NCBI GenBank assembly: GCA_019639175.1
Contig: JAHBSK010000007.1
Span: 124,001-188,000 of the forward strand
Length of the DNA: 64,000 bases
From: Acidobacteriota bacterium
GTDB lineage: Bacteria; Acidobacteriota; Blastocatellia; Pyrinomonadales; Pyrinomonadaceae
Direction of reading: 5' to 3'
The notes below the pieces were generated by a model. The model was not told the DNA's origin and ran no database searches. It saw only the letters and a program-made list of their open reading frames with translations. A program made the translations under genes and the position numbers. This document shows positions 1 through 64,000 of the stretch, one piece after another. Numbering within the stretch: the stretch's first letter is position 1; the number at the start of each line of letters is the position of its first letter.

Positions 1-2
1 AG

Positions 3-353
3 ATGAAAGTTCGTTATCAGGCCGACGCCGATCTAAATGAGGACATTGTGAACGGTGTTCGCCGCCGTGTGCCGGAGATAGACTTCAAAACAGCCAGCGA
101 AGCGGGACTGTCAGGAATTGATGATCCGAGTGTTCTGGCTGCCGCTGCCATTGAGAACCGCATCATCGTAACCCACGACCGCAGAACAATGCCGCGTCAT
201 TTCGCGGACTTCGTTAGCCAAAATATATGTCCCGGTGTTTTTGTGGTTTCGCAGCACGCTCCTGTCAGCCAGGTGATAGATGACCTTATCCTGATCTGGC
301 ATGTGACAGAGGCGGTTGAATACGTAAACAGTATTCGCTCGCTGCCTCTGTAA
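3..353 (+). CDS. DUF5615-family PIN-like protein, probable toxin of a DUF433/DUF5615 pair
   Basis: A 116-residue protein of the DUF5615 PIN-like type. It has an acidic start (RYQADADLNEDIV) and a central THDRRTMP segment, as PIN-fold proteins have in place of a canonical nuclease core. Family members are normally encoded just after a DUF433 antitoxin and are assumed to be RNase-type toxins. Here the ATG at 3 overlaps a TGA (4-6), the ATGA junction typical of such pairs, so the missing upstream partner is probably just left of the window. A second, complete DUF433/DUF5615 pair is present at 54618-55210. Toxicity is inferred from the family only. Confidence 0.7.
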   Translation: MKVRYQADADLNEDIVNGVRRRVPEIDFKTASEAGLSGIDDPSVLAAAAIENRIIVTHDRRTMPRHFADFVSQNICPGVFVVSQHAPVSQVIDDLILIWHVTEAVEYVNSIRSLPL

Positions 354-458
354 GATCTAATCATCCGGAAGTATCATCCCTTTGAGCGGAGGGCCAAGAA
401 TCTTTGCCCACACTTGTTGCAATCCTCACTCCAGACTCAAGACTTCAGACTCTTCCTG

Positions 459-2294
459 TCACTTTACCAAACCGTCGCAGCCTGAACGATTCACGAGCAA
501 ACCGGCGTTTGCCTCAAGCAGCCAATACGCACGTTCACGCGAAAGATTGTAGGAACGGCGGTCGTTTTCTGTCCGTGATTCATTTAGGTGCCGGTAAAGA
601 ACCGACATAGTTCTGCACTTGTCATCGCTGCTCATCAAATGAAGGTTTTCCATTAAAACGGGAACCGCGTCATCGCTGAGGCCGACGTTGTAATGGGCGT
701 CGTATTCCCGGCCATGCTGCATCAGTTGGATGTTCTTTCGGGCAATGAAGTCGTCAGGATTCATCAGGTTTGTGCCGCCAAGCACAATGATCGCGGCCCA
801 CAAGGCTCCCCAGGCAAAATTGTTTCGTCTTCCGCGAAGCACCGTCCACCCGAACCACGCAAACACGGCCGCCAGCCACGTAATGACCATCAGCGGATAA
901 AATCGCACGGTCGTCCAGCCGTAACCGAGCGGCCCGGTCAGCAAGACGATCCGCTGAACCGCCGACGCCATGATGACAAAAAGCAATGCGACCTGTACGC
1001 CCGCAAAAATGCGAAAGATCGTCTCGTTCCTTGCATTGTCACGCCTCAGCAGCCAGTGCGATGCCAGAAGTATCGGCAAAACAAGGAACGCCACAACGAC
1101 CAACTCACCAAATCCGCGGCGGGCAAAATCAGCCAGTTTGAGGTCGGGCGTGTTCTGCACCAATTCCATCCCGCCGAAAAGATACGGAAGCTGAAAAATG
1201 ACAAAACTCAGGAACAGAATGTTTACAAGGCCGAGGATAATGACCGTTTCGACCGTGCCGAGCGTAAATGCCTGCGGAAAGCGAGTGTTGTCCCAGTTTT
1301 GCCAGTCGCGTTTTTTTGGTTCTGGTGAGGAAAGAACCACACCGTCACCTGCTGGCGTTATTTCTGCCTCGACATTTCCTGAAAGATCCTCTTCCTTTCG
1401 AGCTTCGCTCTCATTGCAGGCAGGGATGCCTGCGTTCCAGTCGGGCCGGTTTATGTGTTCCAAAACTGTCGCGTTGTCAGGCAGAGGGCCGGGTTCGGTA
1501 ACAGGGTCGGTTGACAGATTTTGGACGAAACCTGTTTCGGACGCCTTAGCGTCCTGTTTTGGTTCCGCATCGGGTTTCGGGATGGGCGATGCTTCGGTGG
1601 GCTGTGCGGCGGATGCCGCGACGGCCGCGAAATGATCGACCAGCGATCCGCGAAAATATCCCGCGACCAGCCACGCAATGGCCGATGTCAGCAGAACATG
1701 TGAAATAACTGTCTCGATATCAAAATTTACAACGCGGTTCGCAAAATCCTCAAACGCCGCGTCCGCCGCCATAAAAAGCGCTCCGAAAACAAGCACCAGC
1801 GGCAACGCAACGGCAAGCCCGCGAAGCACCGAAAAGACGATCCGGCTCAGACGGTTTCCGGGCATTGCTTTCCAGTCGATGTCCGCGCCGAGCAAGATGA
1901 ACGGGCCGAACAGCGATGTAAGCCCCGACCATAAAAACCCGACGGCATAGTGAAAAACACCGGCGATACGCTGGTTTATTCCAAAGTTTGGTAAAACGAG
2001 AATGCCCATGAGAATGATGATCGCGAAAGTGTCATAGACGCGCAGCTCTATCGAATCACGCACAACGAACATCGACGCAAAAAAGATCATCGCCCCTTGC
2101 AGCGACAGCGTCCTCACGGTCAAAAGCTCCGGCCGATGCCGCACGGTGATGAAGATCATCGCCGCCGTAAACACCGCGACAAAAAGGAACGCGTTCACGC
2201 CCCACGGCGTCTGTCTCAGCAGCACATTTCCCAAAAGCCCGACCAAAAAAGCCGTCAGCAATATCTCTAGACCTGTTCGTGTTCGTTCGTTCAT
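459..2294 (-). CDS. DUF4153/DUF4173-type multipass membrane protein
   Basis: A 611-residue integral membrane protein with about ten hydrophobic segments in two blocks (roughly residues 8-215 and 345-500). They are split by a long hydrophilic linker rich in Pro, Glu and Ala. The N-terminal half resembles the DUF4173 family, whose function is unknown. The soluble C-terminus (about 520-611) carries a YNVGLSDDAVP...LMENLHL stretch. The linker contains an in-frame copy of the REP-like palindrome (1416-1438), read as WNAGIPAC, so the linker tolerates insertion. It starts 4 bp after the stop of the small membrane gene 2299-2580, so the two are probably co-transcribed. Confidence 0.75.
   Translation of the reverse strand: MNERTRTGLEILLTAFLVGLLGNVLLRQTPWGVNAFLFVAVFTAAMIFITVRHRPELLTVRTLSLQGAMIFFASMFVVRDSIELRVYDTFAIIILMGILVLPNFGINQRIAGVFHYAVGFLWSGLTSLFGPFILLGADIDWKAMPGNRLSRIVFSVLRGLAVALPLVLVFGALFMAADAAFEDFANRVVNFDIETVISHVLLTSAIAWLVAGYFRGSLVDHFAAVAASAAQPTEASPIPKPDAEPKQDAKASETGFVQNLSTDPVTEPGPLPDNATVLEHINRPDWNAGIPACNESEARKEEDLSGNVEAEITPAGDGVVLSSPEPKKRDWQNWDNTRFPQAFTLGTVETVIILGLVNILFLSFVIFQLPYLFGGMELVQNTPDLKLADFARRGFGELVVVAFLVLPILLASHWLLRRDNARNETIFRIFAGVQVALLFVIMASAVQRIVLLTGPLGYGWTTVRFYPLMVITWLAAVFAWFGWTVLRGRRNNFAWGALWAAIIVLGGTNLMNPDDFIARKNIQLMQHGREYDAHYNVGLSDDAVPVLMENLHLMSSDDKCRTMSVLYRHLNESRTENDRRSYNLSRERAYWLLEANAGLLVNRSGCDGLVK
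1416..1438 (-). repeat. REP-like palindrome inside the DUF4173 gene
   Basis: On the minus strand this reads GGAAC followed by a short hairpin with GCAGGCA and TGCCTGC arms, the same head-plus-hairpin plan as the copies beside the transposase at 6549-7145. It lies in frame in the gene. The 13 bases after the hairpin (forward 1403-1415) match those beside the copy at 2613-2635 except for one base, so the mobile unit may be longer than the palindrome. Confidence 0.8.
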
Positions 2295-2298
2295 AATC

Positions 2299-2580
2299 TT
2301 ATCTGAGATCGCTCCTCATAGCCCTGATAGACGTCTTAAAAATAATGAAAGCCAGCCATAGAAACCCGATCAAGATCCCTGCAAACAACCACAGGACAAT
2401 AAATCCGAAAATGGGAATCGCTATCGCGTCAGATTCAGGCGGAAATTCTCCTGACATAAGCAAGTAATACATATAGGCGGAAAAAACAAACGGTAGAGAA
2501 AGATACCCCAAAAAGAGAGCCATAATAATGGACAAGTTATGCCGTCTCCAGAATGTCCGCATATTTTCATCTGCTTTCAT
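2299..2580 (-). CDS. Small two-helix membrane protein, unknown function
   Basis: A 93-residue protein with two clear hydrophobic segments (about residues 16-40 and 52-83) and basic ends, so probably a two-pass inner-membrane protein. No family recognised. A start at an internal Met seven codons in is also possible. It lies directly upstream of the DUF4173 gene on the same strand with a 4-bp gap, which suggests a shared transcript and possibly a shared membrane complex (inference). Confidence 0.6.
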   Translation of the reverse strand: MKADENMRTFWRRHNLSIIMALFLGYLSLPFVFSAYMYYLLMSGEFPPESDAIAIPIFGFIVLWLFAGILIGFLWLAFIIFKTSIRAMRSDLR

Positions 2581-2612
2581 CTACCAAGTCCTGTTCATGC
2601 TTCGCACTCATT

Positions 2613-2635
2613 GCGGGCAAGGATGCCCGCGTTCC
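2613..2635 (-). repeat. REP-like palindrome, intergenic
   Basis: Minus-strand GGAAC head followed by a hairpin with GCGGGCA- and TGCCCGC-type arms. It lies between the regulator gene 2637-3023 and the small membrane gene 2299-2580. Its flank at 2600-2612 matches 1403-1415 apart from one base. Confidence 0.8.
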
Positions 2636-2636
2636 A

Positions 2637-3023
2637 TTACTTTCCTTTCATAGCGTTTATCAGCGCTTCCATGTGGTCGAGGTATTTCTCCAACGCCTTG
2701 CGGCCTTCTTTCGTGATCTTATATTCGGTCAGCGGCACGCGGTCGAGGAACGATTTTTTGACGGTAAGATAGCCCGCGTCCTCAAGCTTTCGAGCGTGAA
2801 CGCTGATGTTGCCGTCGGTCGTGTCCAAAAGGTTTTTCAGATCGGTGAAGCTCAATTTTTCGTTCGCCGCGAGCGCGCTGATAATGCCGAGCCGCATCCG
2901 CTCGTGAATGATCTTGTCGAGGTCGTTCGAGACCGTCTCAGCCGCACGGGCAACATGAAGTCCCCGCGTCGCTTTCTCTCCGCTTTCCGTGCGGTCTTTT
3001 TTAACTGCCAAATTCTTTGCCAT
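2637..3023 (-). CDS. Winged-helix transcriptional regulator (HTH_34/MarR-like)
   Basis: A 128-residue DNA-binding protein. After a basic N-terminus it shows a winged-helix fold: a helix HERMRLGIISALAAN, then FTDLKNLLDTTDGNISVHARKLE as helix-turn-helix with recognition helix, then the wing YLTVKKSFLDRVPLTEYKIT and a C-terminal dimerisation helix (KALEKYLDHMEALINAMKG). A longer reading frame runs upstream into the neighbouring gene, but the homology and the ATG at 3023 mark the real start. It lies 14 bp downstream of the membrane gene 3038-3661. A regulator of this class paired with a small membrane protein is a common two-gene operon. It may bind the palindrome at 3703-3719. Confidence 0.85.
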   Translation of the reverse strand: MAKNLAVKKDRTESGEKATRGLHVARAAETVSNDLDKIIHERMRLGIISALAANEKLSFTDLKNLLDTTDGNISVHARKLEDAGYLTVKKSFLDRVPLTEYKITKEGRKALEKYLDHMEALINAMKGK

Positions 3024-3037
3024 AAGTCGTATAGGGC

Positions 3038-3661
3038 CTAGCCTCCGTATCTGCGGGCGATGACCGCGCCAAAGACGATGTGTGTCAGCCCAAAGCTGGC
3101 CGCCATAAAGTAATTGCCAAACGCGGCAGGCAATGCGAACGCCGCCGCACCGAACACGATGAAAAGCCAACCCATGACCGGAACCGCCTTTACCGAAAAC
3201 GCTCCGCCCGTCACCACGGCCGCTCCGTAACAGAGCATCCACACCGGAGCCATCACGTCATAATGCTCATGCCGCCACAGCCCGAGCGTTGCGACGACGC
3301 CGGCGACAAGCGGCGGCGTAAAACCAAATGCAAATTTGCGTGCCGGCGTGGAAAAAAGCGACGTGTTCGCTATCTTTGATTTCTGCCACATAGCAAGCAG
3401 CCCTATCGCTGCCGCGAGGAACGCCTCGGTCAGCCAGACGATCAGCCAATTACGCAGATATATCTGCTGTGCGGCGATATATGCCGCCCCGACCGCCGTC
3501 GCTCCCATCAGCATCCCGCCGTAACCCGGAACTGCCGTGAAACTGGTTGACCGCTCCATCGCATCGCGTATGAATTTAAGATTGTCGATGGCGCGGTCAG
3601 AGATATTTACCGGCCCGTCGCCCGCCTCATGCTCTTTTCTGATCGGATGAATATTTGACAT
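3038..3661 (-). CDS. Multipass membrane protein paired with the winged-helix regulator
   Basis: A 207-residue protein with a soluble N-terminal helix (about 25-45, AIDNLKFIRDAMERS) followed by about six hydrophobic segments. This matches the general pattern of membrane proteins encoded with HTH_34 regulators in Acidobacteriota; the function is unknown. The ATG at 3661 is chosen over an upstream TTG at 3700 because that TTG is part of a near-perfect -35 box. With this start the transcript would be almost leaderless. The regulator gene follows after 14 bp. Confidence 0.7.
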   Translation of the reverse strand: MSNIHPIRKEHEAGDGPVNISDRAIDNLKFIRDAMERSTSFTAVPGYGGMLMGATAVGAAYIAAQQIYLRNWLIVWLTEAFLAAAIGLLAMWQKSKIANTSLFSTPARKFAFGFTPPLVAGVVATLGLWRHEHYDVMAPVWMLCYGAAVVTGGAFSVKAVPVMGWLFIVFGAAAFALPAAFGNYFMAASFGLTHIVFGAVIARRYGG

Positions 3662-3671
3662 CGCAAACGGA

Positions 3672-3700
3672 AATATACGCCAAGTAATTCTGTCTGTCAA
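3672..3700 (-). promoter_or_regulatory. Sigma-70-type promoter for the membrane protein/regulator operon
   Basis: On the minus strand TTGACA (3695-3700) is followed after exactly 17 bases by TATATT (3672-3677), a near-consensus housekeeping promoter. The predicted transcription start is about 3665, only a few bases before the ATG at 3661, so the mRNA would be leaderless or nearly so. Confidence 0.75.
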
Positions 3701-3702
3701 GA

Positions 3703-3719
3703 ACTTTACACTATAAAGT
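3703..3719. promoter_or_regulatory. Candidate operator palindrome upstream of the -35 box
   Basis: ACTTTA, five bases, TAAAGT: a perfect 6-bp inverted repeat ending 2 bp upstream of the -35 box. Its position fits a binding site for the winged-helix regulator encoded in the same operon (2637-3023). Binding is inferred from position only. Confidence 0.45.
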
Positions 3720-3772
3720 AGATAAAAATATTTCCGCTCTGTGTGAGCCGCTCCGATAAAGCGCAGTCCTTT

Positions 3773-4648
3773 TTATTTATATTTCCTTGCTTTTTCCCGT
3801 TCGTTCACGACATCGCCGTAATTTTTGACGGGTTCGGCGGATGGGTCTGCGACCAGATACGTCCAGCGGTCGCCCTGGCGAATGAAGTTGCTGCCGTTCC
3901 ATTTATAAACGGTGCGGGTGAAATGCGTTGGGCAGCAAAGCTGGGCGTCGTCGCCAAAGACCTTTCCGGTCTCGACCTCACCAAGCAGAAAGCGGTCCTG
4001 GCCATAGAGTTCGACGACCGTCATCCCGTTCTCAGGACGAATGTCCTTTAGCCCGCCGTCCGTTCGGTCGCCGGTGCGAAACGTCCATATCAGCTCCGGT
4101 TTGCCGTCTTTCCATTCGTAAATGTAGGCGATCTGCGGAATGGCGTTTCCGGCGGTTTCAATTTTGAGAATTACTATTGCCTCGTCCTGTCCGTCGCCGG
4201 TCGCATCGAAATATTTTGTCACAACGTGCGACATCCCGATGCGGCGTTCGGCGCGTAAGCGGGCCTTTTCCTCATCGCTGATGTCCTCGCCCGCCGTTCC
4301 CGGTATTGCCGGAACGCTGCCGCCTTCGAGCGTGATGTCCGTGCCGTCAGGATTTTGCCAGCCGCGAGGGAGCGGATATGTATGATTCAGAAAATCAAAA
4401 TTCGCGAAAGGGGAAACGGTCGAACGAAAGCGGTCATCGGTAAGTTCAGCCTGAAGGTCGGGAAATTCCGGCGTCGGTTCCGGTGTGGGTTCGACCGGCG
4501 GCACCGCGTCTTCCGCGCCCGTTCGCTGAGCGTTTGTCCCGTCGGCAGCGTCGGAGCCGGTCTCGACCTCGGCCCCGCAGCCGGCAAGAAAAAAGATCAT
4601 CGAGGCCGCCATAAAAAAAGCGGCCATTCTGAGATAAAAAAGGGTCAT
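3773..4648 (-). CDS. Predicted lipoprotein, unknown function
   Basis: A 291-residue protein with a lipoprotein signal: a hydrophobic segment ending in the lipobox LAGC (Cys about 24). A low-complexity Pro/Thr/Glu linker follows (VEPTPEPTPEFP), then a soluble domain. The domain contains FDATGDGQDEAIVIL, a DxTGDGxDE pattern like those of VCBS/FG-GAP-type calcium-binding blades, and a later KWNGSNF motif. It is probably anchored in the outer or inner membrane facing the periplasm. No enzymatic residues recognised. It stands as a single gene between ettA and the divergent regulator operon. Confidence 0.6.
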   Translation of the reverse strand: MTLFYLRMAAFFMAASMIFFLAGCGAEVETGSDAADGTNAQRTGAEDAVPPVEPTPEPTPEFPDLQAELTDDRFRSTVSPFANFDFLNHTYPLPRGWQNPDGTDITLEGGSVPAIPGTAGEDISDEEKARLRAERRIGMSHVVTKYFDATGDGQDEAIVILKIETAGNAIPQIAYIYEWKDGKPELIWTFRTGDRTDGGLKDIRPENGMTVVELYGQDRFLLGEVETGKVFGDDAQLCCPTHFTRTVYKWNGSNFIRQGDRWTYLVADPSAEPVKNYGDVVNEREKARKYK

Positions 4649-4724
4649 CGAAAATCAATATATCGCACCGCGTGCGATACCGATCGTTCGGGGGCTAAAG
4701 ACCGGTCAGGCTCCAAAATAAAAC

Positions 4725-6410
4725 TTATGCCCGTGTGAGGTTCCGGTATTTTATGCGGTGCGGCTGGTCTGCATCGTGTCCCAGACGCCGCTTTCTGTCC
4801 GCTTCGTATTCGCTGTAATTGCCGTCAAAGTATTCAACGTGACTGTCGCCCTCAAAAGCAAGTATGTGGGTAGCTATACGATCCAGAAACCAACGATCAT
4901 GACTTATTACGACGGCGCAGCCCGCAAAGTTTTCAAGAGCTTCTTCGAGCGCCCGCATGGTGTTGACGTCAAGGTCGTTCGTCGGTTCGTCCAACAGAAT
5001 AACATTTGCTCCGCTTTTTAGCATCTTTGCCAGATGGACGCGGTTGCGCTCGCCGCCCGAAAGCTGGCCGACACGCTTTTGCTGGTCGCTGCCTGAAAAA
5101 TTGAACCGCGAAACATACGCCCGCGCGTTCATCTCGCGCTTGCCGAGCGTGACAAAATCAAGCCCGTCGGATATTTCGTCAAAAATTGTCTTGTCGGCAT
5201 TGAGGCTGTCGCGTGATTGATCTACATAGCCGAGTTTGACGGTCGGGCCGACTCTGAACGTGCCGCTGTCCGGTTCTTCCTGGCCCGTTATCAGGCGAAA
5301 GAGCGTGGTTTTGCCCGCTCCGTTCGGCCCGATTACACCGACGATGCCGCCGGGCGGAAGCGAAAATTCGAGGTTTTCAAAAAGCAGCTTGTCGCCGTAA
5401 GCTTTTGAAACTCCGTTCGCCTCAATGACCAGATCGCCAAGCCGTTCGCCCGGCGGAATGAAAATTTCAAGGTCTTCCGAACGCTTTTCCGATTCGGTCG
5501 CTACCAGTTTTTCGTAATCATTTATGCGCGCCTTTGATTTGGCATGGCGGCCCTTTGGCGACATCCGTATCCATTCAAGTTCGCGTTCGAGCGTTTTCTG
5601 CCGCTTGTCCTCGGTCTTCTGCTCCTGAGCGAGGCGGTTTTGCTTTTGCTCCAGCCAGCTTGAATAATTCCCTTTCCACGGAATGCCCTCGCCGCGGTCG
5701 AGTTCGAGAATCCAGCCCGCAACGTTGTCAAGAAAATAACGGTCGTGTGTGACGGCGATGATCGTGCCTTCGTATTTTTGCAGGTGCTGTTCAAGCCACG
5801 CGACCGTCTCGGCATCGAGGTGGTTTGTCGGCTCGTCCAGCAGCAGAATGTCCGGCTTTTGCAGCAAAAGGCGACACAATGCAACACGGCGTTTTTCGCC
5901 ACCCGAAAGATTCTTGATCGGTGTGTCCGGCGGCGGACAGCGGAGAGCATCCATCGCCATTTCGAGCCGCGAATCAAGATCCCACGCATCGGCAGCGTCC
6001 AGCTTTTCCTGCACCTCGCCCTGACGTTCGATAAGAGCGTTCATCTCGTCATCGTCCATCGGCTCGGCAAATTTGGCGTTTATCTCTTCAAACTCTTTCA
6101 GCAGATCGACGGTCGATTGCACCGCTTCCTCGACGATCTGCTTCACGGTCTTTGTCTCGTCAAGTTTCGGCTCCTGTTCAAGCAGCCCGACCGAATAACC
6201 TTTGGAAAAAACGACCTCGCCGTTGAACTCCTTGTCCGTGCCGGCAATGATCCGCAGCAGGCTCGATTTGCCCGCCCCGTTCAAACCCAAAACACCGATC
6301 TTCGCTCCGTAAAAGAAAGACAAATAAATGTCCTTTAAAACAGGCTTCTTGTCGTAAAATTTGCTTACTTTGACCATCGAAAAGATGATCTTGTTTGGTT
6401 CTGTACTCAT
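4725..6410 (-). CDS. ettA: ABC-F translation factor EttA (energy-dependent translational throttle)
   Basis: About 561 residues with two ABC ATPase domains and no membrane segments. The first has Walker [10 protein letters not shown], signature LSGGEKRR and Walker [13 protein letters not shown]. The second has [17 protein letters not shown] and [12 protein letters not shown]. The opening [17 protein letters not shown] and the overall length match EttA, which binds the ribosomal E site and gates elongation by ATP/ADP state. I start at the ATG at 6410 because the next residues align with EttA. However, the frame stays open for 44 more codons upstream through the four REP-like repeats, giving a possible (T/P)PAGMLAFHD-type repeat extension. 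No strong Shine-Dalgarno precedes 6410. Confidence 0.9.
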
Positions 6411-6415
6411 AATAT

Positions 6416-6528
6416 GGAACGCCAGCATCCCTGCTGGCGTGTCTTGGAACGCCAGCATCCCTGCTGGCGGGTCATGGAACGCCAGCATCCCTGCTGGCGG
6501 GTCATGGAACGCCAGCATCCCTGCTGGC
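6416..6528 (+). repeat. Tandem array of four REP-like palindromes with a 30-bp period
   Basis: Four nearly identical copies at 6416-6438, 6446-6468, 6476-6498 and 6506-6528. Each is GGAAC followed by a GCCAGCA/TGCTGGC hairpin with a short loop. The units are separated by 7-bp spacers that differ at only two or three bases, so the period is exactly 30 bp, a multiple of three. The array lies directly upstream of ettA and is open in frame with it. There are no unique spacers, so it is not a CRISPR array. Confidence 0.9.
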
Positions 6529-6544
6529 GGGTCTTTAGTCACTC

Positions 6545-6567
6545 GCCGTCAGGGATGACGGCGTTCC
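6545..6567 (-). repeat. REP-like palindrome at the 3' end of the RAYT gene
   Basis: Inverted relative to the four tandem copies. The minus strand reads GGAAC then a GCCGTCA/TGACGGC hairpin. It overlaps the last codons of the transposase gene, encoding its terminal residues, and together with 7178-7199 it brackets that gene. Confidence 0.85.
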
Positions 6568-7145
6568 ATGGCGCTCGAAAATTCCCATTCCTCAGGCAGG
6601 CCGCAGAGTCCGGCCTTTACAGGATTGTTCTCAATGTAACGAACAACCCGCCTATAGTGTTCATCATCACGGATGTAACGGTCAAACGCTTCGCGCATCC
6701 AGAAAGCTCCCTTTCTTCCCAACAATTTGTTTGCCTCGGACGCCGTGTAGGATTTTATCGAATGCATTATCTTTTCATACATATGCCCTTCGAGCGGACG
6801 CAGCAACAGGTGAGCGTGGTTAGGCATTATCACCCATGCGTCCAACCGGTAACGCTCAAGATGGTATTTAAGCAACGCATCCCTGACCATTGTCGCAACA
6901 TCCAGGCGTTTTAGAAAACAGGCGCCGTAGCCTTTGTCGAGATAGCGTTCCGCAAGGATAAATGTCTCGCGTGAAATGTTTTCAGGCTTTCTCAACTCCA
7001 ATTCCTGTTTTATTCGCCGAAGAACATTTTGCGGCAGCGAGTCAAAAAGGCGGAATGTTATAAATTGTGTCCGAAACGGCCCGGCATCGAAATGAGGCAA
7101 ATAGCCTCGTGTGTACCAACCTCTTGGCCCGTTTTTGTCCTCCAT
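6549..7145 (-). CDS. REP-associated tyrosine transposase (RAYT, Y1_Tnp / HUH family)
   Basis: About 198 residues of the Y1 transposase (IS200/IS605-like) superfamily. It has the HUH motif in WVIMPNHAHLLL and the downstream catalytic tyrosine region IMHSIKSYTASEAN. The FWMREAFDRYIRDDEHY and YIENNPVKAGL motifs are characteristic of REP-associated single-copy transposases. Such proteins nick single-stranded DNA at palindromic REP elements. Palindromes of one family lie at both ends of the gene (6545-6567 and 7178-7199), and more copies are scattered through the window. I start at the ATG at 7145, after AGGA-containing sequence; a start at 7175 would run into repeat DNA. The last codons are made from the flanking repeat. 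Confidence 0.9.
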   Translation of the reverse strand: MEDKNGPRGWYTRGYLPHFDAGPFRTQFITFRLFDSLPQNVLRRIKQELELRKPENISRETFILAERYLDKGYGACFLKRLDVATMVRDALLKYHLERYRLDAWVIMPNHAHLLLRPLEGHMYEKIMHSIKSYTASEANKLLGRKGAFWMREAFDRYIRDDEHYRRVVRYIENNPVKAGLCGLPEEWEFSSAMERRHP

Positions 7146-7177
7146 GATCCTGTTTATCCTGTTTAATAATAACATCC

Positions 7178-7199
7178 GCCGGCAAGATGCCGGCGTTCC
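7178..7199 (-). repeat. REP-like palindrome upstream of the RAYT gene
   Basis: Minus strand: GGAAC head, then GCCGGCA and TGCCGGC-type arms with a shorter loop. It is the upstream boundary of the transposase unit, in the same orientation as the copy at 6545-6567. Confidence 0.85.
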
Positions 7200-7237
7200 A
7201 TTTGAAAATCTTTTGAACGCGGCTCTAAAGTCGTGTT

Positions 7238-8347
7238 CTATTTTATCACCACGCTCCGCACGGTTGCTTTCTCTATACGGTCGCGTTTTATTTCAAAGCC
7301 GATGCCTGGGCCGTCGGGGGCGGTTATTGTGCCTTCGGGTGAGACCTCGACGGCAGGCTCGATGACGTCCTCGTGCCAATATCTTTTGGAAGCTGAGACG
7401 TCGCCGGGCATTGTGTAGCCTTCAAGGGTTGAGATGGCGATGTTGTGGGCGCGGCCTATGCCGGATTCGAGCATGCCGCCGCACCAGACCGGAATGCCGT
7501 TCTCGCGGCAGATCTTTTCGACGAGTTTCGACTGTGTATGTCCGCCGACGCGGCCGTTTTTCAGATTTATTATTTTGCCTGACTTTAGTTCGATGGCTTT
7601 GCGGGCATCTTCTGGTGATTTGATCGGCTCGTCCAGACAGATCGGCGTTTTTATCTGTGCCTGGAGCTTTGCGTGGTCGATGATGTCGTCATACGGCAAA
7701 GGCTGTTCCAACATCATCAGTTCAAATTCGTCGAGGCTCTTGAGCAGATCGATGTCGTCGAGCGTGTATGCCGAATTAGCGTCGCCCATCAGCAGAATGT
7801 CGCCGAACTCCGCTCGGACAGCTTTGATGACATCATAGTCCCAAGACGGCGAGATCTTTATCTTGATGCGTTTGTAACCGGCCTCCAGCTCAACGCGTAT
7901 TTTCTCCAGAAGCTGCGGAACATTGTCCTGAATGCCTATCGAGACGCCGCATTCTATAACCTGATTGACGCCGCCGAGATGCCGCCACAAAGGAACGCCG
8001 AGCTTTTTCGCTTCAAGGTCCCAGCACGCCGTTTCAATCCCGGATTTCGCCATCCGATGGCCACGCGCCCATTTCATCAGGCTCCAAACACCGGTGGCAT
8101 TTTCCACTTCTTTACCGACGACCATCGGTGCAAGTATCTTTTCGGCAGTTACCCAAGCGGAATCCGTCCACTCGTCCGAATAGCCCGGCCCTTCGCCGCA
8201 GGTCACTTCGCCCCAGCCTTCGGCTCCTTCCGTGTCCTCAACGCGAACCAAAATTATTCGGCGTTCATACGTCCGGCCAAAACTTGTCTCAAAAAAATGA
8301 ACCAGCGGAAGCCGGATCTCTGTCATCTCTATTGATCTTATCTGCAT
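7238..8347 (-). CDS. menC: o-Succinylbenzoate synthase (MenC; enolase superfamily, NSAR/OSBS group)
   Basis: 369 residues with the enolase-superfamily layout: an N-terminal capping domain followed by a TIM barrel. Visible active-site residues are the KxK motif (IKIKIS, Lys162 and Lys164), metal ligands Asp189 (MGDANSAY), Glu214 (MLEQPLP) and Asp239 (ICLDEPI), and Lys263 (INLKNGRVGG). This pattern fits o-succinylbenzoate synthase of menaquinone synthesis; members of this group can also racemise N-succinylamino acids, so a dual role cannot be excluded. No other men genes lie nearby. The protein is cytoplasmic. Confidence 0.85.
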   Translation of the reverse strand: MQIRSIEMTEIRLPLVHFFETSFGRTYERRIILVRVEDTEGAEGWGEVTCGEGPGYSDEWTDSAWVTAEKILAPMVVGKEVENATGVWSLMKWARGHRMAKSGIETACWDLEAKKLGVPLWRHLGGVNQVIECGVSIGIQDNVPQLLEKIRVELEAGYKRIKIKISPSWDYDVIKAVRAEFGDILLMGDANSAYTLDDIDLLKSLDEFELMMLEQPLPYDDIIDHAKLQAQIKTPICLDEPIKSPEDARKAIELKSGKIINLKNGRVGGHTQSKLVEKICRENGIPVWCGGMLESGIGRAHNIAISTLEGYTMPGDVSASKRYWHEDVIEPAVEVSPEGTITAPDGPGIGFEIKRDRIEKATVRSVVIK

Positions 8348-8365
8348 GGCATTAACAAAAACTTA

Positions 8366-8394
8366 AGATTAGTCCTTGTTTGGGGCAAAAGCAA
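8366..8394 (-). promoter_or_regulatory. Probable menC promoter
   Basis: Minus-strand TTGCTT (8389-8394) and TAATCT (8366-8371) are separated by 17 bases. The predicted start is about 8359, leaving an 11-12 base leader before the menC ATG at 8347. Confidence 0.5.
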
Positions 8395-8892
8395 TTCCCG
8401 GAGTTTGCCGCGTCCGCACAGGGTTGTTTTTGCAAAAATGTGGTATTTTCTTTGATGGTCAGGTTCCCTGAACGATGAACAAAAATCTTTTTGTCAGAAC
8501 GACGCACTCGCCGCCGGCATAGGTCTGCCGGTCGGCAGGTGATGTTTCCTGCCTTCCGACTCTGAGACCTTTTTCGTGTCTGCATCCATGTCCTTAAAAA
8601 CCCGGACAGCGAGGCCATGGAAAATTTTTTGCAACCGGACACGCGTTCGGACGTTCTTCAAACAGAAAGGATAATGGGGACTTGCCGAATTGACAGCCCC
8701 GAACTTAAAGATCGCAGCAAAGCAATAAGATGTCCGCCCTTATCCTTAAAGAACGCATATCATTTGAGAGGCCGGATCACGCCGTTCATAACAGCAGCTT
8801 CACAAGGGTTCGCGGCCGATCACCTTAAACATAGAGATATTGAAATTCAAAGATATTCGATCACCATATTTAATTTTGATCAGGAGATAAAA
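8395..8892. other. Gene-free stretch between menC and the peptidase cluster
   Basis: About 500 bases with no convincing coding region: frames on both strands are low in coding signals and unlike any family I know. It contains a small hairpin (GCCGGCA ... TGCCGGT near 8513-8533) and an AT-rich tail (8830-8880) just before the subtilisin gene, where that gene's promoter probably lies. No confident -35/-10 pair was found. The Shine-Dalgarno AGGAG (8882-8886) sits 6 bases before the ATG at 8893. Confidence 0.5.
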
Positions 8893-10950
8893 ATGAGGAA
8901 AACACCCTATACCAACTCACCCCGAACGATCGGGCCGCGCCACATGGCCATGTCGTATTTCCTTTTGGCCGCCATCCTCTTTCTCGGATTGCCGGTTCCG
9001 TCAAATTCGCAAAACTCAGCGGACAACCCGCTTGCGGCGACAGGATCACCGGTAGTGATAGCCAGTGCCGAAGACCCGATGGTGTCCAAGATGTCCATCG
9101 GATCGTTTTCAGAACTCAGATCGCTGTCAACGGATGAACAGGCATCGACCGGTGTGGCAATGAACCGCAACGGCGACCCCGTCCTGTTCACCCTGCTTCA
9201 TCTGGAATTTGAGAGTCCGGCCGCTCGGACCGCTATTTTCACCAATCAGAAAACTTCCAGAATAGCCGGAGCGACCGTCGTCACGACAAGCGGGCGTTTC
9301 GCTGATGTTTTCGTTGCGAGCGATGACGCCTGGGATGCGGTCGAACGGTCTCGCGGCCTTGTCCGCGTCGAATACGGAGCCACGGTCAACGCTCCGCCTC
9401 CGCCGCCCGCGGCACAGGCTCCGCTTACATCACAGGCGATACCGGAGCCGATAGTTCGCGGCGGACGTTCAGGCCTGACGGGAAAGAACACCATCGTGGC
9501 CGTTCTGGACACAGGCGTGGATTTTCGCCACCCCGATTTCATCACCTATGACTCACAGGGCAGGCCGACCTCGCGGCTCCGTTATCTGTGGGACACGTCC
9601 ATGGCATACATTCCCGGACGCGGCAGCGTCTCTCCGGTCAAATTTCCAAACGGCGGATCGATCGGCACGCTCTTCACGCGTGACCAGCTTACGGCGGAAC
9701 TGCGTTCCTCGACCGTTACCATTCCCGGAACCGATCTGCAGGGACACGGAACGGCATGTGCGGGCATCGCGGTCGGCAACGGCAACGGCGATCAGGGAAC
9801 CGACGGCCTGAAACGGCCTGAGGTCGTCGGCGTCGCGCCGGAAGCCGACATCGTCGGCATCACAATGGGCTTTGCCGGAGGGTTTGAGAACTCGTACCTT
9901 ATGAACCCGATGGTCGAATGGCTTGACAGGGTTGCGGGAACGACGCCTCTCATCATTTCAGGCAGCTTCGGCGGCCACTATTCGGGCCATGACGGCCAGA
10001 CGGTCTTTGAACGTCATCTGAACGACCGTTTTCCGCTGACCAAAGCGGGCAGGGCGTTGGTGCTGGCGGCGGGCAACGAAGGTTCTGACGGCATTCATGC
10101 TCACATTAGATTCTCAAAGGAACCGCAGCTTGTCTCGTGGAACGCAAATCGCGCGACAAAGGTACGCATCTATATGGGTTCGGCTGACAAGGGCCTTGTG
10201 CTGCTTGCCTCAAAGGCGACGCCCCTTGGCGACAACCTGAAGGTCGAGCTTAATCCTCTTACCAATCAATATTCGGCAACGCTGACCGTGGCCCAGGGCA
10301 TCGGCGGTGTTTGGTTCACCAACACGGACGACAAACCGAGCGAGGCCCATCTCTATGTCAACAACCGTGACCTGGCGACCTTCTCGCCCGAAAACGTCAG
10401 CTACAGCCATCTGGTCGGAGCGCCGGGCAATACTGAGAACGCTATAACGGTCGGCAGCTATAGCTGGAACGATAACTTTCACCAACGCGGCAGCCTGACC
10501 ACGCTCGGAGCCGTTTGCCGCAGCACGGCAGGCTCGGCGGTTCCGTTCGAGATCGGGTTCCTCTCGTGCTATTCCAGTCCCGGGCCGAACCGTGCGGTCG
10601 CAGGCAAGGCTTCAGTTGTAAAGCCTGAGATCGTTGCACCCGGCGAATGGTATTCCGCCAGCCTGGCAAAGGTCCCGAAAATGGGTCCGGTTCAGGGCTG
10701 GAGATATGATTCCACCGGAAACTATGCGGCGATGAACGGCACAAGCTCGGCAACGCCATACACGTCCGGCGTCATCGCACTGATGTTCCAGAAGAACCCG
10801 AAGCTGACGCTTGGCGATGTACGGACGCTGCTGATGCGTCATACGACAAAATCGGGCCTCCAGCCGCTCGCTTCCGCCCTGCCGAACAACAACTGGGGTT
10901 ACGGCAAACTCGACCTGGCGGCAGTTGACCGGATACTCGGCGCGTTGTAA
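8893..10950 (+). CDS. Secreted subtilisin-family serine peptidase (S8)
   Basis: 685 residues. A basic N-terminus and hydrophobic segment (about 17-38) form a signal peptide. The catalytic triad is Asp206 (VAVLDTGVD), His285 (QGHGTACAGIAVG) and Ser618 (GTSSATPYTSG), in the S8 order. A roughly 330-residue stretch lies between His and Ser, longer than in plain subtilisins, with a beta-rich insert (about 400-500). Residues 60-165 look like a propeptide or binding region, followed by a Pro-rich linker. The start is fixed by AGGAG at 8882-8886. It is followed on the same strand by a caspase-like gene and a TPR-CHAT gene, all exported, so it may be the first of a three-peptidase unit (inference). 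Confidence 0.9.
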   Translation: MRKTPYTNSPRTIGPRHMAMSYFLLAAILFLGLPVPSNSQNSADNPLAATGSPVVIASAEDPMVSKMSIGSFSELRSLSTDEQASTGVAMNRNGDPVLFTLLHLEFESPAARTAIFTNQKTSRIAGATVVTTSGRFADVFVASDDAWDAVERSRGLVRVEYGATVNAPPPPPAAQAPLTSQAIPEPIVRGGRSGLTGKNTIVAVLDTGVDFRHPDFITYDSQGRPTSRLRYLWDTSMAYIPGRGSVSPVKFPNGGSIGTLFTRDQLTAELRSSTVTIPGTDLQGHGTACAGIAVGNGNGDQGTDGLKRPEVVGVAPEADIVGITMGFAGGFENSYLMNPMVEWLDRVAGTTPLIISGSFGGHYSGHDGQTVFERHLNDRFPLTKAGRALVLAAGNEGSDGIHAHIRFSKEPQLVSWNANRATKVRIYMGSADKGLVLLASKATPLGDNLKVELNPLTNQYSATLTVAQGIGGVWFTNTDDKPSEAHLYVNNRDLATFSPENVSYSHLVGAPGNTENAITVGSYSWNDNFHQRGSLTTLGAVCRSTAGSAVPFEIGFLSCYSSPGPNRAVAGKASVVKPEIVAPGEWYSASLAKVPKMGPVQGWRYDSTGNYAAMNGTSSATPYTSGVIALMFQKNPKLTLGDVRTLLMRHTTKSGLQPLASALPNNNWGYGKLDLAAVDRILGAL

Positions 10951-10968
10951 CACTCTCCCTCCAAAGAA

Positions 10969-11010
10969 AACGGCCGGGCATTGGGAATGCGGCCCCGACG
11001 CCCGGCCGTT
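10969..11010 (+). terminator. Strong hairpin between subtilisin and caspase genes
   Basis: An 11-bp perfect inverted repeat (AACGGCCGGGC at 10969-10979, GCCCGGCCGTT at 11000-11010) with a 20-base loop, 18 bp after the subtilisin stop. There is no T-run after it, so it may act as an attenuator or mRNA-processing or stabilising structure rather than a full terminator. It would separate expression of the first gene from the next two. Confidence 0.5.
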
Positions 11011-11037
11011 CCTAAACGAATATTTACCGGAAAGATA

Positions 11038-13260
11038 ATGAGACACCTGCGATACAACCTGATCCTGTCTGTGGCCTTGACGGTCGTCGTAATGACGGCC
11101 ATCTGGCTCAGCGGCGGCAATGTCGTCCGCTCGCAGGAAGCTGTGCGTGAAGAGCAAAAGCGGCCCGCGTTCGCTCTGCTCGTCGGCATCTCAAACTACA
11201 AGTCAAAGGACATCACACGCATTGACGGCTGTGAGAACAACGTCCCTGCCCTCGCGGAAACGCTGACACGCGATTACGGCTTTCCGGCGGCAAACGTAAA
11301 AACGCTCGTCAACGAAGCCGCCACCCGCGACGCCATAATCGCTGAATTTCAGAAGCATCTTTTGGCGAATGCAAAGGCCGCCGCCGAGAACAAGGCCGAG
11401 GCCGCCATCGTTTATTACTTTTGCGGACACGGTTCGCAGTATCCCGATCAGGACGGCGACGAGAATGACGGCATGGATGAGACCTTCGTCCCGTATGACG
11501 CCAGAACAGGCGATGTCTTTGACATTCTCGATGACGAATTTGACGACCTGAAAACCGATCTCAGGCCATTCACGTCGAACGCAGTTTTTATTCTGGAAAG
11601 CTGCCATTCAGGTACCGGAACGCGCGGCGACAGCAGCGATACGCTCGTTTCGCAGGAAGCTGATGCCGACAAGAGAAAGCGGACGCCGTACAAACGCCGC
11701 CATCCGCCGTCGGGGCCGTCTGACGCGATGACCTATACAGAGATCGCCGCCTCGCTGAGCTATAACACGGCAAAATCGGAAACTGCCGCTTTCTGCAAAT
11801 GCGACAAGCCGATGAGCCTGATGACACGGGCGTTGGTGCAGGCCCTGAAACGCTCGACGCCGAACACGACATACCGCTCGCTGATGCGCGAGGTTTCGAC
11901 GGAGGTCGCCGTGCATTCGCGGCAGGAACCGCAGCTTGAGGGCAGCCGCGACACCGTTCTTTTCGGCGGCGCGGCAAAGCGGACAACGCCTTTTATCGAA
12001 ATAGAAAGCGTCATGCCCGACGGCCGTATCGTGATACGCGCCGGCATCATTCACGGACTGAAAACAGGCAGCCAGGTTTCGGTCTATTCGTCCGATTCGG
12101 CAACAAACACCGGACGCGACGGATGGCTCGTCAACGGCGTCGTCGAACGCGTCGGCAACACGACATCTGTCGTGCGTCTGCCTTCGGCAAAAGAGCAGCC
12201 GAACACTGAAAAAGTTAAGGTCACGTCGCGTGTCATACTTGCGTCGCCCGTTTTTGGCGGCGGAGCGCTTGTCGCCGACCTTGGGCCGATGAGCGGAGAC
12301 GCGGCATCGCTGCCGAGGTCGGTCGCCGCCTCGCTGGAAAAGGACGGGCTTGTCGAAAACGGAATGGTAAAGCTGGACTCGGCAGCGTCCGCAGACGGCG
12401 GCGTATTGACGCTTCGCCGTGGAAAGGTAAAGGACATTGCGGCCGAACGACGTTTTCTCGCTCCGCTGAAACCGCGCAGCATCTGCGACGGCGACGATCT
12501 GAAAACATTGACTGAAAATGAACGTTATCCGGCGCGGGAAAAGGATGTCTTTTACCTGACGGACGGAGCCGACAGCCGCCCGATCTACGGCATGACGTTT
12601 GACCCGGAAGACACCTCAGCCGCAGAAAAGATCGCGTCGCTGATACGCGACCACGCCTATTCACGAAATCTTCGCGGACTGGACAACAAGGCATCTTCCC
12701 TGCCCGAACAGATAAAGGTGACGCTCAATTCGATACCGTCGGATGCGATAATCGAAGGCTGCCGCGAAGGCAAGATCACCTACCGGCCCGACCGTGACAA
12801 GTTTCGCGGCTTTCAGGAGATCACGGACGGAAAAACGCCGATAGGCTCATTCTTTCAACTGAACATAAAGAATATTTCCGGTGAGATACGCCGAAAGGAG
12901 AACGAATTTGCGTCGGGCGAGGCATTTCACATCGCCGTTCTCGCCCTTACGAACAAAGGCGAGATAAGGAACGCCTACGGTTCCGGCGGTGCAAATGACG
13001 CCCTGCAGGACGGAAAAGATGTTAACATCACTTTGCGGATGACCGAGCCGGTCGGCATCGAACGCTTTGTCATTGTGGTGTCAAAAGATCACATCGACCT
13101 GAGCTTTTACGAAACGCGCGGAACGCGAAATTCATCGTCGCTTCTGGAAAGGCTGCTGACACGTTCGGGCGAAGCGACGCGCGACGCGCGTTCGGTCGTT
13201 GACGCACCTGACGGCTGGGGCGTTATCCACATGGAACTCAATATCACCGACGAAAAATAG
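11038..13260 (+). CDS. Exported caspase-like (C14, metacaspase/orthocaspase) protein
   Basis: 740 residues with an N-terminal signal or membrane segment (about 6-30) and then a caspase p20-type domain. Conserved features are FALLVGISNY, the catalytic His131 in YYFCGHGSQ and catalytic Cys189 in VFILESCHSG. The region after the peptidase domain (about 320-740) holds beta-rich segments and a C-terminal part resembling DUF4384 (FHIAVLALTNKGEI). Bacterial caspase homologues cut after Arg/Lys and often act in proteolytic relays. The ATG at 11038, preceded by GGAAAG, is chosen because the signal sequence begins there. The TPR-CHAT gene follows after 21 bp. Substrates cannot be predicted. Confidence 0.85.
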   Translation: MRHLRYNLILSVALTVVVMTAIWLSGGNVVRSQEAVREEQKRPAFALLVGISNYKSKDITRIDGCENNVPALAETLTRDYGFPAANVKTLVNEAATRDAIIAEFQKHLLANAKAAAENKAEAAIVYYFCGHGSQYPDQDGDENDGMDETFVPYDARTGDVFDILDDEFDDLKTDLRPFTSNAVFILESCHSGTGTRGDSSDTLVSQEADADKRKRTPYKRRHPPSGPSDAMTYTEIAASLSYNTAKSETAAFCKCDKPMSLMTRALVQALKRSTPNTTYRSLMREVSTEVAVHSRQEPQLEGSRDTVLFGGAAKRTTPFIEIESVMPDGRIVIRAGIIHGLKTGSQVSVYSSDSATNTGRDGWLVNGVVERVGNTTSVVRLPSAKEQPNTEKVKVTSRVILASPVFGGGALVADLGPMSGDAASLPRSVAASLEKDGLVENGMVKLDSAASADGGVLTLRRGKVKDIAAERRFLAPLKPRSICDGDDLKTLTENERYPAREKDVFYLTDGADSRPIYGMTFDPEDTSAAEKIASLIRDHAYSRNLRGLDNKASSLPEQIKVTLNSIPSDAIIEGCREGKITYRPDRDKFRGFQEITDGKTPIGSFFQLNIKNISGEIRRKENEFASGEAFHIAVLALTNKGEIRNAYGSGGANDALQDGKDVNITLRMTEPVGIERFVIVVSKDHIDLSFYETRGTRNSSSLLERLLTRSGEATRDARSVVDAPDGWGVIHMELNITDEK

Positions 13261-13281
13261 AACGGGCCGCCGTTTGAGCCA

Positions 13282-16200
13282 ATGAGATACACCGAGAGAA
13301 AATTGCCGCTGTTTGTGATGATCGTCCTTTTGGCGTTCGCGTCTTTCGCCGCCGCGCAGACGCCTGACGCCGACCTGCTGGCGGAGGCGGAAAAGGAATT
13401 TGCGGCCGCGAGCGAACTGCTTGATAAAGGCACGCCCGAAGATCTCACCTCGGCAAAACCTCTGTTCCTTTCGGCGGCGGGAAAATTTGCAAAGGCGGGC
13501 AACGCGGAGAAAAGGGCCAACTCCATTCTTTACGCCGCGCGCTGTGCTGACGATCTCGAGGAATATGACGAGGCCCTGCCGCTTTATACCGAGGCCATAA
13601 AACTCTACGCCGACCTGAAAAACAACGAAGGCGTCGCGGTCGCGAACAACAATATAGGCAACATCTATCTGGCCCGCAACAACCTTGAGGCCGCCCGGGA
13701 ATATTACGAAAAAGCGTTGGAAATAGCCGCCCGCGGCGAGGCAGACTCAGTCTTGATGAACGTTTATACATCGCTCATCATGATCTACGAGGCGACCGGC
13801 GACCGTCCGAAGGCGCTGGCACTTTCGCGTGACGCCATTGAGGCTTCGCGCAGGATCGGCGACATCGTCGGCGAGGCCCGTTCCATCAACACATTGGGCC
13901 AGATATTGTCCGACCTTGGCGACAGGGCCTCGGCCCGCACGCTTTTTGAAAAGGCGCTCGAGCTGGCCGTGGAAAACAAGATCGACGACCTTGAGGTGCT
14001 GGTGCTGAACAACCTCGGCGCCTTGCATTACCATCTGGGCGAACAGCCAAAGGCCCGCGAATTTTACCGTCAGGCTCTGGCCAGGACCGATGAAAAAGAG
14101 GAACCGGAAATGACGGTACTCATATTGACCAATCTCGGCCAAAGCCATTATGCGGCCGGCGAGGTCTCACAAGCTCTTGAGATATACGCACGCGGCAACA
14201 CGATAGCGGAAAAGATAATTTCTTCGGTGATAGTCGTCACGCTGGAAAATAACATCGGCCTGGCCTATTACTGGCTGAAAGACAATAAACAGGCGCTGAC
14301 ATATTTCCGCAAGGCACTGGAGCGGACGCGCTCCATCGGCGTCCGTTCAAGGGAAGCGACCATCATGCTGAACGTAGCGGCGGTTCATCAGTCCGAAGGC
14401 CGCTACGAAGAGTCGGTAAAGACGCTGGCAGAGGTTGTAGAACTCGCTGAAAAGACCCTGGACATCCCGATAATTGTCACCGCTCTCAACAACCTCGGTA
14501 TGATAGCCCTGCTCGAAAACGATGTCGAAACGGCAATGACCGTTTTGACCCGCGCTCTGCCGGTTAGCCGCGACATCGGCGACAGATTTATCGAGAGCAA
14601 GATCCTGAACAACTTGGGCCGTGCATATCTGATGAACGGCGATAACGCAAAAGCCGTCGAGTGCCTTGAGCGATCTCTGGTAACTGCAAAGGCAATAGGC
14701 GACCGCCACGGCGAGGCGGGGGCATTGGCGAACCTGATGTATGTATGGGACGACATGAAAAATCCGCTTTATGCCGTTTTTTACGGTAAAAGCTCGGTCA
14801 ACGCATACCAGCAGCTTCGCGAAGGGATAAGTTCGCTCAGCCCGGAATTGCAGGCGTCATATCTCGCATCAGTTTCAGAAACATACAGAAAACTGGCCGA
14901 CCTGCTCATCCGCGCGGGCCGCATTGCCGAGGCCGAACAGGTACTCGTACTGCTGAAACAGGAAGAGCTTCTCGATTTTGTCCGCCGCGACGACAAGATG
15001 ACCGGCCATCTGAAAGGCGCCGTTTCGCTTTCGCCAAAGGAACAGGAAGCCCTGGCCAGATATTCGCAGTTGGCCGAAAACCTGACCGCTCTCGGCAATG
15101 AGTTCAGCAAGTTGGACATGGAACGCAAAACGTTTGCCGTCGGTGAATTTCCCAAACAGGCACGCTATGACGAACTCAAGCGTCAACTGGCCGACGCAAA
15201 TCTTGTTTTCGAAAAATTTCTTGAGGATCTGAAGATACGATTCGGACAAAAGGACGTTCGCGTCGCTCAGGTCGAATCCGGCCTTCGCCGCACGCTTGAA
15301 CGCCTGAAGGCCGACCGCACCGCCGCCGTTTCGACCATTGTCGGAAAGAACGAACTGAACATAATCGTCACCACCAGCCGCACGCAGAAGGCCCATCGGA
15401 TAGAGATCGCCGAAGAAAAGATCAACACGCTGGTCGCGACGCTTCGCCGGGCGCTGACATCGCCGCAGTACGATCCGCGGCCTGCATCACAGGAGCTTTA
15501 TGATGTGCTGATAAAGCCCATCGAAGGCGACCTTGCCGGCATCAAGGCAGACACCATTGTCTGGAGCATGGACGCAACGCTGCGGTATCTGCCGCCGGCG
15601 GTGCTGTGGGACAAACAGAAAGGCTATCTGGCAGAGCGTTTCTCAAACGTTATCGTAAATCTGGCAAGCCGCGACACAATAGCTTTGCCGGTTTCGGACG
15701 GAAAGACGTGGGAGGTTTTGGGCGTTGGCGTATCCAAAGCGGTTGACGGCTTTAAGCCGCTGACGGCGGTTCCGGTTGAGCTGGAATGCATCGTAAACGA
15801 TGCCGACGCGGCTCACTCCGCAAACGGAAAACCGCAATGTGACAAAGGCGTATTGAACGGGCGCCGACTCCTGGACGAGGAGTTTACGCTGGCAAATTTT
15901 GAGGACAGCATCGGGCGTTATCCGGTGATACACATCGCCAGCCACTTTCAGCTTGAACCCGGCGACGACCGCAATTCTTTTCTTTTGCTCGGCGGCGGCG
16001 ACCAGCGGCGGTTTACCGTGGAACACCTGCGAAATCAGTCGCTTGCGGATGTCGAACTCATCGTCCTGTCCGCCTGTAACACGGCAACACCGGCGGGCGG
16101 CAACGCCAACGGCATCGAAATAGAAGGATTTGGTTCCGTCGCCCAACAGGAAGGCGCAAAAGCTGTGATGGCGACGCTCTGGGCCGTTTTCGACACTTCG

Positions 16201-16455
16201 ACAAAGGATCTGATGGTGGAATTTTACAGGCTCTACGGCAAAGGCGGCGTCACCAAGGCAGAAGCCCTGAGGCAGGCACAGATAAAGCTGATGAACGGAC
16301 AATATTCCGCCGGCGAAGCAGGAAAGGTACGTTCGGACATCATCAACTTTGAAGGCGAGGGCGACGACCTGCCGAAATTCACGCCCGACCCCAAAGCCCC
16401 GTTCGCCCATCCGTATTACTGGTCGCCGTTCATCCTCATCGGCAACTGGCGATAG
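13282..16455 (+). CDS. Exported TPR-repeat protein with C-terminal CHAT peptidase domain
   Basis: 1057 residues. A signal peptide (residues 1-25, ending FAAAQ) is followed by an alpha-helical TPR array (about 45-520) with repeated NNLG...YLxxN/GD patterns, a helical linker (about 530-680) and a CHAT domain. The caspase-fold catalytic pair is visible as His888 (VIHIASHF) and Cys932 (IVLSACNTA). CHAT proteases are usually regulated by their helical repeats. With the caspase-like gene 21 bp upstream and the subtilisin before it, this makes three peptidase folds in one row, all with export signals. Whether they form one pathway is inference. Confidence 0.9.
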   Translation: MRYTERKLPLFVMIVLLAFASFAAAQTPDADLLAEAEKEFAAASELLDKGTPEDLTSAKPLFLSAAGKFAKAGNAEKRANSILYAARCADDLEEYDEALPLYTEAIKLYADLKNNEGVAVANNNIGNIYLARNNLEAAREYYEKALEIAARGEADSVLMNVYTSLIMIYEATGDRPKALALSRDAIEASRRIGDIVGEARSINTLGQILSDLGDRASARTLFEKALELAVENKIDDLEVLVLNNLGALHYHLGEQPKAREFYRQALARTDEKEEPEMTVLILTNLGQSHYAAGEVSQALEIYARGNTIAEKIISSVIVVTLENNIGLAYYWLKDNKQALTYFRKALERTRSIGVRSREATIMLNVAAVHQSEGRYEESVKTLAEVVELAEKTLDIPIIVTALNNLGMIALLENDVETAMTVLTRALPVSRDIGDRFIESKILNNLGRAYLMNGDNAKAVECLERSLVTAKAIGDRHGEAGALANLMYVWDDMKNPLYAVFYGKSSVNAYQQLREGISSLSPELQASYLASVSETYRKLADLLIRAGRIAEAEQVLVLLKQEELLDFVRRDDKMTGHLKGAVSLSPKEQEALARYSQLAENLTALGNEFSKLDMERKTFAVGEFPKQARYDELKRQLADANLVFEKFLEDLKIRFGQKDVRVAQVESGLRRTLERLKADRTAAVSTIVGKNELNIIVTTSRTQKAHRIEIAEEKINTLVATLRRALTSPQYDPRPASQELYDVLIKPIEGDLAGIKADTIVWSMDATLRYLPPAVLWDKQKGYLAERFSNVIVNLASRDTIALPVSDGKTWEVLGVGVSKAVDGFKPLTAVPVELECIVNDADAAHSANGKPQCDKGVLNGRRLLDEEFTLANFEDSIGRYPVIHIASHFQLEPGDDRNSFLLLGGGDQRRFTVEHLRNQSLADVELIVLSACNTATPAGGNANGIEIEGFGSVAQQEGAKAVMATLWAVFDTSTKDLMVEFYRLYGKGGVTKAEALRQAQIKLMNGQYSAGEAGKVRSDIINFEGEGDDLPKFTPDPKAPFAHPYYWSPFILIGNWR

Positions 16456-16725
16456 TGTTTAGAGCAGTTTTCGGTCGCATGCATGACAGTGCAAAACTGA
16501 TAGCTGACGGCTGAACGCTGTTTTTAACATTTAACAAAACATTCCTTACCAACTGCCCGTCACCATAAATACGGCCCTGAAACGGTGATGTGTCTAACGT
16601 ATGACGGGCAACTATGTGTCCTATGTTTCTATGTTGTCAATACTGCTTTTAGAACACATAGTATTTCAAATAGTTTTATCTGCCTTCTGTTTTATGTTTT
16701 GCCATGCACGCAACCGAGAACCGAT

Positions 16726-18894
16726 CTATTCAATCACCTCGAACTGAACGAACTGTGTCGCCGTCGCATATTTGTCCTTTGCGACCTCGTCCTTGACCAC
16801 GATCTGCAGAACGTATTCACCAGGTTCCATCTGCTCCGCCAAACTTAACGCTCCGGTAGATTTTAGCCGTCTCAGGTCAGACTGGCCTGTCAGCTCTAAC
16901 AGTTTGGGTTCTCCTTCAAAAACAAGTTTGCCGTTTCTGAAAATTCTGACCCTCGAGTTCACTTTAGGACGCTTAGAAGCGTCCAGAGCTGCCTGATAAA
17001 CTTCATAACCGTACCTAAGGACCATACCGCGCCTGAACTTTCTCAGCGAAGTGTCCCGCATCGGGTCCGATAGTTCTTTGGCCTCACCGCCCGGAATTTC
17101 CGCGGCTTCCCACTCCGCCAAAGTGTTGCCTTGAAGCACAATGCCGGAGACCGAGGGCCTGCCTTTTTTCTTTGGGTTCGGTATCTCCATGAACTGGCTG
17201 GCAGAGCCGACCTTGCCTGACCTTTCATCAACAATGGCGACCCGCATCTGGTAAGCGCCCGGCTTTTTAACCGGAAACGAGACGTTATAGACCAGGCCTT
17301 CGCTGTTGATCTTCTTGAGGAGATGCTCAGGAACTGAGAGTGTATAGCTGCGTCCGTTCTCCTCAACGACCTTGCCGTTCGCATCCATGTTTGCCACGAC
17401 AACGCCAAGACGGACAACCCATTTATCCTCAGCCTCGCGCATAAATTCGAGATCATTTCCGTTTATATGCAGCAGCGTCCTGATATAATTCCCTTTCGCA
17501 TCGTCATTGGCATAAAGTGCGTTCATACTAAGCTCGATGTCATTGACGGCGAATGGCGACATCAAAGCCTTGCCGATGCGTTGCTGCGGCGTCATATCCT
17601 CCGCCGGCGGTTTTCTTATATTCTCATCTGCCACATTGAAAAAACCGCTCCGATACCTGACAACGGCATCGGGGCGGTTCACTTTTATCACAATGCGGTT
17701 ATAACGGAGCTTTTTCGGGTCAAAGGTCTCGTCCTCCGGCTCATATGCCAGCAGATAATAGCTGTGATCCTCCATCACGCGGCGAACTCCGCCCATGATG
17801 TCGTTATTGTTGACCACGGCAAATCCGCCGGTTTCCCTGGCCAATTCACGAAGAGCGGCCTGCGTCTCAAACAGATCGCTGCTGCGCTCCGAAAGCATCC
17901 GGTTCGTTCTTTCGATGCTCGGGTTGACGATATCATCCGCTGCGGTAAATCCGGTATAGACCAGCCCGCGCGGGTCTATTGTGTAAAAGACCACTGAAGA
18001 TCGGTTGGCTACGTCGATCAGCTTTCGCATAAAAGCCGCTACGGTCCCGCCGCCGGACAATTCGGTGTTGTTCCGTGCGATTGCCCTGAAACCATCCGAA
18101 AAAAGTATCACTGATTTTCGTCCCGGCAGCTCGCCCATGCCTTCGACGATAAAGCGAAGCGCTCCGAGCGACCCGGCAGCAAAACTGCTGGAACGAAAAT
18201 CATCAAAACCCTGATTGAATTCCCTTTCGCGTTCCAGATCTTCTTCCGAAACAGATGTGTCGCCCATCGCCTGCAGTTGTTCCAGCATTGTCGGCCCGAT
18301 CGGTGCAAAAGCACTGATACCGCCGCTGCCCCTCGGATACCACCTTACTTTTTCAATTGCCGCATTCAATATCCGGCGGTCGCCGGTGAACTGCTGCAGG
18401 GCGCCGACACCGGCTGACGTTCGGACTATGGCGACCATGTCGCCGTCCTGCATCTGCTCGTCAACAAATCGCTTCAATGCCCGTCGTGTTTGATAGGAAC
18501 TCTCAAATGAAAGCGTGAGATCATCAACGACAAGAGCTATCGTTCGCCTGACCGCTTCGGGACGAATTGGCAGGACAGGCGGCGGGGCGAGCGGATCGGC
18601 CGGTTTACGTCCCTGTTCACGGCTCTCGCCTGCCCGCGTTGCGGTGATATATGACAGGCCCGAAACACGCTGTTCGCGGCCGTTCTCATAGATCGTGAAA
18701 TCCTCCGGCTTCAGCCCCGTTATCGGCTTGCCTTTTTTATCGGTAACGGTAACGTCCAGTTGGATCAGCGTCGTGGTGATCTTGACGACATCTTCGTCCT
18801 CGACAGGTGTCGGCGATGGGGCAGGAAGCGTCTGTCCGAACCCGAACACACAGCAACCGGCAATGACGGTGAAGAGCAATGTAAGGCGTTTCAT
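16726..18894 (-). CDS. Secreted VWFA-related protein (acidobacterial VWFA domain)
   Basis: 722 residues: signal peptide (1-20), a short Pro linker, a beta-rich N-terminal domain with the typical IQLDVTVTDKKGKPITGL and DFTIYENG motifs, then a VWA domain. In the VWA domain the usual DxSxS metal motif is replaced by VVDDLTLSFESS, so the canonical MIDAS is not intact. The C-terminal half (about 430-722) is beta-rich. The layout matches the VWFA-related domain family expanded in Acidobacteriota. It probably functions in the periplasm or outside the cell in protein binding. It is encoded opposite to the peptidase cluster; the 270 bp between them (16456-16725) hold only weak inverted repeats. Confidence 0.85.
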   Translation of the reverse strand: MKRLTLLFTVIAGCCVFGFGQTLPAPSPTPVEDEDVVKITTTLIQLDVTVTDKKGKPITGLKPEDFTIYENGREQRVSGLSYITATRAGESREQGRKPADPLAPPPVLPIRPEAVRRTIALVVDDLTLSFESSYQTRRALKRFVDEQMQDGDMVAIVRTSAGVGALQQFTGDRRILNAAIEKVRWYPRGSGGISAFAPIGPTMLEQLQAMGDTSVSEEDLEREREFNQGFDDFRSSSFAAGSLGALRFIVEGMGELPGRKSVILFSDGFRAIARNNTELSGGGTVAAFMRKLIDVANRSSVVFYTIDPRGLVYTGFTAADDIVNPSIERTNRMLSERSSDLFETQAALRELARETGGFAVVNNNDIMGGVRRVMEDHSYYLLAYEPEDETFDPKKLRYNRIVIKVNRPDAVVRYRSGFFNVADENIRKPPAEDMTPQQRIGKALMSPFAVNDIELSMNALYANDDAKGNYIRTLLHINGNDLEFMREAEDKWVVRLGVVVANMDANGKVVEENGRSYTLSVPEHLLKKINSEGLVYNVSFPVKKPGAYQMRVAIVDERSGKVGSASQFMEIPNPKKKGRPSVSGIVLQGNTLAEWEAAEIPGGEAKELSDPMRDTSLRKFRRGMVLRYGYEVYQAALDASKRPKVNSRVRIFRNGKLVFEGEPKLLELTGQSDLRRLKSTGALSLAEQMEPGEYVLQIVVKDEVAKDKYATATQFVQFEVIE

Positions 18895-19065
18895 ATAATG
18901 ACAGCTCCGGCCAAAACGTCATTGACATACATCTTTTCTGACGCAAGGCGAATCTCTATTATGATATTACTATAAGTGACGCTCATGAGAGGCCGGTTTG
19001 AGGAGAGATGGCGTCACCCGGTTCAGTTATACTTTACGGAAATATTTATAGCATATTTGATACCT

Positions 19066-21369
19066 ATGTCCATAAAAGTTTTTTGCTCATTGGCTTCAAC
19101 CGCGTTCCTTGTCGTTATCACGGCCGTAAGCTGTTCGGCACAGCCGAATGAGCGGCAGGCGCTTGAAGATCTGCGGCGGCTGACCGCCGGAGGACAGATG
19201 CCTGCCGAATCGGTGGCGGCTGACATCGAAAAACGCTTTGCCGAAACCAGAACGGGTTCTTTGGCAAAACTGCTGCGGGCAAGGATACGTTTTGAGAACA
19301 AGGATTTTGCCGGAGCAGCCGCGATCCTTGATTCGAACGAATTTGCACAACGCACAAACCTTGCCGATCACGCCCTATGGCTGCGCGGACGCTCGCTGCA
19401 AAACGCCGGCGATCACCGCAATGCAATGGACGTTTTCTTAGCTCTTGTGTCATCTTACCCTGATTCCCTTCGGACAAGAGAAGCAAAACTTGCGTGGGCG
19501 GATTCTGCAATAAACGCAGGCGAGGCCGCTCGCGTCCCGGCGTTCCTTGCGGAACTGAACAAGGAACATTCCGCCGGAGCAATGCTGCTTACGGCAAAAG
19601 CCTATGAGGCAGCGGGCGATCAGGCACAGGCACTGACCTTTTATCGCCGGACATACTTTTACGGAGCCGGAACCGACGCCGCAAAAGAAGCCGAAGCAAA
19701 ACTGACCGCGCTCACACAACCGCTGACACCTGCCAATGCCGAGGAAGCGGCGGCACGCGCCGAAAGATTATTTGCGGCAAAGGCCTATGCCGATGCCGAA
19801 AAGGCATACGCCGAGCTTTTGACAAAATATCCCGCAGAGGCAACGCCAAAGGTGCATCTGAACCGCCTGATGACCTTTGTCGGCCTCAAGAAAATGCCCG
19901 ATGCTCATCTGGCCTTCAACGCGATCCCGTCAACCGCGCCGGAAAAGGAAAAAGGCTATTACGAACTCATTGTCGGCTATGCGAGGAACCGTTCGTGGAC
20001 AAACGCCCGCCAGATGGCGGACGAGATGCGGGCAAAGATGCCGAACGCACCATTGACCGTAAAGACGTGGGTCGATGCCGGTTACGCCGCACGTGACGCC
20101 AAAAATAAAGGCGAGGAAACGCATTTTCTGCGAACCGCACTGATAAATTATCCGCAGGCCGTCGAGGTCGCCGGAGCGCAATTTGAACTGGCATGGCTGG
20201 AACACGAGGCAAAAAATCATTCGCGCGCCGCTGATATGCTCACCGAACATCTCGCCCGCTATGCTGATAAAGATACAAGCAATCGCGGCCGCGCCGGATA
20301 TTGGTCAGCACGCAACGCGGAAAAGGCAGGCCGCTTTGCAGATGCCTGCGTGCTGTATGACGCTGTCGTCTATCGCTATTCGGCGAATTGGTACGGGCAC
20401 ATCGGCTTTGAACGGTTGACGGCCCTTCGCGGACGCGGACAATGTCAGACTACTCCGGAATTTCCCGCAGGGTCGCTCGTGCCGCAGGCTGCCGCCAATC
20501 TGAAAAGCGTCACGGTCGCGCCGGAAACCGCAAAAGAAGCCGAACTGGCCCGCACGATGAAAAGCGAAGAGCTTGGCACCATCGGCATCTTTGACTGGGC
20601 AATGGAGGAGCTTCGCGAAGCGCAGAAAACGGCGCAAAATTCACCAAAGATAAACCTCGCTCTGGCACAGATCTATCAAATGCGCGGCGACAACGTCAAC
20701 GCCTTGCTGACGCTGGCAAAAAGCTATCCCGATTATGCACAGATGTTCCCAGAGGAAATGGGACGCGAGGAATGGACGATCTTTTATCCGCACATGGCGT
20801 GGGAGCAGATAACATCGTGGGCAAAACACCGGAACCTGGATATTTATCTCGTTGCCGGGTTGATCCGGCAGGAATCGGTATTTAATCCGAACGCACGCTC
20901 ATCGGCAAACGCATACGGCCTGATGCAGTTGCTTGTCCCGACCGCTCAGATGATGGCGCGAAAGAACGGTTCGACCGCCCGTGTCACCGGCGGCAGAGAT
21001 CTTTATCAACCGGCCCTGAATATCGAACTCGGCACAGCCTACATGCGTGAACAGCTAGATAAATACGGACGCATCGAATACATGGCCGTCGCCTATAACG
21101 CCGGGCCGGGCCGCGTCGTGACATGGCGAAGAACGCTTCCGATGGAAATGGACGAATTTGTCGAGGCAATTCCCTTTCGCGAAACAAAAGGCTACGTTCA
21201 GGGCATCATCCGCAACACCGCCCAATATCGCCGCCTCTATGACGAGAACGGCAGCTTCAAACCAAACGTCGGCTCACGCCCGATAAGAGCGGAAATAGAC
21301 AACCTGCCGCGCGAACAGTTCACCGCCGAATTCCCCGAGATCGTCCTCGACCGGCGAAGCGGTGAATGA
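19066..21369 (+). CDS. Soluble lytic murein transglycosylase (Slt70-like) with helical repeats
   Basis: 767 residues. An N-terminal export signal (1-25, ending near VSCSAQ) is followed by a long alpha-helical TPR-like superhelix (about 30-560) and a C-terminal SLT domain. The catalytic Glu603 is in LIRQESVFNP, followed by AYGLMQL and VAYNAGPGRV, the standard family 1 lysozyme-like signatures. It cleaves the MurNAc-GlcNAc bond in peptidoglycan, giving 1,6-anhydro products, in the periplasm. The frame extends upstream, but the ATG at 19066 is the one followed by the signal sequence. It is transcribed towards the convergent DPP-IV gene. Confidence 0.9.
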   Translation: MSIKVFCSLASTAFLVVITAVSCSAQPNERQALEDLRRLTAGGQMPAESVAADIEKRFAETRTGSLAKLLRARIRFENKDFAGAAAILDSNEFAQRTNLADHALWLRGRSLQNAGDHRNAMDVFLALVSSYPDSLRTREAKLAWADSAINAGEAARVPAFLAELNKEHSAGAMLLTAKAYEAAGDQAQALTFYRRTYFYGAGTDAAKEAEAKLTALTQPLTPANAEEAAARAERLFAAKAYADAEKAYAELLTKYPAEATPKVHLNRLMTFVGLKKMPDAHLAFNAIPSTAPEKEKGYYELIVGYARNRSWTNARQMADEMRAKMPNAPLTVKTWVDAGYAARDAKNKGEETHFLRTALINYPQAVEVAGAQFELAWLEHEAKNHSRAADMLTEHLARYADKDTSNRGRAGYWSARNAEKAGRFADACVLYDAVVYRYSANWYGHIGFERLTALRGRGQCQTTPEFPAGSLVPQAAANLKSVTVAPETAKEAELARTMKSEELGTIGIFDWAMEELREAQKTAQNSPKINLALAQIYQMRGDNVNALLTLAKSYPDYAQMFPEEMGREEWTIFYPHMAWEQITSWAKHRNLDIYLVAGLIRQESVFNPNARSSANAYGLMQLLVPTAQMMARKNGSTARVTGGRDLYQPALNIELGTAYMREQLDKYGRIEYMAVAYNAGPGRVVTWRRTLPMEMDEFVEAIPFRETKGYVQGIIRNTAQYRRLYDENGSFKPNVGSRPIRAEIDNLPREQFTAEFPEIVLDRRSGE

Positions 21370-21378
21370 CCTGGATCA

Positions 21379-21460
21379 ATAGGACAGATAGGACAAATAG
21401 GACGAATGTGAACCGCATACTTTACGGTCACATTTGTCCTATCAGTCCCATAAGTCCTAT
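21379..21460. terminator. Long imperfect inverted repeat built of ATAGGAC units between convergent genes
   Basis: The left arm (21379-21415) and right arm (21425-21460) pair over about 36 bases with few mismatches. Each arm is itself made of repeated ATAGGAC-type units about 10-11 bp apart. Lying between the 3' ends of the transglycosylase (+) and the DPP-IV gene (-), it could terminate transcription from both sides. Confidence 0.6.
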
Positions 21461-21471
21461 ATTCCTCCCTG

Positions 21472-23730
21472 TCACAGATTCCGCAGAATAAAATCCGTTA
21501 TCATCGTGTACATGTGGTATTGCTGGTTCGGATCGACGACGCCGTGGCGTTGGGTCGGGTAGAGCATCAGGTCAAATTGTTTGCCGTGTTTTTGCAATTC
21601 GTTGACAAGCTGGATCGTGTTTTGCTGATGGACGTTGTCGTCCATGATACCGTGTATGAGGAGTATGCGTCCGTGCAGGTTCTTGGCGGCCTTGACGACC
21701 GATGTGCTTTCGTAACCGGCCGGATTGCTCTTTGGCGTCTGCATAAAACGTTCCGTGTAGATCGAATCGTAGAGATGCCAATCCGTGACCGAACCGCCGG
21801 CGATACCGGCCTTGAAAATATTGCTGTGGGTCATGGCGTAACCGGTCATAAATCCGCCGTAGCTCCAGCCCCAAATGCCGATGCGTTCGCCGTCAACATA
21901 CGGCAGCGACTTTAGATAATTGATGCCGTCCTCGATGTCGCGAAGCTCCAGCCTGCCCATCTGCCGATAGACGGGCCATGTCGATTCCTCGCCTTTGCCG
22001 CTGGCGGTGCGGTTGTCGCACATCCAGATGATGTAGCCTTTTTGCGCCAACATCTGATGCCACATATAGCGATTGCCGCCCCACGAATTTCTCACCTGCG
22101 GAGCGTGCGGTCCGGCGTAGGTGTATTGCAGAACGGGATATTTTTTTGACGGATCAAAATCAGGCGGCTTTATCATCATCGCTTCCATCTCGAAACCGTC
22201 ACGCGTTCTTACCTTCATAAACTCAGGCTCTCCGAGCTTGAATTCATTTAGAACATCGACCTGATTGTTATTGAGGATGCGTTCAAGTTCGCCGTCGGCG
22301 CGAAAGAGCCGCTGCTGCGGAGGCGTGTTCACATCGCTCCAGTTATGAACGTAATGCGTGAACGTGCTGTTGAACGACGCCGAATGATTTCCGCCGCCGA
22401 CCGAGATACGCTGTATTTCACCTCCGTTTATGGAAACACGGTAAATATTTTCAGCGATATGATTGTCCTTTGTCGCCGAAAAATAGACCCAGCCGTTTGT
22501 CTCGTCAACACCGTAAAATGAACGCACTTCCCATTTGCCGTCGGTCAACTGGCGATAAAGATTTCCTTTGGCGTCGTAATGATAAAGATGCTTCCAGCCA
22601 TTGCGCGCCGATTGCCAGATGCTGCTGCCATCCGACAAGAATTTCGGATCGCCGTAAACCTCGACCCATGCTGCGGTCGTTTCGGTAAAAAGCTTTTTGA
22701 CCTTGCCGTCAACCGCCGCAGAATTTACATCCAAAAATGTCTGTTCGCGGTTCAGCGCCTGAAAGATCACGCTTTCGCTGTCCGGCGTCCACGCCACGCG
22801 GCCTATCAGAATATCGTCGGGTTTATAGGCTTTCAGATCGGCAAATTTTACATTGTCGCCTATGCGTTGAATGCCCGCCGGCAGCCTGTCGCCGACACCG
22901 GGAACGTTTCTCACGTTAGGCACACGCGAGCTTTTCGTCACGTCGGCAATGCCGAGCTGCACGAGCGGATTCGGGTCGCCCGCCTTCGGGTAACGCGTCT
23001 TTTCCGTTCCGGGATCATTCGTCACTTCGTTCGAGAGAATGAATTCCGGCACCGGCGAATCATCCAGCCGCAAAAACGCGATGTGGCGCGAATCCGGCGA
23101 CCACCAGTAACCGCGATTGTTGCCGCGTCCGTAAAGTTCCTCTTCATAGACCCAGACGAGATAGCCGTTGTGAATGCGTTCGGTGCCGTCGCGCGTCAGG
23201 CGTTTTTCCTCTGCTTTTTCGACATCAACCACGTAAAGATCGTTGCCGCGAACAAAGCTGACCCAGCGGCCGTCAGGGCTGAAATCCTGCTCGACCTCAG
23301 GCTCTTTTGTGTCGGTCAGACGCTTCATCCTGCCCGAAGCGATGTCGTAATGCCAAAGGTCATTTGCATGATTGAGCAGTATCGCCGTTTCGCCTTTGTT
23401 GAAATGCAGCGTGATCGAAACCGAAAGCCTTTCCGCCAAATACCGCTCCAGCCCTGCGGTCGAAACAAGCGCCGAAGCGAACCTTGCGCTGTCAAAATAT
23501 GGCTCGGCTTCGCCTGTGATGGCATTTACCCGCACAAGTCGTCCGCCCTGCATCTGCTTGAACGAACGCCCGTCCGGCGCCCATGTAAGACGCGTCGGGC
23601 CGCCGCCGAAAGGAACGCGGCGGGACATCTCAGGACTAAAAATGTCGTCAAGCGTCAGCAGGCGCTCCTGCGCGGGAACGTTGATGAAAAGAAACAGGAA
23701 CGCAGCGGCAAGCAGTGTAAGTTTTCTCAT
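21472..23730 (-). CDS. Secreted S9 prolyl oligopeptidase family peptidase, dipeptidyl-peptidase IV type
   Basis: 752 residues: signal peptide (1-20, ending NVPAQ), DPP-IV N-terminal beta-propeller (about 40-490) and C-terminal alpha/beta-hydrolase domain. The nucleophile is Ser623 in GIWGWSYGGF, with the Asp in HGIMDDNVH and the His in TQRHGV near the C-terminus. The propeller contains LVWVYEEELYGRG; the Glu pair there binds the substrate N-terminus in DPP-IV enzymes, so release of X-Pro/X-Ala dipeptides is likely. It probably acts in the periplasm in peptide use. The ATG at 23730 starts the signal sequence. It may be read from a weak promoter in 23731-23825. Confidence 0.9.
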   Translation of the reverse strand: MRKLTLLAAAFLFLFINVPAQERLLTLDDIFSPEMSRRVPFGGGPTRLTWAPDGRSFKQMQGGRLVRVNAITGEAEPYFDSARFASALVSTAGLERYLAERLSVSITLHFNKGETAILLNHANDLWHYDIASGRMKRLTDTKEPEVEQDFSPDGRWVSFVRGNDLYVVDVEKAEEKRLTRDGTERIHNGYLVWVYEEELYGRGNNRGYWWSPDSRHIAFLRLDDSPVPEFILSNEVTNDPGTEKTRYPKAGDPNPLVQLGIADVTKSSRVPNVRNVPGVGDRLPAGIQRIGDNVKFADLKAYKPDDILIGRVAWTPDSESVIFQALNREQTFLDVNSAAVDGKVKKLFTETTAAWVEVYGDPKFLSDGSSIWQSARNGWKHLYHYDAKGNLYRQLTDGKWEVRSFYGVDETNGWVYFSATKDNHIAENIYRVSINGGEIQRISVGGGNHSASFNSTFTHYVHNWSDVNTPPQQRLFRADGELERILNNNQVDVLNEFKLGEPEFMKVRTRDGFEMEAMMIKPPDFDPSKKYPVLQYTYAGPHAPQVRNSWGGNRYMWHQMLAQKGYIIWMCDNRTASGKGEESTWPVYRQMGRLELRDIEDGINYLKSLPYVDGERIGIWGWSYGGFMTGYAMTHSNIFKAGIAGGSVTDWHLYDSIYTERFMQTPKSNPAGYESTSVVKAAKNLHGRILLIHGIMDDNVHQQNTIQLVNELQKHGKQFDLMLYPTQRHGVVDPNQQYHMYTMITDFILRNL

Positions 23731-23825
23731 ATCGTTTTCGTCAGTCCAAGAGGTGATCTTTGACTTGAATGATACGCGAAAATGTTTTGCCGGAGCAAAC
23801 CCATAGAGCCGCTGACCAACAGCCG

Positions 23826-25061
23826 TCAAGCCTCGTAACCCGCCTCGCGAAGCGCCTGTTCGTCAGATATGCCGATCTGTTTTCGCAGGAGGATGTTCTC
23901 AAGTTCCTCGCGTTCGGAAAGGCGGGCCGGATCTTCCCAACGCGTTGTCGGAAATACGACGCCGTGGCCTTCCACGCGGAGCGCGAACGCCATCGCTTCG
24001 GCCCACGTCTGCCCAAAAACGGCCTGTCTTTCGCGCACCTTTGCGATAAAACGCGTTTCCGATTTTCGCAACGCCTCGCCGCTTGGGAAACTTCGCGAAT
24101 TTGGCAAAAGATAATACATCGGCGTTCCGGTAACGGATGCAATATCGACGCGAAAGCTGTCCTTTACTTTCAGGAACTGATCGAGGTCGGCCGTGTTAAA
24201 ATCACCAAACCGTGCCTCCGGATTTTGCGCCAGCCAGAGGTGATCGACACCCGCTTTGAAAGGAGCGACGGGCTGGCCGTCATTGTCATATTCGATCTCA
24301 ATGCCCGCCGCCCAACGCTGGCGATACGCCGAAAATTCCATCGCCACGAGCATGTCCAGAACGGCCTTGTTCATTCCGTCCTGCACCGGTATCGCCGCTT
24401 CCAGTTCCGAACGGCCAAACGAGCCGATGTCCGCATTATTTGCAAAATGAAACACCGGCACAACGCCGTAAGGGTTTGGGATGGCGTCGCGATAGCGGAC
24501 AAATTGTCCGGCGTCGGCCAAAATGCCTTCGGATGGTTTTGCCGTAATAAAGCGCTCGATGCGGTCGGGGTAAAAGATGTTCAGCCGCGTGTGGCGTCCG
24601 AGCGTCCGCCAGTATTTTGCCGCCCACAGCACCTTGCCCGCGTTCTCTTCGTCATAGGCAACGGTGCAGTTTGCGGCACGGTTCGGATAAACCGCCGCGC
24701 GGCCCGCGTCGTCCGGCCAGACGATGACGTATGCATCGCCCGTGACCAGAGCTTCGCGATGTACCTCGCCCGCACGTATCGGCAAACGGTTTCGCCGCCA
24801 AATGCGGTCTGTTTCGACAGCCAACGCGCCGTTCTCCGGCAAAAATCCCGTGACGCGCAGCTTGTCGCGAACGGCATCACAGACCGCCGGGCAAAGATTG
24901 AGCGCAAATTCGCGAAAGAGCGAGCCAAACGTGTTGGCGAACTTTTCAGTCGCGAACGCCAGGTCATGATCGCCGCGATAGTATCGCTCGTTCCTTGCAT
25001 AAACGGGCGCCGCCGCTCGGAAATTATGTATCGCTTCTTCAATATGTTCTTTCATAAGCAT
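23826..25061 (-). CDS. Phage portal protein (SPP1 gp6-like)
   Basis: 411 residues matching the SPP1 Gp6-like/actinophage portal type: an N-terminal RNERYYRGDHDLAFATEKF region, a central ALVTGDAYVIVWPD segment, and PNPYGVVPVFHFAN. Helices follow around FRVDIASVTGTPMYYLLP and the SFPSGEALRKSETRF motif typical of portal stems. It would form the dodecameric DNA entry vertex of the head. A start two codons in (second Met) is equally possible. It is the last gene of the minus-strand head block. Confidence 0.8.
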   Translation of the reverse strand: MLMKEHIEEAIHNFRAAAPVYARNERYYRGDHDLAFATEKFANTFGSLFREFALNLCPAVCDAVRDKLRVTGFLPENGALAVETDRIWRRNRLPIRAGEVHREALVTGDAYVIVWPDDAGRAAVYPNRAANCTVAYDEENAGKVLWAAKYWRTLGRHTRLNIFYPDRIERFITAKPSEGILADAGQFVRYRDAIPNPYGVVPVFHFANNADIGSFGRSELEAAIPVQDGMNKAVLDMLVAMEFSAYRQRWAAGIEIEYDNDGQPVAPFKAGVDHLWLAQNPEARFGDFNTADLDQFLKVKDSFRVDIASVTGTPMYYLLPNSRSFPSGEALRKSETRFIAKVRERQAVFGQTWAEAMAFALRVEGHGVVFPTTRWEDPARLSEREELENILLRKQIGISDEQALREAGYEA

Positions 25062-25078
25062 TCAAAGTTTTTCGGCGT

Positions 25079-25402
25079 TCATATCCTGACCGTCAGCCGG
25101 CATTTCGCCGCGTAGATCGCCGCCATTTTGCGGCAATTATCAAAGACCTGAGAGGTGACGATGCCCGATTCGGGCGGTTCGATCTCCGTCATCGCCGAGG
25201 CACGGGCCGCCTTGATAAGCCAGCCGTCTGCCGCCGCTTTGTTAAGGTCAAACGTCGGCACCCAACTGTCATTTGCCGGTTCATTGCCGTTCTCATCGGC
25301 GATGCTGGCTGCGTTCAGCAGATCCTCGACCTCTATTTCGGTGAGCGCGGGTTCCGTCTCCCACGCCGTCAACAGTTTCAGTTTTTCAAGTGCGTTTTCC
25401 AT
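25079..25402 (-). CDS. Small phage-island protein, possibly head completion or connector
   Basis: 107 residues. The N-terminal half is acidic and helical (LTEIEVEDLLNAASIAD), followed by a Trp-containing segment and a C-terminal CRKMAAIYAAKCRLTVRI. No family recognised. Its position between portal and capsid genes, with a 17-bp gap to the portal gene, suggests a structural or connector role. That is inference. Confidence 0.5.
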   Translation of the reverse strand: MENALEKLKLLTAWETEPALTEIEVEDLLNAASIADENGNEPANDSWVPTFDLNKAAADGWLIKAARASAMTEIEPPESGIVTSQVFDNCRKMAAIYAAKCRLTVRI

Positions 25403-25532
25403 AACTATTTGTCAGTTGTCATTTGTCCGTTGTCATTTGTCCTTTGATCTTGGGTCTTTGGTCTTGGGTTTTGGGTCTGGAAGCAAGATCTTGGAAATTT
25501 AATAGATCCCCGAACCTGCTCCAGACCGCGAA

Positions 25533-25658
25533 CCAAGGACTAATGACAAATGACCAAGGACTAATGACAAATGACCAAGGACTAATGACAAATGACCAAG
25601 AACAAATGACCAATGACCAAGAACAAATGACCAATGACCAAGGACTAAGGACAAATGA
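25533..25658. repeat. Tandem 21-bp repeat (three 7-bp modules) inside the phage island
   Basis: Six 21-bp units built from CCAATGA-like heptamers (CCAAGGA, CTAATGA, CAAATGA). The first three units are identical; the last three have diverged. Related GTCATTTGTCC heptamers in reverse orientation lie upstream at 25411-25441, so the whole 25403-25674 gap between capsid and connector genes is repeat DNA. The translated minus strand (VICSWSLV... repeats) is a by-product. Confidence 0.85.
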
Positions 25659-25674
25659 CTTCCTTCAGACTCTG

Positions 25675-26526
25675 CTACTCCTTATCCGCAATCAGCATAG
25701 CCAGAGCGTATGGCCTGACAACTTTGGTGCCGTAAACATGCAGGCCTTTTACGGCATCGCCGAAACGCTTTTCGGGTTTGTATGCCTGAAAATCCAGCAC
25801 CTGCTCAACATACGCCGTCGCTATCGAATGCCCGGCGATGATCTTGTACGCCTCGCCCTCGCTGTTCGGAACGTTGTTCGATTTCAGGATGGTGAAACCG
25901 GCGGCCTCGCCGACCTGTCCGTTCGCCAGGCGACGGTCCGAACGCAGCGTCCCTGCGTTGATAAAACGGTCATCCTTTAAAAGCATTCCGTGAAACCATG
26001 CCGGAACGACGACAAACCTGCCCTCGATGGGCGTATTCGCTTCATCCAGCAAAACACCAAGATCGACCAGATATTCGTATGCCGATTCGGGTGTCGGCAC
26101 TTCAGGCGTGCCTTCGCTGCCGATGGTGTTTCCGGAATCCACGGCGCTCTCCATTGCCGCCGCCAAAAATGTGTCCGACGCATCGCGAAGCGCCCACGCC
26201 GAACGCCGCATCGCTTCATCCAGAACATTGACGTTCTGCTGCGCTCGGTCGATGGAATCCACAAAGAAGTTGAAATATTTTGCCTGATCTATGTTCAGCG
26301 TCTGTTGCGAATCGGTCAGAACCTCAGGATCGCTGATGTCCGTGTTCTTTGTGTAATCGCCGATGCTCACATCGCCGATGGATCCGATGCGGACCGTGCT
26401 GCCCGCTTCTCTGATCTCGCCCTCATGATCGCGATTGACGACCTGTGGCTGGCCGTAAACGAGGGTCTTTTCCAATGCCGTGAGCAGCCGCGCCGCCCAA
26501 ACCGAAGGTATGAAATTCAATGCCAT
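25675..26526 (-). CDS. Phage major capsid (coat) protein, P22-like
   Basis: 283 residues. The N-terminus NFIPSVWAARLL and the following GSTVRIGSIGDVSIGDYT, then a long helix with AKYFNFFVDSIDRAQ and DEAMRRSAWALRDASD, resemble P22-type coat proteins with the HK97 fold. FVVVPAWFHGMLLKD and GFTILKSNNVP are typical A-domain segments of such coats. It would assemble the icosahedral shell together with the scaffold-like protein encoded just upstream. Confidence 0.8.
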   Translation of the reverse strand: MALNFIPSVWAARLLTALEKTLVYGQPQVVNRDHEGEIREAGSTVRIGSIGDVSIGDYTKNTDISDPEVLTDSQQTLNIDQAKYFNFFVDSIDRAQQNVNVLDEAMRRSAWALRDASDTFLAAAMESAVDSGNTIGSEGTPEVPTPESAYEYLVDLGVLLDEANTPIEGRFVVVPAWFHGMLLKDDRFINAGTLRSDRRLANGQVGEAAGFTILKSNNVPNSEGEAYKIIAGHSIATAYVEQVLDFQAYKPEKRFGDAVKGLHVYGTKVVRPYALAMLIADKE

Positions 26527-26615
26527 GTTTTTTTTCCTTAATTGTTGTTCCGCCGGATCGGCGGGAAATGATGTGTGTCAAAACCGATGCTCAGTACGGC
26601 GTGCCGACCGTGTGG

Positions 26616-27044
26616 TCATCGGCCGGAAAGAACCTCGCGAACCTCTGCCCAATCAAGCCTGCGTATCTCGTCCGGCGACATACGCGACAGGGCATCGCGC
26701 GAAAGCGGTTTTGCCTGTCTTTGCGTTCCCGCTCCGGCGTCGATGGCCGCAGCAGGCCGTTCGGCGGCAAACTGTTCCGGGTGTTCCCTTCTCAGGTCGG
26801 CAACAAGTTCGTCCGCATTGACGGGCCTGCCGTCGTCGTCAAACTGTACTCGTCCGCCGACCGCACTAAACAGCAGTTCGGGCGAGAACGCACCTGCCGT
26901 TGTCAGGCCGTTCACTATTGCCTCACGCGCGTTGCGGAGCCTTGCCGCCGAGCGAAGCTCCTCATTCTCACGCCTGAGCGTTTCCAGCTCGGCCGTTTCC
27001 GGCGTCGCTGTTTCGTCTGTGTTGATGTTCGTTTCGTCGTTCAT
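26616..27044 (-). CDS. Phage scaffold-like protein
   Basis: 142 residues, highly charged. The N-terminal 50 residues are acidic and coiled-coil-like (AELETLRRENEELRSAARLRNA); next comes a segment AIVNGLTTAGAFSPELL, and the C-terminus is basic-helical. Length, composition and position directly before the capsid gene fit a scaffolding protein that leaves the prohead. No sequence family was firmly recognised. Confidence 0.6.
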   Translation of the reverse strand: MNDETNINTDETATPETAELETLRRENEELRSAARLRNAREAIVNGLTTAGAFSPELLFSAVGGRVQFDDDGRPVNADELVADLRREHPEQFAAERPAAAIDAGAGTQRQAKPLSRDALSRMSPDEIRRLDWAEVREVLSGR

Positions 27045-27135
27045 ACACGCCGCAGATTAGCCGACGCGGACGGCAAACGGAATGTCGTTTTTCCAGCTAT
27101 GCGCAACATCGTGCGGGTTGCGCGATATGCACGGT

Positions 27136-27384
27136 TCAAAGCTGCTCGCCGCCTTCATCCAGGCCTCGCGCCCATTGCCAGAACGATTCCTCAAAGACCA
27201 GCCAGCCAAGCCGCGTCGGGCGGTCGCCGACCGTTTCAAATATGCCTTCCTCGCACATCTTTATCAGCGTGTGCCGCGTGGGCGGCGGAACGATGATCCG
27301 ATGCTTTCTTATCAGCCGCTCGACCTCGCCAAGGCGGAGCTTTGACCTGACTGCGACAGTTAACGTGTGTTTTATCTGATTCAT
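27136..27384 (-). CDS. Small phage-island protein, possible DNA-binding helix-turn-helix
   Basis: 82 residues. The first half is basic (LTVAVRSKLRLGEVERLIRKHRIIV), followed by RHTLIKMCEEGIFETV, which looks like a MerR/excisionase-type helix-turn-helix, and an aromatic C-terminus (FEESFWQWARGL). It may be a terminase small subunit or a regulator of the island. It is the first gene of the minus block and faces the divergent plus block across about 230 bp (27385-27617) that should hold both promoters. Confidence 0.45.
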   Translation of the reverse strand: MNQIKHTLTVAVRSKLRLGEVERLIRKHRIIVPPPTRHTLIKMCEEGIFETVGDRPTRLGWLVFEESFWQWARGLDEGGEQL

Positions 27385-27617
27385 ATATCTGTTTTATTTC
27401 CCCGATCCTATAATTTTGCCATGAAAACCGTGAACATTGTGCGATCCGGCTCATTTCGCGCAAATGCTTATTCAGCTTTCATCAGTATTTGCATAGTCTG
27501 TTCGTGGCCGGACAAAAAAGCGTAAGCGGCGGTGAAAATCTTGATAACGGACCGCCCGGCAACATCCGGCCATTTCAAAATATCAAACATTTGTTTTATT
27601 TGCAAAACTATTTTTCG

Positions 27618-28766
27618 ATGATGAAACACCCAGAGACAAACTTTTCGGAAAAGGACATCAGAACGGCGGCGGCAATAGTCAGGATCTTTGAGACGGGCTT
27701 ACCCGCAGGCAGATATTCGGCGCTGGCGGTGCTGAATGACGGAGCGGGAATAAGCTACGGCGTTTCACAGTTCACGCACCGCTCGGGGTCGCTGCAAAAG
27801 GTTGTCGAACAGTATTTGGCAAACGGCGGAACGGTCGCCGTAAACACCTTCAGAAAACATCTGCCGGCCCTTCGGCTCCGCACCGCGTCTGCCATTCGCT
27901 CGCTTGCAGCAAACGCGGAATTCAGAAACTCACTTGTCCGCGCCGGAGCGACGGACGAGATGCGGGCCGCTCAGGAACACGTCGCCTATGAGATGTATAT
28001 GCTGCCGGCGTTGCGGGCATGTGCAGGTTCGGGCTTTACTCTCGTGCTGTCGCTTGCCGTTATTTACGATTCGCTGACGCACGGTTCTTATGCGATGATC
28101 CGCGACCGTGTCCGAATAAAAAGTTCCGAAAAAGAATTTGAAAAAGCGTGGATCACCGATTACGTCCGCCGCCGCGACGCATGGCTGGCGTCGGTGCCGC
28201 GGCTGAGCGTGACACGCTACCGCACAAAATTTTTCCTTGACCTTATCGCTGTCGGCAAATGGCATCTTGAACTGCCGCTAAAAGTGAACGGCGCTTTGCT
28301 TACCGAAAAAGGTCTCAACCTTTCGCCCGCCCAGGCGGACGAAGGCCGCACGGCTGTCGGGCCGTATGACCGACCCTCCAAAACCAAAATGCTCCATCAC
28401 GCCCCTTCACAACTTCCTCTTTTTCCCGCCAAACATCCGCAGGCCCGGCAGCCGGAAAGCGGTTCGGTGCTGCCGACGCTCGATGAGATCGAGGCACGCA
28501 TCGACCGCATCGCGGCGAAATACGATCAGGTCGAAAGGATCGCTCACAAGACGTTGACACGCACCGACCGCGCAAAATCGCTGTGGACGACCGTCGCCGG
28601 AACGCTCTGGCAAACGGGTTGGGCCGTCTTTGGCATCATCGCCGGATTGCCGCGAGAGGTCTGGTTTTTTGTCGCGATAACGGCGGCAATTCTGACGCTT
28701 ATTTACCTTTACCGGCAGATCTCGCTGGGCAAGATCCGCGAGAACAATGCCGACGAAATTGTTTAA
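27618..28766 (+). CDS. Membrane-anchored endolysin-like protein (GH46 chitosanase-like fold)
   Basis: About 382 residues. The N-terminal domain (about 5-235) resembles GH46 chitosanase/lysozyme-like enzymes: IVRIFETGLPAG holds the candidate catalytic Glu, followed by YSALAVLNDGAGISYGVSQF. A Pro-rich linker, a coiled coil (DEIEARIDRIAAKYDQVERI) and one or two transmembrane segments follow, the last near the C-terminus (VWFFVAITAAILTLIYLY). It begins the lysis/terminase block, so peptidoglycan cutting for host lysis is likely. The fold assignment is from motif similarity only. Two adjacent ATGs (27618 and 27621) are possible starts. Confidence 0.6.
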   Translation: MMKHPETNFSEKDIRTAAAIVRIFETGLPAGRYSALAVLNDGAGISYGVSQFTHRSGSLQKVVEQYLANGGTVAVNTFRKHLPALRLRTASAIRSLAANAEFRNSLVRAGATDEMRAAQEHVAYEMYMLPALRACAGSGFTLVLSLAVIYDSLTHGSYAMIRDRVRIKSSEKEFEKAWITDYVRRRDAWLASVPRLSVTRYRTKFFLDLIAVGKWHLELPLKVNGALLTEKGLNLSPAQADEGRTAVGPYDRPSKTKMLHHAPSQLPLFPAKHPQARQPESGSVLPTLDEIEARIDRIAAKYDQVERIAHKTLTRTDRAKSLWTTVAGTLWQTGWAVFGIIAGLPREVWFFVAITAAILTLIYLYRQISLGKIRENNADEIV

Positions 28767-28770
28767 CTAT

Positions 28771-28962
28771 ATGAACGACACAAAGAATCTTTTTATCGCA
28801 TACCTTAGCTCTCTTTCGTCATTTCTGACGGCGATAGAAACGCGAACGGTCATCACGCTCATCTCGGCCATCGTACTGCCGATCGTTTTCTTCGCCATCG
28901 GCAAGACGGTCGATGTGCTGATCCAGCTTTATCTTCACAACAGGAAAAAGGACGGCAAATGA
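28771..28962 (+). CDS. Small one-helix membrane protein, holin-like
   Basis: 63 residues with an amphipathic N-terminus and one strong hydrophobic segment (about 28-52, TLISAIVLPIVFFAIG), ending in a basic tail (HNRKKDGK). Its size, topology and place between endolysin and spanin-like genes suggest a holin or a lysis helper. An upstream ATG at 28747 would overlap the endolysin gene. Its stop overlaps the next start as ATGA. Confidence 0.5.
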   Translation: MNDTKNLFIAYLSSLSSFLTAIETRTVITLISAIVLPIVFFAIGKTVDVLIQLYLHNRKKDGK

Positions 28963-29300
28963 TGAAAGATGTTTTGAAATACAAACTCGCGGCTGCCGCT
29001 TTTTGTGTTGTTGCGGTCATTGCGGCGGCAATTTCCATTAGCTCTCATCTGCAAATGCAGCAAATGGAAAAAGCCGTCATCTCAGCCAAACAGTCAGCCG
29101 ATTCATCGCAAAAACACGCCGAGGAAATGGAGAAAAAGACCTATGTTTACGAAGAAAAGATACGCTATCTGGAAGAAATGCTGGCAGAGAATAGGCGGGC
29201 CGCTGAAAGGCTCGATGTCGAACTGGAAAAGCTTTCTGCTGAAACAGACGCTGCTCGCCGTGCTCTTGGCAACCGTAGCGGCGGCTCAGCAAAACGCTGA
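28959..29300 (+). CDS. Inner-membrane coiled-coil protein, i-spanin (Rz)-like
   Basis: 113 residues: a short cytoplasmic N-terminus, one transmembrane helix (about 9-30, AAAAFCVVAVIAAAISI), then a long charged coiled coil (about 32-105). That is the architecture of Rz-type inner-membrane spanins. The start overlaps the preceding stop (ATGA). The end of this gene encloses the start of the next gene in another frame, as with lambda Rz/Rz1. The assignment is by architecture, not sequence. Confidence 0.5.
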   Translation: MMKDVLKYKLAAAAFCVVAVIAAAISISSHLQMQQMEKAVISAKQSADSSQKHAEEMEKKTYVYEEKIRYLEEMLAENRRAAERLDVELEKLSAETDAARRALGNRSGGSAKR

Positions 29301-29616
29301 AACGAAACCGACCGAGCTTGAGCTTTCGCAAAGGCTGATCGCCGCGCTCGAACGCGAGAACGCTGCGCTAAAACAACGCCTCGATACGGAAAAAACGTCA
29401 AACGAGCTCCTGACCGAACTGAACGAAACGCGAAAAAGCGAGGCAGAATCTCTTCGTCAAACCATAGCAGCAAAAAATGAAGCTCTTGCTGCAAAAGATG
29501 CCGTCATCGCCGCACAGGACTCGCTTATTGCCTCGCTCAAACAAAAGAAAACGTCCGTCTGGAAACGCATCGGCGACATCGCCATCGGCGTCATTGCCGG
29601 CGCCGCCATCCGCTAA
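29215..29616 (+). CDS. Exported coiled-coil protein nested in the Rz-like gene
   Basis: 133 residues. The ATG at 29215 follows AAAGG and is out of frame within the preceding gene. The protein starts with a signal peptide (FLLKQTLLAVLLATVAAA, cleavage before QQN). Then come a coiled coil (about 30-110) and a short hydrophobic, glycine-rich tail (IGDIAIGVIAGAAIR). The overlapping out-of-frame layout recalls o-spanins, but there is no lipobox cysteine; the C-terminal hydrophobic tail might serve for membrane insertion instead. Confidence 0.5.
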   Translation: MSNWKSFLLKQTLLAVLLATVAAAQQNAETKPTELELSQRLIAALERENAALKQRLDTEKTSNELLTELNETRKSEAESLRQTIAAKNEALAAKDAVIAAQDSLIASLKQKKTSVWKRIGDIAIGVIAGAAIR

Positions 29617-29639
29617 AGCTGCGATCTCACTATCATTTA

Positions 29640-30974
29640 ATGCAAGATGAAGAACTGCCTGACTTTCACACCTGGCTGCGATCCCAAATGCCGAACTGGA
29701 CGTGGGACTGGCCGCATCAGCTTTTGATCTACAACCATCTTGAACGCATCACATCAGGCGAAACGAACCGCCTGATGATCTTCATGCCGCCGCGACATTC
29801 CAAATCGGAGACCGTGACGGTCAGATACACGGCGTGGCGTTTGATACGCGAACCGCAGATGCACGTCATTCTCGGCAGCTATAACCAACGCCTTGCCAAC
29901 CGTTTTTCACGAAAGATCCGCCGCATTGCCGAAGCCGAAATGCCGCTTGCAAAAGACCGCAAAGCCGTTGACGAATGGGAAACGACAGCGGGCGGCGGCC
30001 TGTGTGCGGTTGGTGTGGGCAGCGGCGTGACCGGTTACGGAGCACAGCTTATCGTGATAGACGATCCGGTAAAGAACCGCGCCGAGGCGGAAAGCCGCGC
30101 CTATCGCGAAAGCACATGGGATTGGTTCAACGACGACATCTATACGCGGCTCGAACCCGGAGCGGCGATGATATTGATACAGACGCGATGGCACGAGGAC
30201 GATCTGGCCGGACGCCTGCTGAAAGAGATGGCTGATGGCGGCGAGGTGTGGGAAATACTTTCGCTTTCCGCACTGGCAGAGGACAAGGACGATCCGCTCG
30301 GGCGGCAAGCGGGCGAAGCTCTCTGCCCCGAACGCTATGACAGCGACACGCTGTTAAATATAAGGAGAAAGCTGGGCAGCTATGCCTTTTCGGCGCTTTA
30401 CCAGCAGCGTCCGGTTCCGCGCGACGGCGGCCTGTTCAAACGCAAATGGTTTGGCCGTGTAGTTGACGCGGCCCCGAAAGGGCTTCGCTGGTGTCGTGCG
30501 TACGACCTTGCGGTTTCGACAAAAACGACTGCCGATTACACGGCTTCTTTCCGATGCGCGTTGGACAACAACGGCGATCTTTACATCGCTGACGGCTTTC
30601 GCGGGCGGCTCGCCTATCCCGAACAGTATCGCTATGTCGTAGAGAGAATGATGACGGAAGAACGTACTTCACACGGCATCGAAGAAGCTCTGCACGGCCT
30701 TGCCCTGCTGCAGGACCTGAAGCGTGAAAAAAGCCTGAGCCGCTATCCGCTAAAAGGTATAAAGGCCGATACGGACAAGGTCACGCGTGCCCTGGCGTGG
30801 GCAAGCCGCGCCGAAGCGCGACAGGTCGTTCTGGTTCGCGGGGCGTGGATCGATGAATTTCTGGAAGAGGTCTGCCGTTTTCCCGACGGACGCCACGACG
30901 ATCAGGTCGATGCCGTTTCGCTGGCGGTCAGAATGCTGTCAGATCAGGGAAAGAGCGGAGCAAAAGGATTTTAA
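29640..30974 (+). CDS. Phage terminase large subunit
   Basis: 444 residues. The ATPase half has a terminase-type Walker A variant in FMPPRHSKSETV and Walker B in LIVIDDPVKNRAEAES, followed by IYTRLEPGAAMILIQTRWHEDDLAGRL, a very typical coupling segment. The C-terminal RNase H-like nuclease half shows RAYDLAVSTKTTADYTA (first acidic residue), a middle ADGFRGRLAYP segment and HDDQVDAVSLAVRML near the end, the last catalytic Asp pair. It packages DNA through the portal. A short GCCTTT/AAAGGC hairpin lies just after the stop (30976-30991) at the convergent GH5 end. Confidence 0.9.
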   Translation: MQDEELPDFHTWLRSQMPNWTWDWPHQLLIYNHLERITSGETNRLMIFMPPRHSKSETVTVRYTAWRLIREPQMHVILGSYNQRLANRFSRKIRRIAEAEMPLAKDRKAVDEWETTAGGGLCAVGVGSGVTGYGAQLIVIDDPVKNRAEAESRAYRESTWDWFNDDIYTRLEPGAAMILIQTRWHEDDLAGRLLKEMADGGEVWEILSLSALAEDKDDPLGRQAGEALCPERYDSDTLLNIRRKLGSYAFSALYQQRPVPRDGGLFKRKWFGRVVDAAPKGLRWCRAYDLAVSTKTTADYTASFRCALDNNGDLYIADGFRGRLAYPEQYRYVVERMMTEERTSHGIEEALHGLALLQDLKREKSLSRYPLKGIKADTDKVTRALAWASRAEARQVVLVRGAWIDEFLEEVCRFPDGRHDDQVDAVSLAVRMLSDQGKSGAKGF

Positions 30975-30983
30975 AGCCTTTAT

Positions 30984-32258
30984 CTAAAGGCCCGACGCCG
31001 CTTTTTTTATCACTTGCAGCGTCGAACGGTCGCGGTCAAAAACGGTATAAAGCCCTTGCTCTTCCATCGGCGGATCGCCCATGTATTCGTCGCCCGGTTT
31101 CCAAAACAACTGCCCTTTTCTCTGTCTTGCCTTGCCGCCGAACGCCCAGAAATTTGCTCCGGCGATCTGCGGTTCTTTCTTTATATAAGAAAACACCGTT
31201 GTGAAATAGCGGTCACGAAACTCGGTCTTTGCCTTTGTGTCAAAAGACTGGCTGTCACGCGGCATCCCGAATTCTTCTATCACGAGCGGCTTGTTCAGAC
31301 GCTTTGCAACGGTGATGTGTTCGGCTATGTAATCGCGCGTCATTTGTTCAGCCTTTGTATATTGTTCTGCCATCTTGCCGCTTTCAAACCACGCCCAATT
31401 TTTCGGCCAAATATGGATGGTTAGATAATCGATATTTTTATCGTTGTGGATCTGTTCAAATATCTCAAGGCTTTCGGTTCCGATGCGGCCTTCGTGGCCG
31501 ATGGAAACAAGCTGTCGCGGAGCCTTGTTTTTGATGAACGCGGCGGTTTCGGCTATCCATTTTTTATAAGCCTCATTTGCGGAGGGACGCATGGGCCGGG
31601 GTTCGTTGGCTATCTGCCACGACATCACGGTCGGGTCGTCAACGTATCTTTTGCCGGTGACGCTGTTCGTTCGCGAAAGGACAAGCTCGGCCTGTTTTGC
31701 ATACGCAGCCTTGCACGGTTCGCAGGTGTAAAAATTGGCGACAAGGTCACGCAGCGTGTCCCAATCAGGCTTTTCGGTCAGCCATTTGCGGTCGATGACA
31801 CTATTCCAGATCAGATATTGCTGAAAACCGCCGCTCCATTCCCAGTTGTTGCTGAAAAACACGACCGCACGCATATCGCGCTTTGCCATTTCGGCAAGCA
31901 AGATGTCCAGACCTTTCAGAACGTCCTCATCAAACTGTCCCTGCTCCGGCTGCAGCGGCGGCCCAACTCGCGGCACGTTGTTCAAAAGCCCTTCGCCCTC
32001 CGCCCCGGCCATTACTCTTAAATTCGTCACGCCGTTCTTTTTCAAAAAGTCCAGCTCTTTCCTCAGCCGCTCAATTCCCCGCTTCCTGTCCGTCTCCAAA
32101 CCCAACAGCGGCCCATACCAATAATTCGCCCCGACAAAATAATACGCCTCACCACCCGCAACCAACCGCCCATCCCGAACAGAGACAAACTCCTGCCCGC
32201 TCGCGGAAACAACCGACATAAAAATGAACAGAAACACCAACGCGAAATGTTTTATCAT
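30984..32258 (-). CDS. Secreted glycoside hydrolase family 5 enzyme, beta-mannanase-like
   Basis: 424 residues: signal peptide (1-21, ending SASGQ) followed by a GH5-type TIM barrel. The acid/base Glu is in SWQIANEPRPM (the NEP motif), and the nucleophile Glu is in KPLVIEEFGMPRD. FVGANYWYGPLLG and NLRVMAGAEGEG near the start resemble endo-1,4-beta-mannosidases of GH5. It would act on mannans outside the cytoplasm. The ATG at 32258 begins the signal peptide; the longer upstream frame is not needed. Confidence 0.85.
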   Translation of the reverse strand: MIKHFALVFLFIFMSVVSASGQEFVSVRDGRLVAGGEAYYFVGANYWYGPLLGLETDRKRGIERLRKELDFLKKNGVTNLRVMAGAEGEGLLNNVPRVGPPLQPEQGQFDEDVLKGLDILLAEMAKRDMRAVVFFSNNWEWSGGFQQYLIWNSVIDRKWLTEKPDWDTLRDLVANFYTCEPCKAAYAKQAELVLSRTNSVTGKRYVDDPTVMSWQIANEPRPMRPSANEAYKKWIAETAAFIKNKAPRQLVSIGHEGRIGTESLEIFEQIHNDKNIDYLTIHIWPKNWAWFESGKMAEQYTKAEQMTRDYIAEHITVAKRLNKPLVIEEFGMPRDSQSFDTKAKTEFRDRYFTTVFSYIKKEPQIAGANFWAFGGKARQRKGQLFWKPGDEYMGDPPMEEQGLYTVFDRDRSTLQVIKKAASGL

Positions 32259-32311
32259 CGTCTTCGGAGCATAGATCAAACCGCTCACTTCGGCAAATCG
32301 GATATGTACAC

Positions 32312-32344
32312 ACCATCGACACATTTCGCTTATATGTCGATGGT
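32312..32344. promoter_or_regulatory. Inverted repeat between the restriction gene and the GH5 gene
   Basis: ACCATCGACA-CAT and its near-complement ATATGTCGATGGT form a 13-bp imperfect stem (about 12 of 13 pair) with a 7-base loop. It could end the restriction-modification transcript or be an operator for the GH5 gene. There is no T-run, so an operator is slightly favoured. Confidence 0.35.
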
Positions 32345-32368
32345 ATTGAATTCTCAGCAATATTTCGT

Positions 32369-33322
32369 TCAAAGATTCATGATCCAGTTACAGACAGAGG
32401 TTAATTGATCGTCCTTGGTTAGGTTGGCCGCTTGGCTAAGCACCTTAGAGTTTAGTTGTTGTAAAATTTCACCGGCCATACTTTTTTCAATAGCTGCTCC
32501 GATAAAAAAGGTTGGCGGGTTTAGGCCGAGGCCTTGAAAACTGGAGCGGACACGGTTGAGGGCAAAATTAGCGGTTTTCCAATGCTCGTCCGATCCGGCT
32601 GGGTCAATGCCGCCTTTTAGCTCTCCAAGCGCAACATATCGCGTGTTTTGCTCAAAAAGGCTTTTGCCGGCCTTCATGTCATCTGGCTTTGCATCCAGAA
32701 TAACCAGATCCACATTTTTCCTGATAAGAGGAACCGTTGTGTTCAGGACAAGCAATCGGTCACGGTCTTTCTTTTTCCAATAAAGAGCAGAGATACTCTT
32801 TTCAAGTCCCGCCTCAAGATCAGTACCTTTAGCCCAGACCTTTGTTTTCCGGTCTCTCCATGAAAACTCAACCCCGGCCAATGAAAAAACCGAGATCATG
32901 CAGCTCAGGAACCGGCGATCGCCCAAGGCACCGGCAAGATTTCGAGAACTCCCGCCCAGAGCATCGCCTTTTGTCAGCAAATATCGGTAAACAAGTTCAT
33001 CAGGAAAGCCCTCTCCGGCAGGTTCGAGAAAAGTTTCGATCAGACCAACGACAGCAGTCCGTTTATCAGCTTCGTTCAAATGTTTCAGGGATTTATCGGA
33101 AAGCCCGGATGCAGAAAGCAAGGCCTTTTGAATATCCGGCAATGTTAAAAGGTCTTTTGGCTTGCCGGCAGATTCCGCGATGGCTTTGAGTGTTCTTGCT
33201 TCAGAAACATATTTTGTGGCCAGATAATTTTTCTCAAGAGCCATGGCAATAAATCCGGCTCTGGTTTCGTCGCGTGATGTCAGCAGGTCTTCTGCCGTTG
33301 TTATCAGTTTGTCGCTTTTCAT
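32369..33322 (-). CDS. Type II restriction endonuclease, AvaI/BsoBI family
   Basis: 317 residues, the length of the BsoBI family. The catalytic PD-(D/E)XK residues are visible as Asp205 (RKNVDLVILD) and Glu234-X-Lys236 (GELKGGIDPAG), with SDEHWKTANFALNRVR after them; the spacing agrees with BsoBI. The family recognises CYCGRG, so that specificity is likely but not certain. The start at 33322 overlaps the methyltransferase stop by 4 bases (ATGA), so the two are translated together, methyltransferase first. Confidence 0.9.
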   Translation of the reverse strand: MKSDKLITTAEDLLTSRDETRAGFIAMALEKNYLATKYVSEARTLKAIAESAGKPKDLLTLPDIQKALLSASGLSDKSLKHLNEADKRTAVVGLIETFLEPAGEGFPDELVYRYLLTKGDALGGSSRNLAGALGDRRFLSCMISVFSLAGVEFSWRDRKTKVWAKGTDLEAGLEKSISALYWKKKDRDRLLVLNTTVPLIRKNVDLVILDAKPDDMKAGKSLFEQNTRYVALGELKGGIDPAGSDEHWKTANFALNRVRSSFQGLGLNPPTFFIGAAIEKSMAGEILQQLNSKVLSQAANLTKDDQLTSVCNWIMNL

Positions 33323-34743
33323 AATTTGCGCCAAAGGTAAACACACTTGCGAACCTCCGTGCGGCCAAAACTCCCCATTTGCTGGCTGCTGTTTCCTTTT
33401 CCGCGTGGCAACACAAAGATCTTTTCAATGGAATATCCAAAAGATCGGGCAAAATCCGATAGGATAAGATCGGCGGGGATCTCTTCTCCGCCGTAGCGAA
33501 CATTATCGTTGACCATTACGCAATGTCCGCCTTTCTTTGTAACACGCGACAACTCGTAAATGACAAAGCACATTTCGAGGAAATAGTTGCGAACCATTCT
33601 GGCGATGTTTTTGTTGTTCAGCTTATTCAGACCGTTCAGTGTATTAAGGACGGAATTTACCTCCGACATGGCACCGCACCGGTCATATGTATCAAGAACT
33701 TTAGCAAAAACATCCTGCCGATTCAGGGAATTGTAAAAGGCCTCCATTTGCTCGACCTTTTCCTTGTTTTCGACGGTGCATGAAAGCATTGACTGTCTCA
33801 AAGCCCGCACCGCATCATCGTCATACCCCAGAAAGGCCAATTCAAGGGCATAGGTGCGTGTGTAATCGTAACGATTGCAGTAGGGCGGCGATGTGATAAC
33901 AAAATCGAATGTTTCATTGCCATATTGAGGAAGCCGCTCGAGGCAGGACCCGGTATCACAGATGATCGATCCGCTCCCGTCTCCAAAAAAAGTGTCTGCA
34001 TCAAACAAAAGTGAGTCAGATTTAGGAAAGAGGTCTTCGGCTATCTCATTGAGCTTAATTCTGATCGCCGTCTCAAAATCCGGGATATTCCCTTTATCAA
34101 ATGGTTTTCCGGCCAGAGTTCGGTTTGACCGGAAATCCCAGCGAAGATACTGGCCGTCTTTTCGCGTAAAACTGATGTCTTCGAGAATTGAAAGGACAGC
34201 GAACTTGAGCGTGGTTTTGAGAGCCTCATCCCTGATACTCTCACAGGCCGCTATGTATTTATTCAGAAGATCTTCCGTTCTCTGAGAAAATGCCCCCTTT
34301 GTAATTTTCAAATGTCTGAAAGAATCGCCATTTACCTCAGAAGATTCAAAACCATTCAGTAATTCCCCTGCAAATCGAACAAACTCTTCAGGGTTGATTT
34401 CGGAAAGGGCCTGTCTTGCCTGAATTGCAAACGCACCAACCGGCAGCAATTCGATGCCGTGAGATTCCCATCCGAGTTCTTTCCCGACAAAAAGCGAGGT
34501 GCCGGAACCTGCAAAAGGGTCAAGCAGCTTTCCTGAAACAGGGGCATAACGATTCAGAAAATACCGGACAAGAGCGGCTGAAAATCCCTCCTTGTATTTG
34601 AATAAACGATAAAAAGGCTGTGTTTTGTTAGCCTGAAAACTGACGAGCCTGCGGTCAAGATCGTAGGCAGTCTCCAATAACGGTTCAAAGCTCTCATAAA
34701 GCCTTTGCCGTTCGGATGGCATCAATTTTGCACTCTGGATCAC
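33319..34743 (-). CDS. Type II DNA methyltransferase, partner of the AvaI/BsoBI-type nuclease
   Basis: 474 residues. The SAM-binding motif is LDPFAGSGTSLFVG and the catalytic motif is TSPPYCNRYDYTRTY, a (S/T)PPY type, pointing to N4-cytosine (or N6-adenine) methylation. GHCVMVNDNVRYGGEEIP is a late conserved segment. Motif I precedes motif IV. It protects the sites cut by the nuclease at 32369-33322 and lies directly upstream of it with an ATGA overlap. The 117 bp upstream (34744-34860) contain a degenerate trmFO start. Confidence 0.9.
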   Translation of the reverse strand: MIQSAKLMPSERQRLYESFEPLLETAYDLDRRLVSFQANKTQPFYRLFKYKEGFSAALVRYFLNRYAPVSGKLLDPFAGSGTSLFVGKELGWESHGIELLPVGAFAIQARQALSEINPEEFVRFAGELLNGFESSEVNGDSFRHLKITKGAFSQRTEDLLNKYIAACESIRDEALKTTLKFAVLSILEDISFTRKDGQYLRWDFRSNRTLAGKPFDKGNIPDFETAIRIKLNEIAEDLFPKSDSLLFDADTFFGDGSGSIICDTGSCLERLPQYGNETFDFVITSPPYCNRYDYTRTYALELAFLGYDDDAVRALRQSMLSCTVENKEKVEQMEAFYNSLNRQDVFAKVLDTYDRCGAMSEVNSVLNTLNGLNKLNNKNIARMVRNYFLEMCFVIYELSRVTKKGGHCVMVNDNVRYGGEEIPADLILSDFARSFGYSIEKIFVLPRGKGNSSQQMGSFGRTEVRKCVYLWRKL

Positions 34744-34804
34744 TTCACAGATTTTAACACAGCCGATGCTGGCTGAAGTACCGGCGATAGTAAATTACAA
34801 TTTA

Positions 34805-34862
34805 ATGATGAATAGCGCTATCAATATTATCGGCAGTGGTTTGGAGGGTAACGGCGGAGATC
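34805..34862 (+). pseudogene. Degenerate copy of the trmFO 5' end
   Basis: After ATG ATG the reading is NSAINIIGSGLEGNGG, which parallels the trmFO start (TEFINIIGGGLAGVEA), the FAD-binding glycine motif. At DNA level 28 of the first 33 bases after ATG NNN NNN match. It lies on the same strand as trmFO, about 740 bp upstream, with the gene 34861-35442 between. Confidence 0.75.
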
Positions 34863-35442
34863 ACTTTGTGCTTTCAATGCGCTCTATCGGATCGAGGAAA
34901 CGGCCTGTTCCGTTTATTTCGGTCACTTTGGCGGTAAGCATCAAGTATTGAGGATAGATCACCTGCGGATTTGGTTTTTCTACTATTGGCTTACCGTCAA
35001 TAGCGACCTTTTGACCTTTATCATCAATAATGTAAGCCATCAAAGGGTTGAATCTTTCTTGTGAATTCGGACTCCACACAATGCAGTTTTTCTGCTGCTC
35101 GTCTGAGCAGACTTTTAGCCTAGCCAAAATTGATTCCCCGGGTTTGGGGCCAAAGAACTTTAATGTGCATATTTCACGCTGGCTTTCACTAACATCCTGA
35201 CATCTGAATTTAAGGTCGATATTTCCTGTGATAGTAACAAGATCGCCGTCGCGTGCGGAAACAACCTCGTCAAAACCGACATCAGCTGTTTCAACTCGGG
35301 TTTGTCTCTCGTTTTCGGCTTTGAGTTCGGCTTTGAGTTCTGCCAGCCTTTTTTGTGAAACGGACTCCTGATAAAACGCCGAACCAACTATGCCAAAAGC
35401 GGCCAGCGCAATGAATAGATAAAAAAGGCGTGAATGCGACAT
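34861..35442 (-). CDS. Membrane-anchored protein of unknown function inserted before trmFO
   Basis: 193 residues: an N-terminal transmembrane anchor (about 5-24), a charged coiled segment (QKRLAELKAELKAENERQ), then a beta-rich soluble domain with three cysteines (FRCQDV, EICTL, KVCSD) and GDLVTITGNIDL, likely outside the cytoplasm. No family recognised. It is divergent from trmFO and sits exactly between the intact trmFO and the degenerate trmFO start at 34805-34862, so it is probably a later arrival. Confidence 0.6.
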   Translation of the reverse strand: MSHSRLFYLFIALAAFGIVGSAFYQESVSQKRLAELKAELKAENERQTRVETADVGFDEVVSARDGDLVTITGNIDLKFRCQDVSESQREICTLKFFGPKPGESILARLKVCSDEQQKNCIVWSPNSQERFNPLMAYIIDDKGQKVAIDGKPIVEKPNPQVIYPQYLMLTAKVTEINGTGRFLDPIERIESTK

Positions 35443-35492
35443 GAGTGAACCCGTGCAATTATATACCTGGTATCGTGCTGAACTCAATGTTT

Positions 35493-35522
35493 TTGAACAA
35501 CTACGCGCTCTCCAAATAAAAT
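35493..35522 (+). promoter_or_regulatory. Probable trmFO promoter
   Basis: TTGAAC (35493-35498) and TAAAAT (35517-35522) are spaced by 18 bases. The predicted transcription start near 35530 gives a leader of about 18 bases before the trmFO ATG at 35548. Confidence 0.6.
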
Positions 35523-35547
35523 TCTGCCATGATAAACTCTCATTCAG

Positions 35548-36963
35548 ATGAGTGATACTGAATTTATTAACATTATCGGCGGTGGTTTGGCGGGAGTTGA
35601 GGCGGCGTGGCAGGCGGCGGAGATGGGCGCGAAGGTTCGGCTTTATGAGATGCGTCCGGTTCGGCAGACGCCCGCGCACAGGACGGACAAGCTGGCTGAG
35701 ATCGTTTGTTCAAATTCGCTGAAGACGGACGAGCCGGGATCGGCTCCATATTTGTTGAAAGAAGAGCTTCGTCGCGGCGGTTCGCTGGTGATGGAAGCAG
35801 CGGCGGCAACGCGTGTTCCGGCGGGAGCGGCGCTGTCGGTTGACCGAATAAAATTCGCGGAATACATCACTGAACGGATCGAGCGGCATCCTAATATTGA
35901 GATCGTTCGCGAAGAAGTGACTTCGATTGACGCCCGGAACGCCGGCATCCCTGCCGGCGAGTGTGAAAATGATGATATTCGCCGGCAGGATGCCGGCGTC
36001 CCGACGATCATTGCGACCGGGCCGCTGACATCGGATGCGTTGACGGCGGACATAATGCGGTTCACGGGTGACGACCAGTTGTATTTCTACGACGCGATAG
36101 CGCCGATAGTGGCGGCGGATTCGATAGATATGTCCATCGCTTTCAAAGCGGCGCGTTACGGCAAGGGCGGCGACGATTACATCAATTGCCCGATGTCAAA
36201 AGAGCAATACGAAACGTTCTACAATGCCCTGACAGAAGCAAAGTCCGTTCCGCTAAAACGATTCGAGGAAACGCATTGGTTTGAAAGCTGTCTGCCGATA
36301 GAAGAGATCGCACGGCGCGGCGTCGATACGCTCCGCTTTGGCCCGATGAAGCCCGTCGGCCTGCCCGATCCCAAAACCGGCGAAGAGGCTTACGCCTGCG
36401 TCCAGCTCCGGCAGGAAAATCTGATGGCGGACGCATACGGCCTCGTCGGTTTTCAAAACCATCTGCGTTACGGCGAACAGGAACGCGTTTTGAGGCTTAT
36501 TCCGGGATTGGAAAACGCCGAGTTTCTACAATTCGGCCAGATACACCGCAACACGTTCATAAATTCGCCCAAAATTTTGAATGAGACGCTGGCGACAAAA
36601 ACCAACCCGAATCTCTTTTTCGCCGGCCAGATCACCGGTGTCGAAGGCTATGTCGAATCGGTCGCGACCGGCTGGCTCGCAGGCCGCAACGCCGTTCGGA
36701 CGCTTCGCGGCAAACCGCTTATCACCGCTCCGCAAACGTCGGCCATCGGTGCGCTGTGCCGCTACGTTTCCAATGTCGAGACAAAGAACTTTCAGCCCGT
36801 AAACATCACATTCGGCCTGCTCGAACCGCTGCCGCCCGAACTCCGCAAAAAATATCGCAAAAAACGCGAACGCCACACCGTTCAGGTAGAACGCGCATTG
36901 AAGGATTGGGATGAGTGGCTGGAAAATATGAACCGAGGAGACGTGGAAGCGCAGAGAGTTTGA
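35548..36963 (+). CDS. trmFO: Methylenetetrahydrofolate-tRNA-(uracil-54-C5)-methyltransferase TrmFO
   Basis: 471 residues, slightly longer than usual. The FAD-binding motif IIGGGLAGVEAAW is at the start. CSNSLKTDEPGSAPYLLKEELRR, the TIIATGPLTSDAL segment and FAGQITGVEGYVESVATGWLAG are hallmark TrmFO stretches. It makes ribothymidine at tRNA position 54 with folate carbon and FADH2. Residues about 130-152 (NAGIPAG ... QDAGVP) are an in-frame insertion made of two inverted REP-like palindromes, just before the conserved IATGPLTS motif; the frame and all catalytic regions remain intact. The gene has its own promoter at 35493-35522 and no clear Shine-Dalgarno. Confidence 0.93.
   Translation: MSDTEFINIIGGGLAGVEAAWQAAEMGAKVRLYEMRPVRQTPAHRTDKLAEIVCSNSLKTDEPGSAPYLLKEELRRGGSLVMEAAAATRVPAGAALSVDRIKFAEYITERIERHPNIEIVREEVTSIDARNAGIPAGECENDDIRRQDAGVPTIIATGPLTSDALTADIMRFTGDDQLYFYDAIAPIVAADSIDMSIAFKAARYGKGGDDYINCPMSKEQYETFYNALTEAKSVPLKRFEETHWFESCLPIEEIARRGVDTLRFGPMKPVGLPDPKTGEEAYACVQLRQENLMADAYGLVGFQNHLRYGEQERVLRLIPGLENAEFLQFGQIHRNTFINSPKILNETLATKTNPNLFFAGQITGVEGYVESVATGWLAGRNAVRTLRGKPLITAPQTSAIGALCRYVSNVETKNFQPVNITFGLLEPLPPELRKKYRKKRERHTVQVERALKDWDEWLENMNRGDVEAQRV
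35936..36001. repeat. Inverted pair of REP-like palindromes inside trmFO
   Basis: Copy 1 (35936-35958, +) is GGAAC plus a GCCGGCA/TGCCGGC hairpin. Copy 2 (35981-36001, -) is the same element inverted. They are 22 bp apart, a BIME-like two-element arrangement. The insertion keeps the trmFO frame open. Confidence 0.9.
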
Positions 36964-36977
36964 AATCCAAGAAATTT

Positions 36978-37589
36978 TTAATACGAATTTTTAAATTTAG
37001 CAAAATAGTCATCGACCTCAGAACGGAGTTCGATCCCGGCACGCTCAAAACAATCCAGCAGATCAACGTAGGCTCCTTCGCCGCCGAGAAAATCCCAAAA
37101 TTCCCCGGCAACTTTTAATTCGTGTTTCAGATCAAGCATTCCTTTCATCGTCCAGCGTTGGTATGGTTGTGGTTCGTATGGATTATAAGGAATTGCAATC
37201 AATGAATTAATCTTCGCATTTGGGTCGGAAGTCATCGCAATTGCCGCCCAAAGTAAAAGTGTTTGCTTGAAATCCTTAAAATTGCTTATATTCGGCTTGG
37301 CAGTTTTAAGGTCGAAAAGAAAAATCTCACCATCAAAACTCTCAAGAAACAAATCCACTTTAACAGTTTTCAAATTGTTTGTTTTGCCGGCAACTTCTGC
37401 GTTTCTTATGAAGTCAATTTCTTTTGGTTTATCCGGGTCGGTGCCCAATGATAAAGCATTCATTATCGACTGAATTTCAGTCTGATAACCTTGGTTAATC
37501 GTATCACCTACAACATACTGAGCCTCAGCCCGGTTGAATTTGTCCTTAGTCGAAGCAATAGTAATAGACCTTGGAGCGGTGTTATATCC
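36978..37589 (-). pseudogene. N-terminally truncated TdeIII-like type II restriction endonuclease
   Basis: The open frame from 37589 down to 36978 has no ATG/GTG/TTG until 37463, yet similarity-like sequence begins earlier (FNRAEAQYVVGDTINQGYQ). It contains VDLFLESFDGEIFLFDLKTAKPN, whose D...DxK residues look like a PD-(D/E)XK core, and IPYNPYEPQPYQRWTMKGMLDL, which I associate with TdeIII-type nucleases (from memory). About the first third of such a protein is missing. It lies downstream of a truncated methyltransferase, so the operon is probably a dead restriction-modification system. AT-rich compared with neighbours. Confidence 0.6.
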
Positions 37590-37863
37590 CTAACCTCCGT
37601 AAAGTTTCATAATCTGATTTAGTGATAAAGCGAGCGTCCGTCGAAATTTCTCGATAGTCCCCAATGTATCCACCAGCTTCATATTCTTTTTCGATTTCAT
37701 CGATGGTGATGTTAGGCAAATAGACGTCACTGATCTTCTCGGTATATTCGTGTTCACCGTCGCGATAATGCACTTTAACGAGTACATACTTGTATGTTTC
37801 CATAGACTTAAGTTTCTCCTCAATTCTGGTGCGATCAATTGATAAATAATCTATGAGTTGCAA
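37582..37863 (-). CDS. Small hypothetical protein in the decayed restriction operon
   Basis: 93 residues, charged and soluble (YKYVLVKVHYRDGEHEYTEKI, DEIEKEYEAGGYIGDYREI). No family recognised. Its 3' end overlaps the beginning of the truncated nuclease frame, and a GGAGG lies in its last codons where a downstream gene's ribosome site would be. An alternative start at an internal Met (37803) is possible. It may have arrived together with the gene 37901-38833. Confidence 0.5.
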   Translation of the reverse strand: MQLIDYLSIDRTRIEEKLKSMETYKYVLVKVHYRDGEHEYTEKISDVYLPNITIDEIEKEYEAGGYIGDYREISTDARFITKSDYETLRRLGI

Positions 37864-37900
37864 CTACAAACTTGCACATCTTCTTAGAATTTCAGCCGTT

Positions 37901-38833
37901 CTAAAGACCAACATCGTATCTTAGTTCCTGAAGATTGAGTTCGGCTGCGTAGAGTTGACTGAGCGATTCGTTAGCGACGAACCGATATCGGTTAGAATAT
38001 TCACGTAACGAGGTTAGAACTTGTCGAAATTTCTTTGCGTCGTTAGCGATCACATAAAGATCGACATTTGCATAATCCATAAGAGTTGCCATACGACCAA
38101 CGCCACTCCAAACGCCGGTAGAAAGTTCGATTTCAAATGCCTTTTCGGGAACAAAGTAACTTCCTTTCGGTTTAAACCAAATTACGTCAATTTGACGCAA
38201 AAGCGAGTAGTCTGAAAATTGCAATTCAGGACAAGTTTGAAGAGTAGAAATATCCTCAAGTTTGCGTTCGTTAAATTTCTTTGACTTGTCTGGGCAATAC
38301 GTTTGGAAACCACGAATGTTGCCAATTTCAATCAAGCGACCTTGGAGAATTGAATGGAGACTCTCCTCGGCAGTTGTTTTGGTTTCTAATGGACTTGAAA
38401 CAATTTCGGACAAAGAATCCCAATTATTTATGAAACCTCCACAATTAAGTCTGTTATTTCGCCCTGCTAAAACTAGATTCAAATCGTGATCGATAGTAAG
38501 TTTGTATTCACCGTTCCGATCGTGACTGATGTTTGGTAATTGGGCAAATAAAACTTTCGCGGGCACAATCATCGTTCGGTCTAGCGAGCCACAAATGAAA
38601 GCTACGAACGGATTGTCGAGATTTGCAATTTCTTCTATCGCAATATAGTTAATGCCAAAGAAATATCGCCGATTTCCTTCTGACGCAGCACGAACTAAAA
38701 CATGCGATTCGCCGATTTTGTAAGTTCGCGACTTCAGGACGCGAATTGGATCAACATTATCATGAAGTCGCCTTGCTTCGGCAAGAAACTCTTGTGCAAG
38801 TCTGTCGGAGTTGGAAAGTGGTTTTTCAAGCAT
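37901..38833 (-). CDS. Unknown protein with a possible nuclease-like core, in the decayed restriction operon
   Basis: 310 residues, no signal peptide. A motif series LLRQIDVIWFKPKG ... KAFEIELSTGVWSGVGRMATL resembles the acidic core seen in some restriction-like proteins (Asp, then hydrophobic-E-x-E with a following S/T-G-R). This is suggestive only. The C-terminal third is helical. It lies 36 bp after the truncated methyltransferase and before the 93-residue gene on the same strand. Composition is AT-rich like its neighbours, pointing to transfer. Confidence 0.45.
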   Translation of the reverse strand: MLEKPLSNSDRLAQEFLAEARRLHDNVDPIRVLKSRTYKIGESHVLVRAASEGNRRYFFGINYIAIEEIANLDNPFVAFICGSLDRTMIVPAKVLFAQLPNISHDRNGEYKLTIDHDLNLVLAGRNNRLNCGGFINNWDSLSEIVSSPLETKTTAEESLHSILQGRLIEIGNIRGFQTYCPDKSKKFNERKLEDISTLQTCPELQFSDYSLLRQIDVIWFKPKGSYFVPEKAFEIELSTGVWSGVGRMATLMDYANVDLYVIANDAKKFRQVLTSLREYSNRYRFVANESLSQLYAAELNLQELRYDVGL

Positions 38834-38869
38834 TCTGGATTTCGTTGCATTCTATAGCATCGCTAAAAG

Positions 38870-39316
38870 TCATTTCGATTTCATAGATGCTAAAGCCTTC
38901 GGCAGATTGTTCATTTTCTGATGAATAATATCAAATCGCATGAAATCATCTAAATGGTTGTCAAGAAAATATTCGACTAGCTGCGGGATAAATTTTCCTT
39001 TGTATGGATGTAAGCGATGAACGTGTTTCGTGGTTTCAAATTCCTTGTATTGGTCAAAGGAAAGCGCCCAATTCAGGTCATCTCCTAGTTTGTCTCGCCA
39101 CGAAACCTCACGCTTTCCGTTGAAGGACTTGTAATATCGCTCAAGTTCTTTTCTCGAAACACTGGTAGTCCCATTTTCCCCAAACTTTGCAATGCGGCCA
39201 TATTGGATCAAATATGAAATATTTGATTGACTCACGGTTTTATCGAGAAAGTTGGTTGCCCAATCACTGGCTTCTTTGATGGTCAGCAATTCTTTTTCTT
39301 CTGGACTTATCTGCAT
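38870..39316 (-). pseudogene. Truncated DNA methyltransferase (N-terminal fragment)
   Basis: 148 residues. It opens with an excisionase-like helix-turn-helix (LTIKEASDWATNFL ... VSQSNISYLIQYGRI), followed by WRDKLGDDLNWALSFDQYKE and HRLHPYKGKFIPQLVEYFLDN, which in type II methyltransferases leads straight into the DPFCGSGTT SAM motif. Here that motif and everything after it are absent; after about residue 122 the sequence turns to an unrelated 26-residue tail. The enzyme cannot be active. Confidence 0.65.
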
Positions 39317-39434
39317 TTGGTTTAGATTATAATGAATTTGTTCATAGACAACAAAAAATCTAATTGTAAAATTAATGGGGCCAACAACTCTGTTCAGTTT
39401 ATATTACTATTTATAATAGTTCCACAAGAATGAA

Positions 39435-39941
39435 GTGAAACCTGATATCTTTTGGACAAAAGGAAAATATCCCGGCAGGATCGCCCTGGTTGCGCGTCCG
39501 CGCGGAGGCGATTGGCTGGAGGATGAGGCGGCTGCCTGGGCCGATGCCGGATTGGATATCATTGTGTCGATGCTCGAACCTGTTGAAAATGAAGAGTTTG
39601 GTCTTGATAATGAAGGCGAATATACGGCGGCGAACGGCATCGAATTCATCTTGTTTCCGGTACCGGACAGAGGCGTTCCGGCGTTGGACCAGAGGTTTCT
39701 AAAATTGACTGAAAAATTGCGGGATTCGCTTTTGGCGGGAAAGGCCATCGGGATACATTGCCGTCAAAGCATTGGACGAGCGCCTTTGCTCGCGGCGGCT
39801 TTGATGACAATGTTCGGCATTGAACCGGCAGAGGCGTTTCGGCGTTTAAGCGATGCCCGCGGCCGAGTCGTCCCGGAAACACACGAACAGGCTGAATGGG
39901 TAAAGAATTTTGCCGACAAATATGCTTTAGCTATGGCTTAG
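39435..39941 (+). CDS. Cysteine-dependent protein tyrosine/dual-specificity phosphatase
   Basis: 168 residues with the P-loop HCRQSIGR (Cys109, Arg115), i.e. HCX5R, and a candidate general acid Asp78 in PVPDRGVP. The fold order (DIIVSMLE, then PVPD, then HCX5R) matches small dual-specificity phosphatases. Cytoplasmic; substrates unknown. The start is GTG at 39435, since the nearby ATG at 39430 is followed at once by a stop in its frame. Confidence 0.85.
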   Translation: MKPDIFWTKGKYPGRIALVARPRGGDWLEDEAAAWADAGLDIIVSMLEPVENEEFGLDNEGEYTAANGIEFILFPVPDRGVPALDQRFLKLTEKLRDSLLAGKAIGIHCRQSIGRAPLLAAALMTMFGIEPAEAFRRLSDARGRVVPETHEQAEWVKNFADKYALAMA

Positions 39942-40050
39942 CACTGCTTCATCTCTCCGGCCGATCAAATTTATCTTTAGCGCAGGCAAATAAAACGGCA
40001 TTTCTGCAATCAAACAGATCATCCCGGCGTTTTGCGCTGTTTTTATGTGA

Positions 40051-41115
40051 ATGAAGTTCGCCTTTCTTATAATTTTGCTGGCCGTTGCCGACCTGTCCGC
40101 ACAATCGGGGCGTGTAAAGCCTTCTGAAGACCCGACACCGCGGCCGACGCCTCAGCGCCCCGGCAACTATTCTCCTACAAACGAACGCTCACGCGTTGTT
40201 GTCGCGGGAAAGCGGCCGACCCCGACGCCGACACCCACAGATAATGAAGAAGATGTGATAAAGGTTGACTCCACGCTCGTCCCGATACCTGTTTCGGTAA
40301 TAGACGAAAACGGCCGGGCATTGCGTGACCTTCGTTTATCAGATATAGAGCTTTTTATTGACGGAAAGCCGGTCGAGATAGGCGAAATGACGCGTTCGGA
40401 CAGCCCTGTTCGGCTGGCGATGCTTTTTGACAATTCGGGCAGCGTTCTGGTCGCACGCAATTTTGAGATAGAGGCGGCGGCGCGTTTCTTCCAGCGCGTG
40501 CTTCGCCCGGACAAGGACATGGCGGCGCTTTTCAGCGTTTCAACCGTCACGCGGCTTGAACAGCCTCTGACGATAGATCGTGAACAGCTTATCAGAGCGA
40601 TCCGCGGATTTCCGCCGCCCGAAGGCGCCACTGCCCTTATGGACGGCATACAACTGGCGGCAAATTATCTGAAAGATGTTGCCGGTCGCCGCGTTATCGT
40701 CATCGTTTCTGACGGCGACGATACAAAGACCGATACGACATTTGAACGTGCATTGAGAACGGCGCAGTTGGCAAATTGCCAGATATTCATTGTGCAAACG
40801 ACCGGTTTCGAAAATTTTATCCGCACCGGTTCTCGCAGCGGCAATGCAAATATTCGCTCGCTGGCGGCCGAACGCCGTATGGAATCATTTGCCAACCAGA
40901 CCGGCGGTGCGGTCTTTATGCCTATCGATCAAAGAGAGCTTGACCTGGCTTTTGACCAGATATCCGCCGACCTTTCCGAACAATACGTGCTTAGCTATTA
41001 CCCTGATGATGACAAGGGAAAAACAGGCGAGTTTCGCCAGATAGAGGTCCGCGTAAAGAACCGCACCGGCTTGACCATACGGGCAAGAAAAGGTTATTAC
41101 GTTTCTATGCGATGA
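40051..41115 (+). CDS. Secreted VWFA-related protein (acidobacterial VWFA domain), short form
   Basis: 354 residues: signal peptide (1-18, ending LSAQS), a Pro/Thr-rich linker ([18 protein letters not shown]), a beta-rich domain ([18 protein letters not shown]), then a VWA domain with an intact MIDAS (MLFDNSGSV, later GATALMDG and [10 protein letters not shown]). It ends with a YVLSYYP and RKGYYV segment common to this family. It probably binds a metal and a protein partner in the periplasm. Its stop overlaps the xerC start by 4 bases, so the two may be co-translated, although no functional link is known. Confidence 0.85.
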
Positions 41116-42047
41116 CCGTCGCTTTGCCGCCGATGTTCAACCGATCACTGGAACAATTTCTGGAACACCTGACGCATGAGCGCAGCATGAGTCAGCATAC
41201 TTTGCGCAATTACGCCAGCGATCTGGAACAATTTCGGGAGTTTCTTTTTTCCATAGAAAAGCGTGCGGACATTCCCGTCAACGAGATCGACCGGCTGACA
41301 ATTCGCGAATGGATGGCCGCTCTCGACGCCGCCGGAAAAAAGAAAACGTCGCGGGCAAGAAAGCTCGCCAGCCTCCGCACGTTCTTCCAATTTCTGATAC
41401 GCGAAGGCAGGCTGGAAACCAATCCGGCAAAACTCGTCAATACGCCCCGCGTTGAACGAAAGCTGCCGACCCATCTGTCAATGGAGGACGCCGTCAGGCT
41501 GATAGAAACTCCCGACATAAACACCGACCTTGGCCGCCGTGACCGCGCCATTATGGAATTTCTATATGCGACGGGCATCCGCGTCGGCGAACTTGTCGGG
41601 ATAAATATGCAGGACGTGGATTTTCGCGAACGCATGGTCCGCGTTACCGGCAAGCGGCGAAAACAGCGCATCGTCCCTTTTCACGAACACGCCCTGCAGG
41701 CTCTGATGCATTACCTGACCGAAGCCCGGCCCGCATTTTTGAACCAGTGTCCGCCCGCCGAACGTGACGACAAAGCGGTCTTTCTCCATCGTCGCGGCGG
41801 ACGCCTGACCACGCGGAGCGTCGGGCGAATGATAGACAAATACATCGCCCAATGCGCCGACATCCACAACATCTCGCCTCACAGTCTCCGCCACAGCTTT
41901 GCCACGCACCTGCTGGACAGCGGCGCCGACCTCCGCGACATACAGGAACTGCTCGGCCACGCACGCCTCTCCACCACGCAGATATACACCCAGGTCTCAA
42001 TGGAAAAAATGATCGCCGTTTATGACAAAGCCCACCCTAAAGCGTGA
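41112..42047 (+). CDS. xerC: Site-specific tyrosine recombinase XerC/XerD type
   Basis: 311 residues: N-terminal SAM-like core-binding domain (about 10-100) and C-terminal catalytic domain with all active-site residues: Arg157 (TGIRVGEL), Lys181 (GKRRK), His257 and Arg260 ([12 protein letters not shown]), His283 ([11 protein letters not shown]) and Tyr292 (IYTQV). Length and motifs are those of the chromosome dimer resolution recombinases rather than phage integrases. The start at 41112 overlaps the VWFA gene (ATGA). It is not associated with the phage island 10 kb away. Confidence 0.88.
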
Positions 42048-42077
42048 TATATTTATCTGTGAAGAGGATCATGGCTT

Positions 42078-42344
42078 ATGGCACAAAATGTTCTGACGAT
42101 CGAATACGGTGACGACCTTTTGAATCGGCTCGGGGTCTCGCGTGAAAAGTTTTCCAACGATGCCAAATTATTGCTTGCGGTAAAACTGTATGAGCTTGGG
42201 AAACTTTCATCCGGCGAAGCTGCCCAGTTGGCCGGAAAAGGCCGCGTTGAGTTCCTTTTCGCTCTGCGCGAGATGGGTGTTCCGATGAGCAATCTTGGAG
42301 AAGAAAGTCTTAACGAAGAATTGGACTTTGCCCTAAATGGATGA
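42078..42344 (+). CDS. UPF0175-family antitoxin
   Basis: 88 residues with the UPF0175 pattern: EYGDDLLNRLGVSREKFSNDAKLLLAVKLYELGKLSSGEAAQLAG, a ribbon/helix plus helix-turn-helix DNA-binding unit. Such proteins are paired with DUF3368 PIN-type toxins, as here: the next gene starts 8 bp before this stop. It probably binds the operon promoter and neutralises the toxin. Confidence 0.85.
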   Translation: MAQNVLTIEYGDDLLNRLGVSREKFSNDAKLLLAVKLYELGKLSSGEAAQLAGKGRVEFLFALREMGVPMSNLGEESLNEELDFALNG

Positions 42345-42816
42345 ACGAATAGTCATCAACACCGGTCCTGTTATTGCACTCGGCAAAATGGGCTGTCTGT
42401 ATCTTCTTGAACAACTGCCGTACACCTTCATTACGCCAGAACCTGTAAAGCGGGAAATTGACGCAGGTACTCTGATCGGACGGCCAGTAGAATTCCCGAC
42501 CTTCGTAGAAGTAGTGTCTCTGGCAGAATTTCCCTCAAAACTGACTCTATTAAATCTTGATCTCGGCGAAGCCGCTGTAATCCAAGCCGCTATCGAACTC
42601 AATATCGAGCGCGTCTGTATAGATGAAGTTAAAGGCAGACGAGCCGCATCCGCCTCCGGGCTGTCTGTCATCGGTTCGTTGGGATTGCTCGGCAGGGCAA
42701 AGCAGCTTGGACTAACGACAGAAGTTCGGCCGCTGCTGCAAATTGCACAAGAACAAGGTAGTTACTACAAAGCCGCTCTGGTAGAGCAATTCCTAAAAGA
42801 AATGGGAGAAGGCTGA
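42337..42816 (+). CDS. DUF3368 PIN-like toxin
   Basis: 159 residues of the DUF3368 PIN-related family: INTGPVIALGK at the start (Asn where classic PIN domains have Asp), then LLNLDLGEAAVIQAA with the conserved Glu, and VCIDEVKGRRAA with the Asp. These acidic residues would hold metal for RNA cleavage. It overlaps the UPF0175 antitoxin gene by 8 bases, which identifies it as the toxin half. Confidence 0.85.
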   Translation: MDERIVINTGPVIALGKMGCLYLLEQLPYTFITPEPVKREIDAGTLIGRPVEFPTFVEVVSLAEFPSKLTLLNLDLGEAAVIQAAIELNIERVCIDEVKGRRAASASGLSVIGSLGLLGRAKQLGLTTEVRPLLQIAQEQGSYYKAALVEQFLKEMGEG

Positions 42817-42882
42817 GCTGCGATGGGATTCTATGTGACAAACACGCCGCACAACCTGTAAGGAAATATCGAGATCAGTCCC

Positions 42883-43629
42883 TCACCTCGTCAGCCATGC
42901 CGCAAATGCAAGCCATGTTTCGGTTCCGCTTATCATCAGCCGCAGCGGTTGTGATGCGATGATGAACAAAAGCCCGACGGCAAATGCCGGATTCAGTCGG
43001 CGGTTCCGCCATGTATCGACGCCGAGGATGACAAGCCCGAGAACATCGGGAAATCCCCAAAAATAAAGCGGGCCGAGGCTCTGTAACACCTCTATCTTGA
43101 CGCGGGCAAGCGCCGGCGACAAAAAGTTTATTGCCGTCAGTATCATCAGCCGCCTGTGATGGGCGGGTGTTTTGCGGTAATAGATCGCCGCCGCGAACAG
43201 CAGACCGAAAACGACCACGTCGCCCAGCGGAACGATCATAAATGCGAGCGGCGGGATGTCAGGCGGAAACGCGACCGACCCGTATTTGCCGGACTGGATC
43301 GACACGATCACGCCGGTCACGATTATCAAAACGGCCAGCCCGACACCAGCCAGCCCCAGCCGCATGTGCATCTTTACGTTCTTTGCCCTGACCAGATAGA
43401 CCTGTGCCGCGAACAGTGCGATCCACAGCGTCATGACCAGCGCGTGGACGTGTGTCATCCACCGGAAGGAGGAAAAGGCCTTGCCCGGAACGAAATAATA
43501 GACCGGGCCGAAACCCGCAAATGTTATAATAATTAGAATTAGTGCTGCCGCGACCGCCGCCCTGCCGTCAAACGCTTTTTTGCTTTTTGCAGCGACTATC
43601 TGCTGCCGAAAAATTTCATTTACCGCCAT
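42883..43629 (-). CDS. Multipass membrane protein, unknown function
   Basis: 248 residues with about seven hydrophobic segments. Conserved-looking histidines lie in the membrane or at its edges (MTHVHALVM, KMHMRLGLAG, HHRRLMILTAINF), which recalls heme-binding membrane proteins but is not proof. The ATG at 43629 is chosen because AGGAG lies just upstream; the longer frame to 43659 lacks this. Confidence 0.6.
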   Translation of the reverse strand: MAVNEIFRQQIVAAKSKKAFDGRAAVAAALILIIITFAGFGPVYYFVPGKAFSSFRWMTHVHALVMTLWIALFAAQVYLVRAKNVKMHMRLGLAGVGLAVLIIVTGVIVSIQSGKYGSVAFPPDIPPLAFMIVPLGDVVVFGLLFAAAIYYRKTPAHHRRLMILTAINFLSPALARVKIEVLQSLGPLYFWGFPDVLGLVILGVDTWRNRRLNPAFAVGLLFIIASQPLRLMISGTETWLAFAAWLTR

Positions 43630-43750
43630 TGTTGTTTTCTCCTTTTTTATTCCTCCCACTTACGGAACGCGAAGGAAGAGCGAAGAAAATATCAGCGGAA
43701 AAATTTTTGACAGGAAAACCGGGTTCTGTTGCCATTTTCGATCTTGACAT

Positions 43751-43852
43751 TTTTTTTGAACGCGGATTAAGCGGATCGGGCAGATTCGAGCGAATGTAGA
43801 ATTTCTTATCCGCTCCTATCCGCTAGATCCGCCTGATCTGCGTTCAAAAAAA
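43751..43852. repeat. Long imperfect inverted repeat of GCGGAT-type units with A/T ends
   Basis: The arms begin TTTTTTTGAACGC and end GCGTTCAAAAAAA, with repeated GCGGAT (or ATCCGC) units between. They form a stem of nearly 50 bases with mismatches. It lies between two same-strand genes (43892-44338 and 42883-43629), so it could end the XRE/ImmA transcript. Repeats of this kind are often dispersed; only this copy was seen here. Confidence 0.75.
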
Positions 43853-43891
43853 CCTCTGCCGGCACGTCTTTCTACAAAATATCAACACGAC

Positions 43892-44338
43892 CTAGATGCC
43901 GTATCTTTCAAAAATGCGAAACCGCTCGCTGACGTGTTCGGGATCGATCCCGTCATCGATAAGCTCAGTCACGGCTCTTTCGGCGATCATGTTCTGCGGC
44001 ATCAGGGCAACCAAAGCGACGATGTCGGCTTCGGCCTCTTTGCGGTCGCGGCGGCCAACGCCGTGAAAGTTGGCGGTCGCTCCGCGATCGGGCGCGTGAA
44101 GGAGAAAATGAGCGAATTCGTGGAAAAGCACAAAGAGCTTTTTATTGGCGGAAAGTCCGCTGTTGACGGCGATGAAATGGCGTCCCATCACGCAGTAATA
44201 AAACCCGCTGACGCGCAGCGGCATCTCTTCGACCGTGATCTTGTGGCGTTTGCACAACCGATGCAGGTCAGCTTCGGTCAGCGGGCGTTTGTTCCAGCCG
44301 ATGTTCAGAGACGCAAGTTTTTCCAAAAGGAAGTTCAT
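43892..44338 (-). CDS. ImmA/IrrE-family zinc metallopeptidase
   Basis: 148 residues with the zinc motif HEFAH (His73, Glu74, His77) followed by KEAEADIVALVALMP, which carries the third ligand Glu. This is the ImmA/IrrE type that cleaves phage-type or DNA-damage repressors. It lies about 100 bp downstream of an XRE repressor gene on the same strand, the usual repressor/anti-repressor protease pair, so cleavage of that repressor is likely. Confidence 0.88.
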   Translation of the reverse strand: MNFLLEKLASLNIGWNKRPLTEADLHRLCKRHKITVEEMPLRVSGFYYCVMGRHFIAVNSGLSANKKLFVLFHEFAHFLLHAPDRGATANFHGVGRRDRKEAEADIVALVALMPQNMIAERAVTELIDDGIDPEHVSERFRIFERYGI

Positions 44339-44436
44339 TATGAGAGATCATCGGATGTCAAACGCCGTCCGATGCATGAAACATAATATCACAGACACGA
44401 CATTTTTCAACCTGTCGATGTCCGGCCGATGTAAGG

Positions 44437-44982
44437 CTATTTGGCGGGCTTGTTGCGAAGTGTTCGGTCAAGCACTTTTTTTGCATCGCGGACGGCCTCG
44501 ACCTTTTCATCGGGCGAATATGTTTCCCAGCCCTGAAAGAAAACAACGCCGAAATCCTGCGGATATTCACGGCCTTCGTAATGGAACCATTCGCTCATCA
44601 CGCGGTGCGGGTCGCCCAAATTTTCAACCGCCGCCCTGACGTCAAAACGCGGGGCCTCATCAATACGGCCAAGTTCCTGAACGTCGCCTATCTGATGCCG
44701 GGCCAGCTTTCTGTCCACGATCTCGGCGATCTTTTCTTCGAGCATCTGTCCCAGATCAAGCGGCTGAGCGCCGGGAATATACATCTCGCCCGTACCGGTC
44801 AGGAGCCAGTTCAAAGACACGTTCGTTGCATTTGCGATTTTTATCAGCACCTCCGGGGCAGGCATCCGCCCCTGAAAATAATTACGTACCGTTGCGTGCG
44901 GCACGTGTATCTGCCGTGCTATCTCGGCCATGGAAGCATGGTCAAATGCCACTTGAAGCCTTGCTGAAAAACCGTCACTCAT
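44437..44982 (-). CDS. XRE-family transcriptional regulator, likely ImmA target
   Basis: 181 residues. The N-terminal helix-turn-helix (MAEIARQIHVPHATVRNYFQGR, about 18-40) and LIKIANATNVSLNWLLTG are typical of Cro/C1-type repressors. The C-terminal part has a helix (LGQMLEEKIAEIVDRKL) and an acidic domain. It is probably cleaved by the ImmA-type peptidase encoded after it. A perfect palindrome (44992-45005) lies 9 bp before the ATG, probably its own operator. The ribosome site GGGAGG is unusually far away (23 bases), separated from the ATG by that palindrome. Confidence 0.8.
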   Translation of the reverse strand: MSDGFSARLQVAFDHASMAEIARQIHVPHATVRNYFQGRMPAPEVLIKIANATNVSLNWLLTGTGEMYIPGAQPLDLGQMLEEKIAEIVDRKLARHQIGDVQELGRIDEAPRFDVRAAVENLGDPHRVMSEWFHYEGREYPQDFGVVFFQGWETYSPDEKVEAVRDAKKVLDRTLRNKPAK

Positions 44983-44991
44983 ATCAGTGAT

Positions 44992-45005
44992 AAAACGTTC
45001 GTTTT
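44992..45005. promoter_or_regulatory. Candidate XRE operator (AAAACG-TT-CGTTTT)
   Basis: A perfect 6-bp inverted repeat with a 2-bp centre, placed between Shine-Dalgarno and start codon of the XRE gene and just downstream of the predicted transcription start. Likely bound by the XRE protein. In RNA it could form an AAAAC/GTTTT hairpin that brings ribosome site and ATG closer. Confidence 0.5.
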
Positions 45006-45017
45006 CCTCCCGATGTG

Positions 45018-45047
45018 AATATACACCCGAAACCGCAGGTAAATCAA
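45018..45047 (-). promoter_or_regulatory. Promoter of the XRE/ImmA operon
   Basis: Minus-strand TTGATT (45042-45047) and TATATT (45018-45023), spacer 18. Predicted transcription start is about 45011, right at GGGAGG (45006-45011). Confidence 0.6.
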
Positions 45048-45130
45048 CGCTTCTTTATCACTTTTAACCCCCTCACTCTGTCGGAGCATCTCCTTGAGCT
45101 TTTTCACCGCCGCTCTTTGACCATGGAAAC

Positions 45131-45160
45131 TTGACATCAACTCCGCCGGACGGCTATATT
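45131..45160 (+). promoter_or_regulatory. Promoter of tRNA-Thr
   Basis: TTGACA (45131-45136) and TATATT (45155-45160), spacer 18, about 35 bases upstream of the mature tRNA 5' end. A strong housekeeping-type promoter. Confidence 0.7.
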
Positions 45161-45195
45161 GTGAGATTCGGCTCTCGCTTTCCGTGAGAGGCAAT

Positions 45196-45271
<76 letters not shown>

Positions 45272-45394
45272 TTTCATATCATTTGTTTGCATATCTATTA
45301 CCGGTGGTTTTGCGTTTAAAGAACCAACTGCAATCAGATCAATGATTTATACTCGCTTATGGTCAGTAAAAGGCTTTGCGTTTAAGAAAGGCCG

Positions 45395-46804
45395 CTATGC
45401 CCAATACGGAATATAGCTTCTGTATCGCGTGGATGTTTGGTTTGGATCGCCCAACTTTATCATTCCGGCTTCAACGGTAGTTGCGAATATCTGGGAAACG
45501 GTGGCGGCCTTGCTCTCAGGTAGTTTGAGCCGCTCCCTAAAGCTTTGATTCGTTGCCGCCTCATTCATAACATATCGCAATACACAATGTTGGTAACAAG
45601 CTCTGATGCGGTCTTTACGATTCATGTCTTCAAGGTCCTTTGGGGCGAAAAGCACCACGGTGGTTCGCCCCGTACCCACTCGAATATCCGGTGCCGGCAA
45701 CTGAAAAGCCTCCGCAGCCAGAACCACTTTGTCGAATCCGCTCCCCTTCTCCTCGCAAATGCCAAATCGCCGCATAATATCCGCTAAACGCTCGTTTCGT
45801 GACTGATACTCGTCAATGAACCGGTCAACCGGAATAAACGGAGTACCTGGATTGGATATCTCCATTCGGTCATCATACATTTCGATCATTATGGAGGCGC
45901 CGGATATGGCGAAGTCCTGATGGATCATGGCATTTGCAATAAGTTCTCGTATGGCATCCTCAGGAAACATTTTCACTTCGTGACGCAACGCCTGTTCTAT
46001 CACTTCGTTCGACGGCACGAGGCCATTGACAAATGCAACCAACCCTTGAAAGCCGACTGCATAGCCTTTCGCTCCGGTTATGTCGGATTTGGTCTTGGAC
46101 TTTCCCTTGCCCTCGTAAACGATAACGCGTGGGGCCTTTCTGGCAACGCCCTCAAACTCATGCAATTTTTTGGCAAATAATAAGGCCCCTAAATTTGTTA
46201 TTGCCCAAGCATCACCATTCCGATAAATTATATTCTCGCGTTCAAGCCGCTCGATCACCCCACTGCGATCCGAGGGATATGGCAGTCTCAGAAGCTCAAA
46301 ATAGCCCTGAGTATCAAGCAATTCGACAACATCGCTTTCCGAAGACCCTTTCGTTGCGGGTTCCGCAAGCCAATCAGGCTGTCCCTCTGCAAAGATCGCA
46401 CGTAACCGATCTTCGCTCATTGGCCGGAGTTCCTCACCGGTTCGCATTAAATATGACCCTTCGAATTGAAATGCGGTTCCACGAGGCCGACTTGGAATGT
46501 GAAATACAAGAACACGACCGCCGGGATGAGCCACTTCCTCTATGTCAACACGGAAACCCAAAACCTCAAACAGTTTGGCTGTCATATCATTCGGGTCATT
46601 GAACGCGGAAGTTCCTACAACCCTGCGTGGCGGTCGGTCCTCGATCCCGAGCAGCAAGATCCCGCCCCCTTCATTAGCCAGGGCAACACAATATTTGTAG
46701 AGTCTTTTATTGTCGAACTGATTCTTTGCTTCCTTGAACTCAAGATTTGGGTGTTCAGACCGTTCGGCCCTCCAAACATCAATTTGTGAAACAGTGGTCG
46801 CCAT
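45395..46804 (-). CDS. AlbA_2 (schlafen-like) domain and ATP-binding protein
   Basis: 469 residues. The N-terminal AlbA_2/Slfn-like domain shows ERSEHPNLEFKEAKN and CVALANEGGGILLLGIED (about 14-55). The C-terminal half has HATPase_c_4-type features: FPEDAIRELIANAMIHQDF and MEISNPGTPF. A C-terminal winged-helix-like region follows. Such proteins are annotated as transcription regulators or ATP-binding proteins, and some belong to defence islands. The exact role is unknown. It sits alone next to tRNA-Thr. Confidence 0.8.
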   Translation of the reverse strand: MATTVSQIDVWRAERSEHPNLEFKEAKNQFDNKRLYKYCVALANEGGGILLLGIEDRPPRRVVGTSAFNDPNDMTAKLFEVLGFRVDIEEVAHPGGRVLVFHIPSRPRGTAFQFEGSYLMRTGEELRPMSEDRLRAIFAEGQPDWLAEPATKGSSESDVVELLDTQGYFELLRLPYPSDRSGVIERLERENIIYRNGDAWAITNLGALLFAKKLHEFEGVARKAPRVIVYEGKGKSKTKSDITGAKGYAVGFQGLVAFVNGLVPSNEVIEQALRHEVKMFPEDAIRELIANAMIHQDFAISGASIMIEMYDDRMEISNPGTPFIPVDRFIDEYQSRNERLADIMRRFGICEEKGSGFDKVVLAAEAFQLPAPDIRVGTGRTTVVLFAPKDLEDMNRKDRIRACYQHCVLRYVMNEAATNQSFRERLKLPESKAATVSQIFATTVEAGMIKLGDPNQTSTRYRSYIPYWA

Positions 46805-46973
46805 CTTCCGTTATTTGGTAATTTAGTTTAGGACGATTAAGGCGTCAACCAACTGCCGCAGAAACGTGGCAGACTTGTTGGCACCGTCGTATCCGCTTTA
46901 GGCTACGACAGATCAGAGAATAATGTCGCCGGTCACATCTTCTTTTGGCTGACATGATACATACGGCAGGTAT

Positions 46974-48026
46974 CTATCGTGAGCGTTTGTTTATTTCATC
47001 GAGGGCGGCGGAGCCGGGGCAGAGTTCGCTCAGGGGCAGTGAGTTTAGCGGCCTTTCAGAGGTATTTATCATGCTGTGCAGATCGGTTGATTCCGGGTCG
47101 ATGAAGAGCAGGCCGGTCAATATTTCGTCACGCTGGCGGGCGGCGTGAACTGCGTGCATGGCCGAAAGGCGCTCGAACGGATCCCAATCCTTTGCCAGTT
47201 TTTTCAGGCGGATGAGCGAACCGTCGTGCATTGTCAGATCGGAAACGGAACCGGCCTCGTATGTGGCGGTTATCTCACGCATCAGCGGAACAAAATCTAC
47301 GGTTGAGGTCGCCTCTACGTGTTCGCGAACGTAATCGTAGGATTTTGTCGAACCGACGTTATTGTTAAATGTCACACAGGGCGAGATTACGTTCAGAAAT
47401 GCAAAACCGTTGTGCCGCATCGCCGCTTTGAGCAGAGGCACGAGTTGTTCCTTGTCCCCCGAAAAGCTCTGTGCTACGAAAGTGGCTCCGAGTTCGATGG
47501 CAAGCCCGGCCAGGTCTATCGCCTGAAAGAGGTTGACCGAGCCTGATTTGCTTTTCGATCCGACATCGGCCGTTGCCGAATCCTGCCCTTTTGTCAGGCC
47601 GTAGCAACCGTTGTTCATCACCAGATAGACCATCTTCAGGTTGCGGCGGGCAGCGTGGACAAATTGCCCCATGCCTATTGATGCCGTGTCGCCGTCGCCC
47701 GAAACGCCGAAATATATCAGGTCGCGGTTCGCAAGATTTGCACCCGTCGTCACCGAAGGCATACGCCCGTGAACCGAATTGAACCCGTGCGAATTTGAAA
47801 GAAAATACGCCGGTGATTTTGACGAACAGCCGATGCCGGACATCTTTGCCACCTTGTGCGGTTCGATGTTCAGTTCCCAACACGCCTGGACTATCGCCGC
47901 ATTGATAGAATCATGGCCGCAACCCGCACACAGCGTCGATAGCGAACCCTCATAATAATCCACCGTGTACCCAAGCTCATTCTTAGGCAACGCCGGATGA
48001 CGAAATGTTGAACGTACGTAGGTCAT
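46974..48026 (-). CDS. korB: 2-Oxoacid:ferredoxin oxidoreductase, beta subunit
   Basis: 350 residues with the thiamine diphosphate-binding signature GVSGDGDTASIG followed by VMNNGCYGLTKGQ, and the iron-sulfur/TPP region STLCAGCGHDS and GIGCSSKSPAYF. It forms the catalytic half of a 2-oxoglutarate (or pyruvate) ferredoxin oxidoreductase with the alpha/gamma subunit encoded at 50575-52572. The two normally adjacent genes are separated here by VapBC, a crystallin gene and an MqsA/DUF4258 pair. A short degenerate copy of this gene's 5' end remains at 48766-48886, upstream of vapBC. Confidence 0.92.
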   Translation of the reverse strand: MTYVRSTFRHPALPKNELGYTVDYYEGSLSTLCAGCGHDSINAAIVQACWELNIEPHKVAKMSGIGCSSKSPAYFLSNSHGFNSVHGRMPSVTTGANLANRDLIYFGVSGDGDTASIGMGQFVHAARRNLKMVYLVMNNGCYGLTKGQDSATADVGSKSKSGSVNLFQAIDLAGLAIELGATFVAQSFSGDKEQLVPLLKAAMRHNGFAFLNVISPCVTFNNNVGSTKSYDYVREHVEATSTVDFVPLMREITATYEAGSVSDLTMHDGSLIRLKKLAKDWDPFERLSAMHAVHAARQRDEILTGLLFIDPESTDLHSMINTSERPLNSLPLSELCPGSAALDEINKRSR

Positions 48027-48030
48027 ATTT

Positions 48031-48052
48031 GGAACACCGGCATCCCTGCCGG
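48031..48052 (+). repeat. REP-like palindrome at the vapC/korB junction
   Basis: GGAACACCGGCATCCCTGCC plus GG: same head and hairpin as the other copies, here in the 31 bp between the korB ATG and the vapC stop, where it must lie in the korB leader. Confidence 0.75.
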
Positions 48053-48057
48053 AAAAA

Positions 48058-48474
48058 TTATTTCAAAAGCCGGACAAAGCCTGCTTGTTCAAAATGATGG
48101 TCTGTCGTCATGGCCTCGGTCATGCCCAACTCTTGCATTAAAACAAAGCTGGAGGCATCCACAAGGCTCCAGTTTTTATCCGATCTGGCTTCAAGATGCT
48201 TCCAGGCTAGCGTATCGAGATCTCCATCGATATGAACTATCTCGAAATGAGCCGATCCCTTGATGCTGTTTATAAACTCGATTATCCGGGGACGCGGGAT
48301 TTTCAAAACGCTCGTGAGCAGCGGCACTAACTCCGCGATCACATAATTTGTTGTGATGAGTCTTACATTGTCACTCAGAGCCGATGAATATGCCTGCACC
48401 GCCTGATCGTGAAATGGCTCGGAAGAATACGCAAGATTGGCCCAACCGGAGGTGTCAACGAATAACTTTTTCAT
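48058..48474 (-). CDS. vapC: VapC-type PIN-domain toxin
   Basis: 138 residues of the PIN fold: Asp in LFVDTSGWANL, Glu in NYVIAELVPLL, Asp in NWSLVDASSFVLM and TTDHHFEQAGF at the C-terminus, i.e. the usual acidic cluster of VapC ribonucleases. It overlaps the upstream antitoxin gene by 4 bases (ATGA). It lies between korB and a remnant of korB's 5' end. Confidence 0.88.
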   Translation of the reverse strand: MKKLFVDTSGWANLAYSSEPFHDQAVQAYSSALSDNVRLITTNYVIAELVPLLTSVLKIPRPRIIEFINSIKGSAHFEIVHIDGDLDTLAWKHLEARSDKNWSLVDASSFVLMQELGMTEAMTTDHHFEQAGFVRLLK

Positions 48475-48725
48475 TCCGTCTCGCCGCGCATTTCGCGATA
48501 AATGGTTTCGCCCAGCAGTTCATCGTGCCTGGTTCCCCAATCCCGAATGTCACTGCTAAATGCGCCGATGAATTTATCAAAAGGATCGTCAACGATCTCC
48601 GGCTCATCTCCGTTCACAAGCCGGTCAAGAGCGAACTCTTCCACGCGCTTGCCGCTTTTCGATGCCTTCTCGACAAGATTATTATACACCGCCTCCGGCA
48701 ATTCTAATGTTAGTGAATGCGTCAT
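48471..48725 (-). CDS. Antitoxin partner of VapC
   Basis: 84 residues. The N-terminus SLTLELPEAVYNNLVEKASKSGKRVEEFALDRL is a ribbon-helix-helix-like DNA-binding unit. The C-terminus (GAFSSDIRDWGTRHDELLGETIYREM) would wrap the toxin. Overlapping stop/start with vapC supports the pair. Confidence 0.8.
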   Translation of the reverse strand: MTHSLTLELPEAVYNNLVEKASKSGKRVEEFALDRLVNGDEPEIVDDPFDKFIGAFSSDIRDWGTRHDELLGETIYREMRGETE

Positions 48726-48765
48726 AAAGCACCCCTCAAAAGTTCATTTTACCACATTTCGCGGC

Positions 48766-48886
48766 TTTGATAGAGTCATTCCCGGCCCCGCACACAGCGT
48801 AGATAGCGAACCCTTGTAATGATCCTCCGAGTAACACAACTTTTCTCCCGGACAGTTCCGAGTGACGAAGTTCGTATCCTACACAG
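48766..48886 (-). pseudogene. Degenerate copy of the korB 5' end
   Basis: Aligns over about 120 bases with the first 40 codons of korB (47906-48026). The clearest part is AGGGTTCGCTATC followed by ACGCTGTGTGCGGG, and an ACTCTATCAA end equals ATTCTATCAA in korB. Identity is roughly 70-75% by eye. Translated pieces resemble YYEGSLSTLCAG. It is on the same strand, directly upstream of the antitoxin gene. Confidence 0.8.
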
Positions 48887-48898
48887 GATAAGAGTGAG

Positions 48899-48944
48899 CA
48901 AAAAAAGGCCTCCCCAGCAACGCCTACCGCCGCCGGAGAGACCT
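48899..48944 (-). terminator. Rho-independent terminator of the crystallin gene
   Basis: On the minus strand AGGTCTCTCC and GGGGAGGCCT pair (8 of 10) with a 19-base loop, followed by a run of seven T. It lies about 15 bp after the crystallin gene stop. Confidence 0.65.
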
Positions 48945-48959
48945 CGGTATCAAAGCCGC

Positions 48960-49843
48960 CTACCTTGGCTGAGGTCGGGCCGGCCTGATCGATCTGATCT
49001 GGCGGCCGATGCCAAGACTGGAGAAATTGGAAACGCTCTGATTGAGTATTTCACAGCGTCCTCCAAAATTGGCGCCGGTGCAAACCTCCCAAACACCGCG
49101 TCCGATAGTGATGCTGCCCACGGTCCGTCGAATATTTCGCTGCGTTGACGAATAATTGGTCGAGGTGCCGCGATAGTTTGTCTGGCTGAACACGACAATA
49201 TATCCATCGTCGGGCCGTTCCGGTGTTGTGCTGCCAACAGGCCTTGCGGAAGCAACCCGCCGCCTCATGTTGAGTCCGGCGAGATTGGCCATGCTTTTGT
49301 CCACCCTAACGCACCGGCCCGTGTAGTTCACTCCGTCACACAACTCCCACACGCCTCGGCCGACAGTGACGCTTTGGGCGGTTCTGTTGAGTGATGGCGA
49401 CGGCCCGTTGATATTTGTCGGCGTTCCACGATAGTTGGGCTGACTGTACAGAACAATGTACGGGTTATTGACCGGCGTGCCTCCGCCGCCGCTGCGGCGG
49501 CGCATCGACGATATCATGTCATTCCACGAGTTTTGCCGCAGGTCACGTTCTTCACCGGAGACCACGACACATCTGCCCTGATAATTTGCGTGTTCGCATA
49601 TTTCCCACAGTTCTCCCGGACCGACCTTCAGGCTCGATATCCGGTCGTTAAGGCCCGAGTCTGCAAGATTTGCGACGTCGCGCGTGTATGTCGCGCTTTT
49701 TCCCCTAAAATCCCTGTCCTCAAATACGGTTATTCCTTCGCCGCCCATTGCCCGTTCTTGGGCGTGAACTTCGTTCATGGTCGCCCATCCCATAAAGATA
49801 ATGCGGCCGTGAACATAAAGATAGAAATGTACGATCTTCTCAT
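48960..49843 (-). pseudogene. Beta/gamma-crystallin-like secreted protein with an apparent frameshift in the signal peptide
   Basis: From 49793 a 277-residue frame encodes three beta/gamma-crystallin domains (about 20-97, 110-187 and 197-273). Each has paired Greek-key signatures such as YIVLYSQPNYRG and VWELCDGVNYTGRC, and a Cys pair per domain. No ribosome site precedes 49793. An ATG at 49843 follows AGGAGG (49848-49853) and starts MRRSYISIFMFTAALSL, a good signal-peptide beginning. That frame is shifted from the crystallin frame by 50 bases and ends after 22 codons. Joined across the shift, the signal would continue MGWATMNEVHAQ. It is either a true frameshift, a read error, or a switchable gene; the domains themselves are intact. 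Confidence 0.7.
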
Positions 49844-49972
49844 AACCCCTCCTGTGGTTCTGGTTGCAAGAATTGGTTATTTGTTGGTAATCTTACTATC
49901 ATAGTTTACCCCTATTTCGAGCGTTGGCAATGACTATTTTCCCTTTTTTGATTTTTTAGGGTCATGACTAGA

Positions 49973-50000
49973 TAAACGTACGATAACGAAGATACGTTTA
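49973..50000. promoter_or_regulatory. Inverted repeat TAAACGTA ... TACGTTTA after the MqsA-like gene
   Basis: A perfect 8-bp inverted repeat with a 12-base loop straddling the 3' end of the antitoxin gene and the start of the crystallin promoter region (49844-49997). Possible operator or weak terminator; no further support. Confidence 0.35.
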
Positions 50001-50216
50001 GGTTATGCCGGAACCAGTATTTTTTTCAGCCTGCACATCGACAGCCTTGATCGCTGCCTGGAGCGAATCGACTTCCGGTTCGTCAAAATACACCTCGCCG
50101 CACTGTCTGCAAACGAAAGCCGGCACCTTGTCGAAGACCAGATGGTATCCGTTCCGGTCAACGTGAAAGGGAGCCGTGGTGCGTTCCATCTTTCCTTTGC
50201 AATACATACATTCCAT
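49998..50216 (-). CDS. YgiT/MqsA-type zinc-finger antitoxin
   Basis: 72 residues with two CxxC pairs (MECMYCKGKM and FVCRQCGEVYFDEPEV), the N-terminal zinc finger of YgiT/MqsA antitoxins, and a short helical tail. There is no C-terminal XRE domain, so it is the short form that accompanies DUF4258 toxins. The partner just upstream (50219-50558) is frameshifted, so this antitoxin may now be orphaned. Confidence 0.82.
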   Translation of the reverse strand: MECMYCKGKMERTTAPFHVDRNGYHLVFDKVPAFVCRQCGEVYFDEPEVDSLQAAIKAVDVQAEKNTGSGIT

Positions 50217-50218
50217 AA

Positions 50219-50558
50219 TTATAACCTCACCCGGTAATCACCTGACCATTCATCCTTGTCAGACAAATAAGCCGTAATAATAGCAAGATATTCGCTTTTT
50301 GGGGAACAAACAACGTGAATCGGGCTCAAGTCATCATCAAAACCAAGCATCAAATCAACTGTGGCCGCGAGCATCTTCCGGATAATCTTCGATCACTTCC
50401 CCGTTAAACACTAAGCGGCGAATGTCCGGCGTCGTTATCATGCGATCAGGCCGCGACATTTGCCGAATTGCATGCGGCAGAAAAAGAATTCGTCTATTCG
50501 CCGACTCTCGAACAATTTGTAAAATATCTTCGCCGTTGTTCATTTCACGTTCAACCAC
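50219..50558 (-). pseudogene. DUF4258 toxin with a frameshift
   Basis: The first frame (50558 to about 50355) encodes FLPHAIRQMSRPDRMIT and VIEDYPEDARGHS, then hits a TGA. The continuation is intact in another frame: LMLGFDDDLSPIHVVCSPKSEYLAIITAYLSD..., the second half of a DUF4258 protein, ending at TAA 50219-50221 just before the antitoxin ATG. The break lies in TTGATTTGATG, a direct repeat of TTGAT, consistent with slippage. A start at an internal Met (50543) is possible. The toxin is presumably inactive. Confidence 0.75.
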
Positions 50559-50574
50559 CCGTTATCACAGATGG

Positions 50575-52572
50575 TTATGCCGAGAACCCTTTTATCTGCC
50601 TATAAATATTATCCGCAGTTATCGGCATTCCGTCGTAGTTTAGGACGGAGATGAGCTTATCGGATAACCCGGTCGCTGCGGCTCCCGGTTCTGACAAGGC
50701 GGTGCCGAGTTCGATCATCATCAGGCTGCGAAATTGGGCGTCGCGGTTTTGCTCGATGACGAAAATGCGGTCGTGGGCATCGACGAAATCACGAAAGGCC
50801 CTCCCGAACGGGAACGCGCGTGGTCGCATTGCATCGAGGCAGATTCCGTCGGCTTTCAACAGTTCTAAGGCCTCCAACGCCGAATCAGTGGAGGTTCCGA
50901 AAAAGATCACGCCATCACTACACCCGGTCGCTACAGCTCCCGGTTCTGACTCAGCTTCTCCGCGTCTCTGTGGTTCATAGAGAACCGGTGCGGGAACGAG
51001 TTCTTTCGCCGTTTCCCATTTTTTCATGAGACGTGCCATGTTTCTGACATACGCTTCGCTGTCTTCTGTATAGGCAGCATACTCATCGCGCGACGAACCT
51101 CGCGTGACAAAAGCTCCTTTGGTGGCGTGAATGCCGGGTAAAGTACGGTAAGGGATTCCGTCGTCATCAATATCCAAATAGCGGCCAAATTTTCCGCGAA
51201 ACTGTTCCAGCGGCGGTTCAGGTGCGGCGTTATCGTTTGTCAGGGCATCAAGCTCTATGTTTCCGGGCAGCGGGCCTTCTCCGTTTCCATTGGAACCGTT
51301 CGAACCATTGCCCTTTGCCATAGCGGCATAGATCTTTTCAAGATGGTTTGCAGAAAGCAGTTTTCCCCGATCCCAGTTGCGGCTGTCGTCCCAAACGAGC
51401 GGCTCTGTGATGTGGTCGTTCATCCCGAGGTCAAGATCGGTCATGATAATGACCGGCGTTTGCAGCCTTTCCGTCAGGTCAAACGCCGCCGCTGTTAATT
51501 CAAAACATTCTTTCGGCGTTGCGGGAAGAAGAAGCACATGTTTGGTATCGCCATGTGAAGCGTAGGCCGCACTGAGCAGATCGGATTGCTGTGTCCGCGT
51601 CGGCATTCCGGTCGAAGGGCCGGTTCGCTGAACGTCGATCAGAACGGTCGGCACCTCGGCAAAATAGCCGAGGCCGAGAAATTCCTGCATCAGAGACACA
51701 CCCGGCCCGCTGGTTGCGGTAAACGCACGCGCTCCGTTCCACATCGCTCCCATGACCATGCCGATAGCGGCAAGCTCGTCTTCGGCCTGGACGATGGCGT
51801 AATTGTTTTTGCCCGTTTCGGCATCAACGCGATATTTTTTTGCGTAGCTTGCAAAGGCATCGACGACCGATGTCGAAGGCGTTATCGGATACCACGCGGC
51901 GACGGTCGCACCGGCATATATCGCACCAAGCGCGCAGGCGGAATTACCGCCGAACAATATCTTGTCACCAAGCAGATCGCGGCGTTCGACACGAATATCG
52001 AGCGGACATTCAACATTTTCACGGGCATAACTGACGCCGATATTCAACGCCCGGATGTTCGGTTCTATCAGTTTTTCCTTGCCCTTGAACTGTTCTCCGA
52101 CCAGCCCTTCAAACACGGAAAATTCTATGTCGAACAGGGCCGACAGCGCTCCGATATAAATGATGTTCTTGAAAAGCTGGCGCTGGCGGGCATCGGTAAA
52201 CTCTGCGTTGCAGAGCGTCATCAGCGGAATTGGAATATGCGTGATGTCGTCGCGGTCATAACCCGGCGGCAGCGGTTTTGAACTGTCATAGAGAAAATAT
52301 CCGCCGGGCTTTACATCGGCGTAGTCCTTTTTCATTGACTGAGGATTGACCGCAACCATCAGGTCAACGCCTTCGCGCCGCCCCAGACAGCCCTTTTCGC
52401 TCACCCGAGCCTCGTACCACGTCGGCAAACCTTGAATGTTCGACGGAAAGATGTTCTTCGGCGTAACCGGCACACCCATCCGAAACACAGCCTTTGTGAA
52501 CAAGGCATTGGCCGACGCCGAACCGGTGCCGTTAACATTCGCAAAGCGAACTACAAAATCGTTTATCTGCAT
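50575..52572 (-). CDS. korA: 2-Oxoacid:ferredoxin oxidoreductase, alpha/gamma fused subunit
   Basis: 665 residues. The N-terminal gamma-type domain (about 1-190, RFANVNGTGSASANALFTKAVFRMG) is followed by the alpha domain (GNSACALGAIYAGATVAAWYPITPST) and a C-terminal part. It partners korB (46974-48026). Two in-frame copies of a 29-bp repeat (50667-50695 and 50922-50950) add SEPGAAATGLSD and SEPGAVATGCSD insertions in surface-loop positions of the C-terminal region. A Gly/Asn-rich stretch (NGSNGSNGNGEG) marks a linker. The start lies 5 bp after the relE-like stop. Confidence 0.9.
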   Translation of the reverse strand: MQINDFVVRFANVNGTGSASANALFTKAVFRMGVPVTPKNIFPSNIQGLPTWYEARVSEKGCLGRREGVDLMVAVNPQSMKKDYADVKPGGYFLYDSSKPLPPGYDRDDITHIPIPLMTLCNAEFTDARQRQLFKNIIYIGALSALFDIEFSVFEGLVGEQFKGKEKLIEPNIRALNIGVSYARENVECPLDIRVERRDLLGDKILFGGNSACALGAIYAGATVAAWYPITPSTSVVDAFASYAKKYRVDAETGKNNYAIVQAEDELAAIGMVMGAMWNGARAFTATSGPGVSLMQEFLGLGYFAEVPTVLIDVQRTGPSTGMPTRTQQSDLLSAAYASHGDTKHVLLLPATPKECFELTAAAFDLTERLQTPVIIMTDLDLGMNDHITEPLVWDDSRNWDRGKLLSANHLEKIYAAMAKGNGSNGSNGNGEGPLPGNIELDALTNDNAAPEPPLEQFRGKFGRYLDIDDDGIPYRTLPGIHATKGAFVTRGSSRDEYAAYTEDSEAYVRNMARLMKKWETAKELVPAPVLYEPQRRGEAESEPGAVATGCSDGVIFFGTSTDSALEALELLKADGICLDAMRPRAFPFGRAFRDFVDAHDRIFVIEQNRDAQFRSLMMIELGTALSEPGAAATGLSDKLISVLNYDGMPITADNIYRQIKGFSA
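50667..50695. repeat. 29-bp dispersed repeat, copy 1, in frame in korA
   Basis: Reads ACCCGGTCGCTGCGGCTCCC followed by GGTTCTGAC. It differs from copy 2 at two positions. Partly palindromic (CCGG at both ends of the core). Encodes SEPGAAATGLSD on the minus strand. Confidence 0.75.
50922..50950. repeat. 29-bp dispersed repeat, copy 2, in frame in korA
   Basis: Reads ACCCGGTCGCTACAGCTCCC followed by GGTTCTGAC, 255 bp from copy 1 (a multiple of three). Encodes SEPGAVATGCSD. Different from the REP-like family. Confidence 0.75.
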
Positions 52573-52577
52573 AGTGA

Positions 52578-52871
52578 TCAGCGCTGCAATCCGAAGTCAG
52601 GATGCCGTTTCTGGTGTCGAACTGAGGTCACCCTTATCAAGCTCTTGCTGGCGATTCTGTAAACTATTTGATATGGAAAACGATCGAGATTGGCACAACG
52701 GAGATCTTTGGCTTCAATTCGATACGCTTCGGGGTTTAACTTTATTCTTTCAATTTTCGATTCCAGTTGATCGATAAAATCTTCCGCGACCTTTGTTCCC
52801 GCTTCTCTCAGGTAATAATCAAGTGCCTGCTTCACGTCGCGTTCGGCGGCGGAACTTAATGCGGCTTTCAT
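52578..52871 (-). CDS. RelE/ParE-family toxin
   Basis: 97 residues of the RelE/ParE fold: LSSAAERDVKQALDYYLREAGTKVAEDFIDQLE helices, then RCANLDRFPYQIVYRI and the C-terminal VRHQKRHPDF. It overlaps the antitoxin gene by 4 bases (ATGA). It lies between korA and a remnant of korA's 5' end. Confidence 0.88.
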   Translation of the reverse strand: MKAALSSAAERDVKQALDYYLREAGTKVAEDFIDQLESKIERIKLNPEAYRIEAKDLRCANLDRFPYQIVYRIASKSLIRVTSVRHQKRHPDFGLQR

Positions 52872-53095
52872 AGGCGAATGTATTTTCTAAGCGACGTGAA
52901 AAAATCTTCCTCGGTCATCACGGATTCAGGGTTATCATCCATTTCTTTATCCCGTCGCAAAGCCTCCTCTACCCAATCTTCATCACCATCGACAAAAGGC
53001 GATGGCAGCGAAGCGATAAGTTTTTCCGCCAACTTTGCCCGTTCGGAATCTGAAAGTTTAAGGGCTAATTCTTCCGCATCTGCAACTACCGACAT
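52868..53095 (-). CDS. Addiction-module antitoxin paired with the RelE/ParE toxin
   Basis: 75 residues: EELALKLSDSERAKLAEKLIASLP, then acidic WVEEALRRDKEMDDNPESVMTEEDFF. This is the typical short antitoxin found before RelE/ParE toxins. It closely resembles the orphan antitoxin at 53245-53490 in layout (LSxxxRAxLxxKxxxSLP, RRDxEMDxNP), so the two probably come from related modules. Confidence 0.82.
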   Translation of the reverse strand: MSVVADAEELALKLSDSERAKLAEKLIASLPSPFVDGDEDWVEEALRRDKEMDDNPESVMTEEDFFTSLRKYIRL

Positions 53096-53122
53096 AACAA
53101 TTCTCCTTTTGTAACTATACCA

Positions 53123-53248
53123 CTAGCAAAACCCATAAACCCAGTCGATGCTGTTTCCTACCTTGGTCACGCTCATCCGAAACACGCCCTTAACAAACAA
53201 AGCATTTGCCGACTCCGAATGGACAGCGAAATTTAGCTGAATGTTCAT
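53123..53248 (-). pseudogene. Degenerate korA 5' end, 41-codon remnant
   Basis: ATG at 53248 to TAG at 53123-53125 reads NFAVHSESANALFVKGVFRM, matching korA's ANVNGTGSASANALFTKAVF RMG region, then loses similarity. DNA matches include CATCCGAAACAC and GCATT-GCCGAC-CCGAA. It lies on the same strand as korA, 550 bp upstream. Its ATG overlaps the stop of the antitoxin 53245-53490 (ATGA). Confidence 0.8.
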
Positions 53249-53490
53249 TGTCTGACAAATGGGAACCGTTCAGAGATCATATCGTCCAACTGTTTCATCG
53301 AAATTGTCGAATCCGGATTCTCATCCATCTCCCGATCACGCCGACGTGCCTCAGCCGGTCCGCCGTCATCGGCATAAAGCGGCAATGAACGAAGTATCTT
53401 TCCAACTAATTCAGCCCGATCCTTTTCCGACAGACTAAATACCAATTTCTCTGCTTCTGCTATTGCTGACATATCTTTCACCTGGAACAA
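53245..53490 (-). CDS. Orphan addiction-module antitoxin
   Basis: 81 residues, same plan as the antitoxin 52868-53095: AEKLVFSLSEKDRAELVGKILRSLP, then EARRRDREMDENPDSTISMKQLDDMI. No toxin follows; the korA remnant begins in the stop codon, exactly where a toxin's ATG would sit. It may have lost its toxin during the rearrangement that produced the remnant. A start seven codons in (Met before SAIAEAE) is also likely. Confidence 0.75.
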   Translation of the reverse strand: MFQVKDMSAIAEAEKLVFSLSEKDRAELVGKILRSLPLYADDGGPAEARRRDREMDENPDSTISMKQLDDMISERFPFVRQ

Positions 53491-53512
53491 TTATATCACT
53501 GACATAGCCTGC

Positions 53513-53893
53513 TTACTCCACACTCCGCAATATCTTTTCCGTCTTTTTCCCTTTTGCGAGTTTGTCCAGCCAGCGTATCTTTTGCATCAAAGAGTCTTCG
53601 ATGTCCTCGACGCGGCCGCAGACGATGTCTTTGATCAGGGATGCGTTCGGGTTGAATTTCGGGGCCTTTTCGTAAAAGTCGCGAAAGCTCGTCCGCTTCT
53701 CTATCCGTTTTGCAAGTCCGGCCTTCGTGTATCCCGTCAGCCAGCGGATACATTCCTCAATCTTTTCCTGCGTCCGCCCTTTCTTCTCCGCCTTCACCAC
53801 GTAATGCAGATAAACAACCGCCAAACTCTGTCGTTTGGTAAATATCACCCCTAAACCGAGCGTTACCCGTCGTGTCCGCGTAACTTTGTCCAT
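53513..53893 (-). CDS. DUF2200-family protein
   Basis: 126 residues with the family pattern [34 protein letters not shown] and [40 protein letters not shown]. The family is widespread and uncharacterised, probably soluble and helical. The N-terminus (about 1-28) differs from typical members and may be extended. It sits in the accessory segment of the kor operon. Confidence 0.8.
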
Positions 53894-53908
53894 ACTGCAA
53901 AGATCGCT

Positions 53909-54580
53909 TTACCCCGATTTCTCCGGCTGTTCCTCGGCCACGTCGGCAACCGGCAGCGTCCATCGGCGGCGTACGGCCAGCATCCGCAAGGCAAAGGTGA
54001 CGGCGATGCCCAGAACAGCAGCCATAACCGGAGATCCCCCAAAATGCACGGTCACAACAACCACACTTGCTCCCGCCAGAGCGGCCACGGCGTAAAGTTC
54101 GCCGGGGTGAAACACGCTCGGCGTTTCGGTGACGAGCATGTCCCGCAGTATTCCGCCGCCAATGCCGCTCAGAACACCGAGGATCGGGGCCATTACGGGG
54201 CTAAGGTTAAATGCAAGTGCTTTCTGCGTTCCGGTCACAGCAAAAAGAGCAAGGCCCGCGGCATCGAACACAAGCAAAAGGTTCCTTAGGCGAACGGCCT
54301 TTCTTATCTGCCGATATTCGAGGAATATCACCAGCCCTGCCGCCATCGAAACGGCCAGATAGAGCCAGGTACTCAATGCGGCGGGCGGCGTCGCTCCTAT
54401 CAGCAGATCGCGTGTGATGCCGCCGGCCGTACTTGCTGCAAATGAAAGCACGAGGACGCCAAAAAGATCGAAATGCCGCCGAACGCCCGCTATCGCGCCG
54501 CTCACGGCAAACGCGAACGTCCCGACAACGTCGATGACCGTTACCGTGTTAGCAAGATAGCCCTCAAATGTCACGGCCAT
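53909..54580 (-). CDS. TRIC/UPF0126-family membrane protein, possible cation channel
   Basis: 223 residues with about seven hydrophobic segments. Two internal repeats contain the conserved glycine-rich stretches AASTAGGITRDLLIG and SGIGGGILRDMLVTETP, hallmarks of the UPF0126/TRIC family. These form trimeric potassium-permeable channels in the inner membrane. Located between toxin-antitoxin modules in the interrupted kor operon. Confidence 0.88.
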   Translation of the reverse strand: MAVTFEGYLANTVTVIDVVGTFAFAVSGAIAGVRRHFDLFGVLVLSFAASTAGGITRDLLIGATPPAALSTWLYLAVSMAAGLVIFLEYRQIRKAVRLRNLLLVFDAAGLALFAVTGTQKALAFNLSPVMAPILGVLSGIGGGILRDMLVTETPSVFHPGELYAVAALAGASVVVVTVHFGGSPVMAAVLGIAVTFALRMLAVRRRWTLPVADVAEEQPEKSG

Positions 54581-54617
54581 AAAAGATCAAGACCTGCCGG
54601 CGCTGAGATTCAAGATC

Positions 54618-54962
54618 TCAGGTTATTCTCACTTTTGTTTCGGTTGCTGTGACAAACTGGTTCGGAAGTTTTTCCCGGTAACCGGCGAGTAATCGACTTA
54701 ATATTTCTATCTTATTGGCCGAACGCTCATCAGCAAGACGAAGAAAGATAACCCCATGATGTTCGCGTCCTTCGCGAAAGATCATTTCGCCGAAATCCCT
54801 GTCATTCGTTATCAATATCCAATTTCCATCGAATGCCTTGGATAAAACTTTGTCATCCGCCAGTCCTTGAGCCTCGTCGAATACAGAAAAGACCTCGTGG
54901 CCCTGTCCACGAAGCCATTCGGCTACGGCAGGGCCTGTGCATTCGTCAACCAGGAACCGCAT
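54618..54962 (-). CDS. DUF5615 PIN-like toxin
   Basis: 114 residues: MRFLVDECTGPAVAEWLRGQGHEV with the first acidic residues, later WILITNDRDFGEMIF and HHGVIFLRLAD, all typical of DUF5615. The ATG at 54962 overlaps the DUF433 stop. A longer frame upstream is only the other frame of the DUF433 gene. Same family as the protein at 3-353. Confidence 0.85.
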   Translation of the reverse strand: MRFLVDECTGPAVAEWLRGQGHEVFSVFDEAQGLADDKVLSKAFDGNWILITNDRDFGEMIFREGREHHGVIFLRLADERSANKIEILSRLLAGYREKLPNQFVTATETKVRIT

Positions 54963-55210
54963 CAGGCCATCTCCACGGTCAACGGCATGAATTCCGTGCG
55001 GCTCAGGGACTCTCCGGCAAAGAGCAGGCATGCCTGAATGTCTTCAATGGTCAATCCTTTGTACTCATCAACAATTTCAGAGGTTGTCGCGCCGTGGGCC
55101 AAAAGGCCAAGGATGAACTCGACAGACAAACGGGTTCCCCTTATCACCGGCTTACCGGTAAGAACCTTTGGGTTAAGCGTTATCCGTTCGAGCAATGCTT
55201 TGTCGGTCAT
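54962..55210 (-). CDS. DUF433 antitoxin
   Basis: 82 residues of the DUF433 type: RITLNPKVLTGKPVIRGTRLSVEFILGLLAHGATTSEIVDEYKGLTIEDIQACL, a winged-helix-like DNA-binding unit. It is paired with DUF5615 by an ATGA overlap. Its ATG lies 12 bp after the stop of the gltD-like 3' remnant. Confidence 0.87.
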   Translation of the reverse strand: MTDKALLERITLNPKVLTGKPVIRGTRLSVEFILGLLAHGATTSEIVDEYKGLTIEDIQACLLFAGESLSRTEFMPLTVEMA

Positions 55211-55222
55211 AAGATCACCTTT

Positions 55223-55372
55223 TCATATTTTAGCATCATTTCCATTTCTTTCGATCTGCACTAAATTGCCTGCCAATTTGGGGCCGTATTTGACCTCACC
55301 GGCTTTGGTTACGTTGTACCAGAACCGCTGCATGTCCCAGGCGGCGGTTGGGCAGCGTTCGACGCAGAGATG
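55223..55372 (-). pseudogene. Copy of the gltD-like gene's 3' end
   Basis: Reads [26 protein letters not shown], nearly identical to the end of the intact gene (same stretch with KVKYG), then its own tail PKLAGNLVQIERNGNDAKI and TGA. DNA identity over about 90 bases is around 90% by eye. It is on the same strand, immediately downstream of dinD. Confidence 0.88.
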
Positions 55373-55383
55373 AGGTTTTATTT

Positions 55384-56226
55384 TTAGGATTTCAATTTTT
55401 TTGTTCCTTTCAACACGGACTTTGTTTCGCTGTCTAGTTTTCTTCGCAGTTTACTTGCGTCTTCCGCGGCTGGCAGTTGTTCCGGCTTCACGCCGCGCTC
55501 GTGGAGAATTTTTCTCACCGCGCGATTATTTTCTACATGTTCGGTCGAGATCGTGCTTTGGCCGCGAAGGTCCTTTTCGATTACGTTGTGGCTTGTCAGC
55601 TCAGTTGCAAAATCCTTTGCCTTGATCGTAAGTGTCGGCAAGAAGTCAGCAAGCGGACGCCCTTTTGGGACATTCAACTTAGCTTTCATTTGATTTGTTG
55701 AATAGCCGCCAAATAATGCCTCGTCGCCTTTGCTTCGAATGATTGCAAATCCTTGCCCATCAACACCTCGCTCATAAATAATTCCGGACAGATTCTTCTC
55801 TGACGTTGATAATTTATCTCTTGCAGAAACACGTTCGACATCGAGCAATCGTTTTTCTATGATCTCCTGTTTTCGCGTTTGCACGGCGAAATACGTTTGA
55901 GCGAAGGCAATCTCCGGTTTTGAAGGGTCGCCATTCTGTGCGATCAGATAACAGGCATAGCGGGTCAGAGCAACATCCTCGACATCACGAACAGCGTCGT
56001 TTGCGAGTTGAATTTGCTTCTTGACCGCAGCGAAGTGATTTCGTATATCTTCGCCGGCGTTCGTAGCAGATTCTTTGGCCTTGTCAATCGCGTTTTGAAA
56101 ATTCCGCCATTCCTTGTAGCCCAGGATCGCTTGTAAGTCACGGGCGCTCCAGCACTCTATGCCGTCGAGTTGGTAACATGCATCTTCAAACTTAGCTAAC
56201 AATTCTATTAGTAACTCAGTTTTCAT
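55384..56226 (-). CDS. dinD: DNA-damage-inducible protein D-like (BRO/anti-repressor N-terminus)
   Basis: 280 residues. The N-terminal BRO-like domain contains [20 protein letters not shown]; then come [19 protein letters not shown] and [31 protein letters not shown] and the later [24 protein letters not shown], all as in E. coli DinD (274 residues), an SOS-induced inhibitor of RecA. The ATG at 56226 follows a palindromic promoter region (56236-56275). The gene sits between the intact gltD-like gene and a copy of that gene's 3' end. Confidence 0.88.
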
Positions 56227-56235
56227 ATATGTCTG

Positions 56236-56275
56236 TATCAAAATGAAACATATTGTTGGTGTCAACAATATGTTC
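56236..56275 (-). promoter_or_regulatory. dinD promoter with a large overlapping palindrome
   Basis: Minus strand TTGACA (56260-56265) and TTGATA (56236-56241), spacer 18. A near-perfect inverted repeat AAACATATTGTTG/CAACAATATGTTC (56246-56275, 4-base centre) covers the -35 and spacer. It is a good candidate for a damage-responsive repressor site, but the LexA consensus of this group is not known to me. Confidence 0.5.
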
Positions 56276-56276
56276 C

Positions 56277-58160
56277 CTATCCTTTCCCATTTCCATTGCA
56301 CCCGTACTTGACCTTGCCGGCTTTGGTTACGTTGTACCAGAACCGCTGCATGTCCCAAGCGGCGGTGGGGCAGCGTTCGGCGCAGAGGCCGCAGTGGAGG
56401 CAGACGTCCTCATCCTTTGCCATGATGCGTTTGGTTTGCGGCAGGGCCTCGGAAACGTAGAGATCCTGCGTCAGGTTCAACGCCGGGACCTTTGTGCGTT
56501 CGCGGAGGTCGGCCTCGTCACCGTTTGCCGTAAAGGTAATACAGCTTGTCGGGCAAATATCGACACAGGCGTCGCATTCTATACATTTCGGCGCGTGAAA
56601 AACGGTTTGCACGTCGCAGTTCAGGCAACGTTGTGCTTCTTCATATCCGGTCAGCGGGTCGAAGCCAAGCTCGACCTCTTTTTTGCGGTCTTTCAGCGTC
56701 AGGTCCTTCGGCGCCTGCGGGACAACAAATCGCTTATCGTGATCGACCACGCTGTCGTATGCCCATTCGTGAATGCCCATCTTTTGCGAGATCAGGTTCA
56801 CGTGCGGCGCGGGGCGGTCGGCGACAACATCTTTGCCGGAACAGAACAGGTCTATCGAAACGGCCGCCTGATGTCCGTGTGCAACGGCGGTTATGACATT
56901 TTCAGGCCCGAAAGCGGCGTCGCCGCCAAAGAACACTTTAGGGTTTGTGGACTGAAACGTCTTTCGGTCAACGACCGGCATTTCCCATTTGTCGAACTCA
57001 AGCCCGAGGTCGCGTTCGATCCAGGGAAAGGCGTTTTCCTGGCCGACGGCGATCAGAACGTCGTCCGCAGGATAGAACACATCGGGTTCACCCGTCGGCA
57101 CAAGCTTTCGCTTGCCGTTCTCGTCATAAACGGCCTCGACCTTTTCAAAGGTCATGCCGGTAAGACGGTAGGCAGTTGGCGGTTGGCCGTTGGCGGTATC
57201 TGCAGCGGACTGCTTACTGCCTACCGCAAACTGCTCACGAGTTTCGTAAACAAAACTCTTCGGCACGTGGTTGTCGATGATCGGGATGTCCTCGTGCATG
57301 GCGTCCTCTTTTTCCCACGGCGATGCCTTCATCGTTGCAAAGGGCGAACGGACGATGACCTTTACGTCTTCGCCGCCGAGTCGTCTTGCCGTTCGGCAGC
57401 AATCCATCGCGGTGTTGCCGCCGCCCAGAACGATAACGCGTTTGCCTATGGAATGAGTGTGTTCAAAAGCCACGCTGCCGAGCCAGTTGATGCCGATGTG
57501 AATGTTCGCATCGCCCTCTGACCTTCCGGGCAGATCGGGCAGGTCGCGCCCTCGCGGAGCGCCCGTGCCGACAAAAACGGCATCGTAATCCTGTTCGAGC
57601 AGTTCCTTGAGCGAAGAAACGTAGTGTTTGAAATGCGTGTGTATGCCGAGCCGTAGAATGTAATCGACCTCTTCGTCCAGCACGGTTTCGGGCAGGCGAA
57701 ATGCCGGTATCTGCGAACGCATAAAACCGCCGCCTTTTATCTGCTCGTCAAAAAGATGTATCTCGTAACCAAGCGGGGCTAGGTCGCGGGCAACCGTCAG
57801 CGATGCCGGTCCGCCGCCGACCAGGGCAATCTTTTTGCCGTTCGGCTCAAAAGGCCCTTGCGGCATCATGTGCAGCACGTCCGATTTGTTATCCGCAGCG
57901 ACGCGCTTCAGGCGGCATATCGCAACAGGCTCTTCCTCGACGCGTCCGCGACGGCACGCCGGTTCACACGGACGGTCGCACGTCCGGCCCAGAACGCCCG
58001 GAAAGACGTTCGAGTCCCAGTTGATCATGTACGCCTCAGAATATCTGCCCGCCGCTATCAGGCGAATGTATTCCGGGACGGGCGTATGCGCCGGACACGC
58101 ATACTGACAATCCACAACCTTATGAAAATACTCAGGGTCGTTAATATCGGTGGGTTCCAC
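56277..58160 (-). CDS. GltD-like NAD(P)-dependent oxidoreductase with C-terminal ferredoxin domain
   Basis: 627 residues. The N-terminal Fe-S region has cysteines in [12 protein letters not shown] and [20 protein letters not shown]. The FAD motif is [19 protein letters not shown] and the NAD(P) motif [21 protein letters not shown]. Two 4Fe-4S motifs near the end are [12 protein letters not shown] and [12 protein letters not shown]. The protein resembles the glutamate synthase small subunit fused to a ferredoxin. It probably transfers electrons between NAD(P)H and ferredoxin for the KorAB complex encoded further along the same strand (inference from gene order). Confidence 0.88.
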
Positions 58161-58346
58161 GTTTGTTTACCTGCCTGTAATGTTCGATGCACTTAAACGT
58201 AACACTCGGCAAGCATTGTCTCAAAAATAGCCTTTTTTTCAACCCTTACAAGCGGCTTTCGGGCGTAAAAGCGTTTATTTCTCTTATTTATGACAATTTG
58301 CGTGAGTTTAGATGCAAGATCAGAAGGAAAATAAATAAGAAAAGGT

Positions 58347-61300
58347 TCAGCCGCTCACGGAGCAAAACTGACAGGAATGACCGGGCGGCGGTTCGTAGTT
58401 TCCGGCGCTGATCGCCTGTAACAGAGCTTCCGCTTCTGCCGCTGCGGCCTCAAGAGCGGCGGGCGAAACTTCGTGAAGCTCTGCCGTTCTAAGGAATGCA
58501 AGATATGTTCGCGGCTTTTGAAACGCTACGGAATAGACCCACATCTGCAAGTAATGATGCTCAGGATTTTCAGCGATTCCGGTCTTGAAATCCAGCACCA
58601 TATCTTCGCAAACAAGGTCCGCCGTGCCGTTTATGGTCATTCCGGCAATATCTATCCTGAACGGAACTTCCCGCCTTGCCCCTGTCAGATCGAGCGATGC
58701 AAAATTTGGATGCGTTCGGAAAACATCTGCAAACCGAAGCGCCTCGGCAAGCTGCTCTTCCGGCCTTCCTTCATCGTGGCAGCGAAAAGCCTCTATATCG
58801 CGGATGTCCAATTCCAAAGCCTTGTGCGTCAGCGTCCCGACCGCGCCTCTTATTGCCGATCCTCCTCTGATGCCGGGATTGCGGTCAACAAATCGCCGTT
58901 TGAACTCGACCGGACATCGTTTATAGACCGACAGCCCGGTCGCCGGTATTGACCGCAAACCCAACGGAACTCGAGCAGTTTGCTCCTGCCTTAGAACCCG
59001 TTCTGTCAGCGGCAAACTCTTATCCGCCGAAACGCTGTCAGAAACATCAGGATCGATATTTACGGGGTCGATGCCCGCATTCAGCACACCCGGCATCACC
59101 AGGTTGAGCAGCCCGCCTTTTTCTTCGGCAGAGGTCAGAAAGGCCTTGTCACGCGCCCGCGTCAGGCCGACATACAGCAGGCGTCTGTTTTCCGCTGTCT
59201 CACGGTCGTCAGAACGGCGTTTGAGAATGGTGTGAATCGCAGGTTCGAGCGGATCCATATCATCCGTTTCCAGTTTGAATGAGACACCCGCATCGCGGTC
59301 AACCAAAAGCGCGTTCGTGTGTCCGCCGAGCTTTCGGCTGAGATCGGGAATGAAAACTATCGGCCATTCAAGCCCCTTTGAACCATGAATGGTCATCAAT
59401 GTCACCGCCTGGCCGACATCCAGCGGCGGACGCGGCACCTCGACCTCGGCTTCCTCCAACAAACGCAGATGACGAACGGCAGCGAAAATGTCGCCGCGTC
59501 CCTGTTCGTCCAGCGAACGCAGCAGGGCCATCATCGCGTTCCGGTCAGCCAGTCGCCGCTCGCCATCTGGCAGATTTGCGGCGACCGCCGAATATCCGGT
59601 CAGACGGTCGGCAAGCGCAAGCGTTTCGCAGGCAGAAAGGCTTTTTGTCTCCAACAGTTCCTTAAGTATCTCGCGGGCGTTTGCCGCGCGTCCCGCGGCG
59701 CGTTCAAGCGCCTGCCACCACGTTTCTTCTTTTGACATCGTGACGGCAATATCAAAAAGCTCTTCGTCGCTGACAGCAAAAAAAGGCGAGCGAAGCACCG
59801 CGGCCAGATGAATGTCATCAGCCGGTTCCGCCAAAAAACCCAGCAGGGATATGATGTCTCTCGCTTCCATCGTCTCCAAAAGGTTTCCGCCGCCGACGTT
59901 GACATTCGGTATTCCGGCGTTGTTCAGAACGTCCGAGATATTCTCAAGCGTTTTCCACGTGCGGGACAGTATCGCGATGTCGCGAAATTCCACCGGCCGC
60001 ATCGTGCCTGCCGCCCGGTCGTATATCATTGCATCACCGGAAACGATCTCGTGTATCTTTGCCGCAATGTCAAAAGCCTCGATCCTGTTCCGTTCGGGCT
60101 TGTTTCTCTTGTCCTTGTCGGTACCGTTCGGGACAATGCCGACGTAAACGTATTCGCCGCCAAAACCTTCCGGCTCATTGATCTCCGAATACAGTTCCTG
60201 ATGAAGTTCGCCGAGCAGGTCGTCAAAGATGCCGTTCATCGTCCGCACAAGCGGAGCGTGCGTCCGAAAGGTCTGTGACAGACGGACATCGCCGTTATCG
60301 TCCTGTGCGGAAATGTTCTCGCGGTAACGCTGAAAGACGTTTACGTCCGCCCCGCGAAATCCGTATATCGCCTGTTTTTCATCGCCGACGATGGTCTGCA
60401 CCGCGCCCGCACCGAGCAGTTCCAAAAGCTCTGCCTGAACCGGATTTGTGTCCTGAAATTCGTCAACGAGGATCGCCTTCCAACGCTGAGAATAATGCCG
60501 CACGGCCTCGCCCGCCGGATCGCTTAATATCTTTACGGCATTGATCTCAAGATCATTGAAATCAAGCACCTTTTCACGACGCTTGACGGCCCGAATGCGT
60601 TCGCTGACCTGCCGGTAGGCCTGTTCCAAAAGCACCACACGGCGGATAAGTTCGCGGTCATTGTCGCCAAATTCAAGCGAGAATATCTTGATCGACTCCT
60701 TGGTCAAAGCTTTATCTTTAACGTCACCAACAGCATTTCTAACCTCGTCAATGCTGCCATTCAGCCACTTACCTTGAACACCATGTTTCCTGCTAAACCC
60801 TTTGAATGCCTCCGCTAAATGAGTAATATCACCACCATTGCTAAAGTCAGCCATCGCCGCCAAAATATTACGGCGCCTTTCTTCCAGTTTGTCATCTGCG
60901 GTTCCTTGAAATCGGTTGCAAACAGAAAGCGCGTCCTGCCATTCTTCAGAAGCGATAAGAGCCGCCTTTTCTTCTTCGACGAAAGACCTGACCATTTCTT
61001 CCCAATGGCCGGTTCCGGCGGCAAAAGCGGACCTCGCCCCGTGAGGATCGTTAAGAAGCTGCCACAGGCTTTTTTTGAGAAATTCAAAACCGAGGTCGTC
61101 GATGATCGCCTGATCTATGTCAGCAAGTGCCGCATTGTATTCGCCCGCCAGCCACATCGGCGATTCGGCATCATCGAGAATGGTAAAATCCGGCGGCAGA
61201 TCGGCAACGTGGTAAAACTCGGTGCATATCCGCTGTGCCAATGAATGAACGGTGCTTATCTGCGCCGCATCGACCTCGGCAACGACGGTTTCATCGACGC

Positions 61301-61529
61301 CCTCGGCAAGCAGTGCCGCTCTGATGCGTGAACGAAGTTCGGCGGCGGCCTTTTTGGTGAACGTGACGGCGACGGCCTCAAGCGGAGACATTCCCTGCTC
61401 CCGTACATGAAACAGATAGCGGGCGGCGAGCATCTTTGTCTTGCCCGTGCCGGCGCCGGCGGTCACGGCGACGCTGCCGGGTGCGGTCGCCGCTCTTCGC
61501 TGATCCGGTGTCAGTTCGTCAAACAGCAT
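58347..61529 (-). CDS. addA: ATP-dependent helicase/nuclease subunit A (AddA/RexA-type)
   Basis: About 1060 residues of the UvrD/RecB helicase class. Visible are the Q-motif region ELTPDQRRAATAPG, Walker A TAGAGTGKTKML, motif Ia VTFTKKAAAELRSRI, motif II VDEFQDTNPVQAELL, motif III GDEKQAIYGFRGADVNVF and motif V MTIHGSKGLEWPIVFIPD, then LLYVGLTRARDKAF. The C-terminal nuclease domain has MVLDFKTG (D...DxK) and ends with CQFC, a partial cysteine motif. It processes double-strand breaks with AddB. The ATG at 61529 overlaps the addB stop by 11 bases. Confidence 0.9.
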   Translation of the reverse strand: MLFDELTPDQRRAATAPGSVAVTAGAGTGKTKMLAARYLFHVREQGMSPLEAVAVTFTKKAAAELRSRIRAALLAEGVDETVVAEVDAAQISTVHSLAQRICTEFYHVADLPPDFTILDDAESPMWLAGEYNAALADIDQAIIDDLGFEFLKKSLWQLLNDPHGARSAFAAGTGHWEEMVRSFVEEEKAALIASEEWQDALSVCNRFQGTADDKLEERRRNILAAMADFSNGGDITHLAEAFKGFSRKHGVQGKWLNGSIDEVRNAVGDVKDKALTKESIKIFSLEFGDNDRELIRRVVLLEQAYRQVSERIRAVKRREKVLDFNDLEINAVKILSDPAGEAVRHYSQRWKAILVDEFQDTNPVQAELLELLGAGAVQTIVGDEKQAIYGFRGADVNVFQRYRENISAQDDNGDVRLSQTFRTHAPLVRTMNGIFDDLLGELHQELYSEINEPEGFGGEYVYVGIVPNGTDKDKRNKPERNRIEAFDIAAKIHEIVSGDAMIYDRAAGTMRPVEFRDIAILSRTWKTLENISDVLNNAGIPNVNVGGGNLLETMEARDIISLLGFLAEPADDIHLAAVLRSPFFAVSDEELFDIAVTMSKEETWWQALERAAGRAANAREILKELLETKSLSACETLALADRLTGYSAVAANLPDGERRLADRNAMMALLRSLDEQGRGDIFAAVRHLRLLEEAEVEVPRPPLDVGQAVTLMTIHGSKGLEWPIVFIPDLSRKLGGHTNALLVDRDAGVSFKLETDDMDPLEPAIHTILKRRSDDRETAENRRLLYVGLTRARDKAFLTSAEEKGGLLNLVMPGVLNAGIDPVNIDPDVSDSVSADKSLPLTERVLRQEQTARVPLGLRSIPATGLSVYKRCPVEFKRRFVDRNPGIRGGSAIRGAVGTLTHKALELDIRDIEAFRCHDEGRPEEQLAEALRFADVFRTHPNFASLDLTGARREVPFRIDIAGMTINGTADLVCEDMVLDFKTGIAENPEHHYLQMWVYSVAFQKPRTYLAFLRTAELHEVSPAALEAAAAEAEALLQAISAGNYEPPPGHSCQFCSVSG

Positions 61530-64000
61530 CGTCGCTCCTCCGCCGCGAACGTATCCGGCAAACGTCCGCAAAGTCGCAATATTCACAAGCGTCTTTTTTC
61601 ACATCAGGCACGACCGCAAACCTTCCTTCGCTCAGTGTCGCTTTCACAAATGCCGGAAAACCCGCCAGTTCGTCCATTTTTTCCAAACCCGCGGTCTTTA
61701 TTATCTTTCCCTTGCGGATCGAATAATAACCGCCCTGGCCGAGCTGTTTGTCAGGATAAAGCGACCGCAGAGCGACGTGTGTGTAAAGCGGAAGCTGAAC
61801 ATCTATCGCCAATTTCCCGTTTGCGTCCTTGATGCCTTTGGGGGTCGTGGAACCGGTCTTGTAATCTATGGCAAAAAGCCCGTCAGGTGTTTCGTCTATG
61901 CGGTCGATGAAACCGCGCATTCGCAAGCCTTCCCATTCGCCGCTGAACTCTTTTTCAAGCTCCATAATGACCGCGCCTTCCTTAATGAACTCCTCGGAAT
62001 TGACCGTCCGCCGCAAAATGCGTAGATGATCGGCTCGAAGCTTGTCCCAATTTGGCAGGCTCGTTACGTTCAGTTCGGGGTCGGCCTCAGCCGCCATGAA
62101 AGCATCATCCAAAGTAGCGATGACAGCCGTGCGAATATCCGCTTTTCCCAACGAAGGTGCGACCGCAAGTTCCAAAACCTTGTGATAGAACGAACCGAGC
62201 GTTCGGCGGTCGATCTCGTTCACCGCCTCGTCGGGCGGTTCCAGCCGCAGGATGCGCGACGCAAACCAGCGAAAAGCACATTGCCCGATCTGTGTAAACT
62301 GCGAAACGCTCCACATCCTCGCCGTCGCATCCAGCGAACGTGCGATAACGCCGTCAAATTCCGTCATTCCCGGTTCGCGGCCTCTGGCAAGTTCGGCTGT
62401 GTACGATGTCCGGGCAAACGCAAGAGCGGGATCGTCGCCGGGGTCAATTTCAGCAAATGGCAAGATGTCGTACCGGCGTTCCTCGATGCTTGAAGCGTGA
62501 TCGAAAAGAGCATCGGCGATATTCACACCCAGCCTTTCCAAAAAAGGACTTGGCAGAGATTCGTCCCTGCCTTCCAGAACCGGATATGTCAGCGTAACCG
62601 AACGCTCCGCCGCGATCAGCGTCAGAAAAAATGAAGCCGACGCCCACCGCGCGATCTCCGCCGCTGATTCAAAAGCAATATCGTGTTCGGCAAGCTGCCG
62701 CCTTTCGTAAAAATCGACGACCGGATTATCAACAACCGCCGCCGGAAAAACGCCCTCGGCCATGCCCGCGATGGAAACGTGGTCAAAGCTGCCGCCGATA
62801 ACCGTGTCCGCGCTGAAAACCTCGACACCGACCTGCGACGGCGAGAACGGTGTTGAAACCTCCGTCAAGATCTCTGACACAAGCGCCGCAAAAGCCTCGA
62901 ACGACATTTCCTCCTGCAATTCCATGCCGACGGCTTCGCGAAGCGCGTCCTGAAACGTGTAAAGAGCGGTGAGTTCGCGGGCGCTGTCCGCCGCTTTTAA
63001 TTTAACGCCAAGATCATCGAGGCATTTATTGAGTGTTCCTGCCCACGATGCCGGACTCTGCATTTCCGGCCACGAAAGACACGTCGCTTCCGCCCAAAGC
63101 CGTGACCACTCTTCAACACCTCGCGGACGCTTGCTCCGTGCCGCCGGCCAGATCCCTTCCGTACGATCAGGCCCGAACGGATGCATAAGCAGCCGCGCCA
63201 TTGGTTCAAAGTCATGACCGGTGCGGACGGCATCTGTCATCTGCGTTATCAACGCGCCGACAGCCGTTGTACTGAGCGGCACTAACACATTTATACACAG
63301 CGGCAGGCCGTATTCCGCTCCGACCTCAGCAAATATTCTCGCGTATTCTTCGGGCCGGCGGCAGACGATGGCAATGCGTCCGGGATCGACTCCGTCCATT
63401 ACGAACCGCTTTACTCTGCCGAGAATAAAACGCGTCTCGGCGTCAATATCGCGGCAGCGAAAAGCAATGACAGTGTCAGGACATTGCGTTAGGCTTTCGG
63501 CAAAACACTCTGCGGCGTGTCGCCCGACAGTTCGTTCATTCGCGGGGCCGTCGGTTTCTTCACTCCAGCCCGACGCGATCATCCGGTCACGCCAAAAAAT
63601 ATTTGAATGAAAAATGCCCGTGTCGCCGCACGGCAGATAGTAGATGCTTTCATCTGCCGCTAACTTATTCAAAAATTCGACCTCTTCGCTGCGGGCGCGG
63701 AAATAACCGTAAACCAAAACTTTTTCCGGTTTAACAGGAAGCAGCGACGCCTGATGAACGACCTCAGCGTCGTCAACCAGATCCTGCTCTCTGAGCATGC
63801 GGACGTATTCATCGGCAACGGCGGCCAGAACGCGCACGCGCGGCGAACCGTGCTGCATCAGCTTTGCGGTGTCGATTCCGGTGCGGAGAATAGTGGCAAG
63901 CGTTTCGGATATCAAACCTGCGTAACCGCTGACATCACGTTCCTCAGTTCGGCGGCGGATCGCGGTGCCGAGCATCTGTCGAGCCTTGAGCGGCGACGCA
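61519..64000 (-). CDS. addB: AddB-like nuclease subunit with Fe-S cluster, incomplete at the window edge
   Basis: At least 826 residues; the frame is still open at the right edge, so the true N-terminus is outside. The N-terminal part is a degenerate helicase (VLVYGYFRARSEEVEF, IAIVCRRPEEYARIF, VFSADTVIGGSFDHVSIAGMAEGVFP). The C-terminal PD-(D/E)XK nuclease has FIDRIDETPDGLFAIDYKTG, and Fe-S cysteines are QCAFRW and the terminal CEYCDFADVC. With AddA it forms the end-processing helicase-nuclease that feeds homologous recombination. It lies upstream of addA on the same strand. Confidence 0.85.
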   Translation of the reverse strand, partial: ASPLKARQMLGTAIRRRTEERDVSGYAGLISETLATILRTGIDTAKLMQHGSPRVRVLAAVADEYVRMLREQDLVDDAEVVHQASLLPVKPEKVLVYGYFRARSEEVEFLNKLAADESIYYLPCGDTGIFHSNIFWRDRMIASGWSEETDGPANERTVGRHAAECFAESLTQCPDTVIAFRCRDIDAETRFILGRVKRFVMDGVDPGRIAIVCRRPEEYARIFAEVGAEYGLPLCINVLVPLSTTAVGALITQMTDAVRTGHDFEPMARLLMHPFGPDRTEGIWPAARSKRPRGVEEWSRLWAEATCLSWPEMQSPASWAGTLNKCLDDLGVKLKAADSARELTALYTFQDALREAVGMELQEEMSFEAFAALVSEILTEVSTPFSPSQVGVEVFSADTVIGGSFDHVSIAGMAEGVFPAAVVDNPVVDFYERRQLAEHDIAFESAAEIARWASASFFLTLIAAERSVTLTYPVLEGRDESLPSPFLERLGVNIADALFDHASSIEERRYDILPFAEIDPGDDPALAFARTSYTAELARGREPGMTEFDGVIARSLDATARMWSVSQFTQIGQCAFRWFASRILRLEPPDEAVNEIDRRTLGSFYHKVLELAVAPSLGKADIRTAVIATLDDAFMAAEADPELNVTSLPNWDKLRADHLRILRRTVNSEEFIKEGAVIMELEKEFSGEWEGLRMRGFIDRIDETPDGLFAIDYKTGSTTPKGIKDANGKLAIDVQLPLYTHVALRSLYPDKQLGQGGYYSIRKGKIIKTAGLEKMDELAGFPAFVKATLSEGRFAVVPDVKKDACEYCDFADVCRIRSRRRSDDAV

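Follow-up and report, generated by a model that had tools for sequence, protein, structure and literature searches.

The three consecutive peptidase genes examined in this work, which encode an S8 subtilase, a C14 caspase and a TPR-CHAT protease, on balance probably constitute an accessory module for limited proteolysis outside the cytoplasm, in which the S8 and TPR-CHAT proteins form the core and the metacaspase has been added in the lineage of the window (viz. the entire stretch of 64,000 nucleotides that was analysed, from a 3.8 Mb genome of the phylum Acidobacteriota). The recognition of these genes as a module rests on the domains of their products, their conserved active sites and signal-like N-termini, the purifying selection acting upon them, the recurrence of the S8 and TPR-CHAT genes together, the dispensability of the caspase clade and the insertion of the genes as a cassette. 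The features of this cassette are listed in Table 1, where residues are numbered from the starts at 8893 (S8), 11038 (caspase) and 13282 (TPR-CHAT).

Table 1. Positions in the window of the peptidase cassette, its genes and their main parts
Feature	Position	Strand	Basis or remarks
Accessory cassette, ~8 kb	8348..16725		Interval from menC (7238-8347, -) to VWA gene (16726-18894, -)
S8 subtilase, Csp type, 685 aa	8893..10950	+	PF00082; signal-peptide-like N-terminus, prodomain, D206/H285/N395/S618
S8 prodomain, residues ~97-165, beta-alpha-beta-beta-alpha-beta like subtilisin propeptides	9181..9387	+	Secondary structure of the model, pLDDT
S8 beta-sandwich insert, residues ~402-540, between N395 and S618	10096..10512	+	Strands of the model; position of the Csp jelly-roll
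Hairpin between S8 and caspase, 42 bases	10969..11010	+	-32.2 kcal/mol, z -3.6
C14 metacaspase-type protease, predicted exported, 740 aa, H131/C189	11038..13260	+	PF00656, residues 45-302
TPR-CHAT protease, predicted exported, 1057 aa; TPR ~80-490, CHAT 734-1055, H888/C932	13282..16455	+	PF13424 and others, PF12770

The S8 stop is separated from the caspase start by 87 bp and the caspase stop from the CHAT start by 21 bp, and the encoded proteins match PF00082 (E-value 5.6e-37), PF00656 (4.3e-24) and PF12770 (7.2e-54), which confirms the domains, positions, shared strand and 21-bp spacing reported in a first-pass annotation of this DNA. The catalytic residues named there (Asp206/His285/Ser618, His131/Cys189 and His888/Cys932) are also present, and they are kept in the relatives of each protein. 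In comparisons with genome G068, which is the only close relative carrying the trio and served as the reference, the dN/dS values are 0.058 for the S8, 0.064 for the caspase and 0.100 for the TPR-CHAT gene, and all three genes are therefore under purifying selection. However, it is not certain that they form one operon, because a strong and conserved hairpin separates the S8 from the caspase gene. The hairpin is 97% identical in G068 over 59 bases, as against a dS of ~0.8-1.1 in the coding sequences, and among the 41 genomes of the genus full copies of it are found only in the window and G068. This element may serve in attenuation, processing or transcript stability, and it could separate expression of the S8 gene from that of the other two.

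The start codon of the S8 gene is backed by GGAGATAAAAATG and by the G068 orthologue, and the residues D206, H285 and S618, as well as N395, are invariant across the 8 members of its subfamily. In the predicted structure of this protein (pTM 0.82), the alignment with Csp and pro-subtilisin chains begins at residue 96-99, and the prodomain is followed by a linker (residues ~166-193) that is disordered in the model and, as the linker alignment indicates, carries the motif IVRGG, the Arg of which is kept in 5 of the 8 members. Two features of Csp-type subtilases, viz. an intact D/H/S triad in the S8 fold and a jelly-roll insert inside the catalytic domain, are both found here, the latter as a beta-rich region of the model. 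CspA, CspB and CspC are the best matches by structure and by sequence (E 3e-46), and 409 residues of the model align with CspB (4i0w) at 2.2 A (VIA-align Z 41.3). The scores with the named Csp equivalog models are, however, far under their cut-offs (85.6 bits versus 1250 for CspBA and 51.6 versus 675 for CspC), and due to this the protein is described here as Csp-related in architecture and is not filed as a Csp. Similar to the Csp proteases of Clostridia (CspB/CspA/CspC), which function in germination, it contains a prodomain as well as a beta-sandwich inserted after the oxyanion Asn and ahead of the Ser and, judging from its signal-like N-terminus, it would share their extracytoplasmic setting. 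It differs from them in showing only ~20-24% identity, in possessing its own signal-peptide-like N-terminus, and in lacking a spore setting and SleC, with TPR-CHAT and caspase genes as its neighbours instead. CspA and CspC themselves lack full catalytic triads.

The C14 domain of the caspase scores 85.9 bits with PF00656 (cut-off 21.4); its H131/C189 dyad is invariant in 10 full-length relatives, and an acidic residue two positions ahead of the Cys is found in 10/10 members. Metacaspases are the best matches to this protein by both sequence and fold and the only solved relatives detected by sequence, while its C-terminal half is modelled with low confidence. In common with prokaryotic metacaspases/orthocaspases it has a p20-type C14 domain, the HC dyad, an acidic loop of the DxxxDE type and an acidic residue before SCHSG, but it differs from them in its ~440 extra residues and in the constant company of an exported-type TPR-CHAT and S8. 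Metacaspases depend on calcium for their activity, and because the caspase of the window is metacaspase-like, both calcium dependence and specificity for Arg/Lys are expected of it by analogy. Its caspase domain is also related to that of NF047832 (caspase, EACC1-associated type), but the score with this model is 43 bits versus a cut-off of 140 and no EACC1-type partner was seen. For the TPR-CHAT protein, the CHAT domain scores 183.6 bits with PF12770 (cut-off 24), and the column of Cys932 is Cys in 30/30 relatives, whereas that of His888 is His in 29/30, the sole exception being a fragment broken by an IS (L033). The succession of a TPR array and a CHAT protease domain is also seen in the TPR-CHAT protein of type III-E CRISPR systems (Craspase, Csx29). 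However, the protein from the window is of the exported type and no Cas7-11 or CRISPR gene is found near it, the flanks being occupied by menC, EttA, VWA, SLT and DPP IV genes; further, among the best 60 matches listed for it there was no sequence match to a solved TPR-CHAT chain, and only TPR parts were matched.

Export was assessed by a simple rule (a positive n-region, an uncharged hydrophobic stretch and a small-residue site), which is unable to separate cleaved signals from N-terminal anchors. All three proteins satisfy this rule and contain no other TM segment, so that their N-termini are signal-peptide-like by this measure, in agreement with the export signals previously noted, and a cytoplasmic location of the caspase and CHAT N-termini is not indicated. 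The rule is also satisfied by 10/10 full-length caspases of the clade that retain their N-terminus, versus 31% of control ORFs, and by the S8-linked TPR-CHATs whose N-terminus is intact (those of the window, L031, L032, L034 and L053), and it is failed by the caspases in L045, L046 and L141-L143 and by the CHATs of L131-L133, which are linked to a sigma factor. Exported-type caspases and TPR-CHATs are common in the bacterial family of the host. The first-pass statement that caspase and CHAT domains usually act in the cytoplasm was too strong, as an N-terminal TM helix or signal peptide is present in dozens of prokaryotic metacaspases, for which an extracellular role was proposed in 2012 (PMC3501461). 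Other proteolysis domains are included in 23/217 metacaspase operons (PMC3501461). Thus, exported metacaspases are already known, as is the occurrence of CHAT and subtilase genes beside ECF sigma factors (ECF54). For the set of exported S8, TPR-CHAT and metacaspase proteins no paper was found among the open-access papers searched, most subscription papers lying outside that search.

The distribution of these genes was determined by querying 119 genomes, at the level of the order, with each protein of the trio and fetching the loci obtained. The trio is present in 5 genomes from 4 genera, viz. the window genome (G000) and G068 from one genus and G003, G017 and G044 from three further genera, and hence the rarity of co-occurrence that would have spoken against a functional link is not seen. 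The order of the genes varies among these loci and can be S8-caspase-CHAT, caspase - WD40-caspase - S8 - CHAT, CHAT - S8 - small protein - caspase, or an S8 gene divergent from caspase - double caspase - CHAT; in G044 the S8 gene is transcribed divergently from the other genes, with ~6.6 kb between it and the CHAT gene. In L037-L041, caspase and CHAT genes occur without an S8 of the window type. Within the genus the trio is found in 2/41 genomes and it is therefore not essential. In a scan of GTDB r220 (one genome per species) with an S8 profile, at least two further clear relatives were identified, L051 (Chthonomonadales) and L053 (Capsulimonas), both from Armatimonadota, and among 297 Acidobacteriota genomes a score of >800 bits was obtained only for the window and G044. 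Counting the members of the S8 subfamily among the matches listed, 6 of 8 loci are near a TPR-CHAT gene (one of these IS-broken), and in the other 2/8 the S8 gene directly precedes an exported-type TPR gene that runs off the contig end ahead of any CHAT domain. In L053 the S8 gene overlaps the TPR-CHAT gene by 4 bp, and in L051 and L044/L052 (Chloracidobacterium UBA6041) the contig-end TPR gene follows after 8 and 27 bp, respectively. Further, the caspase of the window clade is absent, at the profile level, from three genomes with the S8 subfamily (G085, G487 and G488), which include those of L051 and L053; for PF00656, G487 has no match and G085 and G488 have only weak ones. As the S8 gene is accompanied by a TPR or TPR-CHAT gene in these three genomes, the caspase is an add-on and not an obligatory first step, and its obligatory membership is ruled out. 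Judged from gene neighbourhoods, the putative unit of S8 with TPR-CHAT (or with a contig-end exported-type TPR gene) is better conserved than the trio, across both Acidobacteriota and Armatimonadota. The earlier interpretation of an extracytoplasmic relay is supported only in so far as three active-looking, exported-type peptidases recur together, whereas a three-step chain is not required. In 8 genomes, picked because they hold the S8 subfamily, 9 S8 genes were observed within 6 kb of a CHAT gene versus 1.3 expected, both figures including a second, ECF-linked type of S8-CHAT arrangement; with these counts and the recurrence, a chance neighbourhood is ruled out for genomes so chosen. Counting against a module are the two contig-end TPR partners without CHAT, the layout in G044, the low frequency within the genus and the hairpin, which may uncouple expression.

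The second S8-CHAT arrangement, which is common to Acidobacteriota and Armatimonadota, was observed in genomes G003, G017 and G488 (loci L131:8958-14991, L132:453-6230 and L133:2-4907) and consists of an ECF-type sigma factor, a protein of ~160-220 aa without a family assignment, a CHAT protein without a signal and a short exported-type S8. By its layout it resembles the ECF54 context, in which an ECF sigma factor occurs with CHAT and subtilase genes (PMC8999054), and the adjoining of a CHAT and a subtilase gene is likewise seen in the window. However, the CHAT proteins of L131-L133 have no signal-peptide-like N-terminus and their S8 is of another, shorter type, and no sigma factor is found among the genes flanking the trio. 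In other loci (L037, L038, L039, L042, L045, L046 and L032) two small genes, encoding ~160-210 aa and ~240-340 aa, recur together beside the caspase or CHAT gene; by eye they resemble a sigma/anti-sigma pair, but this identity was not accepted as there was no Pfam sigma match where searched. A stretch of ~50 kb in G044 (L034-L036, C51:66000-126000) encodes many exported-type caspase-domain proteins, several of them WD40-fused and one with two caspase domains and DUF4384.

The gap between menC and the VWA gene ranges from -19 to 196 bp in 11 genomes of the same genus, versus 8379 bp in the window and 8061 bp in G068, and among the genomes compared the interval is occupied only in these two. The trio is on the opposite strand to both flanking genes, one of which is matched by the acidobacterial VWA model TIGR03436. 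The nearest relatives of the CHAT protein (57-58% identity), in G051 and G075, are likewise encoded next to the VWA gene, and hence the CHAT gene may have resided at this site for a long time. A search of the cassette edges for marks of mobile elements revealed no tRNA, integrase or flanking repeats. Further, a phage origin of the trio is not indicated, since in a scan of viral contigs none of 49 C14 proteins had a CHAT or window-type S8 gene in the available flanks.

If these genes function as the module that we favour, then all three proteins would, after export, be located on one side of the envelope. The S8 would be made as an exported zymogen, the prodomain of which would be lost at the linker around IVRGG, either autonomously or upon cleavage by the CHAT protein. 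A substrate or a signal protein would be captured through the TPR array, and cleavage at the active sites of the CHAT and S8 proteins would be confined to few and specific positions. A second input would come from the metacaspase, which is expected to require calcium and to cut after Arg/Lys. We infer the sharing of a compartment, the limited rather than degradative nature of the cutting, the order of events, the trigger and the substrate. Our confidence in this reading overlaps with that in the others considered below, because these are not all mutually exclusive.

It is possible, though in our opinion unlikely, that the three proteases activate each other in order outside the cytoplasm, e.g. 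with the metacaspase or CHAT protein cutting the S8 linker and the S8 then acting on a target. The zymogen layout with its partly conserved linker Arg, the cleavage after Arg/Lys expected of a metacaspase-type enzyme and the joint presence of the trio in 4 genera are all consistent with such a sequence, but the Arg of IVRGG is retained in L044 and L051, from genomes lacking the caspase clade, and it is therefore not explicable as a caspase site. In addition, subtilases usually process their own prodomains, and the order and orientation of the genes differ among loci. A precedent for zymogen activation is provided by CspB, which cleaves pro-SleC at a single site and retains its own prodomain (PMC3567191); this single cut is also in keeping with the favoured module. 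We consider it similarly unlikely that the exported proteases act independently of one another in degradation or nutrition, having gathered in a peptidase-rich neighbourhood without cooperating. Acidobacteriota are rich in exported peptidases, S8 or S8-like sequences occur at about nine further places in the window genome, and an exported-type, DPP IV-like S9 peptidase is encoded nearby (21472-23829). However, this DPP IV gene remains in the empty-site genomes without the trio, CHAT proteins and metacaspases are atypical as nutritional enzymes, and this rare S8 subfamily alone keeps a TPR or TPR-CHAT neighbour across phyla, most other S8 genes in these genomes lacking one.

A function in conflict or cell death, in which the caspase, CHAT and S8 proteins of the envelope would kill the cell, its kin or an invader upon a signal, appears doubtful. 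An accessory cassette at a fixed site would suit this function, bacterial conflict systems often contain caspase, CHAT and peptidase domains (PMC8195603), and metacaspases bearing N-terminal helices have been suggested to act outside cells in death or fratricide (PMC3501461). However, no sensor NTPase, effector-associated domain, pore-former or other defence gene adjoins the trio, and no pore-former, including gasdermin, was recognised among its annotated neighbours. The matches obtained with PADLOC are to generic subtilase, caspase and TPR domain models only, and they do not assign the trio to a defined defence system. Lastly, it is very improbable that the N-terminal segments anchor the proteins to the inner membrane and leave their catalytic parts in the cytoplasm, for although the signal rule cannot tell the two apart and the caspase shows no clean AxA site by eye, the signal region of the TPR-CHAT protein ends in a textbook FASFAAAQ, with similar ends in its relatives, and in each of the three proteins the hydrophobic stretch follows positive residues, so that the positive-inside rule puts the remainder outside.

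With regard to the favoured module, bacterial caspase-like proteases have mostly been studied inside cells, and the S8/TPR-CHAT pair with its optional metacaspase would represent a testable system of limited proteolysis at the surface, for which the clean empty site offers natural comparisons with and without the genes and the resemblance to CspB a concrete mechanism to test. That the Csp-like subtilase, metacaspase and TPR-CHAT protein together make up a calcium-responsive extracytoplasmic cascade, exchanged as a cassette, can be put forward only tentatively and strikes us as rather unlikely; if true, it would be an envelope counterpart of the cytoplasmic caspase cascades of bacteria.

Some other features were observed around the cassette. 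At 6414-7175, beside a Y1 (IS200-like) transposase gene, four 30-bp tandem repeats enter the N-terminal extension of the EttA ORF. In G068 an exported-type protein of 1969 aa, alpha-2-macroglobulin-like by eye, is encoded between the SLT and DPP IV genes (L031:13266-19175) and is absent from the window. Genes for a phage portal, capsid and terminase at 23826-30974 mark a prophage or its remnant, a tandem array with a 21-bp unit in about six copies is located at 25532-25659, and between 32 and 40 kb the G+C content falls to 43-48%.
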